A stretch of DNA of 64,000 nucleotides, taken from positions 30,337,350 to 30,401,349 of the forward strand of contig CP099846.1 of assembly GCA_030062745.1 (NCBI GenBank), given 5' to 3'. Shown in pieces: positions 1 through 64,000 of this stretch. Position 1 is the first letter of the stretch. The number at the start of each line of letters is the position of its first letter. A model generated the notes under the pieces. It did not search any database. It saw nothing but the letters and a program-made list of their open reading frames with translations, and was not told the origin of the DNA. The position numbers and the translations under genes were made by a program. Source of the DNA: Capitulum mitella. Taxonomy: Eukaryota; Arthropoda; Thecostraca; Pollicipedomorpha; Pollicipedidae.

Positions 1-440
1 AAAATTCCGTCAGTTTCTGAAAAAACGACATGTTTTAAAAATGGGCTTGACCTAAGGGCAATGACCCGGAAAATTGAGAAATATCTGAGATAGTCGATTT
101 CTTGAAGCTATCAAGATCTCTAAGCCCCGAAAGTTTTATTGTGATACCATGTTTTCCTAAAAAGTTACAGGGCGTTAAACGTTTCGGACATATAGGTCCG
201 TTTGACCCGACCTAGGTCAGACACCTTACTTGACCAGACACGTTACTTGACATCTTACTTGCAAAACTTTGACACAAGGCTTAAAGATGATCATGCAAAA
301 GGTACACGAAGTTTCGCATCGCTGCGTTCGTTTCGTTCTCTCGCAATCATGGAAAAACCTCGGAGGGCGGTCAACCGCCCCCTCCCTCCAGTCGGGACGG
401 GTTGCTGTTCACAAAAATGGTTACATTTCTCTCTTTTGAC
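1..440 (-). repeat. dispersed repeat R3, copy 1
   Basis: The inverse complement aligns with about 46385-46790 along its length, sharing GGTTGACCG, TGCGAAACTTCGTGT, GACCTAGGTC, AAAACATGRTATCA and TTTTCCGGGTCATTG. The left end is cut by the window. Confidence 0.75.
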
Positions 441-1283
441 GTCACGTTTGGTACAAAAGGCTGCCGCGCACACCCGTGCTGTCTACTCCTGAAATCATCG
501 CCAGGATTGTCGCGTCTTGTAATGGGCACCGAGTGTCACCAAATTTAATGATCACCAGATCTGAAAAAAACCTCGGATCTGTACCATATTTCGCGAAAAC
601 AGTTACCGTCAGTCGTAGATGCTCCCACAATGATTTTTTTTTAATAGCGTAAGGCTGATTTTATACGATTTTGCTTAGTGCAGTGGCCGAAATTTTTGGG
701 GGACAAAAACATAGTTTTGCCTCCGAGCCTTGCGGCCGGGGGAGGGCGACCGCCTTCTTGCCCTCTTCCCTCCTTTTCCGCCTTTGCTGACTGACTCCGT
801 TCAGTTGGATGCAGGTTTGATATAATAATTGACTTACACCCGGAACGCAACTTAAACCGGTATTACTGTTTGCAAAATTTCGCACTCCAAAACAAACATT
901 ATACTCCGCCCACAAGAACAAAAACGAAATTCCCAACCCTGACCTTGCCACCCCCCCCCCCCACTTTTTGAGAAATTTAAGATTAGTGTTATCGGAAAAA
1001 GCGTTCGTGGCCCCCACTTTTCTGGGTATTCTCAGGCCCCTCTATAGAAGGTATGGCCATTCAGCGATTTGTTTACACTACGCAGGCCTGTGTGACGTCG
1101 CTGGGAGTGACTCCGTCGGCGCCCGCCATGGGCATTGAATAAGCAGCCCAGATCTAGGCAGCCGGACGCTTGTGCTTCACCTTTACCACGATTTTAACGG
1201 ACGCGGTATCATGCTGTATGCCATGTTTTCATGACAGCAGAATGATAATCCATAGGCAAGGCGTATGTATTATGTGATCGTCG
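441..1283. other. no gene seen
   Basis: Contains G-rich and C-rich runs (about 736-760, 950-962) typical of decayed MITE ends. No supportable coding frame. Confidence 0.5.
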
Positions 1284-1500
1284 TGTCGGTGGCTCAGTTT
1301 GTTAAGCGTCTGTTGCCGCTGCCCACCCTGGCCAGGTGGGTCCCAATCGTCTCGGCCCTCACTTTTTCTCCCGGAGGTCACTTAGTCCTCCAAGTGACCC
1401 ATAGAAGGGGACACTGACTACCGCGCGATCGTGTGGGTCTTGTCCGCACGTTAATCTTTCGCCTCCGAATTACGCAGTTAGGCTGGAACTGCGCGATCCG
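1284..1500 (+). repeat. possible tRNA-derived SINE
   Basis: GTGGCTCAGTTTGTTAAGCG resembles a tRNA A box (TGGCTCAGTTGG) and GGTGGGTCCCAATC, about 48 bases on, a weak B box. No second copy or A-rich tail in the window confirms it. Confidence 0.3.
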
Positions 1501-2408
1501 GTGCATGACAGTCTGTACAAACAATGGCCAGCATGGGTGCTGGTTTCAAAGCACCTCAGCGAACCATTCAGATTATTTCTTTCATAATGTCAATAAACAG
1601 ACGGAAAGCACAATGATGATACAACCAGTGATATATTTAAACATTTCTCAGTACAGCAATGACGTCTCTCCGAGTGGAGCGGCAGGCCGGGACACTTCTC
1701 CGAGCACCGCGGCAGACCGGAACACCTCTCAAAGCTGGGCTCTCTCTCGAGACTGTATTCGGTTTCTCCCAACAAGCGCACATGTCAGGTGGGGCGCTAC
1801 AACCACCGCCCAGGGTAAGATACGGTCAACCGGTCGGCCGCGAAGACACGCCGGGTCAGCGGGCCGCAGGCGCCGACGTCCGAGCCCTGCGCAGTCACAA
1901 CACCTCCGCTTAAGACGTGGAGGAGGCCAACCCACAGTTCCGACCATACACACCACCGCAAATGGAACAAAGCAATAGCCAACAACAATGCAGTCGTCCC
2001 CACGAAACTGAACATCATCGCTTGATCTGGCTACTGCTCTGCTGCCGTACCTTTCATTTGTCAAGATACACTGGCTCGGACCAGTTAACAGTTTCTGCGG
2101 CCGCTGGCGTCCTCGCAGACCGAGTCCAGTCCGCAGCCCGCCTCGCGGCCAGCACTGTCGGAGCTCTGGCGCCCATGCAGTCGCTGCCAGACGTAGCGCC
2201 GTTGGCGCGAACGCCGCCGCAGTCGCCATATCCAATTTCGCCAGGGCCGTCGTAACTGCCATCACCCTTAATGCCGCCGTCGCCGCAGTGGCGGCCGCTG
2301 GAGTCGAGGCAGCTGCCGTCGCCGTTCTCTCAGTCTCTGCCGCCACGTTGCGAGACCGTTACGAGCGGTCGCAGGAGCCGGAGATGCCGGCTGTTGCACC
2401 GGGGGCCT
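1501..2408. other. GC-rich non-coding stretch
   Basis: Two ~35-bp imperfect units around 1665-1735 (CTCCGAG...GCGGCAG.CCGG). GCC-type trinucleotide runs at 2150-2360 create long frames on both strands. I see no gene. Confidence 0.45.
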
Positions 2409-2692
2409 TCCATAATGTCCAGAGTTCATAACGTCCAAAACTTCAAAAACGCTCATAACGTCCAAAGCTGCGAAAACGATCAAGATGTCCAAAGTTCATA
2501 ATATTCGCAGCTCATACTGCCCAATGTTCATTATGCCCAATGGTCAAAATGCCCATAGTTCATAAGATCCACAGCTCATAAGATCCAATGTTCATAGCAT
2601 CCACGTTTCATAATGTCCAATGGTCAAAACATCTAGAGGTCATATTGTCCACAGTTCATAATGTCCAAAGCTCAGAATGTCCAAGGCCGGCG
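2409..2692 (+). repeat. ~18-19-bp tandem repeat (TTCATAATGTCCAAAG)
   Basis: The phrase TTCATAATGTCCAAAG or close variants (CATAACGTCC, CATAAGATCC, CATTATGCCC) recurs about fifteen times. Confidence 0.85.
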
Positions 2693-4207
2693 GCGCGTTG
2701 GGTACTGCCAAATTAGTTCCAGAATCCCCGCCAGGGTAGTGTCGTTACAGCTATAATGGCCCTTACTGCCTTACAGGCCTTGGTCTCCCCCTGCCGCCGC
2801 CGCCCGGCGGGAGGGGACGGCGGGTGACACGTGTCCGGACGCTAATTGCCCCACCATAAATGGACTACACTTTGTTTGTCACGTTCAAGCCACTCGAGAG
2901 AGAGAGCAGAGGTGGCTTGCGACGCACACTTCATGTGTGGGAAACTGGAATAAAATGATGACAGCATCAAAATAAAAAATTTATTATAAGTATATAAACA
3001 ATGATTCAACCTCTCGGTTACTCCTTTATGACTGAAACACTGAGTCATCAGTTATATTTTAATCTTTTGTACGTAAACCCATGTTTGGCTACACGCACAG
3101 CTACATGATTCTCCAACCTCGATTCCGTTTCGATTCCGTTTGAATACTGTAAAGAAGCTGTAGGCTTTACAGTCAAAATGACACCGACGTGTGCCCGTTC
3201 CTACGTGTTTTATGTGAACCAGGAAATATTATCATATTTCTGTGGTTAGATTGCAACCTATCTTTTCATGAAGTGCTGCATGGAAATTGCAAATATCCGG
3301 ACATAGATTTTAATTTCGCAGCAGAAATCATGCGGGCATGTGGTTGTTTTGTGCTCCACGTCAATCGAAAACATTGTCGTATTTCCATACTTGGTTGGCA
3401 ACATATATTTTCATCAAGTACCACATGGAGATCGTGAACATTCTGATACTGATTTTGCGCATAAAAATGGATAGCTGGCTGGCTGCAGTTGCTGAGCAAA
3501 CTCATATTCAAGCAAGCTAAATGACGCACGCACGGTCCAATACCTGGGATCCGTTGCGGAAAAATTACCACTTTTTGTTTTGAAGGCCGGTTCGGTTCCT
3601 GAAGCCTGTAAAGACACCCCAAAATCAGAAATGCTCAAGATGAGTGTTATCTCGAAGAAACTTGAACGCTCAATTCGTTCAGGCGATCAAAGACCACAAC
3701 TGACTTTTGTTGCGTTTTTTTTTTGCATCAGACCTTCAGCCGAACTTAGTTTCCAGACCTTGGTTGCGATGGGCTCCGTTTATCTGGAGAAAAGATACTA
3801 GATATTCAAGGTCTGACCTCTCCTGGCGTTGCCTTTCTTGATCTACATCTACATTTCGTTTCTGAAGGCTGTGACACAACATCCAGACTATCTCCCAGCA
3901 AAGTTTCGCGATTGCATGGATGGGAAAAGAGGGGCTGGCAAAGTATGTCCCCCCCTACCAGACCGCAGAATTCTCGGAGGGCCAGCGGGGTGGTATTTAT
4001 CACCAACGTTACGGCAATGGTTAAAAGTAACAGCTAAGAATATACATTACAATGAAAGCATCAAAATGGAAAGAGTCCAGGAAAATGCGTTACGTAATAT
4101 TTCAGAGCATTTGGATGACGTAGATCTGCGTGTGTTTATGTGTTATGCGCACATAATGTCCAAGCATATTTACTGTTACGAACCTTTGTGAATAGATGTG
4201 TCATGCG
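2693..4207. other. no gene seen
   Basis: Only short overlapping frames without splice or protein-family support. Confidence 0.45.
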
Positions 4208-4211
4208 TTAA

Positions 4212-4879
4212 CCCTCGCCGGATAGTGACGGGATGTCATCCCTCTAAGCGGTATTGCCGGGACCACGGCAATACCGCTCTGGACAGGGCTGTGAAATTTT
4301 ACATAGCTGACGTTGCACATGTATTGAAAAAAGAGGCGCCCCAAGTCACTAAGTTGAGATGCCATTCCCGAAGGTCTGCAGTGCAGTTTTTGCACCTCAT
4401 ACCGATTTCTTTTGCAGTTTTAGGGCAATAGGTATGAAAAACGGCAGATGACGGACATGACATTGGTTCAAAGTGGTATCCACATGCGGACAGGTCACTT
4501 TAAAAAGGTCGATGACCTTTCAAGGCAAAACAAGGTTAATGACCTGAGGCCCCTTTTTTTGGCTTTAGAACGTTCGTTTACTAATCTGTGGTATTGAATA
4601 TCATGAAGGAGACGATTAGAGGCTTATTTGGCCTCAAATGTGTTGTTTTAGCTCCGGAAAATCGGCTTCTAGTTCCCAAGCATAAAGTTTGACCTGACTA
4701 GGAAGGTCACTAGTAGACCTGACGGGATCGAAGAGACTACTGTTAGATTTCTTGCACATACATCTATCGACTGCTTTTGGACCCGTGGCGCTGCCTCAGT
4801 TAAGGGTCAAAGGGCCAGGGAGTGCTTTTCATTTCTGTCGTCATCGGCAGGGATAAAAATCCCTCTCGTCCAGCGAAGG
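4212..4879 (+). mobile_element. TTAA-bounded element, family 3
   Basis: A 668-bp segment between TTAA (4208-4211) and TTAA (4880-4883). Ends are CCCTCGCCGGA and, inverted, CCTTCGCTGGA (9/11). Just inside the left end is a hairpin GCGGTATTGCCG/CGGCAATACCGC. The interior has several AGGTCA/TGACCT words. No coding frame. Confidence 0.5.
4252..4289. other. hairpin in the family 3 element
   Basis: AGCGGTATTGCCG pairs with CGGCAATACCGCT around a short loop, a near-perfect inverted repeat in the subterminal region. Confidence 0.7.
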
Positions 4880-4883
4880 TTAA

Positions 4884-5928
4884 TTTACGTCCGTGTATTT
4901 GCGCTTGCACGCATTCGAGCATAACCACATGCATACATTTCCGCTTCTGCTAATTCCACCAATGCATACATTTCCGCCAATAATAATCTGCGTTTACATA
5001 CGAGTACCTTGACATCTATGTACCTTTCCCATACACACACTTACGATCCTTCCATTTTCGCATCTGCACATTCGCCATGCTCAAATTTCCCATCTGTCGT
5101 TTCCTCTTACGTACATTTGTAATACATGTTTACGTACAAATGCTTATGTTTGCCGTGCGATTGTGATCTTCACGTACATACAATTCTCATGGAATCTGCA
5201 GGTTCTCTGTGACGGTATCAACGGCTTTGCTGCTTTTCTTTCGAAGCCAGCCTCGGAGCATTTTCACTTGATCCTTCTCTCTGCCCATGATATGCATGCA
5301 TCTGCATTTCTCTGGTGCGGCGGAAACAAAATCAATCACCGCGCGTTTGCTTTGGTTCTTTATGCTGGTAATGTGACACTGCCGGCAGTCACAGTACAAA
5401 CAGTGCCACGCTTTGAATCAGCGGGTTAGGGAAGCGTTATGCTTCTTCCCGCCTGTGAAACAAACCCTTTCTTTTTTACGGTTATCTCGATGCTACTCTT
5501 ATGTGCCAAGCCAGAACCTGAATTGTATTTGTAATGGCGAACTTAGAAGCAAACTCACTGTGCCCATGCCTGACAATAATTTGGAATGAGTTGTTGGCTT
5601 TGATAATTTGGTTATCTCCCGCTGCTTATTATATATATATACATATATATTACACATATACTTTTTAAATGTTGAGTCTTTGTGCTGGGGCTTTAACTGG
5701 GTGTCAGTTCCTTATCGCCGATAAGTTTGACCGATGCCAAAATTTTGTGCCAAAAAGGGAAAACAAAACGGCCAGCCATTCAGCATGTCATATTTCGCAA
5801 ATCATCACTCCTGTCGTCAGAGTGGACGTCCTGTGCAAGTTATGCAGACAGATGTTTGATGGGAAAGCTAGCTTTTCTGTTTTCCCACTATCGGCATGAT
5901 CTTACCTCCCTTCCCCACCGTGTTGCCC
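4884..5928. other. no gene seen
   Basis: A/T-rich with a TACATTTGTACG-like repeated wording at 4920-5130. No supported frame. Confidence 0.45.
5626..5652. repeat. (TA)n microsatellite
   Basis: Alternating TA with one or two interruptions. Confidence 0.9.
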
Positions 5929-5932
5929 TTAA

Positions 5933-7200
5933 CCCAACAACGCCAGGCGTGTTTTGCATCCGTGGCCGCCTGGGGGTGTTAAAAAGGACATCCCCCAGTT
6001 ACCTCAGTATCTAATCGTCGGATCTCAACCGGTCTACCTCCAATCGACAGCCCTGAGCCTTGTGATTCAGAAAATACCGTGTTAGTCCTGACCACGTGAC
6101 TGATGAGTAAAACGTATAACACGGCGTTGGAAAAACCGACACCGGATCGTACATCACATCATCGGCAATGCCAGTCTTACAACCTTCAGCTTGGTATCAA
6201 ATGACGGGGTACGATCTTCCGCATCAAAAGCACGCCAAAATGTTTGTAAACGCCGCGTCAAGGTTAACCAAACTCAGGTGAAATATTGGTGTTGCTTTAC
6301 ATGCCAAAGATTTTTACTTATTCGCAGTCGTTCTGGTCATCGCGAAAAAAGGAGGAAGTGGAACTTTCTGATGATCGTTTTTTGCTTTTCGCATGACCTA
6401 CTCTTCATCCAGTCAAGGCCGGTCTAAGTCAGGTCAGGTAAGTTTGCGTTAGTCTTCCTGACAAAGAACAATAATTACTGGCTGGGGCTGTGCAGTGCGT
6501 CAAGTACAGAGCTAACATGACGTCTCGTGATAATCAGACCTGCTCATTCTGCTTTTTACCAGGACGTGGTCAAGCCAGGTCAGGACAGATAATTATTTTT
6601 TCTTCTTATGACTATGAACGATAATTGTTCTCCCTTTCTACTGAACGATCTTTCACAGACCATGTTGTATTTTATTTCGTTTTGAGATTTGACGTCTACG
6701 CACAACGTGACTTGACATAACCTCACGTTGCATTTGGTAAACCTTGCTAAGAGGCGGATATAGATTTGCCTGTCTGGCTTGAACGATGGAGAGGGTCAGC
6801 GGCATCCACTTCCACCACCACCATGCAAATAATTTCCAGTTGCCATCATATATGTGACCTAGCGTGACCTTTAACATTGACGTGACACGGCTCTAGATAT
6901 TTCGGGGACCGTGTCCTATGCAAATCCAAATAATCCAGGCATTATATTCGCTAATAATATGAAAAAACAAAGCATGTTCGCGCCACCGCCCAAACAGGCG
7001 AAAACATCCATGCTAGGGTTCACTTATGACATCATGTCTCCATGACCTGATCTAGCATGGAGATAGTTTTGATGTCAGAATATGAAAAACTGATTGATGA
7101 ACAGGAGCAGAAAGTGCGGTTGGGCTGACTCTGCCGGCTCAGAGGTTATTCACGGAAAACCGAGGGGTGCGCTATTTGACACCATCCAGGCGGTGCCGGG
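5933..7200 (+). mobile_element. TTAA MITE family 2, copy A
   Basis: A 1268-bp segment between TTAA (5929-5932) and TTAA (7201-7204). Ends are CCCAACAACGCCAGG and, inverted, CCCGGCACCGCCTGG. Both ends carry a CGCCTGG...GGTGT block. The interior aligns, in inverse orientation, with 8150-9414. No transposase frame. The TTAA flanks and CCC ends indicate a piggyBac-type non-autonomous element. Confidence 0.65.
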
Positions 7201-7204
7201 TTAA

Positions 7205-8145
7205 AATGTGCAGTGTTCTGAACAGACATTGGTCCGTAATACCCGAGATGCGGACTTTGCTCTCGTGCCGGCATTCTTGTACTCAGAAAGACGGAGGGAG
7301 TACTCCCTGTTTCACCCCGACAGGCTCTGCAGCAAACACACGAAATATTGTATATGGCCTGCTGCGACGTTGGTAACTTCGCTCTCGTCGATATTTGTTT
7401 TGTTGTTTTGTTTTTTGCGTTGTTTTGCTCGTGAACGCCAACCGTGGAAGTATTATAATTACCCGCAGCCCCTACGGATCTGTCTGGAAGAATGACCGCT
7501 ATAGTTCAACGTCAAAGCGGATGCTGAGTTTGCAAATCTTTTTAATGCGATGGAGAAGATGCTGCACTATTCCTTTCTTCATGACATTTTAGACTGAACA
7601 ATGTACTCCACAGAAGTGCTTCGCAAATACCGCTTCCTGATATGACTGAAAACCTAAGTGCCGGCAGCCAGGGTTTCGTTTCCCCGTTTTGTCGGTGTCC
7701 CACAAAGTCACACCATGGATGACAAATATGGATATGAAGCTCCGCCTTGCTTGCGGTGACCACAAGATCGTGCTGCAGCGATCGCATTTAGTTTAGGGCG
7801 GCGAAGTTAGTCGTAGCTCGTATACCGAAGTGTCTTCATAAACGAAAGAACGTGGAGGCACAAAATTCTGAACTCATGTTTTCATAATTTTACATCGTCT
7901 CCCAAAGGTCCAGTCTGAGGTCACTAACGTTGCTAAGGGCCCTGACCTAAGCGGCCAGCTATTCGTTTGCGATATAAGTGCAAGACCAAAATTGTCATAC
8001 AGATAAGTCGTTTGCTTAATGCAAATCGCTATGCCATATCAAGGGCAGTGGCCAATCATCCGACCTTAAGCAAACTCCATTAAGGGGCATTTTTGGCCTG
8101 AGCCAGAAGCTATGGTTGACTGGACCCTCTCAGAATACGGAGGAA
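7205..8145. other. spacer between the two family 2 MITEs
   Basis: Unique in the window, with no gene seen. Confidence 0.45.
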
Positions 8146-8149
8146 TTAA

Positions 8150-9414
8150 TCCCGTACCACGGGGGGGATGTGTCAAATAGGGCACCCACCTCGGATTCTG
8201 TGAATAACTTCTGAACCGTTAGATCCAGCCTAACAAAACTTTCAGTGCCTACTCACTAATCAATTTTACATGTTCTGACATCAAAAACATTCCCATGCCA
8301 GGTCAGGTCATGGAATATATTGCCGTAAATGAGCTCTTGCATGCATGTTTTCGCCTCTTCGGGCGGGGGCGCAAACATGCTTCGTTTTGGATAATGTTCG
8401 CGAATATAATGCATGGATTATTTGCATTTGCATAGGACACGGTGGTAACTAAAAGGGTATAAAACCGTGACATGCTAACATTAGAGGTCATGCTAGGTCT
8501 TACACATGAAGATAGTTGGGCTGGTTTGCATTGTGGGTGATAGAAGTGTTCGCTGCTGAACTTCACCATCATTCAAGCTAGTCAAGCAAACCTACACACG
8601 TCTCTTAGCAAGATTCGCCAGATGCAACGTGAGGTCATGTCAGGTCGCGTCATAGTCATAGGTAGATGTCGAAACGAGAAGAAATGCAACATTATCTTTG
8701 GAAGATCGTTCAGTAGCAGCAGAGAGCAATTGTTGTTCCTCGTTGGAAAAAGAAAAATGACTTTCCATCCTAACCTGGTTTGACCTTGACCCGGTAAAAA
8801 GCTTATTTGATTATCACCAGATGTCATTTCAGTTCTGTACCTGGAGCAGTTATGAGTCCCAGCGAGTAAATATTGCTCTTTGTCAGGAAAAGTAATGCAA
8901 CCTTGTCTGCCCTGACCTAGAGTGACCTTTATTGTATGAAAAGCAGATGATTCAAAACTGATCATCAAAAGGTTTCACTTTCGTCCTTTTCCCACTCGGA
9001 TCAAAACGACAGCAAGTATCGATATTTGATATGTAAAGTAGGAGCAATATTTCATCTGACCTAGGTCAACCTCGACCCGACATTTTATTGCATTTTAGCA
9101 TGCTGCTGGCGCAGAAAATCGTGAACTTTCGTTTTATACACAATTGAAGGCTCTAAGACCAGTACTGCAGATGACATGATGCACGAACCGGTGTCAGTTT
9201 TTCCGAAGTCTTGTAATGCGTTTTACATGACCAGTGACGTCATCAGTCAGGTGACCATGGTTTACATGGTATGCTTTAAATCGCAAGACTCAGGGCTATC
9301 GATTGGTGGTAGACCGGTTTAGATCGGATGGTTACATCCTGAGATAACAGTGGGGTTGCCTTTTTGACACCCCCAGGCGGTCACGGGTACGAAAACATGC
9401 CAAGCGGCGCCGGG
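8150..9414 (-). mobile_element. TTAA MITE family 2, copy B (inverted)
   Basis: A 1265-bp inverse counterpart of 5933-7200, bounded by TTAA at 8146-8149 and 9415-9418. Similarity runs end to end, for example TTTGCATAGGACACGGT against ACCGTGTCCTATGCAAA. The divergence is clear, so the two are separate old insertions. Confidence 0.65.
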
Positions 9415-9487
9415 TTAAATCATTTTATTGGAACGTCAGTGACTGAAAGGCAGATCACATATAGTGACTTTGCAATGCGCGATGGTG

Positions 9488-11068
9488 ATAGAATAGTGCT
9501 GTGACGTATTAATCGCAACCAAGTAGAAACGTGCATCCCGCCTTTGACCGTTACCACCCCGACAAGGACAGCTTGACTTTAGCCAGCATACCCTGTCATG
9601 ACGTGGCATTCTTTCTTCCCCCCACTCCAAATAATGCTACTTAACCAGTGATAACTGCCAAACATTCGTTTCTGTACCTGTTCTGTGAGACGCAAGGAAA
9701 CGATGACCTGACTTAGGTTACATTTAAGAAGGATCCGTGGCTCGGCTGTGCGCAGGTTCATCTACCGGAACGGAAACCTGAATGTTTATCATAAAGGTTT
9801 GAAAACTGCTTATGAATGACTGCCTGGCTGCAGTTAACGCAGACAGAACACAATGTGTGAATAAATTTCACAGCATGACACTCAGCCTTCCTCAAGCTTT
9901 CCCAGTCTCGTTTGCCCTTCGTCATCCAAAATGACAGTTTGCCGTCCATGGTCCCCGTATAAAAGATATTGCCAGCTTGGCTTTTCTAGGGAATCAGCTG
10001 ACAGAAATATCAGCCAGTCGAATTACATGTACGTAGAGAAACATGAAGAGATGACCTTTCCAAAACTCGTTACTGAACGCCTCATCAAAGGCTTTATAAA
10101 AGGTTCAAAGTTACTGAGCCCTTCATCAATGCGCTCCACAAAAGGTTCAAAGGATGTGGTACGATGGCTAACTCACAAAGCCCGTCACGGCGATGAAAGG
10201 AACTTCATGGTTCATACCTGTGCTGTGGCTGCCTCTGCGAGGATGAACTATTTGAAGGAGGAATTGTAAGCTGGGTTGCGGGTTGTATTGGAGTGCTTCG
10301 GTTTCATGGAATTACGGACTTGACTAAGGTTCTTTTGATGCTTAGGACTGGGGACTGGATTGCAATTTTTTGTAAAATAATGTTAATGATACTTTATAAC
10401 GGCCACCATCCAGTAGGCACTGCTGCTGTTGCTGCTCCTGCCCTATGGACTGTTACATATGCGCTTAAAGCTTGTTAAGCAGGGAAAAGCAGTGTCTAAA
10501 AATCAAAGAAAATCTTCGTTTTCTAAATAAAACGTGCCGCATGCTCCTCCGAATAAACACAAGCCAATGGCAATAGCAACGGAATAAACACGGCACGGCA
10601 CTGTGATGTGATGCTGACGCCTCGAGCAAAATGTACCTGATATTAACTTGAGCGCATTTCCGAGGGGAACAACACTTTATAGTTCCGCTATACAGCCTTT
10701 TCCGTTGAAATGTTCGAAATGTCTTGTTGAGCTCGTGGGTCGCATGCTGGATTTCCTTCGTTAAGACTTACCGCTGTAGAAGTGCCATGGCAAAGGAGAC
10801 AGCTGAGTTTTCGAACGTGGTAAACAGTTTCTACGCAGTTAAGCTAGAGCCGACGGAAGCACGTTTCAGGTGAGTTGACGGATGTCCACGATGAATACGA
10901 ACAGCAGGATTATGTTGCATCACTCGGCATAATGAGAATAAACGATGAAATGAGACATGGACTACGTCACTTCAAATTTTTAGATACGAAGCTACTAAAA
11001 TCTGGCGTGACAGGGGCCGCACAGTCTGGCTGAAGGACGACGAATCTCATTTTAAGAAGACGCAAATA
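9488..11068 (+). repeat. 1.58-kb dispersed repeat E, copy A
   Basis: The segment recurs in reverse orientation at 41872-43453 with similarity along its full length. It holds a candidate two-exon coding piece near its right end. The ends are not obviously terminal inverted repeats, so it may be a duplicated genomic segment or an internal part of a larger element. Confidence 0.8.
10787..11046 (+). CDS. possible two-exon coding segment in repeat E, copy A
   Basis: The ATG at 10787 opens 27 codons plus two bases, ending CAG before donor GTGAGT (10870). Acceptor TTTTTAG ends at 10983 and the next exon begins at 10984 in a compatible phase. Exon 2 is charged (KIWRDRGRT, WLKDDESHFKKT) and stays open well past the repeat end. 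The intron is 114 bases. I do not recognise the protein. Both splice sites and the frame are kept in copy B, but the few differences are mostly amino-acid changing, so there is no sign of constraint. It may be a captured host gene fragment or part of a transposon gene. Confidence 0.4.
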
Positions 11069-11089
11069 GACGAAGAACAGAAGAGAGGA

Positions 11090-11796
11090 GAGGCAGCGTT
11101 CCAGCATCCGGCTTCTGCGGCAGACTACCTCTTCACGTCCGCCTACTCCCTCTCCTTCTCAGCTCCCTCGCCGCACTTTTTAGAGCGCGTGTGGTAGCTC
11201 CCCCTCCCCTTCCTGTCTTGTACTGCTCTTATAAGGGCGGTACAGGGTTTCCCCTCCCCTCTCACTCCTGCTTTGCCCTTGTGAGGGCGGTTAAGGGCGT
11301 TCTCCCCGCTCCCCCAAGCCTCTGTCCCACCCGGGGACAGCACAACGCACTTGTAGTGCTTGTCTATCCCCCTTCCCACTTCCCTTCGGTGCTTCCACCA
11401 TTAAGGCGCCACTTTCGCTTCGGTGATTGTGGTGCCTCCCTGCCCTTGTAAGGGCGTGTAACACCCTCCCCCGCTGGTGTAGAGCCTCGTGCTCCGCGCC
11501 GTCGCGTAACCGGCGTCCCTTTTTTCTCTTTGCTATCCTGAGTCTTTTCTCTTCTAATCCTAAGCCACTGGGGATACCTAACGGTGCATAGCCTCCTCAC
11601 TTGGCCCTTCGGGGGTGGTGAGGAGGTCCAACGAACCAGGTGCGCTCTCTAGTTCCTTTTCACTCCCTCTACTAAACCTATTGTCTCCCACCTTTACATC
11701 CTCGCAGTTGCTACATACAGTCCCACTCCACTACACATCACTCAGGAAATAACATTTCTCACACGGACCCGCACCTAGTTATCTCAGGTTGTCGGA
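11090..11796 (+). other. probable 5' UTR of LINE gag fragment
   Basis: C-rich DNA with three copies of a CTTRTRAGGGCGG motif (near 11228, 11279, 11445), each followed by a pyrimidine tract. It leads directly into the gag-like frame. Repeated 5' UTR motifs are common in LINEs, but there is no second copy here to confirm the boundary. Confidence 0.4.
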
Positions 11797-13549
11797 CATG
11801 TCCTCTCGGGACCCCCCGAGGGGTGTCCCCGAAACCGGGTGGTGTCCCTCGGGCGGCACGTCTGTCCCCCGAGTCTCTGCCGCCTCTGGACGAGCCGTTC
11901 ATTTTCCTGCGACCCGTTGAGGGTCGCTTTACCAAAAACCCGTTCGCCCTCAAGAGGGAGCTCGATTCTACCCTGGGTCCGGTCCGCACCGCCAAGGTGG
12001 TGCCGTCCGGATCCATCCTGATCCAGACACGACATCAAGCCCAAACACACAAGATCATGGGTCTGACCTCTTTCCTGGGGATCGCTGTGTCCCCGGAAGT
12101 GGCATCTTCCCTGAATGCCACTATGAGCACCTTGTATGCCCCTGAACTGTCTGACTTATCTGAGGAGGAACTCCTGGCCCTGCGACTCCTGGCAGACCCA
12201 GGGGGTCTGCCAGGTGTCTCGACCCCCTTCCGGAGGACGGGGCCCGGCCCCAACCATCAGGGTGGCCTTTTGGGGTCCCCGCCTCCCTCAGCATATTTAT
12301 GCTGGCTATTTCCGCCTCGCAGTCGGACCGTTTGTGCCCGCCCCCAGACGATGCCGGCACTGCCAGCGGTACAGTGACATTGACAAAACCTGCCGGTCAA
12401 AAACACCCACCTGCGGCATGTGTGCGGCTGCCCGTGATACTCGGGTGTGCCCTCAGGACGCTCCCAGACTGTGTGCCGTTTGCGGTGGACCTCACCATGT
12501 TTGGGACGCCGGCTGCCCAGGTTGGGTCTACTTCTGCCAGAGGGAGGCCGAGAAGGTCGAGAGGCGCCTTCGTCCCTCAGACCTCCCCCTCCGCGGCCCC
12601 CAAGAGTGGCCGACGCCTAATAAGGCCCACGGAACCCGCCTTCCCCGGCCCCTCTCAGGCAGACAGGACCCGCGAGGAGGATCCTGCCCCCTCTACGCGA
12701 GGCCCTCGTCCTCGCTCCCGGCCGGACCCACTCCCGGCCCCCTCAGTGGCCCAGCCTAATGTGGCTCTGAGCCCGCCCTCCGGAGCTCGTCAGGGAGCGA
12801 CTCCTCTCCTAAAGGGGCCGGGCCTGCACCGTGGCCACGTGTCTCCGGTCCTGGAGGAGCCGGGCCTGCACCGTGACCACGTGTCTCCAGTCCTGGAGGA
12901 GCCGGGCCTGCACCGTGACCACGTGTCTCCAGTCCTGGAGGAGCCGGGCCTGCACCGTGACCACGTGTCTCCGGTCCTGGAGGAGCCGGGCCTGCACCGT
13001 GACCACGTGTCTCCGGTCCTGGAGGAGCCGGGCCTGCACCGTGACCACGTGTCTCCGGTCCTGGAGGAGCCGGGCCTGCACCGTGACCACGTGTCTCCGG
13101 TCCTGGAGGAGCCGGGCCTGCACCGTGACCACGTGTCTCCGGTCCTGGAGGAGCCGGGCCTGCACCGTGACCACGTGTCTCCAGTCCTGGAGGAGCCGGG
13201 CCTGCACCGTGGCCACGTGTCTCCAGTCCTGGAGGAGCCGGGCCTGCACCGTGGCCACGTCTCTCCAGTCCTGGAGGAGCCGGGCCTGCACCGTGGCCAC
13301 GTGTCTCCGGTCCTGGAGGAGCCGGGCCTGCACCGTGACCACGTGTCTCCGGTCCTGGAGGAGCCGGGCCTGCACCGTGACCACGTGTCTCCAGTCCTGG
13401 AGGAGCCGGGCCTGCACCGTGGCCACGTGTCTCCGGTCCTGGAGGAGCCGGCTCGACACCGCCTCCACACGTCTGCTGTGTTCGACAGGCACGTAAAACA
13501 GACCAAGCATGTCAAGGGGCATAGAGGCAATAATTTGATTCAAGAGTGA
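11797..13549 (+). pseudogene. I-clade LINE ORF1 (gag-like) with zinc knuckles, frameshifted
   Basis: The N-terminal part (11823-~12240, PVEGRFTKNPFALKREL, SDLSEEELLALRLL) is in one frame. The middle (~12240-12590) is in the next. It holds CRHCQRYSDIDKTC, CGMCAAARDTRVC and CAVCGGPHHVWDAGC, a triple CCHC cluster typical of I-clade gag. The proline-rich tail and 42-bp repeat are in the third frame, from ~12560 to TGA at 13547-13549. So there are at least two frame changes. No endonuclease or reverse transcriptase follows, so this is a gag-only fragment. ORF1 proteins of this type bind LINE RNA. Confidence 0.75.
12821..13450 (+). repeat. 42-bp minisatellite, 15 units, inside gag tail
   Basis: Fifteen head-to-tail units of 42 bases encode GLHR(D/G)HVSPVLEEP. 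Variation is limited to D/G (gac/ggc) and a synonymous ccg/cca. A sixteenth degraded unit follows (ARHRLHTSAVF). The unit length is a multiple of three and has no stop in several frames, so long open frames appear on both strands. Confidence 0.97.
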
Positions 13550-14755
13550 ATTTTCAGGAGTGAGCCCTATCCAGTGCTACTGGGGTGCACATGTACTCCA
13601 GGCGGTCACATTGATGACTGAGGGGCACTGCCCCCAGCGACCTTATGGCAGCCACGGGCCTGGTCCTCGAGGGTTTTCATAGGCTGTCATGTCATGGAGG
13701 ATAGCCACGGGCTGGCACCGTGGCTCAACTACCGTTCAGTTCTTTTATTTTTATTTCTTTATTTGCATTTGCTTTTGTTGTCGCTTTCTTTGTTATTGCT
13801 CAAGCCATCGAAGAGAGTGTTTTCGGGTGTAGTTCTTTGTAGTTCTTCGGCACGTTTATTGCCTCGGTTTTCATCTTGGTCTTGCTGAAAACTGAAAAGT
13901 CGTAAGAATCCCAGTTCTAAGTTGCGTTGCCCAGTCCTGGGATTTAGTGTCTCCAATTCAAGAACATCTGATATTTAATTTACCGTCTCTGCCAATCTGG
14001 TCTTCCAAAAGCGAAACTAAGAGAACTGTGTACGAAAAAGTAGCACTTTTTATGCAGCTTAGGGGTTATGAACCACCCCAAAAAAAGCCGTTAGCAGAGA
14101 TGAACACAAAAACAGTTTCGTAATAAATGATTGGTTGTGTAAACTCATGAGAGAATAATGAAAGGGCTTACGTAAATGCAAATAATGGTGTCTTCGAGCG
14201 TTTAAGTGCCTAGTTTCTTCTCTCATTTTTTCCAAAGTTCATTATCTCCGAAAAAGAATCCGACGTTGTCCTCCAAATCGATGTCCAACGCTGCCAGACG
14301 GCCTCCGATAAGAGGCAGAGAATTCAGGGCCGTGGCTAGAACGCGCCAGGTCGGACGGGACACAAAGCATGCGCGTGCTCTTCAGCGGCGAGAGAAAGAC
14401 CGGGCACGGCGATAATGTGCGCCAGAGGGCAGAAGGCTTAACGTTTTCAGAAGCTGCGTCGGCAGTCCAAAGGACCGTGTGGCAAAACCCAAAAGGTTTG
14501 GAACGCGAAGGAGCGGAAGAGGCATGACCCTCCCACTGTTCCTCATTTTTTTATCTGCAGGCTACGATGTTCTATGAAAAGAATGGCGTTGAAATCTGCC
14601 ACTGCTTTTCCATTGCATGCCATTCTTCTCCTTTCTTCTCGACACATTCACTTTTCGGGACTTTCTACACCTCTGGTAGATGTCCGTAAGCAGCATTTGG
14701 GAACACTCAAGCAATGCATTCAGGGTCATCACCACAAGATAAACGTCGTATGTCC
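13550..14755. other. no gene seen
   Basis: The first 200 bases may still be LINE-derived. A T-rich tract lies at 13740-13800. No supported frame. Confidence 0.4.
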
Positions 14756-14763
14756 TCTGGACC

Positions 14764-15101
14764 CAGGAACGTAGCCAGGGGAGGCATCGGGCCATCTGGC
14801 CTGGCATCAGGCATCGGGCATCTGGCATCCTGGCATCAGGCCCGATGCCAGAAGGCATCGAGCCACCCCCCCTCGAGCCAAGCTGTCTACACTAGATATT
14901 TAGCGATTTCGCAGCAATACAGGATAGTGATCACACACATCCTACAACAACGAACAACAGATGTTTTTTTCTGTGCCTTGAATACGGGCCCATTGCATAA
15001 AATTGCTGTTTTTATTCTATAAATTTCGTCACATGTCACTCGCATGTAACAAAATTTGCCATTTGCCCCCTCTTCCGATCAAATTCCTTGTTACGTGCCT
15101 G
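14764..15101 (+). mobile_element. hAT MITE, family with 51881 (copy 1)
   Basis: A 338-bp element with left end CAGGAACGTAGCCAGG and inverted right end CAGGCACGTAACAAGG. It is flanked by perfect 8-bp duplications TCTGGACC (14756-14763 and 15102-15109). The left part carries short GGCATC repeats absent from the partner. The shared core includes CTACACTAGATATTTAGCGAT. Confidence 0.85.
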
Positions 15102-15268
15102 TCTGGACCCGATTCTCATATGTGCTAGCAATTTAGTAGTGCCGGTAAGTATTCCCGTAATGATCGGCCTTTGATCTTAAAGTTAAGCATTCAAAATCTT
15201 TCGCCTGATTCGTAAAAAAACTTCGTCCTCCGGCTTTGATTGATGGGTTCATGTGTACACGTGACTAT

Positions 15269-15394
15269 GGGCGTAGGAACGTGGGAGCGCAGGGACCACG
15301 GCCCCGTCCCACTTTGGTGAAATTTAGCTTCAGCCCGGTGGGGAAAAAAGTCTTTGCCCCCCCCTCTCTACTCTTTCTGAGTGTTCCTACGCCC
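15269..15394. mobile_element. small MITE-like inverted repeat element
   Basis: GGGCGTAGGAAC at 15269-15280 and GTTCCTACGCCC at 15383-15394 form 12-bp perfect terminal inverted repeats around 102 bases of non-coding DNA. No clear target-site duplication. Confidence 0.6.
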
Positions 15395-18300
15395 CAGTTC
15401 GTGAAACCACATGTTCCTCAGTAAAGTCAGTCGGAGCTCTGCCCTGGTTAGAGTTCGAACCCACCTTGCCGGAGGCTGCCAGTCCTACATTTTTTTTTTA
15501 TTTAGGGCTGCCATAGCGCTGAGTTCGCTCGAGTCGCCGGCGCGTGTCTGGCGGCGGTCGCAGACCTCGGTCGCCGACTGGAGCGGACGCCGGCCGTCCG
15601 CAGAGCTCAAGTGTCGAGTGCATACGGGCAGACCGCTAGCAGGCAGCTTCTTTGAAAGCAGACACATTCCATCTCGAGGTAAGCCCTCTTTACGGGGAGA
15701 ACTTCGGTGATTGTTGTCCGGCCAGACAAATTTGGGCCAAAGTGAAAATATATATTAATACGTTTCATGTCATGGTCTAATGTGTCACGGGAATGTCATA
15801 AAAATGCAAAATCACATAAAACTGTATTATTTAAGACATAAAAGTGCACAAAATTATAACTGAAACGTAAAGTGACATAAAAACCCACGTAAAATTGCAT
15901 ACAAATGTCATGAGGAAATATCACAGGCAAGGTATAATATCACAGGCAGATAGGGCCAATGCTACGCTGACAGGCAAGATAGCCACATTGAAGGTATTAC
16001 ATCAACCTCCTTTTCATGTGCCATAGGTTGCAGCCCTGTACCCTTGCCCTGGTAGAGGTTTCCGGGAACCCCTTCATTGTTTCGTTAGAGGTGGGCGAAG
16101 CGCTTACATTATGTGTGTCATGCTTTCTGCACCTGCTGACAGATCAGTTTGATGTCGCACGGTATCGAAGACGTCCGTCGAACCGCGCACGGCCACTCTT
16201 TATTCTGGAAACTAAGAAAATTGCTTTAAGAAGCCAGTTATATAACATTGTCCATGGTACGGGAAATCGAGTGACGTGTAGACTGCAGTGATTAATGCAA
16301 GAGGATCATCATTAAAGAACGGTGGATACGGAGGCTGAGATGCGTTCGACGCCTTCGGTAAAATGCTAGTTTTTATATCGCTGTGGCTAAATACGAGAAG
16401 GGGTTTTCATCTCTTTTGTGAACAATCACTGTCTCATTGCACGTCTGACAGCACCAGAATAAACACAAATGAAAGAAATGATACGTTTTGAATCACCTAA
16501 CTTTCCGCTCAGAGTGTCCGAGAACACGGCTGGCCGCCAGCTGTCGACCGTATTCCGTCAGGGGCTGCGAAATACATAGACAGGTGCAAAACTTTCGAGG
16601 TTCTACCTTTCCCCTCAAACTGTGCCTCGTTTCGTTTCTAGTTCTTCTAATACCATTCATGAAAGGGCTGCGGCCGCGGCATTTTACCTGTTTCATCTGC
16701 GCCGCTTCAAGATACTGCATCGGTGTTTACATAAATATCGTTTTTACGCAGTAAAGGTCATGGTCTTTTGGCGGCTGAACAATGTTTACATTGCCTACCC
16801 TGGAATGCCGCACTGTTTTTCGTGTGTTAATGCACCGGCCGCCGGTAGCTGACATTTCATGTGTACGTAAATACAAATATTGTATTGCGCGCTGCTCAAT
16901 CTGAGCTAAGCAAACTAAGCAAAGGCGCCAAATTATCAAATCAAACGCAGTCAAACTAAGCAAAGGCGCCAGGAAAAATACAAACACTTAGTGGAAGACT
17001 GACAGGAGTGCATTAAATAACATCGCCACAGAGCCCAGCCAGCGAGACCACCGCCCGCGGGCAGCGCCTGATTCAGACTGGCCGGCATTCATGCCACGGG
17101 CGAGGTCAAGGTCGTGGCCTGACGTCGTTCTCTCAGTGCGCTTCAAACTGCCAGACAATGATCTTTTTATACTGGCTGACATCGACTGTTTCATCCTCGT
17201 TATTCCCGACCTTCCTCCTCAAAGGCCCTTCCATTCAGCACAGCTGAATACAGCTCTTATCTGGACTTTCATCCCGTTAGCTCCGCAATGAGCAATATTA
17301 ATCAAAGGAGCGCTATTCCAAAACCTGAACCAAAAAACCGAACGTTACGTCATGTTCGATTATAAATGCCATCACAATTTGTTTATGGTTTCCATTCAGT
17401 GAGGTCGCTGTTAAAAAATATATTCTTGTTGGTGAAGCGGGCTAATGAGCTCCGTCTTTGCAAAGCTCAAGAGCTGTTCCATATCTATGGCTGTTTTTTT
17501 CCATACGGATGAGAAAGAAATAAATGACAGGCGAATTGATCGACGAAACGCGCCTGTTTACGTTCGTTTCCATTTCTTAGCAGAGAATGCAGCGACTTGC
17601 TTTTTGGTGTTAACGTATGGTTCTATTCGTCGCTGGGCTGAGGGAGGGGCACTCCTGGCTGCCTGATCTTGGGTGAAGGTTAGAAAAAACGTTTTTATAG
17701 AAGGAAGTTAGACACTTACAATTGCTCAAATGTCAGTCGACAGGTTCAGTTATAAGCCTATATATTCCTTATAAGTATATAAGGAAGCCAGCAAGAGAGG
17801 GTAGGAGACACTTGACGGATCTCAGAGGGAAATTCTTCTCATGAAATTTGGCAGAATCATTGGCTCAGAAGCATGGTAGTCATCGGCCCCGTTCCCCTGT
17901 TCTTACGTTGATCGCAAAGTGCCAGCTGGATAAAGGCTGCCGCAACAATTTTGGGCGACTACTACGTAAATGTACGGGTCTGACACAGATTTCAATTCTC
18001 ATCGCCTTAAACTGCCTTTTTTATCAAGAACGGTGAAAAATCAGCATCGTCAGGCCGCAGAGCGCACCAGGTCGACGAAAGGTAATGCGGCAGTGTTGCC
18101 AAAAGCAGGGCAACACACGAGGCAGGCTGTAGCGCGTCGCGATAATTCCTTTCAGACGCGCGCACGGTTTCGGACGCAACGGACACGTACCGTAGGTGGC
18201 GGCGTGGTCGGCGCGGTTGGACGCGGTCAGTCTGTCTCGCAGTTGGGGTCCAGATGGCCGATCTGCACTTGTAAACATGTCTGTCAGTGGTTCCAAATTA

Positions 18301-19427
18301 GGGCACACGTGTGGTCGGTGTGCCCACCTGTTGCCGGCAGCGTTCAAAACGGACATCGACCCCACGAAAACGTCAGCAGCCGCGGTAACTTCCACGCGCA
18401 AACCAATGATCTTGAGAAAGGAGGCGAAGTCAAAAAAGCTGAGTAGCCTAGCCTAGCCCAAATTTCTAACGCGTTTTTGGGGAATTCGTCGGAACAGATC
18501 GGGAAAAGCGCGCTCCCTTAACCAATCTCTCTCTCTGTCTCCCTCCCTTCCGGATCTGGGCATGCTTTCACAATGGAGCAAGGCAGGATGTCGGAAGTGC
18601 ATCGTACGCTCATCGTTCTGACCATGTTGATGATTCATTTCCGTTGACCGCCGAACTGAATGTCTTGCGCAACTCGATCAGATCAGGCGTACCAATGAGG
18701 GAGAAGCTGGGACTGAGAGATCCAGCGATAGGTCGGACGCAGTCGGAGCAGGCGGCGAGGCCGACGAAATAATCCGGCGTCTGTTCCTCTCAGGGCAAAA
18801 CTAACAAACATATCATACCGCCGGCGGGTCCCGGGGTGGGGGAGGGGCATCGAGGTCATGCTCCCTCACCACTTTTCGCGAAAAAGGGATCACACGTCTT
18901 TTGGCCCCCTTTCCGGGCGGGAAAAACACTTTTGTTTGGGAAACATTTTTTTAAAACATGTTAGTTTTCGCAAATGGCAAAACGAAGATGCTAAAATCTG
19001 GGAAAAATATTTTGGAGTAAGTTAGGTTACACCGATGAAGATCTGCTGTCCCACCTCCCCCTGCTTAGCGCATGGCCTAAGTCCGTCCCTGTAGCCACTA
19101 TATGAACAACGATCCATGGCTTTAAACAAAACAGTCTTCATTCATCTGACCTGCCCTCGTCATCAGTCATTTGAAAGGCCAAAATGAATTAGCACTTAAG
19201 GATAGGTTGGTAGCTGTTTTTCAGACGGATTTATCATTTATTCGAGGCCTGTTTAATTTCAGGGAAGCATCTTCCGTTTTCCTTGAACTCTCACGGAAAA
19301 GAAGATCAGGGGTTGACCATCCTGAGAGCCCTCGAAGACAGAGTCTTCTAAGCATAGCTGTCATTGCAGCAAAAATCCCTGACGCAGTTGGAACGTGCTG
19401 AACAGTTCTGTTGACCTTGTCTTGCAG
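15395..19427. other. region upstream of creatinase, no gene seen
   Basis: Short open frames only. The promoter and any non-coding first exon of creatinase should lie here, but I could not fix them. GTTCGAACCCACC at 15450-15462 is a lone B-box-like word. Confidence 0.4.
16905..16975. repeat. local duplication CAAACTAAGCAAAGGCGCCA
   Basis: The 20-base phrase occurs twice, about 44 bases apart. Confidence 0.7.
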
Positions 19428-19436
19428 ACACGAGAC

Positions 19437-19583
19437 ATGTTTCTCGGAAATGCCGTAAGGTGGGCGAATGGATTTCCGCGGACCCGCCTGCCAGCGATTT
19501 CTGCTTTGTCCACTCGAAGCGCCTCCAACAACATCACCGAATTCGAGAACACTAGGACGATGTCCATCCAAAACGGCAAGAAG
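19437..19583 (+). CDS. creatinase exon 1 (leader and start of mature enzyme)
   Basis: This exon has 49 codons ending AAG, followed by donor GTAAAT. Residues 1-36 contain several Arg, Ser and Ala and hydrophobic residues with no Asp or Glu, which fits a matrix-targeting presequence (inference). The end, RTMSIQNGKK, aligns with the start of bacterial creatinase (KTLRIRNGDK). A pyrimidine-rich tract and TTGCAG end at 19427, so the exon may begin at 19428 with a 5' UTR exon upstream that I could not locate. Confidence 0.75.
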
Positions 19584-22500
19584 GTAAATCAAACTATTAG
19601 TAATGTTTGCGATAATGTGCGTCTTATAATCATGCAGTGTATGTGTAACGATCCATGTTGTGGTGATATGAAGAGGCGAAATACTACATCCGTAAAAATG
19701 TCATGGTGCATCGTTTTTCTCCTAAACTTTTTTGGGCAATTTGTGTGTCCTTTTAAATCTCGGATTGACCATATTTTACTGCCATCGTTTGCTCACTGTA
19801 TCCCCTAGCACCACGTAATCTCAAACGGCTTTGAGAGTGAAATCTGAAATGACTCCAGTCTCCCTTCAACAAGCCAGGGCCGGATCCAGGATTTCGCCAG
19901 GGGGCGAATGGTCAGAGCGTGCGTCCCTCCCTCTGCGTCAAATGTCATGTCTGTACCTGGTTCAGATGCCCCCTGCCCCTCGTAGCTTCTGGAAACTTTT
20001 TTTCCTGCTTTTTGGTGGTCTCGGACCGCCTGCTTTACCAGGGTCATCTTGTGGTCTCAGGATTCCTTTACAGTTTCACGTGTTCCTCAGGACGCCTCAG
20101 GCGATCCTTTGACAGTTTAAGGGGCACCTCGGGCCTTGGCAGTTTGACGGACACTTAAGGCATCTCGGGTTCCATCCTGGGGATTTTTTGCCGTCAAAGA
20201 AACCCCTCATACAGTAACAAGGGCCCCCTTTAAGTCTCTCTCTGCCGTGACAGAGGCGCCTTTGCCAATGCTGTGAGTCCTTTGACCGTTTCAGGAGGTG
20301 TCTGGACGTCTCGAGGCTTAGTAGTTTCGGGCAAGTTAGTTTTGGTCGTCTCAGTGGACCCGCTGTTGTCTTAGATGCTCTTCTTTTCGTCTCTAGGGAA
20401 CATTTTTGTCGTTTCAGGGGCCCTTTAGCAGTTATAAAATACATTTTGGCAATTTCAGTATCCCTGTGCAATGTCATGGGTCCTCTTAACGTATCCGGTA
20501 GTTTCCATGACTGTATCAGGGATCTTCCTCTGTTACATGGGGTACATGTCGCAAATTTTAAGGCCTCTCTAGCTGTATCAGGAGTTTTTGTTGGCGTTTT
20601 ATAGGCCTCCCTGGTAATCTCAGGGGGACCGTTTCTGTGCCAAAAACTTGCCTAATACAATCGGAGGCAGGGGCGCAGCCAGTCAAGGGTTTTGTGGTGG
20701 AGGGGACCTCGCACAGCGGTGGTCTTCCTGACTTTATGCGGACCCCTGGACAAAAATATTAACGTAAAATCTCACGAGAGGCTCGCAGAAGAGTATAGCC
20801 GGCTCAAAATTTCTGGCGCTGCGTGACCAGTGGTGAGCACGTATACTATGAGTGGGCCGCTTGAATAAAAACGGCTAATGAAAATTTTACGACAATGGAC
20901 GCTTGCCGTTCCTTGACTTTATTTGTTGCAACCAGTTAGCTCTTATCTGACTGATGCTGATGATCGCCACAAAAATATTTTTTTACTGGTGGCCTCCACA
21001 GCTGTCAGGGGGCCCCTCTGCAGGTCGCCAGGAGGCTCCTCTGCACGCCAGAGGGCCTCTCCACAGGCCGTAAACGAGCCCCTCTACGGGCCGACAGCGT
21101 TCCACAGGCGGTGGCAAGAGCCCCTGCATCTCAGCTGGGGCCCTTCATGCCGACGGGGGGGCCAGCTACAGGCAAGCAGGGGGCCGCTTATGACAGGCAA
21201 GGGGCCCTTACAGGCTGGCAGGGCCCCATGGGACACCAGGGATCACTCAGCAGGTCAGCAGGGGGCACTACAGGCGGCGACAAGGGTCCCTGTGTGTCAG
21301 AAGAGGTCCCATCATGTCGATAGGTGGCCAACTACAGGGGAACAACAAGTCCTTTCCGGTCGCCAGGTACCTTACAGGCCGGTAGGGCCCCATAGAACGG
21401 CAGGGGGTCCCACCACAGGCCAGCAGGGGTCCCGAAGGCTGGCAGGGGCCCACAGGACGGCAGGGAGCCCTGCAGACCGGCGGGAGGGCCCTACAGGCCG
21501 GTAGGGGCCCAAAAGACCGCCAGGAGGCCCCCACAGGCCGGCAGACATCCCTGCAGGCCAGAAAAAGCCCCACAGACTGGCAGGTGACCCTAAAGGCCGG
21601 CAGGGGCCCCTACAGCCCTTCAGGGAGCCCCCTACAGGCTGGCAGGGGGGCCCGCATATACCAGCAGGGGCGCCACAGACAGTCAGGGGGTCCCCTACAG
21701 GCCAACAGGGGTCTGTCTATGGGCTTGGATCTCTTTAGGCGGTCTCATGGACCTTTTGCCGAGTTGAGACCCCTCTTGCGTTCCCGGGGACCCTTGAAGA
21801 GTTCACAGGGACCTTCTATCCGCCTTAAGGGTCATTGTGCCGTATCAGGGTCTCATTATCACTCCCGGAGGCTCTCTGACAGTATCAGGAACTTTCAGCT
21901 TTTCACACGGGTCCGTGAGACCCATTTGGAGCTCCTGTGCCATTCCAGGGACCCCTTTACCGTCCTAGGGACTCGGTCCCCATCTTGACCGTGCCAGGGG
22001 CCCTGTGACCCTTCTTGCGGTCTCAGGGGCAAACTGTCATGTTCGGGCTCTGTTGTGGTCTCAAGAGCCATTTGGGAGCTTCAGAGGCCATTCCACGCAT
22101 GTCACAGATCATCTAACCCTTCCAGAGCCCCCCTGACTGCAACAAGAACCCGTCACGTTTTCACTGAAACCCCGTGAGCCTCATACGGTGCCCCTTCGGG
22201 GCCGGCCCGAGAGGGGCTCATTCGGGGCCCCTCTTGTGGGACTCCTTTTCAGGCCGGGGGGGGGGGGCATCGGTCCCATCGTTCTCCTTGGATCCGCGCC
22301 TGCAACAGGCATCAGTTTTGAGTTGTTAATTCACATTTAGAAAACACTTTCTTTGGAAGCTTTGTCAGAAAGCTAAGATCCTCCTTCCCTAGAATTAAGT
22401 TTTTGTTTTAATTGTTTTTCATCTTTGCTTGGGCACTAGACAGTCAGTGCGAATATAGCAAGCGAGGCGTTATGCTCGCGTTTCATTTCCTAAAATTTTG

Positions 22501-25500
22501 ATGCGTGTTTTTCAGTAGCGCTCAACATCCAGTCCCATTCTGCGGAGCTGCCATATATCACTTACCTTCTCACGGCGTCTGCTACAGTTCGAGCACGCTT
22601 CATTTGGTTGAGTATGAAGTTCTTCACCGTAATCAAATCTTGCCCTTCGTTGTTCAGCTTGTTCGCCGTTTGCAATCTGTATGCAAAGTAGGACTGTGGT
22701 TCTTGGAGCGAAATTTGTGGGGAGCATTCTGAAAGGGATGGAGGGACATTCTGTGCAGGAATAAAGTGACAATGAATACAGTGAACGTCTGACACCATGC
22801 TGTTTGTTATGTTTTACTTGTCTCTACCTCAAATGTGACTTTTAACCCTTTAGAAGCATAATTTTTTCCTGGGTGCAGCATCAAAACGTACTCATTTATG
22901 ACAGGATGAGAACATCGCCAACGCTTTCTGAAAATCTGCTTACAGTTCACTGCACAGGTCGAGGCTCTCTCCCAGTCGATGCACATGGGATTATGGTACA
23001 GGCCGCACCGCTGGACCGGATGCCCAGTTCGGCACATGTCCTCCTAGACCCGCCTGGTTTTATTGGCATCCTCCGTTACGGCTGCGACCAGAGCCTCGAC
23101 TCGAGCCGCCAGCTTTGTTTACAGAGCCGGGCGTTATCTGGCCCGGCGGAAATTGTTGAACGTTTCCATGAGTAAATAATCAACGACGCTGGTGAAAATC
23201 ACTGACATGTAAACGCAAATGAAGGGCAACAGACGCGTTTTTGTCGTTGTCAAGATGACGGCAGATTTTCGCGTCTCCTGAATTTCGCAGCCAGTGTTCG
23301 GTCCCTTGACTAGATTCGGTGTTTCCAGTACCGAGTACGAACCGTCTGTCTGCTAGTTTCCGACGATGCAAAACGTGTGGTGTAGAGCCCTGAATAAAAC
23401 TTGATAGCCTAACCGAGCCAAAGCAACGTGCTCTCAATCCAGATCCAAGGCGCACAATAGCCGTTTTCACAATCAGCAATTTGCAGATGAAAAATGACCA
23501 TCCACGTGGTTAAGTTCTGAGTTCGAGATTTAAACAAAACAAGATGTGTTGCCATTTACCAGTTACTGCTGCGGTTTGTCGGAAGCTTTGCCTCAGTAAA
23601 AGGTGAAAATTTAACGGCTGCATTTGTACTTGACCACTATTAAAACATCTGGCGTGGCCCAGGCTGCTGATGGTTACCTGATCCAGGATCTTAAGAATGG
23701 AGTTCATCACGGTGGATCCAGGCATCATTCGAACTTGCTCTGTGCCTCAGGCTGTGAAGATTTTTTACGCACATGCAAAAAGGCCCGCAGACAATGCAGA
23801 TTATCTCTGAAAGTTCGCGATGTCAGAGTAATCTTTGTCTCAATGTATGAGCCAGCTGTTGCCCTCTTGAAATTTAGGATTTTTCCCGAACAAGCTGCCG
23901 TCTTCCTCCAAATGAGTTTCTGATACTATACCGCCCAACGAAAAATAAACTTATCTGCACATAGCATATGACGTAAGAAGAGCTGATGTATGCATCACGC
24001 CATTTAGAGTTGACAAGGGTGCCTTTAATCGGCAACCATCATCAGTTTTAAGATGCGTGAAGTGGTGAGACAAGTACCGCCGGCATTGTTTGAATCTCGT
24101 CCCGTCCGCATAAATTCTGCACAGGAAACATTCCCACCGCAGTATTGCCCGACCCCAGCTGTGACATGACCGTGGAATGCACTTGACCTCGTCCGTCTCG
24201 GTTGCAGACCAGGGCGTTCTTCTCGGATGCCGAAGTGGAGGGCAGGATCTCCAGACTTCGGCAACACATGGAGCAGCAGCAATTGGCTGCCTGCGTGCTC
24301 ACTTCCATCCACAACGTGTGCTACTACACTGGTACGATGACCTTCAGTCTGCCTTGATATACCTGCGCCCAGTGACCTGCTGAGTGCTGTAACAGTAAAC
24401 ACAGAGTAAAGCTGGAACAAGTCTCTGGATCCGAGAAGTCGCGAAGTCTGCTATTCCAGAAGGCTAATAGGCAGTATCGGCTGCCAGCGGTTTACGACAT
24501 TGACTGCGCCCAAGATTAACTCGAACTAAGTATAATCAAACTAGGCATACTAACTAATTAAGCTAACTAACCACCAACCGACTCGGTCCACTGTGGCCTT
24601 GTCTACAGGAGGGTTTATCTACTGCGCCTTCGGTCGACCATATGGACTGGTGGTGACGCCCGACACCCACTGCACCGTCTCTGGCCTGATCGACGGCGCC
24701 CAGCCCTGGCGGCGCAGCCCGCACGTGAGTCCCGCAACTAGGGAAGGAGTCCGCACGGAACTCCGCTCACATCAGAGGAGTCCCCGCGAGGGCTTAGACC
24801 CTGAGGCATTATTCAAACCCCGCATAGACTGTTCTCTCAACTATACCATGTCGTTAGCCGCACTATGGTTGTCTTTGGTTTGCAGGAACAAAGGAGCGAT
24901 TCTTCTGTTATTATGTTTACACATGGAACGAAGGCCCGGGGATTTTATCGCGGTTGCCTCATGCACTAACTTTCACTCATCACAAAAGATATCATTCCGT
25001 ATCGATAAAAAGATCCATTTATCTGTTTCTCTGCGTCCTTTTTTATCATTTATCTATTGTTAATCCGCTATTTTCTCATTATTTGCCTATTTGTCGCTTG
25101 TGAATGATGTTTTTTGGCACCAGAATGGTAAATGCAATAGCTCACTGTTCTGTCACAAAAACTTCTTCTCAGGACAACGTCATCTATACCGACTGGAAGA
25201 GAGACAACTTCTACTACGCCGTGAACCAGCTGCTAAAAGACGCGAGAGGAGATGTTGGAATCGAGTTCGATCACGTGACTCTGGGCGTGAGAGAAAAATT
25301 GGCAAGGTGCATGCCGCATAGCAACCAACTGGTGGACGTGGCCGAGACGACTATGCACATGCGCATGATCAAATCGCAAGAAGAAATCGACATTATTAAG
25401 GTAATCATCTGTGACTGTAATACCAACAGAAGGCGCCAGGTGCCTTTGCAACATGTTCTACGTTTTCAGCGTTTCATTTGACAACGGAACGCCAACACAG

Positions 25501-28500
25501 AATGTGTCACCGCTGAGAGTCACTGCGTCAGCATTCCTCACAGACTGTGCAACAAACTTTCACTGCAAATAAGCCATAGCTACTTCGTATATCAATCGGC
25601 AAGTTAAATGTCAAACTTGAAACCACACCTCCTTGCGGTAAATTTAGCTTTGCCCGCGCTCATCACCTTGTCCACGCTCCTGCAGAACAGTGCTGCCACC
25701 TGTGACGTCGGAGCGAACGCGATTCGCGCCGCCCTGCGGCCCGGAGTGGCGGAGCACGAGATGGCGCTGGTGGGCACCGGGGCCATGGTTCGCAACATCG
25801 CCCGCCTCTACCCCGACAGCGAACTGATGGACAGTGAGTGAACAGCACCCGCCTGAATGCTGGCCGTGAACCGACAAGCTCGAGCGGATGATCTTGAACC
25901 GGCAGTCAGGCTCGCCCGCCTGGAGTCAAGCACTGAAGCTGAACTGTAAGAAAGCGAATCAAGCTCGGCATTGAGTAAATTCACTGACTGTGGCCATGTA
26001 TAAAAAGGACAGCGACTGTGTGTTACGGTCGTGTTATCCATTCAGGCTCTTGTCAGTTAGCAAGAGCGCAACCAGGATTTTCTTAAAGGGGGGGGGGAGG
26101 TGATGGGGCTCAGTGTGAACTGAAGTCACACGGAAACCGCCTGCTGGGAAGACGATGTGTAATGGTTTTCACCAAAAATGCCGGCCTAGGGGGGGGGGCT
26201 CCCCTTTGGCTGCGCCTGCGCCAGTTAAAGTAAACCCATTTCCTAGAAGTTCCTGAGCCAGTTAAAGTAAACTGATTTCCTAGAAGCTCTCATAAACGGC
26301 CGTTCTTCTAGTAAGTCGTCTATTTGCATTGACGTTAAAGGACCAAGTGGACAGTCGGCGGTTCCACGTAAATGCTAATGTTCAGCGGAAAAATGTCGGC
26401 AGAAGTGGACAACATGTCCTTTCAGCGGGCCGTCTTGTATTTTGGCGCTGACCTAAACTATAATCCGGTTTGTTGCATCGCTGTGTGACAAATATTAAAA
26501 CAAAACAGAAGTGAATAAAGATGATAAAACTTAAGGCTATCCTTTTTCGCCCCCCACATTTTCTTCAATACAACTTCGGTTTTTTTAGTTTTTGCCTTTT
26601 ACGCAGTCGGGACTATTTGCAAAATTTCCCTCGAATTCCTCATTCTTCCAAAAGTGGAAAGTTACGGGAGGGGTAACGAATTTACCAAAAGGCAGGCTGA
26701 AGTCTACAAGAATATGCTGCTTCGTGCTGTTCTGTAATGCCGTTCCAAAACAAATACTGAAAGCATGTTTACCTTCGGTCGTAGCTGAGGTGTCACCGTT
26801 GACTCCTTCGTTACAGCCTGGGTGTGGTTCAACACGGACGTCAACACTGACGGCGCCCACAATCCGAACACGACCCGGACCGTGTCCTGTGGAGATGTTA
26901 TCTCCTGCAACACGTTCTCCATGCCGCAGGGGTACGGCGGGAGGCTGTGGAGACGGCTCTGCCGTCCGCGCGCTGCTGTCCTTCTGAAGTTCCACACTGA
27001 TGCGTGACATTGGTTTGCTCGGTCTGATCGTACACCTGCACATTTGTGCACTGTGTTCGATTCGGCAACAGCAAAGTATTCGTTCTTGAGTGCATGTGTT
27101 CAGCCAAGTGCATAACTAGCTTGGGTGAAAAGCAAAAGGACTACCGTTAAAGTATGGACAGCTAATAGTAGTCCATTTTATAATTACTGAGCATAATTTT
27201 CATTGGTCGAGTTCTCGTGCAAGTCTTACCTTTTTCCTAAATTATTCTCAGATGCGTCTTTTTATTGTAACTTACGTGCTTAGGATTTGGATGTGCCTAT
27301 ATGCTTACAGTTATTCACGAACCTACTTTCCTTGGCTGATTTATACATGTACAACTTCAGTTCTATGCGTGTGATGGCAACAAACGTCAATGTCTTCGTT
27401 CCCAATGTGACAATGGTCACGCGCAGCCTTACACACGATGTTGTCTTCTGCCGAACAGCTATTATACTGGACTGGAGCGCACCATGTTCCTGGGCCACTG
27501 TCCGGACGACTGCCTCGACCTATGGCAGAAGAACGTGCAGATCCACAGGCGCGGTCTCGAGCTTCTCAAGTGAGCGGACGGCTGGAGCCCGGGGGCTCCT
27601 GCTCCGTACTGCGCCGGGGCCGGCCGGGACCATGGCCGGGCCGGCCCCGGCCTAGGCCCCGGCCCCGGGCCCTGGGCCAGGGCCGGGCCGGGACCGGGGC
27701 CTGAGTTAGCAGCTCGCCTGTTGGCCTTGGCTCGACGCTAACGTTTGCCAAAGAGCGCGAATGTCAATCACTGTGTTTGGTTTGTATCACGACGATGGGA
27801 CCGCGTATGTCAGCAACGTCAAAGCTGTACAGATTCTGGAACATCTGAACCTATGATGTATCATTTGGAACGTTATCAATGTCCCCTAATAAATGCTGTG
27901 AAAATTTCTGGGATTGCGGTGCGACATCAGAAATGAATAGGCACCCGGAAAGTGATTAGTTTACGTGAGAAGTGAAAGCTATATTTTCTAATCACATACG
28001 CACAATGAGAGTTTTTTATTGTCACCCACTGTACAGGAGGCCGGGATTTTCGCATATCCGCGCACGGCGTGTTTCCACTGGCCTTCCGCGCTGCCCGCAG
28101 GCCGGGGAGGAAATGCAGCGACGTGGCGCACGAGCTGAACGACCTGTGCGCGCAGCTGGGCGTGCTCAAGTACCGCACGTTCGGCTACGGCCACAGCTTC
28201 GGCGTGCTCTGCCACTACTACGGGCGAGAAGCCGGTAAGATGGGCGCCGCTTCGGCATGATGAAGCCNNNNNNNNNNNNNNNNNNNNNNNNNNNNNNNNN
28301 NNNNNNNNNNNNNNNNNNNNNNNNNNNNNNNNNNNNNNNNNNNNNNNNNNNNNNNNNNNNNNNNNNNNNNNNNNNNNNNNNNNNNNNNNNNNNNNNNNNN
28401 NNNNNNNNNNNNNNNNNNNNNNNNNNNNNNNNNNNNNNNNNNNNNNNNNNNNNNNNNNNNNNNNNNNNNNNNNNNNNNNNNNNNNNNNNNNNNNNNNNNN

Positions 28501-31500
28501 NNNNNNNNNNNNNNNNNNNNNNNNNNNNNNNNNNNNNNNNNNNNNNNNNNNNNNNNNNNNNNNNNNNNNNNNNNNNNNNNNNNNNNNNNNNNNNNNNNNN
28601 NNNNNNNNNNNNNNNNNNNNNNNNNNNNNNNNNNNNNNNNNNNNNNNNNNNNNNNNNNNNNNNNNNNNNNNNNNNNNNNNNNNNNNNNNNNNNNNNNNNN
28701 NNNNNNNNNNNNNNNNNNNNNNNNNNNNNNNNNNNNNNNNNNNNNNNNNNNNNNNNNNNNNNNNNNNGCGGCCCGGAGTGGCGGAGCACGAGATGGCGCT
28801 GGTGGGCACCGGGGCCATGGTTCGCAACATCGCCCGCCTCTACCCCGACAGCGAACTGATGGACAGTGAGTGAACAGCACCCGCCTGAATGCTGGCCGTG
28901 AACCGACAAGCTCGAGCGGATGATCTTGAACCGGCAGCCAGGCTCACCCGCCTGGAGTCAAGCACTGAAGCTGAACTGTAAGAAAGCGAATCAAGCTCGG
29001 CATTGAGTAAATTCACTGACTGTGGCCATGGATAAAAAGGACAGCGACTGTGTGTTACGGTCGTGCTATCCATTCAGGCGCTTGTCAGTTAGCAAGAGCG
29101 CAACCAGGATTTTCTTAAAGGGGGAGGTGATGGGGCTCGGTGTGAACTGAAGTCACACGGAAACCGCCTGCTGGGAAGATGATGTGTAATGGTTTTCACC
29201 AAAAATGCCGGCCTGGGGGGGGGGGGGCGGGCTCCCCTTTGGCTGCGCCTGCTGACGCAGGCGCAACCAAAGTAAACTGACTTCCTAGAAGCTCTCATAA
29301 ACGGCCGTTCTTCTAGTAACTCGTCTATTTGCATTGACGTTAAAGGACCAAGTGGACAGTCGGCGGTTCCCCGTAAATGCTAATGTTCAGCGGAAAAATG
29401 CCGACAGAAGTGGACAACATATCTTTTCAACGGGTCCTCTTGTATTTTGGCGCTGACCTAAACTATAACCCGGTTTGTTGCATCGCCGTGTGACAAATAT
29501 AAAAAAGCAGAACAGAAATGAATAAAGATGATAAAACTTAAGGCTATCCTTTTTCGCCTCCCGCATTTTGTTCAATACAATTTGGTTTTTTTTTATATTT
29601 TGCCTTTTACGCAGTCGGGACTATTTGCAAAATTTCCCTCAAATTCCTCATTCTTTCAAAAGTGGAAAGTTACGGGAGAGGTAACGAATTTACCAAAAGA
29701 CAGGCTGAAGTCTACAAGAATCTGCTGCTTCGTGCTGTTCTGTAATGCCGTTCCAGAACAAATACTGAAAGCATGTTTACCTTCAGTCGTAGCTGAGGTG
29801 TCACCGCTGACTCCTTCGTTACAGCCTGGGTGTGGTTCAACACGGGCATCAACACTGACGGCGCCCACAATCCGAACACGACCCGGACCGTGTCCTGTGG
29901 AGATGTTATCTCCTGCAACACGTTCTCCATGTCGCAGGGGTATGGCGGGAGGCTGTGGAGACGGCTCTGCCGTCCGCGCGCTGCTGTCCTTCTGAAGTTC
30001 CACATTGATGCGTGACAGTGGTTTGCTCGGTCTGATCGTACACCTGCACATTTCTGCACTGTGTTCGATTCGGCAATAGCAAAGTATTCGTTCTTGCGTG
30101 CATGTGTTCAGCCATGTGCATAACCAGCTTGGGTGAAAAGGAAAAGGACTACCGTTAAAGTATGGACAGCTAGTAGTAGTCCATTTTATAATTATTGAAC
30201 ATAATTTTCATTGGTCGAGTAGTCGTGCAAGTCTTACCTCTTTCCTAAATTATTCTCAGATGCGTCTTTTTATTGTAACTCACGTGCTTAGGATTTGGAT
30301 GCGCCTGTATGCTTACAGTTATTCACGAACCTACTTTCCTTGGCTGAGTTATACATGTACAACTTCAGTTCGATGCGTGTGATGGCAACAAACGTCAATG
30401 TCTTCGTTCCCAATGTGACAATGGTCACGCGCAGCCTTGTCTTCTGCCGAACAGCTATTACACTGGACTGGAGCGCACCATGTTCCTGGGCCACTGTCCG
30501 GACGACTGCCTAGACCTATGGCAGAAAAACGTGCAGATCCACAGGCGCGGTCTCGAGCTTCTCAAGTGAGCGGACCACTGGAGCCCGGGGGCTCCTGCTC
30601 CGTGCTGCGCCGGGGCCGGCCGGGGCCTGAGCCGGGCCGGCCCCGGCCCAGGCCCCGGCCCCGGGCTCTGGACTGGGGCTGGGCCAGGGCCGGGCCGGGA
30701 CCGGGGCCTGAGTTAGTAGCTCGCCTGTTGGCCTCGGCTCGACGCTGACGTGGGCCAAAGAGCGCGAATGTCAATCAAGGTGTTTGGTTTGTATCACGAC
30801 GATGGGACCGCGTATGTCAGCAACGTCAAAGCTGTACAGATTCTGGAACATCTGAACCTATGATGTATCATTTGGAACGTTAGCAATGTTTCCTAATAAA
30901 TGCTGTGAAAATTTCTGGGATTGCGGCGCGACATCAGAAATGAATAGGCACCCGGAAAATGATTAGTTTACGTGGAAAGTGAAAGCTATAGTTTCTAAAC
31001 ACATACGCACAATGAAAGTTTTTTATTGTCACCCACTGTACAGGAGCCCGGGATTTTCACATATCCGCGCACTGCGTGTTTCCACTGGCCTTCCGCGCTG
31101 CCCGCAGGCCGGGGAAGAAATGCAGCGACGTGGCGCACGAGCTGAACGACCTGTGCGCGCAGCTGGGCGTGCTCAAGTACCGCACGATCGGCTATGGCCA
31201 CAGCTTCGGCGTGCTCAGCTACTACTACGGGCGAGAGGCCGGTAAGATGGGCGCCGCTTCGGCATGGTGAAGCCGCTCTGAATCGAAAGGGCGTACTAAA
31301 TTCAGGGTAATGGTCGGTGGTGAAGTGGTGCTCGGCTTGGTGCAAAAAGAATCGTGCTCTCGTGCCAATGAAAACCAAGATCCCTGAAAATCGAGTTTCA
31401 TTGTCTGTCTCCAGTTCTTTCCTCCAGTCTCCGGAGAGGTTGAGCTAGATGGGGGCAGAGTTGTCCCGGTCCATTCCTCGGCGCCTGATTCAGTCTTCTC

Positions 31501-32084
31501 GTCGGCTCCAGACTAGTTCTGAGAGGACATTACCGTCCCTGTCCTGTCTGTCCTCTCCTTCCTGTCCTGTCCTCCGTCAAAGCCCCTGGTCCTCCTCGTA
31601 TCCGGGGCTGCGAGTCATGATTACTTCTGTACCATCCTCAGCCATCCAAAAAACTTGGTTCAATCCTCCTGCCTTCCGCAGGTCTGAAGCCATGGGAGGA
31701 CATCGTACCACTCTGTCCTCCGTCGGTTCAGTCTGCTGTCCTCCGCACGCCTGAATCCGTGGGAGGATTTCATACCAGTCCGTCATCAGTCGGTTCAGTC
31801 CCCCGTCCTCCGCAGGCCTGGAGCTGCGGGAAGACATCACCGCGCCGTCCTCAGTCAGTTCAGTCCTTTCGTCGTCCGCAGGCCTAGAACTGCGAGAGGA
31901 CATCGAGACGGAGCTGAAGCCGGGGATGGTCATCTCGATGGAGCCGATGCTGATGGTGCCCGAGGGGCAGCCGGGAGCCGGCGGTTACCGGGAACACAAC
32001 ATCATGGTGCTACACCACGACGGCACCACCGAGGACATCACCAAGTTCCCGTTCGGGCCCGAGCACAACATCGTCCCAGTCTGA
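19437..32084 (+). CDS. creatinase (creatine amidinohydrolase), nine exons, mitochondrial-type leader
   Basis: Creatinase hydrolyses creatine to sarcosine and urea and is a metal-independent member of the M24 pita-bread family. Exons: 19437-19583, 24208-24331, 24609-24724, 25173-25400, 25686-25833, 26817-26931, 27459-27569, 28101-28234, 31882-32084. All junctions are GT/AG, the phases agree, and the total is 441 codons plus TGA. Residues 1 to about 36 are basic, Ser/Ala-rich and almost free of acids, like a mitochondrial presequence. The rest matches bacterial creatinase (about 400 residues) end to end. Landmarks are FGRPY (F98, R100), NTDGAHNP (H269), YYTGLERT (E299), YGHSFG (H361), MEPM and GGYREH. 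These include the Phe, Arg, His and Glu positions known for creatine binding and catalysis. The ATG at 19437 was chosen because the leader and the NGKK segment are in frame and an acceptor-like CAG lies nine bases upstream. A leading non-coding exon is therefore likely. Exons 5-8 also occur in a second copy after the N gap. Confidence 0.9.
19930..20650 (+). repeat. degenerate ~30-bp tandem array, block 1
   Basis: A phrase close to GTCTCAGGGGCCCTTT recurs roughly every 30 bases with heavy drift. It lies wholly inside the hAT-type element. Open frames here are a by-product of the repeat. Confidence 0.6.
20668..20710 (+). mobile_element. possible nested hAT-type left end
   Basis: CAGGGGCGCAGCCAGT followed by a G-rich tract resembles hAT termini elsewhere in the window. 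I could not find its right end or a target-site duplication. Confidence 0.25.
21000..22210 (+). repeat. degenerate ~30-bp tandem array, blocks 2 and 3
   Basis: From about 21000 to 21720 the phrase CTACAGGCCGGCAGGGGCCC recurs with variations. From 21720 to 22210 the unit shifts back to the TCTCAGGGACCC style of block 1. The 193-aa open frame at 20923-21504 is only this repeat read through. Confidence 0.6.
22311..24207. other. rest of creatinase intron 1
   Basis: No recognised element or coding frame. Confidence 0.5.
24208..24331 (+). CDS. creatinase exon 2
   Basis: Acceptor GGTTGCAG, then 41 codons plus one base, then donor GTACGA. It encodes the amphipathic N-terminal domain segment with RISRLRQHMEQ and ends in SIHNVCYYTG. 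This aligns with the bacterial RQARLRAH ... YHNINYYS stretch. Confidence 0.87.
24609..24724 (+). CDS. creatinase exon 3 (FGRPY substrate loop)
   Basis: Acceptor GTCTACAG, donor GTGAGT. It carries YCAFGRPYGLVVTPD and DGAQPWRR. The Phe and Arg of FGRPY are the residues that contact creatine in bacterial creatinase. Confidence 0.92.
25173..25400 (+). CDS. creatinase exon 4 (end of N-terminal domain)
   Basis: Acceptor TTCTTCTCAG, 76 whole codons, donor GTAATC. IYTDWKRDNFYYAV and MHMRMIKSQEEID align directly with bacterial creatinase (VYTDWQRDNYFAAI, MRMRMIKSAEEH). The MIKS segment is the link to the catalytic domain. Confidence 0.93.
25686..25833 (+). CDS. creatinase exon 5, copy 1 (complete)
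   Basis: Acceptor CTCCTGCAG, 49 codons plus one base, donor GTGAGT. It encodes the alpha-helical start of the catalytic domain, with RPGVAEHEMAL and AMVRNIARLYPDSELMD aligning to the bacterial VPEYEVAL ... AMVRAIADTFEDVELMD. Confidence 0.9.
26061..26220 (-). mobile_element. short hAT-like MITE in creatinase intron 5 (copy 1)
   Basis: Ends are CAAGAGCGCAACCAGG and, read inward from the right, CGCAGGCGCAGCCAAAGG. Flanks TCAGTTAG and CCAGTTAA resemble a decayed 8-bp duplication. It includes TTAA at 26083-26086. This is the unoccupied version of the site that holds a 1.2-kb TTAA element at 45029. Confidence 0.6.
26817..26931 (+). CDS. creatinase exon 6, copy 1 (catalytic histidine)
   Basis: Acceptor CGTTACAG, donor GTACGG. 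It reads WVWFNTDVNTDGAHNPNTT and ends MPQG. The His of DGAHNP is the general acid/base histidine of the family. The paralogous exon at 29825 differs at a few residues (GI for DV, S for P). Confidence 0.9.
27459..27569 (+). CDS. creatinase exon 7, copy 1
   Basis: Acceptor CCGAACAG, donor GTGAGC. It encodes YYTGLERTMFLGHCPDD and WQKNVQIHRRGLELLK. The LERT glutamate matches the substrate-binding Glu of bacterial creatinase. The donor is followed at once by a GGCC-rich block. Confidence 0.9.
27570..27705. repeat. GGCC/CCGG-rich block after exon 7 donor, copy 1
   Basis: About 130 bases built mainly from GGCCGG, CCCCGG and GGGCC words start about 20 bases past the splice donor. They are self-complementary over many registers. 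Confidence 0.7.
28101..28234 (+). CDS. creatinase exon 8, copy 1
   Basis: Acceptor CTGCCCGCAG, donor GTAAGA. It encodes CSDVAHELND and YRTFGYGHSFGVLCHYYGRE, the conserved GHSFG loop of creatinase. The contig stops 33 bases after the exon at the N gap. Confidence 0.9.
28268..28767. other. assembly gap (500 N)
   Basis: Exactly 500 unknown bases, a placeholder length used by scaffolders. It separates two near-identical 2.5-kb segments. Confidence 0.99.
28768..28865 (+). CDS. creatinase exon 5, copy 2 (5' end lost in gap)
   Basis: The last 98 of 148 bases of exon 5 are present, in the same frame, with the same donor. They begin on the first base after the N gap. The retained part encodes the same residues as copy 1. 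Confidence 0.8.
29091..29250 (-). mobile_element. short hAT-like MITE in creatinase intron 5 (copy 2)
   Basis: This is the same element in the second copy of the duplicated segment, with TTAA at 29115-29118. The right flank differs from copy 1 by small rearrangements. Confidence 0.6.
29825..29939 (+). CDS. creatinase exon 6, copy 2
   Basis: Same length (115 bases), phase and splice sites as 26817-26931. It encodes WFNTGINTDGAHNPN and ends MSQG. The GI pair is the residue pair seen in bacterial creatinase. Confidence 0.82.
30455..30565 (+). CDS. creatinase exon 7, copy 2
   Basis: 111 bases with the same splice sites and the same protein as copy 1. The intron just upstream lacks a 12-base segment present at 27431-27442, an allele-like difference. 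Confidence 0.82.
30566..30715. repeat. GGCC/CCGG-rich block after exon 7 donor, copy 2
   Basis: The counterpart of 27570-27705 with small length differences, as expected for an unstable GC array. Confidence 0.7.
31108..31241 (+). CDS. creatinase exon 8, copy 2
   Basis: 134 bases with the same splice sites. It encodes YRTIGYGHSFGVLSYYYGRE, so it differs from copy 1 at four residues (K/R, I/F, S/C, Y/H). This copy is physically continuous with exon 9, so it is the exon the assembled contig would use. Confidence 0.82.
31450..31915 (+). repeat. 66-67 bp tandem repeat containing the exon 9 acceptor
   Basis: The motif CCGCAGGYCTGRAGC followed by a G-rich ACATC segment begins at 31676, 31743, 31810 and 31876, a spacing of 67, 67 and 66. 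The last unit is the real acceptor plus the start of exon 9. The earlier units are decayed copies, each with a CAG or CAC at the acceptor position. Weaker units can be traced back to about 31450. Confidence 0.8.
31882..32084 (+). CDS. creatinase exon 9 (terminal)
   Basis: The acceptor CCGCAG ends at 31881. The exon reads LELREDIETELKPGM, ISMEPM, PEGQPGAGGYREHN and ends HNIVPV before TGA. It aligns to the bacterial C-terminus throughout, including the Glu of MEPM and of YREH. The acceptor and the first ~30 exon bases recur in tandem in the preceding intron. Confidence 0.92.
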
Positions 32085-33170
32085 GACAGGACGGGGCTGA
32101 GGCGCTCTTGTACCGGCCCCACGCTGGGGGTGCGCCCCATTCTCACCGGGACGGCCGATGCGATAGATGGGTTGGTGGACGCGGCGAAGGAGGCGTAGTG
32201 ACGTGCGTCGGCAACTGCCTTTTACTTTTGTTAACGTTTGCTAATCGGGGATGGTTGATTATATGAGCTTATATGACTGTTTTTGAAGATCCCTTACGGT
32301 GTGAGGTCACTGGATGAGCCGAAGCCGTTTGTCCTATGAAATGCTTCCTCAGGGTAGAGTCCAGTCGTGCACCAGCGTTAAGGTGGCAAGTCTTTTTTTT
32401 TGCTTAGGATTGGTCGGATAAATAAGCAGCTTCGTGACTCGATGCATGTGGCAACGTGGATGCATGCACACAGTCTCCACCGCGAACAACAGAGGCTGCA
32501 CATTATAAAAGTCAGAGTGCTCTGACAATCTGGAAGCGATGTTTTCGCGGAACAGTGACCATGGCCGTTAGCTTGTTCCTCCTTATTCAGACGCTTGTGG
32601 CCATGGTCAGCGATAGTGGATATGGCTTGCTGTGTAACAGCGTGATCAGACCGATGCACGTCAGTGGTTGCACTCTGTAAGCCAGCGACAATAAAGACAA
32701 CATCCCTTGTTTATCGCTTTGTGAGGAGAATATACCATGTGGCATGCAGAGATGACGTCCATGCACCGAAATGCCCTCTGGTGTGCCGCATAACGATAAA
32801 AGTGCGCCATCTGTTTTCAGTTTGGCTATGGGACGATGCCTTCAACCGTCTCTTTAATCGGTAAACAATGACATTAAGCACAAGAGATGTGATCACCTGA
32901 AAGGGAGAACAGCTGAAAAAGTCACGATGCAGTTCATTGCATGGTTTTCCAAAGGATGCTCTCCGTGAAACGTTTTTCCAACTCATAGATGAAAAATTTG
33001 CCTCGACAACGTGACGCACATCCCTCCAACGCACAGGCTGACGAACCCTCTCGGCTCTCGGCTGCCGCCGCGTGAGGAGTCGAGACTGAGGACACCCACA
33101 CCCGGCGTGTTGGCGCAGTCCTTTACAGGTGAGTGTCCCAGGGGTGGCGCAGGTGGCGGGAATGATGCAA
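32085..33170. other. creatinase 3' UTR and intergenic DNA
   Basis: Holds the AATAAA at 32690. Past it I see no gene before the LINE. Confidence 0.5.
32690..32695 (+). promoter_or_regulatory. candidate poly(A) signal of creatinase
   Basis: AATAAA lies about 600 bases after the creatinase stop and is followed by a T/G-rich stretch from about 32707. No earlier AATAAA was seen between the stop and this site. Confidence 0.45.
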
Positions 33171-33464
33171 TAGGCCGGTCGCGGGAAGAGCGAGGGACGG
33201 GAGGAGCCACGGAGCGGCTACTCCTCTCCTCCTTCGGCTCCCAGTTCAGGGAGGAGCTCCCTCTCGTCTCCTGGGTCCTGTCCATCCCTGGGGGTCTCGA
33301 CGCCAAGCCGGGAAATGCAGGCCTCCCCTGCGTCCTCCAAATCGGAGCCGACTCCTGGCGAGTCTGAGGGAGCCTCTGGCCCCCCGACGTCGCGGGCTCG
33401 TTCGCTACTGCGGAGGGGCGGGGGTCTCCGCCGGACGCGCGACCCCGGCCCTAGTAGCCTCTAG
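33171..33464 (+). pseudogene. truncated gag tail of I-clade LINE
   Basis: In the frame ending at TAG 33462-33464, a Ser/Pro-rich tail (SSPPSAPSSGRSS, PTPGESEGASGPPTS) runs directly into the ORF2 frame, as in I-type LINEs where ORF1 ends at or overlaps ORF2. A stop at about 33171 and no zinc knuckles upstream show the gag is 5'-truncated. Confidence 0.45.
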
Positions 33465-36400
33465 TGGTGTCTCGAACTGGCTCTGAATTGCTGCTCCAGT
33501 GGAACACCAATGGATTGGTGGGCCACTGGGCGGAATTCAAAGAATATATCGTCAAAAACAGACCATTAGTTGCCGCCACTCAGGAGACTCATTTTCTTGA
33601 TTCTGACCAGTACAATTTCAATATTTCAGGCTATTCCCTTTACAAATACTGCGTTAATGTAACTCCCCGCCGAGGTGGCATGGCTCTCTCTGTCTCCAGT
33701 TCTCTCTTGCACTCTAGAATCTCCCTCAAAAGCAATCCCCATTTTGTCGCCATCAAAATTCAATTTGCACAGTTCCCCGTCACCTTGCTCTCGCTCTATC
33801 TATCTCCCTCTGAAAGCGCTGTTACCTACCTCTCTCTCTCCACCTTGCTTAACCACATCTCCGCCCCTTGCGTAATTTTGGGTGACTTCAACGCCCATCA
33901 TGCCGCATGGACTTGTCGCATCACAGACACTAGGACCCGGTACACTGAAACGTTTTTACATGACCACAACCTAATATTCCTCAATGACCGGAGCCCCATA
34001 CACGCAACCCCAAGATCACAATCAGCCGTCGACCTCTCTGTTGTTTCCAGTAACATGTCCGCAAAATTTACGTGGCGCGTACAACCGGACAGATACTTTA
34101 GTGATCATTACCCCATACACATCCACCTGCATAATACTTCCTCAGGCCAACACGATTACCACTTCCTACCCAGGTGGAACATTAAACGCGCGAACTGGCC
34201 ACCCTACAACATGCAAATTGACGCTAGTCAGCCTCCAAATTCGACGCCTCCGCTTGCACAGTTTTTGGACACAATTCTTCAAGCAGCACACAACAATATT
34301 CCTCACACCTCACGACCACACGGCCGCAGGCACGCGACTTGGTGGTCGGACACCTGCCAGAAAGCAGTAGCGATCCGGCGCCGAGCCGAGCGAGTTTTTA
34401 GACGATGTGTCTGCGGCCCGCACGAGGAGGCGGCTAGACAGGCACGTACACAGTGCAGGCGCATAATTCTTGCAGAAAAACGCAAATCCTGGGAACGGCA
34501 CAGCAGAGCAGATTCACTCCTCTCACAAAAATCTGGAATCTAGTATGTGCCTTTTCTACGAAATTTTCATCCCCCAGAGCTTTCCCACAACTGACTATTC
34601 AGGGCATGACGTACTCAGAACCGAGCGAGGTCGTGACACAGTTTGCACAGCACTACGCGGCAGTCTCTGCCAACTCACAGTACAACCAAACCACACTTAC
34701 GCACTTACATGCGACACTGCAGGCATGCCATTTCCACTCAGACAACACCGAAGCATACAATCAGCCATTCTCCTTCGCAGAACTCACACACGCCCTCAAC
34801 AGGTGCGGCAACTCTTCGGTAGGACCGGATCAGATTGCATACCCATTTTTGCAAAATCTCTCTGAATTCGGTCAATCACAACTGTTGAGTGCGTTAAATA
34901 AAACCTGGTTAAACGAAGACTTTCCGGCCACCTGGTCTTCCTCTACCATAATTCCTATCCTCAAAGTTGGCAAACCTCCTACTAACCCTGCCAGTTACCG
35001 TCCCATCTCACTCACCAGCTGTGCTTGCAAACTTTTCGAGAAAATGGTCAACGATCGGATTAGAATCTATCTAGAAACAAAAAAAAACATCATCTCTTCT
35101 TACCAAAATGGCTTTCGATCGCGCCGCTCCACGGCCGATAGCCTTCTCCACATCATTCACTCCAACCAAAATGGCTTTTCCCACCGAGAGGCGACGGTTG
35201 CACTGTTTCTGGACCTAAAAGCCGCCTTTGACAAAGTTCACCGTTCTGCCGTCTTAATTAAATTACATCGCGCCGGAATTCGTGGCCGAGCAGCTAAATT
35301 CATCTCTAACTTTCTTCGCTTAAGAACATTCACAGTGCATTGCGGCAACGTCCACTCCCCTTCTACCCTTCAGGAGCAGGGCTTGCCGAAAGGCAACGTA
35401 CTTTCCCCTACTTTATTCCTCCTCATGGTCAATGATGTCCCGGACGATCTCCCAACCACACCCCCCGGCCTCAAATATTCACTCTACGCTGACGACATAG
35501 CGGTGTAGTTCACCCACCCTAGCGTCGACCGCGCCAATACATTTGTGCAGCTTGCACTTGATTCTATCCACAAATGGTGCAACCGATGGGGCTTGCAGGT
35601 TTCTGTTGCTAAATCAGCCACGGTAATTTTTTCACACTTTCTCCGTGACATACAACCTGTAACCCCTTTGCGTCTCAGAGGCGAATACATCCCTGTCCAC
35701 ACTCATTTCAAATATTTAGGCATCACATTGGATCGCAAACTCACATTCAGCGCCCACGCTGCCGACCTACGACAACGCTATCTTGGCCGCCTTAACATTT
35801 CACAATGTATTTCAGGACAGAACTGGGGGGCCGACAGGCGCACCCTCCTGCGTCTCTACATAGCTCTAATTCGATCGATCCTAGAATATAATGCGTTTCT
35901 TTTTGACAATATCTCTTCTTCCCTTGCTTCGGTTCTGGAGGCCATCCAGAACCGAGCACTTCGAGTCACCACTGGTGCCTTTGCTGCGTTTTCGTGCGAG
36001 AATCTCCGGGCCGAAGTTGGCATTCCTTCTCTCGCACATAGGCAAGCACTTCTCCTCATGAAATACTCCATTCGAGTCCATACCACCCATAATCACCCCA
36101 TAATCACCCATCACAACACATTCTGACTCACAATCGGTGCAGACCACGACGGAACACCCACTGCATCGCGCAGCAATTGAAAAACGTCATAAACACGTCG
36201 GGCTTCCGCTTAATCCCTTGCCACTCAACTCCAACTCCTGGCAATCATTGGACTTATCGTAACCTTGATATTAGATATCTTTTCACTGAGAACAAAATTC
36301 TGTCACCCCCACGGAAACACTCCAAACCTTCATTGAATTTAGAGCAAAACTCCTGGACTACATCTTCTTGTACACTGATGGTTCTCGCACTCCTCAAGCT

Positions 36401-37195
36401 ACGGGAGCAGCATTCATAGGAGGCCGGGCCCGTCTCTCTATTCGGCTTTCAAAATTTCACTCCTCCTTCACTGCGGAAATTCGGGCCTTGCTTGCCGCCT
36501 TGAATCATTTCAAAAGCAAAAAATGACAGCGAGCCGTCATCTGCACGGACTCTCAATCAGCACTCCAATCGCTACACCGACTACACAACATTACACGCCC
36601 AGACACCCACGAACTAGTGCAGACACAATACACTTCCTGACAACACTCACCTCATTTTCCTGTGGGTGCCGGGGCATAGCTGCATCCCTGGAAACGACGT
36701 AGCCGACGCCCTGGCTAAACAGACGCACCACTTACCCAATCATGACAGCGACCCAGTGCCTTGCTCAGACTTACTTGTCCTCGTCGCCTCAAAATTTAAA
36801 CAATACATACAAAGGCACTGGGACACTCATGCACCCTTCTACATGCACCCCATCAAATTGGAATTTACATACTGGGAAACTTCCAATCAAAACACTCGTC
36901 AGAAGGAAGCTGACCTGTCTCGCCTCCGCATCGGTCACACCCGTTTCACACACTCGTACATCTTCGATGGACTCGGACCCACCCAATGCCACGCTTGCCA
37001 CACACGTTACAACATCGAACATTTTCTCATACACTGCCCCAGATATGCCACACACCGACTTCCTCTCATCGCCTATGTGCGAGATAAACATATCCCCCTG
37101 GGGCTGCCCACTCTGCTAGAAAACGATCACCCTGACCTCATCAAGCCTGTCTTTTCTTTCCTCGAGAAAACGGGCTTAATCAATTTTATCTAGTT
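33464..37195 (+). pseudogene. I-clade LINE ORF2: endonuclease, reverse transcriptase, RNase H (decayed)
   Basis: An apurinic-type endonuclease comes first (33464-~34500: QWNTNGL, TQETH, LGDFNAHHAAW, SDHYP). After a frameshift near 34500 comes reverse transcriptase (~34500-35508 and on to 36126). Its motifs are SYRPISLTSC, FLDLKAAFDKV, QGLPKGNVLSP and YADDIAV. A TAG at 35506-35508 directly follows the YADD motif. Next is an RNase H domain (YTDGS 36371, AEIRALLAAL, CTDSQSAL) with stops at 36524 and near 36636. A last frame (36666-37193) holds PGHSCIPGNDVADAL and the LSRLRIGHTRFTHS...C-C-H-C tail. There are at least three frameshifts and three stops, so the copy cannot make an active protein. 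RNase H after RT, with this C-terminal motif, is typical of the I clade. Confidence 0.9.
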
Positions 37196-37290
37196 CATCT
37201 CCCATATCATTCAACAGAACTCCACCACGAAAAACAGAACACAAACACGAATATCACCTCTTTAGAAAAATGAATCCCACGAACAATGAA
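37196..37290 (+). other. LINE 3' UTR (end uncertain)
   Basis: A-rich, C-poor DNA after the last RNase H frame. No clear terminal poly(A) or short tandem tail, so the 3' boundary is only approximate. Confidence 0.35.
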
Positions 37291-38082
37291 AGTTATGAAG
37301 TTTCAAGTAATATCAGTAAAAGGATTACAGTCCCCAACAACACTATACAACATATCAATCACGAAAACATACACAAAAGATATTATTGAAAACCGCCTTA
37401 CTAAAAATGAAATGTAAATTGGGTTCTTCCCGCACATTCCGGCCTCGTGCGAGATTTTTCCCAAACGCTGCAGCATATAATACATAGCGCCATAACACAT
37501 AACGTATAGCACGCCGGATGACAGTGGAGGTCAAGGGGGTCCCTGTTGCGGCATGCCATTGCTGGCTGAGCCAAGGGGCCCTCTGTTGCGGCAATGAAAC
37601 TGATGTCCCACTGTGTGGATCCAACGGAGCCAAGAGGTCCCATTTCAGCGCCCTTGGGTAAGGCGCGTCGTCATATTCCAAGCTTTCTTGTCATGATGTC
37701 GTCTGGCGCCCTTGAGCAAGGCGCAGAGTCTTTCTCCCGCTTCGTCTTCAAGTCGTCTTTCTCTAGACTTCTGTTGCGGCGATGAAGTTGATACCCACAC
37801 AGTCTACACCCACTCACACCGACAATCGCTATATATTATATGTTGTGTGCTTGCCTTGCAAATGTATCTTTTTTCCAGATCTGTAACAGTGTGGCGGTCT
37901 TCGGCAGCATCCTCCAAATCATCCCTACGGCGCGTACCCCTGTTTCGGCTTTGCTCCCCTTGCCTTTGCAAACCAGACATCTATGAGCTGGAATAAAGTA
38001 ACTTTTGTTTAAACGACAACGAATACAAAGTAACTTACCCCCAGGCAATGGCCTTATGGTCAGCCTGTTGTCAAAAAAAAAA
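37291..38082. other. unassigned stretch between LINE and inverted repeat
   Basis: CTGTTGCGGCAATGAA-like wording occurs three times (37539, 37581, 37772), as does GGCGCCCTTG. This may be a decayed LTR or repeat, but no termini were found. Confidence 0.35.
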
Positions 38083-39283
38083 ACAGACGAGCCATGCCCG
38101 GCATTCCTAGGACGCCGTATCTAACACCCCAACAGCATATATCGAGGTGTACCTGTAGTGACTGGCTTGGCCTAAATAACGTCATGTGTCACAATCTCCG
38201 TAAAAAAGTTCGACATTTCAATGCATTTTCATAAGGAAAATATAATTCCTTTTAAAATTATGAGGAGAGTTGTTCCTTGCTTCCCGCTTCCGCGTCCCTG
38301 CCGCTGGACAATGAAGATAAACGGCATCCGCAAACCATAAGTGGTGTTTTAATTTTGGGTCAGAAATCAGCGACAAAACAGATACATGACGCCTTGCTGG
38401 AATAACAAATCGCAGTGGCTGTAACGCCATGGGTCTGACTAACGTGTTCCAAGTCCTCTTATCCATCAACAGAGTCTAGTAGTCTGCACGTTTAATGACA
38501 CGAAAGTCAGTCATTTCTGACGCATGTTTTTGCGGTGTGATTTCCCTTTCAGCCTATTAAATGCAATACCAAGCTTTTCATTTTCACCTCAATGACATAA
38601 CTGCAGGGCCGAAAGGCACCTACTTTTGCCAGTCAAGTGTCTCTCACGAGTCTGCGAAATGGCCGCAGTAGCCGAAGCGCTGTATAAAACACAATCATCA
38701 TCATCATCTCACGAGGTCTGTTTCATTTCATACATTCCTCAAATGACTGGCCAACAGTTAACGTTTTACGTTTGCTGATTTAGGTGCCGAAATTCGTCTT
38801 TTATATTCAAGTGCCAGTGCAAGTTGTGACAATCGCTTAGATAACAACAAAAATATAACTCCCGAAATAGTCATACAGATCAAAGAGGGCACCATTGTAA
38901 TGCATTAGAAATACGAATACATAATATTAAAAGAATTGAGGTATTTTAGAGATAATGACCAAAATCGTCATTTGGTGCGCAGTGATTACGAAATCATTAG
39001 TCGCTGAAAGGGAAACGTTCACGCCGCGACGGGTCGAATCCTTATTTGATTTCCTCTATGACGTCATTTAACATGAGTTCCCCGCGCCATGGAGGTAAAA
39101 TCAGATAAGAACCACAACAGCTGATATGAAAGGCATTTGATCACCGTCATAAAATACCTTCTTTTAACGTGCAAATATTATTGGTCGGTGTAATGGAACG
39201 ATACATAAATGTTCTGCAGTAATAATGATTCCCTGGAAAATAAACATGCGTTACCAATCAGCACATGTTTAAATCAAGATGAT
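38083..39283 (+). repeat. long inverted repeat, left arm
   Basis: About 1.2 kb, repeated in inverse orientation at 40625-41867. It begins ACAGACGAGCCATGCCCGG. The arms are very similar along their full length, including an ATCATCATC run and a short open frame seen on opposite strands of each arm (38218-38469 and 41478-41729). Confidence 0.85.
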
Positions 39284-40624
39284 CATTTCTTCTCAAGGAA
39301 TAGGGGTATGGTCAATGAATTCATTTGACATCAACTCAGTAGATTTCACTGAATAATTTTCCAGTGTTGCATTTGACTGGACGCGTCAAAATCATGCAAA
39401 CGTTTACACACAGCCTTCGCAATGTGTGATGATATACTGGCACAATTTCCGCCAGCAGCAAGCAGGATATCCGTACCCGTATTGCCTCGTCAGAACGTTC
39501 GCTGATTTGCTACAGGCCCCCTTCTTCCGAGTTCACTCCAGGGATACCGCAAGCAAATTACATAACATATCCAAAGACCAAAATTACTATATAAAAATAA
39601 GAAAAAAAAGAAATAATATCAAAGTAAGACCAAAATTATACAAAAATTATATTAAAAAATTACTCACTATCAGCTGTATCTGTACCAAGAGATAATGAGC
39701 AAGGGCATGGAACATAGCCATGTGAAGACCGCCAGCCGCCCGGTCCGGCCGCACCAGCCGGAATGGTCCGACACGCAGTTAGATCATCCCAGCAGCGGCG
39801 AAACCTGCTGTTGGAGAAACAATATGATCCTCCGTAGCGTAAGTCGGATATTTAGTCTGCGTGAAGTATACGAACATTGAGCGTCAACTGAAAAAAACTA
39901 TCTCTCTTGTCCGGTTTTGGCCGAACCTTTGCTAGAAATTTGAGCTGAATCTTGAAAGTGTATCGACCAAAAGAATCATTGAAATTCACCGATAACTGCG
40001 AAAAAAGCCCTGGGAAATTAGGCAACGCAGGGTTTCACGCTAACAACAGATGATTCCGGTGATCGTAATTATTTATAGCTTTCATTTGAGATCCAACATA
40101 CTTCGTAATATCTCCCAAAGATGGTAGTTTTCCTAGATATATTGTGATCTGAGAAGACCCGAAGGGTAAGATATAACATGGGAGATCTTGGTATTTACGG
40201 TAACCATTTCAGCAAATGTCCAGTGTAACACACTGGTAACCAATTCTTGGATGATTTCGGATGTACATCGATGACAAAGCTAACGAAATCGGTTTAGCTA
40301 TAGTGCCGTAATAAGGATCATAGTATGCAAGACACTATACCATCAGCAATCACTTCTGTTCTTAAACAAAAGGTCATTTATGTGCATAACAGCACGCCAC
40401 AAATCAATGCTCCAGACCAAGCTAAATTACACATGCTGAAAATTGTCAGATCAAGACTGATTAGGCTCGTCGTGAATATGTCGTGGAGAGAATTCGTTGG
40501 ATGTGGCCAGATTTGGCTATTGCTGTTCAGGGAGACACCGTTTCGCGTGAACTGATGTAGTGTGTGAACAAGTGCTTGACACCTGCGTGGATATACGTAA
40601 CTCACGTTCTAATCCTGCACCATT
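39284..40624. other. spacer of the long inverted repeat
   Basis: About 1.34 kb, A/T-rich in places (39580-39665), unique within the window. Only short open frames (up to ~90 codons) and no family I recognise. Confidence 0.6.
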
Positions 40625-41867
40625 TGCATCTTGATTTAAACATGTGCTGATTGGTAACGCATGTTGATTTTCCAGAGAATCATTATTATTGCAGAACATT
40701 TATGTATCGTTCCATTACACCGACCAATAATATTTGCACGTTAAAAGAAGGTATTTTATGACGGTGATGAAATGTCTTTCATATCAGCTGTTGTGGTTCT
40801 TATTTGATTTTACCTCCATGGCACTGGGAGCTCATGTTAAATGACGTCATAGAGGAAATCAAATAAGCATTCGACCCGTCGCGGCTTGAACGTTTCCCTT
40901 TCAGCGACTAATGATTTCGCAATCACTGCGCACCAAATGACGATTTTGGTCATTATCTCTAAAATACCTCAATTCTTTTAATATTATGTATTCGTATTTC
41001 TAATGCATTACACTGGTGCCCTCTTTGATCTGTATGACTGTTTCGGGAATAATGTTTTTGTTGTTATCTAAGCGACTGTTACGACTATATATTGCACTGG
41101 CATATATATTTTATATATTTTATATTGCACTGGCACTTGAATATAAAAGACGAATTTCGGCACCTAAATCAGCAAACGTAAAACGTTGACTGTTGGCCAG
41201 TCATTTGAGGAATGTATGAAATGAAACAGACCTCGTGAGATGATGATGATGATTGTGTTTTATACAGCGCTTCGGCTACTGCGGCCATTTCGCAGACTCG
41301 TGAGAGACACTTGACTGGCAAAAGTAGGTGCCTTTCGGCCCTGCAGTTATGTCATTGAGGTGAAAATGAAAAGCTTGGTATTGCATTTAATAGGCTGAAA
41401 GGGAAATCACACCGCAAAAACATGCGTCAGAAATGACTGACTTTCGTGTCATTAAACGTGCAGACTACTAGACTCTGTTGATGGATAAGAGGACTTGGAA
41501 CACGTTAGTCAGACCCATGGCGTTACAGCCACGGCGATTTGTTGTTCCAGCAAGGCGTCGTGTATCTGTTTCGTCGTTGATTTCTGACCCAAAATTAAAA
41601 CACCACTTATGGCTTGCGGATGCCGTTTATCTTCATTGTCCAGCGGCAGGGACGCGGAAGCGGGAAGCAAGGAACAACTCTCCTCATAATTTTAAAAGGA
41701 ATTATATTTTCCTTATGAAAATACATTGAAATGTCGAACTTTTTTACGGAGATTGTGACACATGACGTTATTTAGGCCAAGCCAGTCACTACAGGTACAC
41801 CTCGATATATGCTGTTGGGGTGTTAGATACGGCGTCCTAGCAAAGCCGGGCATGGTTCGTCTGTTTG
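40625..41867 (-). repeat. long inverted repeat, right arm
   Basis: The inverse partner of 38083-39283, ending CCGGGCATGGTTCGTCTGT. It holds a small TATATTTTATATTGCACTGG local duplication near 41090-41140 that the left arm lacks. Confidence 0.85.
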
Positions 41868-41871
41868 CGTC

Positions 41872-42143
41872 TTCTTAAAATGAGATTCGTCGTCCTTCAG
41901 CCAGACTGTGCGGCCTCTCTCACGCCAGATTTTATTAGCTTCGTATCTAAAAATCTGAAGTGACGTAGTCCATGTCTCATTTCATCGTTTATTCTCATTA
42001 TGCCGAGTGATGCAACATAATCCTGCTGTTCGTATTCATCGTGGACATTCGTCAACTCACCTGAAGCGTGCTTCCGTCGGTTCTAGCTTAACTGCGTAGG
42101 AACTGTTTACCATGTTCGAAAACTTAGCTGTCTCCTTTGCCAT
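41872..42143 (-). CDS. possible two-exon coding segment in repeat E, copy B
   Basis: The reverse-strand counterpart of 10787-11046. ATG at 42143, exon 1 down to 42061, donor GTGAGT, second exon from 41946 downwards. Compared with copy A it has E to K, V to M, F to S, T to N and D to E changes and no stop. The reading stops being comparable at the junction with the long inverted repeat near 41870. Confidence 0.35.
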
Positions 42144-43453
42144 GGCACTCCTACAGCGGTAAGTCTTAACGAAGGAAATCCAGCATGCGACCCACGAGCT
42201 CAACAAGACATTTCGGACATTTCAACGGAAAAGGCTGTATAGCGGAACTATAAAGTGTTGTTCCCCTCGGAAATGCGATCAAGTTAATATCAGGTACATT
42301 TTGCTCGAGGCGTCAGCATCACATCACAGTGCCGTGCCGTGTTTATTCCGTTGCTATTGCCATTGGCTTGTGTTTATTCGGAGGAGCATGCGGCACGTTT
42401 TATTTAGAAAACGAAGATTTTCTTTGATTTTTAGACACTGCTTTTCCCTGCTTAACAAGCTTTAAGCGCATATGTAACAGTCCATAGGGTATGAGCAGCA
42501 ACAGCAGCAGTGCCTACTGGATGGTGGCCGTTATAAAGTATCATTAACATTATATTACAAAAAATTGCAATCCAGTCCCCAGTCCTAAGCATCAAAAGAA
42601 CCTTAGTCAAGTCCGTAATTCCATGAAACCGAAGCACTGCACTACAACCCGCAACCCAGCTTACAATTCCTCCTTCAAATAGTTCATCCTCGCAGAGGCA
42701 GCCACAGCACAGGTCTGAACCATGAAGTTCCTTTCATCGCCGTGACGGGCTTTGTGAGTTAGCCATCATGCCACATCCTTTGAACCTTTTATGGAGCGCA
42801 TTGATGAGGGGCTCAGTAACTTTGAACCTTTTATAAAGCGCTTTGATGAGGTGTTCAGTAACGAGTTTTGGAAAGGTCATCTCTTCATGTTTCTCTACGT
42901 ACAGGTAATTCGACTGGCTGATATTTCTGTCAGTTGATTTCCCAGAGAAGCCAAGCTGGCAATATCTTTTATACGGGGACCATGGACGGCAAACTGTCAT
43001 TTTGGATGACGAAGGGCAAGCGATACTGGGAAAGCGGAGGAAGACTGAGTGTCATGCTGTGAAATTTATTCACGCATTGTATTTTGTCTGCGTTAACTGC
43101 AGCCAGGCAGTCATTCATAAGCAGTTTTCAAACCTTTATGATAAACACTTAGGTTTCCGTTGCGGTAGATGAACCTGCGCACAGCCCAGCCACGGATCCT
43201 TCTTAAATGTAGCCTACGTCAGGTCATCGTTTCCTTGCGTCTCGCAGAACAGGTACAGAAACGAATGTTTGGCAGTTATCACTGGTTAAGGAGCATTATA
43301 TGGAGTGGGGGGAAGAAAAAATGTCACGTCATGACAGGGTATGCTGGCTAAAGTCAAGTTGTCCTTGTCGGAGTGGTAACGGTCAAAGGCGGGATGCACG
43401 TCTATACTTGGTTGCGATGAATACGTCACAGCACCATTCTATCACCATCTATT
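41872..43453 (-). repeat. 1.58-kb dispersed repeat E, copy B
   Basis: The inverse copy of 9488-11068. Its start abuts the outer end of the long inverted repeat at 38083-41867 within about ten bases. Confidence 0.8.
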
Positions 43454-44486
43454 TTGTTTTGGTTAATTGAAACGAATACAGGAAAATATCCGGTTTCTCG
43501 ATACATTAATCAACGTTGGACTTGCAATAAACTTTTGCATGTACAGTAATTTTCCATTTTCACAGGCATAGTACGGAATCATAACGAAAAACTGCGGCAC
43601 CGTGAGACCCTCTCATACTATCCTGAGGATTAGATTTTCCAACACATCATCTTTAGTACCTCCTTAACCGCGTTTCATTGCTTGCTTTGAACATAAGGAA
43701 AAACGTGTTCATAGAACGAAATTACAGAAAATCGCGTTTTGTTGCCGATGCTGGAAAGGCATGTTACGGAGCTATCAAAAGCAACAGCCAAGGCCAAGCG
43801 GAACTCCGTCCTTAAATTCGTGTATTGCCTGTGGATGCAGTGGCTAGGAGAGAGAGGAGGGATGCCTACCAAATTCAAGCTTGGGGTGGACGCTGTCTAG
43901 TATTTCTCCTCCTAAACGAATCATTCCGAAGCGCGGTATCTTTCATAGTTTGTATCTTTCGTTGCACAGCAGCATGACAACCAATAGGAACTCCCTCTGC
44001 CGCTGACATGCCCTCCCCTGCCTAGGCAGCGCCCGGCTGCCGCCTGCCTGGTGCTCGGCGCCGGCCGCGGCTTTAAAGTTATGTAACTTGCTCATTTATA
44101 GGCGGATCAGTCTGATTTTTACATGCTGTTCTGATCGCACCTTTTTGGGGAAATGGCGTAAAATTACAATATTCGAATATTTAATCCGAAACTTCCAATG
44201 GACCACTCCAAAAATTCCGAATCCAAAATCTATTCAAGTTACCACCTCTACTTCAAGCATTTGATTTCCGAGCGATCGAAACAATCGTGGGGCAGCTGCC
44301 AAAAAACCACAGGAGGCATGGGACTTTAACGCAGTCCTCCTTTACCGACGTTCTTGTTTCTTTCTATGCACCGTCATAGGACTTAAGCTGTTTTTTTTTA
44401 TAATTTTTTGAGGGGCAACCATGTCCCCTCAGGCCTCTCGCTTCTACCTTCCTGGCTGGCTTTGGTCGAAGCAACATTCACTGTTC
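43454..44486. other. no gene seen
   Basis: Only short frames. A GC-rich patch lies at 44010-44080. Confidence 0.45.
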
Positions 44487-44911
44487 TATGACTTCATGAT
44501 CTAAGCCCAAGGCCAAAAGCCACGGGTCAGGTCACCGATGCAGAATAATGATAGTGTGACTAGCTGTAATTTGGCACGGCCTCCGGTGAAAACTACCCAT
44601 CGGTTCCACCGACGCTGCGCTTCATTTCTATCCCCCATATTTCATCCCAGGACCACAGGCCACCGGTCAGCTCTCCGAGGCGGACTCAGAACATCGTCAC
44701 TGTCCACCCCTCTGTGCTATTTGGAGTGGAATTTGTCTGTAATTCCGTTCCCGGTGGCATTTCCTTATTTTGGTCTTCCTTTTGAGACAAGGCCAAAGGT
44801 CACGAGTCACGTTTTTAATGCGGACTGATGATGGTGTCACTAGTCGTCTTTTAGCATGATTTCCAGTGAAAAGCACCCTGCAGTTTGGTCGCTGCAACGT
44901 TTCATTACTTG
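44487..44911 (+). repeat. ~144-bp degenerate tandem repeat, units a-c
   Basis: The units share AAGGYCAAAGGTCACGRGTCAG-type openings near 44511, 44649 and 44793, a GGACT...GATGG/TCGTCACT middle and a TTTGGCATG...GTGAAAAC end. Spacing is 138 and 144 bases. Confidence 0.6.
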
Positions 44912-46268
44912 CACCGGCGCAGCCAAAGGGGGGGGGGGCCGCGTTTTTTGTGAAAACAATTGCACTTTGTCTCCCCAGGGGCGGTTTTCGTATGATTTCT
45001 GTTCACACTGAACTCCAGCTCTCCTTAACCCTATTCCCGGCAGCGGGGGGCTGAATCCGCCCCCCTCGGTTTTTTTGCTTGCCAATTCCTAGGCTTTTTA
45101 ACGCAGCTTCACGAAACTTGGTCACTTTTCCTAGCTATTCTTTCTACGCGCTGTGACAAAATTTCACATTTCTACTTTGCTCAGGAGCGGAGCCAGGCAA
45201 CGTTTTTGGGAGGCACCTCAGGTCATTTTTGGCTTTGTTGAGGGTAAAAGAAAAATGTCTGCCAAAAACAGATTTTTAAAGATAGAACTTAAAACTTGAT
45301 ATGGATGTATAGCTAAATAGTTGGGCAATGTGCACACAAAATTTTGTTTATCTCAGGTCACTTTACAAGGTCAAGTCAAGGTCAAAAGTCAAAATTTGTT
45401 TTTTTGCAATAATTTCGGCGCCGTTTTTTTTAAATGCCAAACCCGGAATATATGTCACGTAGAAGGATGCCCTCTACTTGTGTACTAAGTTTCAGCTTGA
45501 TATCAGGTCGGGTCGCGAAGATATGACCTAAAATGTCAGTGCGCGAACCCTATATCGCAATAGCCATAAAATGAAATTTTTGAAATAGAGTAAATTCAAA
45601 TGATTGAAAACGTTCACAGATAACATTAAATGCACACGAGACCATTCCAAGTGACCCAAAGGTCACTGGAGGTCATTCAAGGTCAAAGGTCACAAGTTGG
45701 TCTGAAGAACGTGTGACCATGACAGTTCCCCCTTTTTCATGTCCCTGGCACCGCCTATGCTAACATTATACAAGCATTGTAATGCGATTTGTACTTCTTT
45801 AGCATAGCATGACTAGCAGAAGCCAAAAAAGTGTTTTTACCTTTTTTGTTCATTCAGTTGTTAGAAAACTAATCCTCCTATTTTTGAAACCCTGTGAACG
45901 CCCATGAATTTTCTGAAAATTTTAAATTTTGTGGACCCATGGTAAAAGCCCTATCCATAATCTCTCGATTCATGCCAGTTTCATTGAAATCGGTCCACAA
46001 ACAAGGGAGTTATAAGAAGTCCAAAAGTACCCCCCATTTTGACATTTTTGCCCCCCTGTATCCACAAATTTCGAAATTTTGAAAATTTCTTTTTATAAAA
46101 ATGTAGTTCACGTGACGGTAAATCGATTGCCGTTTGTTGCAATGAAATCGGACGAGTAGTTCTCGAGATCTCAGGGGGGAGGGCCGAATCCGCCCCCCCC
46201 TGCCGGGAATCGACCATACCGTCTAGCCCTCCGGGAATAGGGTTAAGAAAATCCTGGTAGCGCCGCTG
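44912..46268 (+). mobile_element. hAT-like MITE carrying a nested TTAA element
   Basis: Ends are CACCGGCGCAGCCAAAGG and, inverted, CAGCGGCGCTACCAGG. Flanks ATTACTTG (44904-44911) and ATGACTTG (46269-46276) match 7/8 as an 8-bp duplication. Without the nested 1214-bp element it is the same short repeat as 26061-26220. Confidence 0.7.
45029..46242 (+). mobile_element. piggyBac-like TTAA MITE family 1, copy 1
   Basis: A 1214-bp element bounded by TTAA (45025-45028 and 46243-46246). Ends are CCCTATTCCCGG and its inverse complement. A second inverted pair, based on ATTCCCGGCAGGGGG, lies just inside. No coding frame. TTAA duplication plus CCC-initial ends is the hallmark of piggyBac transposition. 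It sits inside a hAT-like repeat whose empty form is in the creatinase introns. It carries a perfect AGGTCAAAGGTCA at 45680-45692. Confidence 0.85.
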
Positions 46269-46276
46269 ATGACTTG

Positions 46277-46400
46277 CATGTCATATTTCATCCTGGGGTT
46301 AAAGGTCACACGTCAGGTCACTCAGACGGACTCAAGATATCGCCACTATTCATTATTTAGTGCTGCTTTTGAGTGAAAGCCGCCTGCAGCCTACTAGCCC
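46277..46400 (+). repeat. ~144-bp degenerate tandem repeat, unit d
   Basis: GGTTAAAGGTCACACGTCAGGT... and GACGGACTCAAGATATC match unit b. Removing the nested hAT-like insertion places it about 150 bases after unit c, in register. Confidence 0.6.
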
Positions 46401-46790
46401 GCCCCCGACTTGGGGGGTTGGTTGACCGCTCCCTGAGGTCTCCAGGATTGCGAAAAAACGAACAAACGCAACCTACGAAACTTCGTGTAACTTTTGCTTT
46501 CATTTTTACATCTTGTGTCAAAGATTTTTACCTCAGGTAAAGCCAGGTGTCTGACCTAGGTCAACTCAAGTGAACCCATGTTCAAGAAGATTTAGCGCCC
46601 TCTAACTTTTTCGGAAAACATGATATCAAAATAAAACCTTGAGGAGTTAGAGATCTTGAAAGAGGAAACAAATCATCTTCTATCTCAGATTTTTCGGAAT
46701 TTTCCGGGTCATTGACCTCAGGTAAACTATTTCCAAGACATGTCGTCGTTTCTTTCGGAAACTGAAGGCATTTTTCGTAACATTTTTAGT
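46385..46790 (+). repeat. dispersed repeat R3, copy 2
   Basis: The partner of 1-440. It contains the palindrome TGACCTAGGTCA (46552-46563) in the same place as copy 1. Confidence 0.75.
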
Positions 46791-46815
46791 GTGGGATAGT
46801 GCAGACATCCAGTTA

Positions 46816-46877
46816 ACGTCAATGGTTTTCCCATTGACGTATCAATGACTTCCAGTTATTGACCTGAGATCAGGTCA
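46816..46877. other. two short inverted repeats next to R3
   Basis: ACGTCAATGG/CCATTGACGT (46816-46825, 46831-46840) and TGACCTGAGATCAGGTCA (46860-46877), the latter an everted pair of AGGTCA half-sites. Confidence 0.6.
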
Positions 46878-47884
46878 AGAATAATTGTTATGAGTCAAAA
46901 TGCACCGCCGTCAGAATCGACGATGAATTGCTCAGAACGGGTAGAAATTGGCAGAACTGGCTCGCACAGTTGCAAGTAATACTAGAAAGTTGAAAAAATA
47001 AGATAAAAATTGCATATTTTGGACATAAACAGGCTCTCGCGAATAAAGCTACGCCAATTGTGTAAACGGATAACTAATTAATTTTCTCAAATTTAAACAT
47101 GATAAACCATCACCAGAACCACTAGCATTAACAAATATCACACGAAAAGGTATGTGTCGCGAAAATAAAGAAACGCTAAAATTCGTTCCCGTTAATTTCA
47201 TACCGCGTTCGGGTGCGGCGCCTGCCGGTAGTCGGCCGCGGAAATCACCATGTCTTGAACGCAATGTTTCGGCTTATAGACTGGACAAACCAGAGAAATT
47301 CGACGTGTATTGGAATCTGCGGAATTTTTTCCTGTTCTTTTGGTGCCTTTACCTAGACTTTATTAATTACAGCCCTTGAGATACAGGCTACTTGTAGGTT
47401 TTATGCAGTCGGCTGTGAAAAATCATATATATGGAATAAATGGCTTACAGATTATCCAAAACTAAAAATAAGACCAGGTTTGAGCTCTACTTGTCACGAG
47501 CTTTCCAACCGTGTGCAAATTTTTACCGTGCGACCAATCGTTCGTGAGTTAGAGGGAGGCAGCCAATCCTCCCTCCCCCAGTCGAGCGTGATCGGTGTGG
47601 ACCGCCAGTCGGGCGCGGGTTAGCTATCGTTTCGCTTGACTTCCGGAGAAAACTACGAAGCGGTTTGGTCGTTAATGCGTTCCAATACTGTTACCCCATA
47701 TTTCATGCCAAACTCAGATTTTAAATGGTCACCGAGGGCTAAAATTCGGCTTAAAACGGTTTAGATCACCAAGACAGGCTCAAAAATCGTCTAATCATTG
47801 ATTTGGTGCTGCTTTGGATTCACTCATTGCCCGCATTCATTTCAGCACGGCCTGAAAGTCGCGATGCGGTTGCGTTCTCCGTAC
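46878..47884. other. no gene seen
   Basis: One weak unit of the ~144-bp repeat near 47690-47830. Otherwise no recognised feature. Confidence 0.4.
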
Positions 47885-48035
47885 CTCCAAGATTCGTACT
47901 TCCGGTGATCCAAGGTCGAAGGTCACGGGTTACGTCACCGACATAAAGTGATGGCAATGCTACTGGCTATCCTTTGGCATGACTTGCGGTGCAAACTGCC
48001 GGTCAGTTTGGTCGCTCCTGCGCTGTAGTGCTTAA
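47885..48035 (+). repeat. dispersed unit of the ~144-bp repeat
   Basis: CAAGGTCGAAGGTCACGGGT, the TTTGGCATGACTTGCGGTGC phrase and CAGTTTGGTCGCT match units a and c. A poorer match lies at about 47690-47830. Confidence 0.55.
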
Positions 48036-48039
48036 TCCG

Positions 48040-48400
48040 ATTTCTGTGTGGGGAAGGGGGTGGGTTTTAGAAGCCCTCCATTCAGTTTTTTGCTAGCCAT
48101 TCCTAGGTATTTTGAAGCAGTGTCACGAAACTTGGCCACTCTTCCTGTCGATTCTTCTATTTTTCTTACGTACTACGTATAACTTTTGTAACTGTGCTAT
48201 CCTTGGGCGGAGCCAGGCTACGCATTTGGAGAGCACCTCAGATATTTTTGGGCACTGATGAGGGTAAGAGAAAAATGGCTTCCAAAACTAAAGTTTCTAA
48301 GAGGTAACTTAGAACTTTGTATGCTCGTATAGGTATAATTGGCCAAACCTACAGCAAAATATTTGTTTATCTGAATCACTTAATACGGTCATGTCAAGAA
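48040..48400 (+). mobile_element. older relative of TTAA family 1, left part
   Basis: It includes GCGGAGCCAGGCTACG, GAGGGTAAGAG and TTTGTTTATCTGA phrases in the same order as family 1, with many changes. The terminal TTAA/CCCTATT is not recognisable. Confidence 0.55.
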
Positions 48401-48404
48401 GGGA

Positions 48405-48520
48405 GTACCGGATATCCGTTCAGGCCTGATATACAGCCGGTTGTTGGAGATTATGTAGTATCCGGCATCCGGCCAGATATTTCTGTGATCCGGCTGGATA
48501 CTGTCGGATATTTAAACTTC
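48405..48520. repeat. degenerate ATCCGG-rich stretch
   Basis: GGATATCCG, TATCCGGCATCCGG and GATCCGGCTGGATA recur within about 110 bases, a short imperfect repeat between the older relative and copy 2. Confidence 0.4.
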
Positions 48521-48685
48521 CCGGTGTACGATGAAGGCATTGTTCTGTGTGTTTACGAAATCATTTTAGGAGCAATGTGCCTTGTCGATGTCGATGTAAC
48601 TCACAGTTCCAAGATCTAATTGGAGCATTACTTTTTCTGTTTAGTCTAGGAGGGTTGACATATGTTCCGCAAGGTTGGGACTTAA

Positions 48686-49887
48686 CCCTATTCCCGGCAG
48701 GGGGGGGGGCTGAATCGGCTCCCCTCGGGTTTTTTGCTTGCCAATTCCAGGCTTTTTAACGCAGCTTCACGAAACTTGGTCACTTTTCCTAGCTTTTCTT
48801 TCTGTGTGCCGTGACAAAATTTCAAAATTCTTTTTTTGCTCAGGGGCGGAGCCAGGCAACGTTTTTGGGAGGCACCTTAGGCCATTTTGGCCATGTTGAG
48901 GGGAAAAGGAGAATGTATGCCAAAAACAGCGTTTTTAAGATATAACTTTAAACTTTATATGGATGAATAACTCAATAGTTGGACAATGTGCAGATATGAT
49001 TTTGTTTATCTGAGGTCACTTTACAAGGTCAAAAGTCAAAATTTGTTTTTTTGTAATAATTTCGGCGCTGTTTTTTTTTGAAATGCCAAACCCGGAATAT
49101 ATATGACGTCGAAGAGTGCCCTCTGCTTGTGTACCGAGTTTCAGCTTGATATCAGGTCGGGTCACGGAGCTATGACCTAAAATGTCAGTGCGAGTACCCT
49201 ATATCACAATAGACATAAAATGAAATTTTTGAAATAAAGTGAATTCAAATGATTGAAAACGTTTACAGATAATATTAAACGCACACGAGATCATTCCAAG
49301 TGGCTCTAAGGTCACTGGAGGTCATTTAAGGCCAAAGGTCACAAGTTGATCTGAAGGACGTATGACCTTGACAGGTTCCCCTTTTTATGTCCCTGGCATC
49401 GCCTATGCTAATATTATACAAACATTGTGATGCGATTTGCACTTCTTTAGCATAGCATGACTAGCAAAAGCCAAAAGTGTTTTTGCCTCTTTTGTTCATT
49501 CAGTTGTTAGAAAACTAATCCTCGTATTTTTGAAACCCTGTGAACGCTCATGATTTTTTTTCTTCAAAATTTCAGATTTGTTTACCAATGGTAAAAGTCC
49601 TATTCATAATCTCTCGATTCATGCCAGTTTCATCGAAATCGATCCATAAACAAGGGATACATAAAAGTCCAAAATTTACCCCTGATTTTGATATTTTTGC
49701 CCCCTGTATCCACACATTTCAAAATTTTAAAAACTCCTTTTTATAAAAATGTAGTTCACGTCATGGCAAATCGATTATCGTTTGTTGCGATGAAATCGGA
49801 TGTGTGGTTCTCGAGATCTCGGGGGGCCGAATCCGCCCCCCCCCCTGCCGGGAGTCGACCATACCGTGTAGCCCTCCGGGAATAGGG
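48686..49887 (+). mobile_element. piggyBac-like TTAA MITE family 1, copy 2
   Basis: A 1202-bp element with TTAA at 48682-48685 and 49888-49891 and the same 12-bp ends as copy 1. It aligns with copy 1 along its whole length. It appears to interrupt an older relative whose parts lie at 48040-48400 and 50290-50860. Confidence 0.85.
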
Positions 49888-50289
49888 TTAAGCTCAAAGC
49901 TGTGAAACAGAAGCAACCATTTACTCATCATCCCATCTGCGGTGCATTACCCTCCCATTTTTTTCAAACATTTTTTTCCTCTTTCCTAAATACTCTGGGA
50001 CAAATGCATTAAGGGACATGATACTGCAATAACTTCAGTGTTCGTCTCATCAATCCAAGTCTTTTAGTTGCACCGAGGTGCTATGATGACATTCCGCATA
50101 CTCTGGAGCCTTTACCTGCCGTGAGAGATGGTGAGCTTCGCTGTGATCGTGGTCTTCTTTGTTTCGTTTTTTTTTCACAATGAACCTGGAGAAACCTCAC
50201 AATAACTGTAATCACGAGGCCTTCCTTTTCCTTTTCAGTTCAGTCTTTTTGTGTTCCTTTTTTCAGTAAAAAAAAGCTAATAAAGGTAA

Positions 50290-50860
50290 ACAAGGACATC
50301 CCGTGCTTGCTACTTGCGTGTCAAGTTTTAGGTCAATATCAGGTTGGGTAAAGGACGTACGATGTGAAATGTACGCGCGCGTACCCTATATGACGACGGT
50401 CAGAAAAAGGCATTTCAGAAATATAGTCGCTTTGAATCGCTGAAGACGTTTTAAACGTTATGAAATGAACCTAGGGTCATTCTATGTGACAGAGGTCATT
50501 TCAGGTCATTTGAGGTCAAATGTCGTAAGCTGACTTGATGGACATACAATCATGACAGTTTCCCCTTCTTCTGGCCCCTGACGCTGCTAATGGCAACATT
50601 ACACAAACACTGCAATATGATTTGTACTTCTGAAGTGTAGAATGAGTAATAAAACCCGCATGATTATTTTGGACTTTTATGTTAATTTGGTTTCCCAAAT
50701 AAATATTCCCTCTATTTTTCAAGCCCTGTGAACGAGTAGGAATTTTCTCAAAATCCCAAACATGGACGGAAAAAGTTCCATCGACTAGTTATCGATTCAT
50801 GCTGCATCAAAATAGGTCAATAAACGTCAAAGTTATAATGCATACACATACCACCCTTTC
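50290..50860 (+). mobile_element. older relative of TTAA family 1, right part
   Basis: Collinear with the second half of family 1: the TCAATATCAGGTTGGGT, CAGGTCATTTGAGGTCAAA and AAGCCCTGTGAACG phrases appear in family order. The right terminus is not found. Confidence 0.55.
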
Positions 50861-51732
50861 TGGCTTTGCTGCCCTCCCCCACCCCAAGCCCTTCCTTTCT
50901 GCCTCCTGGGTCAGATCATCGGAGTGGACTGGCTGAAAACTAGCCGCATTAGCATTCCCCATTCAGTCCTTTCGATGACGTCATGAAATACAGACGTGAT
51001 CTATCGGCGCAGAGTCTTTCCATTGCGTCCGCCTGCCTTGTGCTGCCAATCCCAATTTAAGGCCACTGCCACTGCCAGACCTCAGCCACAATCCAGCAAA
51101 AGTGGAAATATTTTGGCATGCAGGGTATTACAAACATCAACAGAAAGGTCCAATCACTGCAAAATCCAATCCTTTCACGAGGGCTTTTGTTTTTTTTTTA
51201 GCATTCCAAATTGCCTCATCAAGTACTGCTGTCAAAGTCAATCTCCGGAGAGATGTGATAACGAATATGACCTTAATAACTCCTATCATTTGTGGCAACA
51301 ACTTCTTTTCACAATTTGCAAGCATACAACACTTTAAGAGCGCAGAAACCACGACGCAACCGGACCCCCGCACAACATCACAAACAACCGGTGCCAGTGG
51401 CCGCTGGATTGTCTACGTTGGCTCCGAGCGACTCGCTCCCAGTGACGTCACTGCGGACTTGTTACTAGCAAAAAAGGTTTTCCATGGCCAATAACACTGG
51501 AGACACCCCTGGGTGCTCCCATGCTCCTGCTAACACACCAACAGACAACAAGAAGTACATTACACATTCATGAGGACATTGCAAATCAAAATGACATCTT
51601 TCATCACATGGGTGGAACCTCCATATGGTGCTGCCAAGCCAATACCAATAATTCCGAGACTTAGCATTAGGCACATGGTCAGGGCTCCGTCACATCACTT
51701 TGATTGGGGGATATAGCAAAGGTGGCCTCAGA
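50861..51732. other. no gene recognised
   Basis: Open frames of up to 130 codons overlap on both strands at 50996-51494. None shows a known motif or convincing splice sites. Confidence 0.35.
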
Positions 51733-51770
51733 CAGGGGCAGATCCAGCGACTTGGTTTGGGGGACCAAAC
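51733..51770 (+). mobile_element. possible hAT-type left end
   Basis: CAGGGGCAGATCCAGCG followed by a G-run resembles other hAT termini here. No matching right end was found. The MITE at 51881 may be nested in it. Confidence 0.25.
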
Positions 51771-51880
51771 CAGACTTTGTTGGGTATGGACGATACGTCA
51801 GCGAGTGAGTGACGAGGGAGGGTAGGGGATGGCAGATGCTGACCGTGGGTTCGGAGTGTCCAGCGACTTCAAGCTCTGGT

Positions 51881-52158
51881 CAGGGACGTAGCCAGGGGAG
51901 TCATGGGGGCCATGTCCCCCGAGCCATGGTCACCATACCAGGAGGTCTGCACTAGATATATAGCGATTTTGCACGAATAAGGAATGGTGGTAATATCTAT
52001 GTTGCAAAAGCAAACATTATATGTGTTCCCCTGGGTTAAATATGAATTCATTTACATACAACTGCTGCTTTTTCCTATAAATTTCGTCATATGCTAAACG
52101 CATATGACAAAACTTGACATTTCTCCCCCCCCCCAGGACAATCCTAGCTACCTGTCTG
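51881..52158 (+). mobile_element. hAT MITE, family with 14764 (copy 2)
   Basis: A 278-bp element with left end CAGGGACGTAGCCAGG and inverted right end CAGACAGGTAGCTAGG. Perfect 8-bp duplications GCTCTGGT lie at 51873-51880 and 52159-52166. The core aligns with 14764-15101. Confidence 0.83.
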
Positions 52159-52166
52159 GCTCTGGT

Positions 52167-55100
52167 TGCGTTTTTCTGTTTCTGGTTGCCATGCGTTTGG
52201 GGGGGGGGGGCAAATGGCTATTTTCCCCATTCATAAAGCTACTGCGGCGCTTGACCCGACCCGACACCAAAGGGTAATTGGATTCGGAGTTCACACCAAC
52301 ACGTTATGTCCTCCCCAGTTCGATTTCGAAATTACAGACCAAACGGGTTGGTTCATGTCATGCATGTGATCGTCCTGCATTATCTGTACAACGGGAATGA
52401 TAGAACGTTGCACACTTCCATTTCTGCCAAGGACTGTCTCCAGATCTTCAACATCTGCTACAAACTCCTGCCCCTTTCCAACAATGGCCCAGCCAGATTT
52501 CACCCAAATCTGCCATGGTTGGAGTTGGAGGGGGGCAAACGCTAATTTTCAACTCATTTTTTTCACTAGGCAATGCCATACAGAGTTCATGCCAAAGTTT
52601 TTGAACTGTTGGGAGACAAGATCACCGAGCCAGTATTATACGAGTTGGCTTTGCCTCACGAAAGGAAAACGTCACCTGACGGTGGCGCTACCGACGACAG
52701 CTGAGAAAACCACCACGCGCTAGCCAGATTACGTACAGCTTATCTGTTGGCAGCTTTTAAGTGCATATCCAGACCTAATAATACCTTACTAACCGACCTA
52801 ACGTGTCCTACACCGACTACTACACCTACACCTGTCCATACGCTTGATTTTTCCGACAGCTCAGCTTTCGTTTTGGAAAATGGCGAAGGTCTGACCGCCA
52901 AGATGAGTTTACTTTAGTTCCGTCCAAGAGTGGCTGCACAATCGCTACTTGTGGTGCCATTGTCACAAGCATTGATCTTGAATGGTGAGGTGATGCTTAT
53001 TCGTCGATTACCCCGAAACCTGTCCTCCTTGACTCCGTCAGTGCCTGCCTGTTCCATCTTTAGCAAACGACATTGAAAAAGATCAGAGGCTATTTTACAA
53101 CATGTCTTTTTACTGTATTTTACAATATTTCAGTTTATTGGTATCGGATAACACACAAAATACGAGTAACTTCTTACTGAAGACAACTCTTTTATCCATC
53201 CTGATCCTGTAGCCCTTGCACAAGCGCCAGTATGCAGGTGTCCATGTTAAGTCCCGCCTCGTATTTCATCATTTCTGAATATCAGTGTAGTTTCCATTTA
53301 TTGCCAGACTCCACAGTTGGGAAGGAAAAATGCCAAATCAAGTATGTTTTTTTTCTTGCAATATCCAGCAAATGCAGTGTAGGCTTTTCGGGTATAAATA
53401 TTAAAGCATACGTTGAGCAGTTATTTGGGGTTATAATCACCCCAGTCGTATGACCTGTGGGATGCAACACCCGTCCCCCTCCCCCGTGGCGGAGCCCATG
53501 CACGTGGTGATGTATAAGAAGAATGACCTTCAAAGTGACGCTGGGAATACTATTAATTATCCAATGCTTCCATCCTTGTCACAATCTAAGATGAAAACAT
53601 CAATAAGGTAAGCAATGACTGTAGCATGGGTATATGAAGCTCATGAAGAAGGGCTCTAGGGCGTGTTCTGGTGAAGCCAAGAATGCACACATAAACATTA
53701 TCCAAGATATGATTCAGAGGAACTTACGTCGGAATTTGCGCTTTGTGTTACGAAACGGCTAGTGCGGGGACTATTTTCAAACATTTCTGTGGGCTCAGTT
53801 TTGCCGAGGAAATGGACCAGACCGCTGTCGGCTATGTCGGCTGTTTGGGAACGTGCAGTCGTCATTGGATGACGTTGTTAGCTCGCACTGCCTGTTCGCT
53901 GTCTTTATTGTTACACGCCGTGACAATGTGGCGCATTGGAATGCGTGTCGCTGTCCGATCGCTATAGTGAACAGGGTCGAGATGGCATGGGCCATTCGGT
54001 ACGGTCGCCCATGCGCCTGGAATCGTGCGGTACGGTCGTTTAGCGAGGTGGTCGCCTGGACATTTCATTTCCTCTCCAGGCAAAGACCACATGGTCAGCC
54101 TGATGAAAAAACGGCACCAAGGAGTAGGGCCCGGCATCCCGCCGCGTGTTGGGCTTGCTGACTGCCATCGCAGATGCGTCGTCGCTGAAGTCATCACTCT
54201 GTTGAAAAAAGTGAGGCGAAGTGCCAGTGTTGCCAGAGTGTATTATTCCACGCAAAGGATACAGCGAGCACCTTCACTCACGGCTTGCGCAGACGAATTA
54301 CGTATCCCTTTGTGAGTGAGAGATACAGAGAGATACAACTGAGATACAAAGCTACACCAGATCACGGGCGATTTATTACACAACAGATCACGCATTCAGA
54401 TCATGGACAGTGCAGTTCCTGACTGACAGGTGACAGCGGTCTCGTCATCAGAAACGGTTGAGAAGAGTCCTCCCATTAGCCGTTCCGTACCACACAAGTG
54501 CAGAATTTCGATGCAAGTTCATCTGATTCATATCTTGGATAATGTTTACGTGTGCATAGTCTTGACTTCATCAGAGCACATTCTGGAGGCCTTATTCAAG
54601 GGCTTGATGTCTCCAGGTCATGGCTATGGATTTACAGGACAGCTTTTTGCCCTAGTTAGAAGGGACGGACGCAAGAGGATACGATCAATTTGAACCAGTT
54701 CTGTCCGGGTACGTCTCGTACACTTATTTCTATGAAATTAACTGCCACCAGTTGGCTCTACTCATGCTGCTGGCCCAGTGACTTCCTCTCCATCTTGTCG
54801 CTGCCCCTCCTCCGTGACAAGGTGACAGCCGCGCTTCCTGCGCCGGTGGGCATAGAAAGCCAGTGTGGCCGGCTCCGGTCCTGCCGTGCTCCGGGAGGTC
54901 GCCAAAGACCGTGCGCCAGGGCTGCCAGCGCTGTTGAGGCGGCTCCGCTCCGTGCAGCCGTCACCTGTCGACCCAGCTTTGTCCTCCTGCCGTCGGTGCG
55001 TCGGTGTGGCGGCCCAGGTCTGACACATCTCAGGAAAAGAGTCAGACGTGGGCTCTGACGGATGGACGGGCGTGATAAGGTGGGGAGCTCGAGGCTGAGC

Positions 55101-55509
55101 CGTGTGTTTGTCCTGGTTGACCGTGGCCGGCGGCCGAGGTGTGGGATCGTGGGGATTCCCTTCGTGCGGGGGCGTGCCAGACGGCATGGCGGGGATCTGG
55201 AACACGGCCCGCGGCGGAGACGGCCTAGACTTAGGGCCTGTGGCCGTCACCCACGCACTGAGGTCGGCCACAACGGGCGGTGTGTAAGTCCGGCGACGGG
55301 AAGTCCGCAGGCGCGCCGCAAACGCCGCTCCCGGGGTCGTTCCTGCGGCGGGCACCGCCTGGTGAGGCAGGCCGTCGCCCGGCGACCGCTATCGTACAGC
55401 TGACGTCACGGCAGCGGACAAAACTGGCGGGCGCCGGGCCACGGCCACAGTCGGCCTCCGTGTGTCGGTCTGCGCTCTGCTCACTACACGATAGTGGCTC
55501 CGGTTGCAG
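52167..55509. other. no gene recognised
   Basis: A run of G at about 52199-52210. GC-rich from 54800. Exons of the candidate secreted protein could lie in 54.8-55.4 kb, but none in the right phase was found. Confidence 0.35.
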
Positions 55510-55931
55510 GGTTGTTGGTGGTGCTGCTGGCGGTGGTGCCGGTGGCGCTGTACCACGTGGATAAACCCACCTGGCCGCCGCCGGCGAGTCAGCGGAAGGT
55601 GAACGAGACAAGCACGGAGGGCAGCTTGGGCTCGCTCGCCTTTTGCGCCTATAACACCAGTTCGATCGAGTTCCCGAACGGCGTCGTCATGACCACCCAC
55701 ACGTGCATCGAGACGGGCAAGCCGTGTCGCTGCGGCGGACGGTGCCACCAGCACAGACAGGTGGTGACGGTGGGCAGGCGGTCGGGGCGCGTGAACACGG
55801 TTTGCCTGTGTGCCAAGAGCCGGCCCGGCAAGCCGGCGAAGGTGGTCACCCATCCGTCTGACGCTGCCAGCGCCAGCGCCAACGCCAGCGCCAGCACCGG
55901 CTCCACCGGACTTAGGCTGGCCGACTGCTGA
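55510..55931 (+). CDS. candidate last exon of a small secreted Cys-containing protein
   Basis: Acceptor-like GGTTGCAG ends at 55509. The open frame then reads a hydrophobic LLVVLLAVVPVAL core (signal-peptide-like). An ectodomain follows with two N-glycosylation motifs (NETS, NTSS) and cysteines spaced HTC-IETGKPCRCGGRC-...-VCLC. An Ala/Ser run precedes LADC and TGA. Codon third positions are GC-rich, as in the creatinase exons. There is no ATG in frame between the previous stop and the acceptor, so the start must lie in an upstream exon I could not place. I do not recognise the family. It could also be a chance frame in GC-rich DNA. Confidence 0.45.
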
Positions 55932-57167
55932 GTCTCTGCCAAGATCTCATGCACGCAATGATCAAAATGCGGAAACGCGGATATGCCGTCGTGCAGTGTG
56001 GCCAACTGTTATCACGAGTCTTTTGTTACTTATCATGCATTTATTGTTCACTTTGATCTTGAGGTCACCAGTTCTACCTACGGTCGGATTTCCGTAGCGT
56101 ATCTTTCGAACGCAAAATACACCGTCGCGTCGGAACGCTGGCGAGCCTTACCCATGTGGCTGACTGATATCATGGTTTTGTAGCACGGCTGCGGCGTGGT
56201 CGGTTTCAGCGATTTGCCGAATATGGCGGTCTGCGGAAACGAAGACCGCCATATTCGGTCTGCAATGCGGTCTTCGTTTGCGCTTTCTTGATGCTGCTCG
56301 TCGGCCAGCGCTGCGTGAGCGGCCGCGCGCGTGGGAGCCGCTGCGCGTGCCGTCGCTGCGGTTGGCGGTGCTTGCCGAGCGGCTCGGTTTCGCTAAAACG
56401 TTCTCCGATCCGCCGACCGCCTACAGAAATTATGTACAAATTGCTGAGGTGGTCAATTCTAGTTGTGCGTATAGACAATGAGTGACGCGGGCTAAGACGT
56501 AAAAAAAGCGTGAGAAGGAAAGAGGCATTCTGGCAGATGACTTTGTAACGGCGGCGTCCGGAAGTCTTTTCAACAATTTGCCCTCCCCCTCGGAAAGCTA
56601 TATCACCTCACGTCGCCGCGAAAAAAACCGTTTAGTCGTCAAGTGGTCAATGTGTTTAAGCCATTTTATTTAAGTGTACGTCGGCACCGGCTGCGTGTTG
56701 GTTTGTTCTAAAATGGCGTGACTAAATTTTAACGCCTCGCTACCAATGCAGGTTGGCTGTAACGCACTTTGATTTATCCTCCACTGGTCCTTAATTACCC
56801 TCCCCAATTTCACCGGCATGCCTTGCCCTCGTGGCGAAATTCACCCCCCCTCTTTGATCTCTTTTTACCAGCTCCAGTGACGTGCTTTGTCAATACCCAT
56901 TGCCAAACGTCTGCGACTGAGACTGCTTCGTCCGTAAGTTAAACTTTTCTCTTGTCAAGTTTAATGCAGCCCTGTGTAACAAAATTATTTTCCTAACCCA
57001 AAAATTGTTTGGTTCTAAAGTAATGTGAAGTAAAATTCTAAAGAACTGCTGCAAATATCTCCATCTGCAGAACGGTCCCACTACGGGCAGTTGCCCCCCC
57101 AAGCCTGAAGCCTGGGGGGGGGGGTAAAACTATACAGGACACCGTACAAGGCTAAAGAATTGTCCAG
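55932..57167. other. no gene seen
   Basis: Contains the hairpins at 56217-56283 and a G-run at 57113-57124. No supported frame. Confidence 0.4.
56217..56258. other. perfect 16-bp inverted repeat with overlapping second stem
   Basis: CCGAATATGGCGGTCT (56217-56232) pairs exactly with 56243-56258. GCGGAAACGAAGACCGC (from 56233) also pairs with GCGGTCTTCGTTTGCGC (about 56267-56283) with one mismatch, so two stems compete for the same bases. Confidence 0.8.
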
Positions 57168-59448
57168 TATCTGTCACATCAACTGAGCGCCACGCAATGG
57201 CGGTGGCCAGTCACTGAAAAGGAAGTCTACGCCATCGTTTACAGCATTCAGAAGCTGAGACTATTTTCTGGACTCAAAACTCACCGTCATGCGTGATCAC
57301 AAACTCTGGAACATATTTTTAGAACGAGGTGAGAAATGCGCAAATTCAGCGATGGGCCATCATTCTCGACGCATATGGCTGCGATGTCCAGTACATCTCT
57401 AGCAAGCAAAATATTGTTGCTGACATTCTTCCTTGGCTCGAGCCTCCTTCAGAGGCGAACGTCATCGACTCCGACCGAGCACCAAGGGTGCAGTTGGACT
57501 CCCAAGTGGAGAATGCCCCGAAGATGAGGCTAACCATCAGGACAAATTCCAAGAGTTCCTGTCGAACAATCCCGACTTTTTGTCTGCAGGAAAACGATAC
57601 GGATAGCAGGGCGAATCATGACATTCTTGAGGATGCAGAGCATCCAAATTTTAGTGAGGTCTCCCTGCATTATACGGTGTAGTACGATTTACTGTTTCGC
57701 ATCTTGGGCATTCAAAAGTGCATCCCATTTTCTGGCCTGCAGTTGGTCATTCCTCGCATTTTTCAAAAATCTCTCATCGAAGAAATCCATTCAGAATATT
57801 TTGGTGGACATCCAGGCATAGACAAAACGTATGATAAACTTCGTTCGCTTTGTTATTGGTCTGGCATAGTATCAAGACGTAGTTCATTACCAGAAAACCT
57901 GCGTAGCTTGCAACATGCGAAAACTGCGTAGAGAACGACCCCCGCTTCAAGACATGAAATTCCATAATATTCTTTGGAAATCATTGCTATAGACACATGT
58001 GGACCATTTCCTCAAAGATATAATGGCAACCGATGCATCATTAACGTAATCGACATGTTTTCTAGGTGGCTTGAGTCGTTTGCCACCGAATCGAAAAGTG
58101 CCGAGACCGTAGCCCGAATTCTCATAGAGCACATCATTCCGCGTCATGCCTGTCCTACGTTAATGTGTCTGACAACGGAGCCGAATTCTGTAACATAGTC
58201 GTGGAGCAAATTTCTTAAGTCTTCACCATCAGACATATTCGCACTTCAGCTGAGCATCCTCAAGCGAACGGAAAATGTGCGCGATACAGTCGCGTTAAAA
58301 ATGACATGCTTGCAGAACTAGTTAGTCGCTCCCAAAGAGACTAGGATACCAAAACCCCGGGATTATTTCTGCTTACAGAACAACTAGGAACGATAATACC
58401 AAATTAAGTACATTCTTTGTCATGTATGATCGTGATTCTGTTCTCCCCATGGATATACTTCTCTCTCCCAAATTCAGGTATCAAGCAAATGAGTACGTCC
58501 CCACAATGCTGGAAAACCTTCATCGCTCATATCACCAAGTGCGGCATAATCTGGCTTTAAACCACGAGAAAAAAGAAACAAATTGTGTTACAGAAGACGA
58601 AGTCTTCTGTAACACAATTGTAATTGTAACAAAAAAAAAAAACAAATTGCAGAAGGCGAAGTCTGCCAAAATTCAAACTGGAGACATGGTTTATTTTAGA
58701 GACCCTTCTGTTACTGCGAACTCTTCATCAGAACTCACTTCTCACTGGAAACCTTTCGTCGAGTCCTAAAACCTATCACTGATGTCACTTGCCTGATTAA
58801 AAATCAGCTTACGGGAGAAACAAAAACAGTCAACGTCCAAAATCTGCGCTGAGCTGATCCTGGCACTCCGTGGCAGAACGTGTCAAACGAGCCTAGTCAT
58901 ATCAGTCGAAAATTCGAAAGGATGCGAAAATCACTCATTCCCCTCCGCGTTCCGCCGCCGAGACAGATTTCTCTATGATGAGACTTCCTTTGAACGAACG
59001 GATCAACTGCCGCCTGTAGTATCACTTCCGAGTCGTAATTCGGTTCCCAGTAGTCAAAATCCTCCAAATACCAAAAGTCGTACATCAGAATGTCCAAGTG
59101 TCAACGATGAGGAAGATATCCCTCTGACAGAACTTTCCCGTCGTCTGAAAGATGAAGAGGAGAACATGCCTCTTGCCGAATAGGCAGAACAGTTTAGGAA
59201 CGACAACGAACTGAAACCAACAAGAAGACCTCGCACAGAATCAGATTCTGAAGACGAGACATCCGGTGCAAAATACTCGCTAGATGTATACGAAAAAGAA
59301 TGGGAGAGGAATGTTCGGACGAAGGATGTCCGCCTGATAAAATCATGCGTCACGATTCCGACACAGAAGGGTCAGATAATGATGTAGTTCAGACATGTGG
59401 TGCACCAAAGGCAGATAACAAAACGGATGATAGTAAGATAGGCCTGTT
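57168..59448 (+). pseudogene. Ty3/gypsy-like pol fossil (RNase H end and integrase)
   Basis: Fragments in pol order but in several frames. RNase H end (~57180-57480: WPVTEKEVYAIVYSIQKL, then QRWAIILDAYGCDVQY and a decayed ADILPWLEP). H2C2 zinc finger of integrase (~57740-57950: HSEYFGGHPGIDKTYDKL). Integrase core (57974-58198: AIDTCGPFP, NVIDMFSRWLES). C-terminal part (58422-58769: YDRDSVLPMD, YHQVRHNL, DMVYFRD). An acidic tail (~59100-59448) with SDSEDE-type runs. Reverse transcriptase, gag and LTRs are not seen. Multiple stops and frame changes make it inactive. It is split by the TTAA MITE at 59452 and resumes at 60651. Confidence 0.8.
58581..58619. other. perfect 18-bp hairpin in the gypsy-like fossil
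   Basis: Arms 58581-58598 and 58602-58619 around GAA. A weaker copy of the arm (CAAATTGCAGAAGGCGAAG) follows near 58643, so the hairpin probably arose by a local inverted duplication. Confidence 0.8.
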
Positions 59449-59451
59449 TAA

Positions 59452-60646
59452 CCCTATTCTCGGCAGGGGGGCTGAATCCCCCCCGGGTTTTTTGCTTGCC
59501 AATTTCAGGCTTTTTAAACGCAGCTTTACGAAACTTGGTCACCTTTCCTAGCTATTCTTTCTACGTGCTGTGACAAAATTTCACAATTCTATTTTGCTCA
59601 GGAGCGGAGCCAGGCAACGTTTTGGGGGCACCTCAAGCCATTTTTGACCATGTTGAGGGTAAAAGGAAAATGTCTGCCAAAAACAGAGTTTTTAAGATAG
59701 AACTTAAAACTTTATATGGATGTATAGCTAAATAGTTGGGCAATGTGCACACAAAATTTTGTTTATCTCAGGTCACTTTACAAGGCCAGGTCAAGGTCAA
59801 AAGTCAATTTTTTTTTGCAATAATTTCGGCGCCTTTTTTCAAATGCCAAACCCGGAAAACATATGACGTAGAACGGTGCCCTCTACTTGTGTATCAAGTT
59901 TCAGCTTGATATCACGTCGGGTCACGGAGCTATGACCTAAAATGTCAGTGCGCGAACCCTATATCGCAATAGCCATAAAATGAAATTTTTGGAATAGAGT
60001 GAATTCAAATGATTGAAAACGTTTACAGATAATATCAAATGCACACGAGATCATTCCAGATAACCCCAAGGTCACTGGAGGTCATTTAAGGTCAAAGGTT
60101 ACAAGTTGATCTGAAGAACGTGTGACCATGACAGTTCCCCCTTTTTCATGTCCCTGGCACCGCCTATGCTAACATTTTACAAACATTGTAATGGGATTTT
60201 TACTTCTTTAGCATAGCATGACTAGCAGAAACCAAAAAAGTGTTTTTACCTTTTTTATTCATTCAGTTGTTAGAAAGCTAATCCTCCTATTTTTGAAACC
60301 CTGTGAACGCCCATAAATTTTCTCAAAATTTCAGATTTGTGGACCTATGGTAAAAGCGCTATCCATAATCTCTCGATTCATGCCAGTTTCATTGAAATCG
60401 GTCCATAAACAACGGAGTTATAAGAAGTCCAAAAGTACCCCCCATTTTGACATTTTTGCTCCCTGTGTCCACAAATTTTGACATTTTGAAAATTCCTTTT
60501 TATAAAAATGTAGTTCACGTGACGGCAAATCGATTGCCGTTTGTTGCGATGAAATCGGACGAGTAGTTCTCGAGATCTCGGGGGGGGGGCAAATCCGCCC
60601 CCCCTGCCGGGAATCGACCATACCGTCTAGCCCTCCGGGAATAGGG
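59452..60646 (+). mobile_element. piggyBac-like TTAA MITE family 1, copy 3
   Basis: A 1195-bp element. The left flank is TTAA (59448-59451), the right flank ATAA (60647-60650, one change). Left terminus CCCTATTCTCGG, right terminus intact. It is inserted in the tail of the gypsy-like fossil. Confidence 0.82.
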
Positions 60647-60650
60647 ATAA

Positions 60651-60739
60651 ACACATGCTCTCTGCACAAAACAGCGTCGTGACCAATGTCGCAACACAGC
60701 TGCTCGAATGGCAAAAAGAAATGTTCCTGGCCCTATAGT
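60651..60739 (+). pseudogene. gypsy-like fossil, short continuation after MITE copy 3
   Basis: The frame that enters the MITE at 59448 resumes here without a stop once one TTAA is counted. It ends at a TAG about 90 bases on. This supports insertion of the MITE into the fossil's tail. Confidence 0.5.
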
Positions 60740-61139
60740 TTAGTCGTCACGACCGAAGGTAGCCTACGCGCGGCGCCGCCGCTCAAACGCCCTCAACTGT
60801 TTCGCAGCCGGCGAGTGGTTGCAGCTGAAGGCCTTGTATGACGTTATATGACATTTCATGACGCTTCATGACGCATGTTAGGTATTCGCGCCAATCAGCG
60901 CTCGCCTGGGTAAGGAGGCATGTTGGGCAACAAATCAACCAGACCGGAACGTACAGCATAGGATAACATACAAAATTCCAATTAGCCGTAGTCGGATCGA
61001 AGTAGATAGCGTATAGCGGAAGACAGCCCACATTCAGCCCAGATTCGGCTCAGCCCAGATTTGGCAGGGAATTTCCTTTACGGGCCGATATCTCCCATAG
61101 AACTTGAGAAACCTTACCTTGCCACACATCAACTAAAAG

Positions 61140-62040
61140 CACACATCCCAAATACAGCCGTGCAAAGAAACGCCACCTATCTTGTCTACGGGGAAAGTCA
61201 TAAACAATGGAAAAAATCATGTCTATGAGACGGCCTATACGATTTTCTTCGAAATAGGCACAACGAACAATCGACCCATGCCCATCAATTAACCTGAAGA
61301 AAACGCTATGGGCCATTGAAATCTAGGGGGTCAAAACGCCCTAAGAAAGTTTCAAAATGGGATTTGTAGCTAAAAAACAACACGAATAGGTTGCGTTGCA
61401 TATCAGATTAAGCACTCGTTAATCCAGATACAACCGTGCAAAGGAAAACCACGTACCTTGTCCAGGGGAACAGTTATAAAAACGATCGAAAAAATCATGT
61501 CTACGGAGTGGCCGCTATGATTTTCTTCAGCATTGGCACAACAAACCGTTGACCGATGCCAATTAATCCCGCTGAAGAAATCGTACGGGCCGTAGAAATT
61601 TAGGGGGTCAGACCCACTAGGAAACTTCCAAAGCGGGTTTTGTATCTCAAAAACGACACGCATAGGTCGAATAACCTTTCAAATGAAAGCACTCGTTAAC
61701 CCAAATACAGCCGTGCAAAAAAACATCTACCTTGTCTGAGGGGAAAGTTATAGACGATAAAAAAAGTATGTCTATGGGGTGGCCCGTGCGATTTTCTTCA
61801 AAATTGGCACAACGAACAGTTGATTGATGCCCATTAATCTGGCTGAAGAAACCCTACGGACCATTGAAACTTAGGGAGTCAGAACCCCCTTGGAAACTTG
61901 CAAAACGGGTTTTGTAGCTCAAATAACACCACGCACAGGACGAGTTGCATATCAAATGAAATCACTCCTTAACCCAAAAACAACCTTAAAAAATCGCCTA
62001 CCTTACCTAAGGGGAAAGTAATAGATGATTGTTTTTCGTG
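61140..62040 (+). repeat. ~274-bp tandem repeat, 3.3 units
   Basis: The unit opening (GCACWC..TTAACCCAAATACAGCCGT-like) occurs at 61140, 61412, 61689 and 61962, giving periods of 272, 277 and 273. Each unit contains CTACCTTGTC, ATGTCTATG, CGATTTTCTTC and AACTTAGGG phrases. Divergence between units is moderate. The fourth unit breaks off near 62040. Confidence 0.85.
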
Positions 62041-62919
62041 ACTTACGCATAAATATATAATCATACATGTCGATAAATGGCTATTTATGTTACAGACGTA
62101 CTGCCACTTTCCATATCACGGATCACGCATCGGTACTCGGATATCGCATGGTTCCTCGAACCGAACATAAACACTGAAAAGTTTGCGTTTATATTCATCA
62201 ATACAAATGTTTTTTTCGGCTTTAAGCGTTTCAGACATCCATTCAAGTGTTTTCCAACAGGCGGGCCGAAAAATAGTTGTTCTTTGCACAAATATACTGC
62301 CGTGTGTGAAACCGTCATCACACATCGTGACCCTGGTATTGGTTATTTCGTAAAGTTAATCGGGCCACGGTGCCGTGAGCGGCTTCGTACGGCCGGGAGC
62401 GCTGGAACGCCGCCGCTACCGCCGCTAGGGGGAGTGAAAGCCGCGGCCAGTGTGGCCACCAGGGGCGGCAACGACGGTGTCCCGGCAATGCGGCCGCCAG
62501 GCGGTGTCCGCGGTAGAATCCCGGTCATCGGGGCACGCCGGCCGCACCGTGGCTGTTTTGGGACCTTACCTTACCTAACCACATGTTTTGGGGAAGGTCA
62601 TGTGGGTATAGGGCCAAAGAGGGCCTCGAGATTTTGGGGTGAGGTTTCCCCTGGATAAATGTAGGCACTGTAGCTGTGTGTTTGAATCGAACGTTTCGCT
62701 TTAAATGTTAAGGCTGCTGATACATTTCTTTAGCTGTAACTTGCTGTCATTTGTGAATATATGGGATACAAGTGATTAGTTATCTTTCTCCTTCGTGCGG
62801 GGTGCCGCGACTGTCCTACGGGGAACAAACATTCATTCCCTGCCCCGGCTGCTAGTAACTATCGTGTGGCAGTCGGTTAAAGAGTAAATGTTGCTACACC
62901 CGGAGATGGCGTCTGTTGA
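62041..62919. other. no gene recognised
   Basis: A 193-codon frame (62077-62658) is partly GC-rich, low-complexity sequence with no known motif. I do not call it a gene. Confidence 0.35.
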
Positions 62920-62923
62920 TTAA

Positions 62924-64000
62924 CCCTATTCCCCGGAGGGCTAGACGGTATGGTCGATTCCCGGCAGGGGGTCGGATTCGGCCCCCCCCCCCGAGATCTC
63001 GAGAACTACTCGTCCGATTTCATTGCAACAAACGGCAATCGATTCGCCGTGACGTGAACAACATATTTATGAGGAGAAATTTTCAAAATTTCGAAATTTG
63101 TTGATACAGGGAGGCAAAAGTGTCAAAATGGGGTACTTTTGGACTTCTTATAACTCCGTTGTTTATCGACCGATTTCAATGGAGCTGGCATGAATCGAGA
63201 GATTATGGATAGCGCTTTTACCATGGGTCCACAAATTTGAGATTTTGAGAAAATTAATGTGCTTTCACAGGGGTTCAAAAATAGGAGGATTAGTTTTCTA
63301 ACAACTGAATGAACAAACAAGGTAAAATCAATTTTTTGGCTTCTGCTAGTCATGCTATGCTAAAAAAGTACAAATCGCATTACAATGTTTGTATAATGTT
63401 AGCATAGGCGGTGTCAGGGACATGAAAAAGGGGGAACTGTCATGGTCACACGTTCTTCAGATCAACATGTGGCCTTTCACCTTAAATGAGCCCCAGTGAC
63501 CTTGGGATCACCTGGAATGATGTCGTGTGCATTTGATATTATCTGTAAACGTTTTCAATCATTTAAATTCATTCTATTCCAAAAGTTTCATTTTATGGCT
63601 ATTGCGATATACGGTACGCCCACTGACATTCTAGGTCATAGCTCCGTGAACCGACCAGATATCAAGCTGAAGCTTGGTACACAAGTAGAGGGCATCATTC
63701 TACGTCATACATATTCCGGGTTTGACATTTGAAAAAATGTCGCCGAAATTATTGCAAAAAAATAAATTTTGATTTTTGACCTTGACCTGGCCTACTAAAG
63801 TGACCTCAGATAAACAAAATTTTGTGTGCACATTGCCCAACTATTTAGCTTTATATCCATATAAAGTTCTAAGTTCTATCTTAAAAACTCTGTTTTTGGC
63901 AGACATTTTCCTTTTACCCTGAACATGGCCAAAAATGGCCTGAAGTGCCTCCCAAAAACGTTGCCTGGCTCCGCTCCTGAGCAAAGTAGAATTGTGAAAT
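62924..64000 (-). mobile_element. piggyBac-like TTAA MITE family 1, copy 4 (inverted, cut by window end)
   Basis: TTAA at 62920-62923, then CCCTATTCCCCGGAGGG, which is the right end of the family read in reverse. It runs collinear with copies 1-3 in the opposite direction until the window stops, so its other end is not visible. Confidence 0.82.

Follow-up and report, generated by a model that had tools for sequence, protein, structure and literature searches.

A very abundant 1.2-kb non-coding transposon family, probably of the piggyBac kind, in the genome of Capitulum mitella

The window, i.e. the whole 64-kb stretch of Capitulum mitella DNA that was analysed (G000:C8:30337350-30401349), has a G+C content of 47.8% and belongs to an assembly of 477,042,490 bases in 16 contigs. 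It contains the creatinase gene named in the initial annotation (Creatinase_N at 25104-25481, E 2.9e-5) and a non-LTR retrotransposon with endonuclease and reverse transcriptase domains (33458-37193). A 461-aa frame at 12164-13549, for which no Pfam match was found, includes a 42-bp minisatellite of 15 copies with 97% match (12813-13451). Near the end of the window lie members of a 1.2-kb family (Table 1), three of them complete and one cut by the edge. Their pairwise identity is 87-93% in the alignment, which bears out the four copies reported at first. The end sequence, the coordinates and the TTAA flanks given for copy 1 are also correct as annotated: the 12-bp inverted ends CCCTATTCCCGG are perfect and set between two TTAAs (45025-45040 and 46231-46246 with the TTAAs included). 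The end 16-mer is present, with at most 3 mismatches, at 7 places in the window, compared to a mean of 0.45 in shuffled sequences, and none of 100 shuffles reached 7. Copies 3 and 4 are separated by a 271-bp unit in tandem (61147-62023, 3.2 copies).

Table 1. Features of the 1.2-kb family and of its target sites, in window coordinates
Feature	Position	Strand	Remark
Copy 1, both TTAAs counted	45025..46246	+	1222 nt
Left terminal inverted repeat CCCTATTCCCGG, copy 1	45029..45040	+	
Left subterminal G/C palindrome, copy 1	45044..45066	.	centre at bp 27 from the tip; 9/11 arm pairs
Right subterminal G/C palindrome, copy 1	46177..46199	.	centre at bp 55 from the tip; 9/11 arm pairs
Second tip motif ATTCCCGG, right end bp 33-40, copy 1	46203..46210	-	
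Right terminal inverted repeat CCCTATTCCCGG, copy 1	46231..46242	-	
Copy 2	48682..49891	+	1210 nt
Copy 3	59448..60650	+	1203 nt; ATAA (mutated) in place of the right TTAA
Copy 4	62920..64000	-	runs off the window edge; left end outside the window
Unoccupied relative of the copy 1 target repeat, one TTAA	26061..26220	-	
Second unoccupied relative	29091..29250	-	probably the first locus again, as its other haplotype
Larger dispersed repeat with separate insertions of copies 1 and 2	44757..50264	+	L115 and L116 alignments

The exact boundaries of the insertions are seen from unoccupied target sites. The repeat in the creatinase intron aligns across the junction of the joined flanks of copy 1 with one TTAA, scoring 145 and 130 at the two sites, and the highest score in 300 shuffles (first site only) was 39. 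The initial annotation had regarded these as two empty sites. The one-TTAA alignment stands, but the two sites are probably a single locus assembled twice: the segments 25736-28267 and 28768-31274, about 2.5 kb each and 94-96% identical, both stop exactly at a 500-N gap (28268-28767). They are the ends of two contigs and probably represent two haplotypes of one locus lying side by side in the assembly. Since the match stops exactly at both gap edges, we counted the creatinase sites as one empty site.

The proof from empty sites is nevertheless stronger than first reported. Some loci have the targets of both copy 1 and copy 2 at a distance of about 2.5 kb, and in this way two paralogs of the larger dispersed repeat, L115 and L116, were found. 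They cover window positions 44757-50035 and 44818-50264, respectively, and both lack copies 1 and 2. The alignments break exactly at single TTAAs, in other words the 4-nt overlaps are TTAA. About 97 extra nt at 46389 are a further difference. L115 has a family member of its own at a position that reads TTCA in the window and TTTA in L116, where there is no insertion. The count of filled and empty sites proposed at the outset gives the same picture among the scored matches. When the joined flanks of copy 2 (224 nt) were searched and 40 of 425 candidates scored, 37 of the 38 non-self matches cross the junction; the copy 2 locus itself matches as halves 1-94 and 91-224, with TTAA as the overlap, and of the matches fetched, 9 of 10 have one TTAA. 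For copy 1 (40 of 750 candidates scored) all 39 non-self matches cross the junction. One further candidate (L114) was rejected, as it matches one half only of the copy 2 target and does not represent a family insertion. Likewise, the unoccupied paralogs of L026 and L027 are contiguous, but their TTAA is not kept and they were therefore left out of the clean sites.

The family is present in thousands of copies. The sequence TTAACCCTATTCCCGG occurs at 13,225 places in the genome (6,640 + 6,585), and its reversed control at none. Pairing was studied on the first 100 exact ends listed, all from the first 5.2 Mb of contig C1. They form 37 pairs, all 1172-1246 bp long, and 26 single ends. Among the 20 single ends that were read, 16 match the family over at least 1160 nt, the other end being mutated or missing. 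The remaining 4 (L029, L030, L037 and L046) match over 156 to ~500 nt, and then each diverges at another place. Provided that this sample is typical of the genome, with 63 elements per 100 exact ends, extrapolation gives about 8,000 copies, or about 2% of the 477-Mb assembly. TTAA targeting was checked with a 24-mer of the right end that had been picked without the TTAA: it occurs at 5,118 places, and TTAA lies outside it in 4,728 (92.4%), i.e. copies lacking the flank are a small minority. The 20 complete copies fetched from the genome and the 3 window copies are on average 90.5% identical to each other in pairwise comparison and 87-97% identical to their consensus of ~1.21 kb; the fetched copies were selected by intact TTAA ends and the sample is thus biased to well-kept copies. 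Their flanks differ. Among these 23 copies, a pyrimidine directly precedes the left TTAA in 18, and a purine directly follows the right TTAA in 21.

The two ends of the element are not built alike. In the consensus the left end consists of the tip CCCTATTCCCGG followed by a G/C palindrome centred at bp 27 (11/11 arm pairs). The right end has the same tip, then 20 unique nucleotides, a repeat of ATTCCCGG at bp 33-40 and a palindrome centred at bp 54 (10/11), so that the sequence of the left end recurs on the right end 27-28 bp deeper. The best offset between the ends is 27 (26/36 identical) and the next best 28 (24/36). Neither the two palindromes nor the offset match was attained in 2000 letter shuffles with the first 12 bp fixed. 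In the individual copies, exact ATTCCCGGCA is present on the right end at bp 33 in 19/23 and on the left end at bp 5 in 22/23. The palindrome is displaced by a few bp depending on how long the G runs are, and a left palindrome was not found in L017 and L018. A self-match of L014 in this comparison was attributed to the flank of this copy and discarded.

Stop-to-stop frames in the consensus reach at most 75 aa, compared to a mean of 86 aa for the longest frame in 200 shuffles, i.e. the element is non-coding. The label MITE in the initial annotation is appropriate in part: the family is non-coding, has inverted ends and a high copy number and is uniform in length, but with ~1.21 kb it lacks the small size. 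MITEs usually measure a few hundred bp. Larger ones are mentioned in PMC3849761.

The end anatomy can be compared to that of known piggyBac elements, whose inverted ends are 12-19 bp long and start with CC[C/T]T (PMC2872659). In the piggyBac of Trichoplusia ni the cysteine-rich-domain palindrome occupies bp 17-33 of the left end. On the right end, a duplicated segment and an insertion of 17 bp make bp 34-63 a near match of left-end bp 7-35 (PMC7351741). The 1.2-kb family shares with this system (LE35/RE63) the TTAA, the CCC tips, the duplicated segment and a palindrome that lies close to the tip at one end but 27-28 bp deeper at the other, with nearly equal distances in both systems, as the ends are described in that paper. 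It differs from it in the G/C-rich palindrome, the tip sequence and the lack of a transposase gene. The asymmetric layout is not universal in piggyBac: the palindrome bound by piggyBat is an unrelated one and is missing from its right end (PMC11707139), and the two resident families described below lack the layout as well. The CMITE/AmiPB elements of Acropora corals resemble our family in the TTAA, the non-coding sequence, the tips (AmiPB1 CCCTTTCCCGTCC, AmiPB4 CCCATTCCCTGCCACA) and a filled/empty allele pair, but the CMITEs are ~100 bp long and family I has a matching autonomous element (PMC2872659). The mPok elements of Daphnia Pokey are likewise large piggyBac MITEs (~750 bp) with TTAA and 12-16 bp ends; there, however, the autonomous Pokey is known, and 60 mPok in the assembled scaffolds are reported (PMC3849761) versus thousands of copies here. 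No match to the tip CCCTATTCCCGG was found in the literature searched.

No piggyBac transposase (PF13843) was found in the 64-kb window, in agreement with the initial annotation, and the genome has at least 118 matches to this domain (116 of 267 candidates scored). The best 30 matches fall into family A (14), family B (15) and a separate one (L067); another 20 matches comprise 10 from A or B and 10 from other lineages. Family A is ~2.9 kb long with TTAA-CCCATTAACGCCCAG tips and family B is ~2.67 kb long with TTAA-CCC[A/T]TTAGTGCCCA tips, and both encode transposases. Among solved transposases piggyBat is the best match of both families and T. ni piggyBac the second, whereas L067 matches piggyBat only. 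The search for full-length piggyBac elements with the family ends, suggested at the outset, did find full-length TTAA-CCC families; CCCTATTCCCGG ends enclosing a transposase were not found in the flanks of the 35 of 118 matches that were read (30 loci with 1.5 kb on each side, 4 wider regions and 1 more). As none of the piggyBac elements read has such ends, the mover of the 1.2-kb family is still something that we infer.

Several family sequences do lie near transposases (L057, L064, L071 and L099), and these are separate copies or diverged relatives of the 1.2-kb family. L057 was rejected as an autonomous partner, because there family B sits inside a diverged relative of the 1.2-kb family. 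At L064, family B directly adjoins the right end of a family copy. The locus L099 (C14:11182000-11188900) has a broken piggyBac transposase from a different lineage between two complete copies that point the same way and have TTAAs of their own, the whole spanning 5.5 kb; the second copy has one tip base altered per end.

The preceding observations allow the possible origins of the family to be weighed. The notion that larger duplications carried the four copies along, and that they did not transpose themselves, has next to no probability. Copies 1 and 2 do share one larger dispersed repeat, but both are missing from its paralogs, with exact junctions at TTAA, L115 contains a family member at a place without insertion in the window and in L116, and the 20 fetched copies have differing flanks; the exact empty sites contradict this reading. 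It is almost as improbable that the family is a deletion derivative of a P-element-like transposon that adjoins its right end in L030. There, 156 nt of the right end lead straight into an open reading frame with a TNP-like_RNaseH_C domain (PF21789, E 9.9e-13) and with the C-terminus facing the tip. This P-element-type domain has 41 matches in the genome, which belong to a P-element-like transposase family of near-identical copies. In all 10 other copies read, however, the gene continues at the corresponding place without the CCCTATTCCCGG end, and the three copies that were followed to the end of homology have CCATGG/CCATGA...TACCTACTACTGG ends with no TTAA, i.e. their ends are not those of the 1.2-kb family. 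The 10 copies without the family end, together with the ends that the P-like elements have of their own, indicate that two truncated elements meet in L030, and the P-like gene was rejected as a partner. No partner from another superfamily with the family ends was found among the 20 single ends read. Three of the four odd single ends (L029, L037 and L046) have unexplained interiors beyond their 156 to ~500 nt, with no Pfam match in the scanned frames (8 of 10 frames, theirs and two of L030). One copy of the P-like gene (L121) has a left end of the 1.2-kb family at a TTAA, and the 9 other copies read have the TTAA and are unoccupied.

Another superfamily that duplicates TTAA, above all Kolobok, deserves somewhat more attention but is still quite improbable. 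TTAA duplication by itself is common to Kolobok, the T2-MITEs share with our family the TTAA target and abundant non-autonomous copies (PMC6004289), and the flanks of 35 of the 118 piggyBac matches revealed no autonomous partner. On the other hand, the Kolobok tips described in PMC6004289 are purine-purine (AG; AGGRR in T2-MITEs), in contrast to the CCCT of the 1.2-kb family. A piggyBac-type element that is moved today by resident family A or B, despite different tips, is a less remote reading, though an unlikely one. The two families are piggyBac by sequence, abundant, present in the same genome and share the TTAA-CCC tips. Unlike the 1.2-kb family they encode transposases, their tips diverge after CCC, and their ends have no palindrome/offset layout.

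We consider the 1.2-kb family most probably a non-autonomous, non-coding DNA transposon of the piggyBac superfamily that is moved in trans by a piggyBac-type transposase. It has the TTAA target duplication, a perfect 12-bp inverted repeat starting with CCCT and asymmetric subterminal palindromes. Together with the resident piggyBac transposases, these traits support the piggyBac-related movers suggested in the initial annotation. The transposase would recognise the CCCTATTCCCGG tips together with the G/C palindrome, the latter near the tip on the left and ~27-28 bp deeper on the right, beside the repeated tip motif, and its C-terminal domain may be the part that binds the palindromes. The element would be excised, presumably seamlessly, and then inserted at a TTAA, which is duplicated. 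The failure to find a transposase with these ends in the flanks of 35 of the 118 matches, the other ends of families A and B and the different interiors of 4 of the 20 single ends read speak against this reading. The family as such is new and very abundant, whereas its kind is well known.

The agreement of the end geometry with T. ni piggyBac could be a matter of chance, given that the true piggyBac families A and B have no such layout. We tentatively suggest, as a possibility that we do not favour strongly, that the family keeps a T. ni-type end code without a transposase of its own and with an unrelated G/C palindrome. In this case the piggyBac synapse would conserve the spacing and not the sequence of the palindrome, and the transposases that read it would form a lineage distinct from A and B. 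The thousands of natural ends and the exact filled and empty sites make it possible to test whether piggyBac palindromes have a conserved spacing but no constraint on their sequence.

The surroundings of the window copies are themselves composite. The target of copy 1 is a putative hAT-like repeat flanked by the near-identical 8-mers ATTACTTG and ATGACTTG; target duplications of 8 bp are a hAT trait. This target (44788-44911 and 46276-46365) interrupts a further repeat that has an uninterrupted relative at 44508-44701, resulting in a nest of three layers. Within copy 1, CAGGAGCGGAGCCAGG at ~45182 and inverted CATAGGCGGTGCCAGG at ~45759 enclose the middle part and resemble worn hAT ends, without matching 8-bp flanks. 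Finally, 48039-48404 and 50310-50870 are parts of an old relative of the 1.2-kb family, ~70-75% identical to it, that belongs to the larger dispersed repeat and is split by other DNA containing copy 2.
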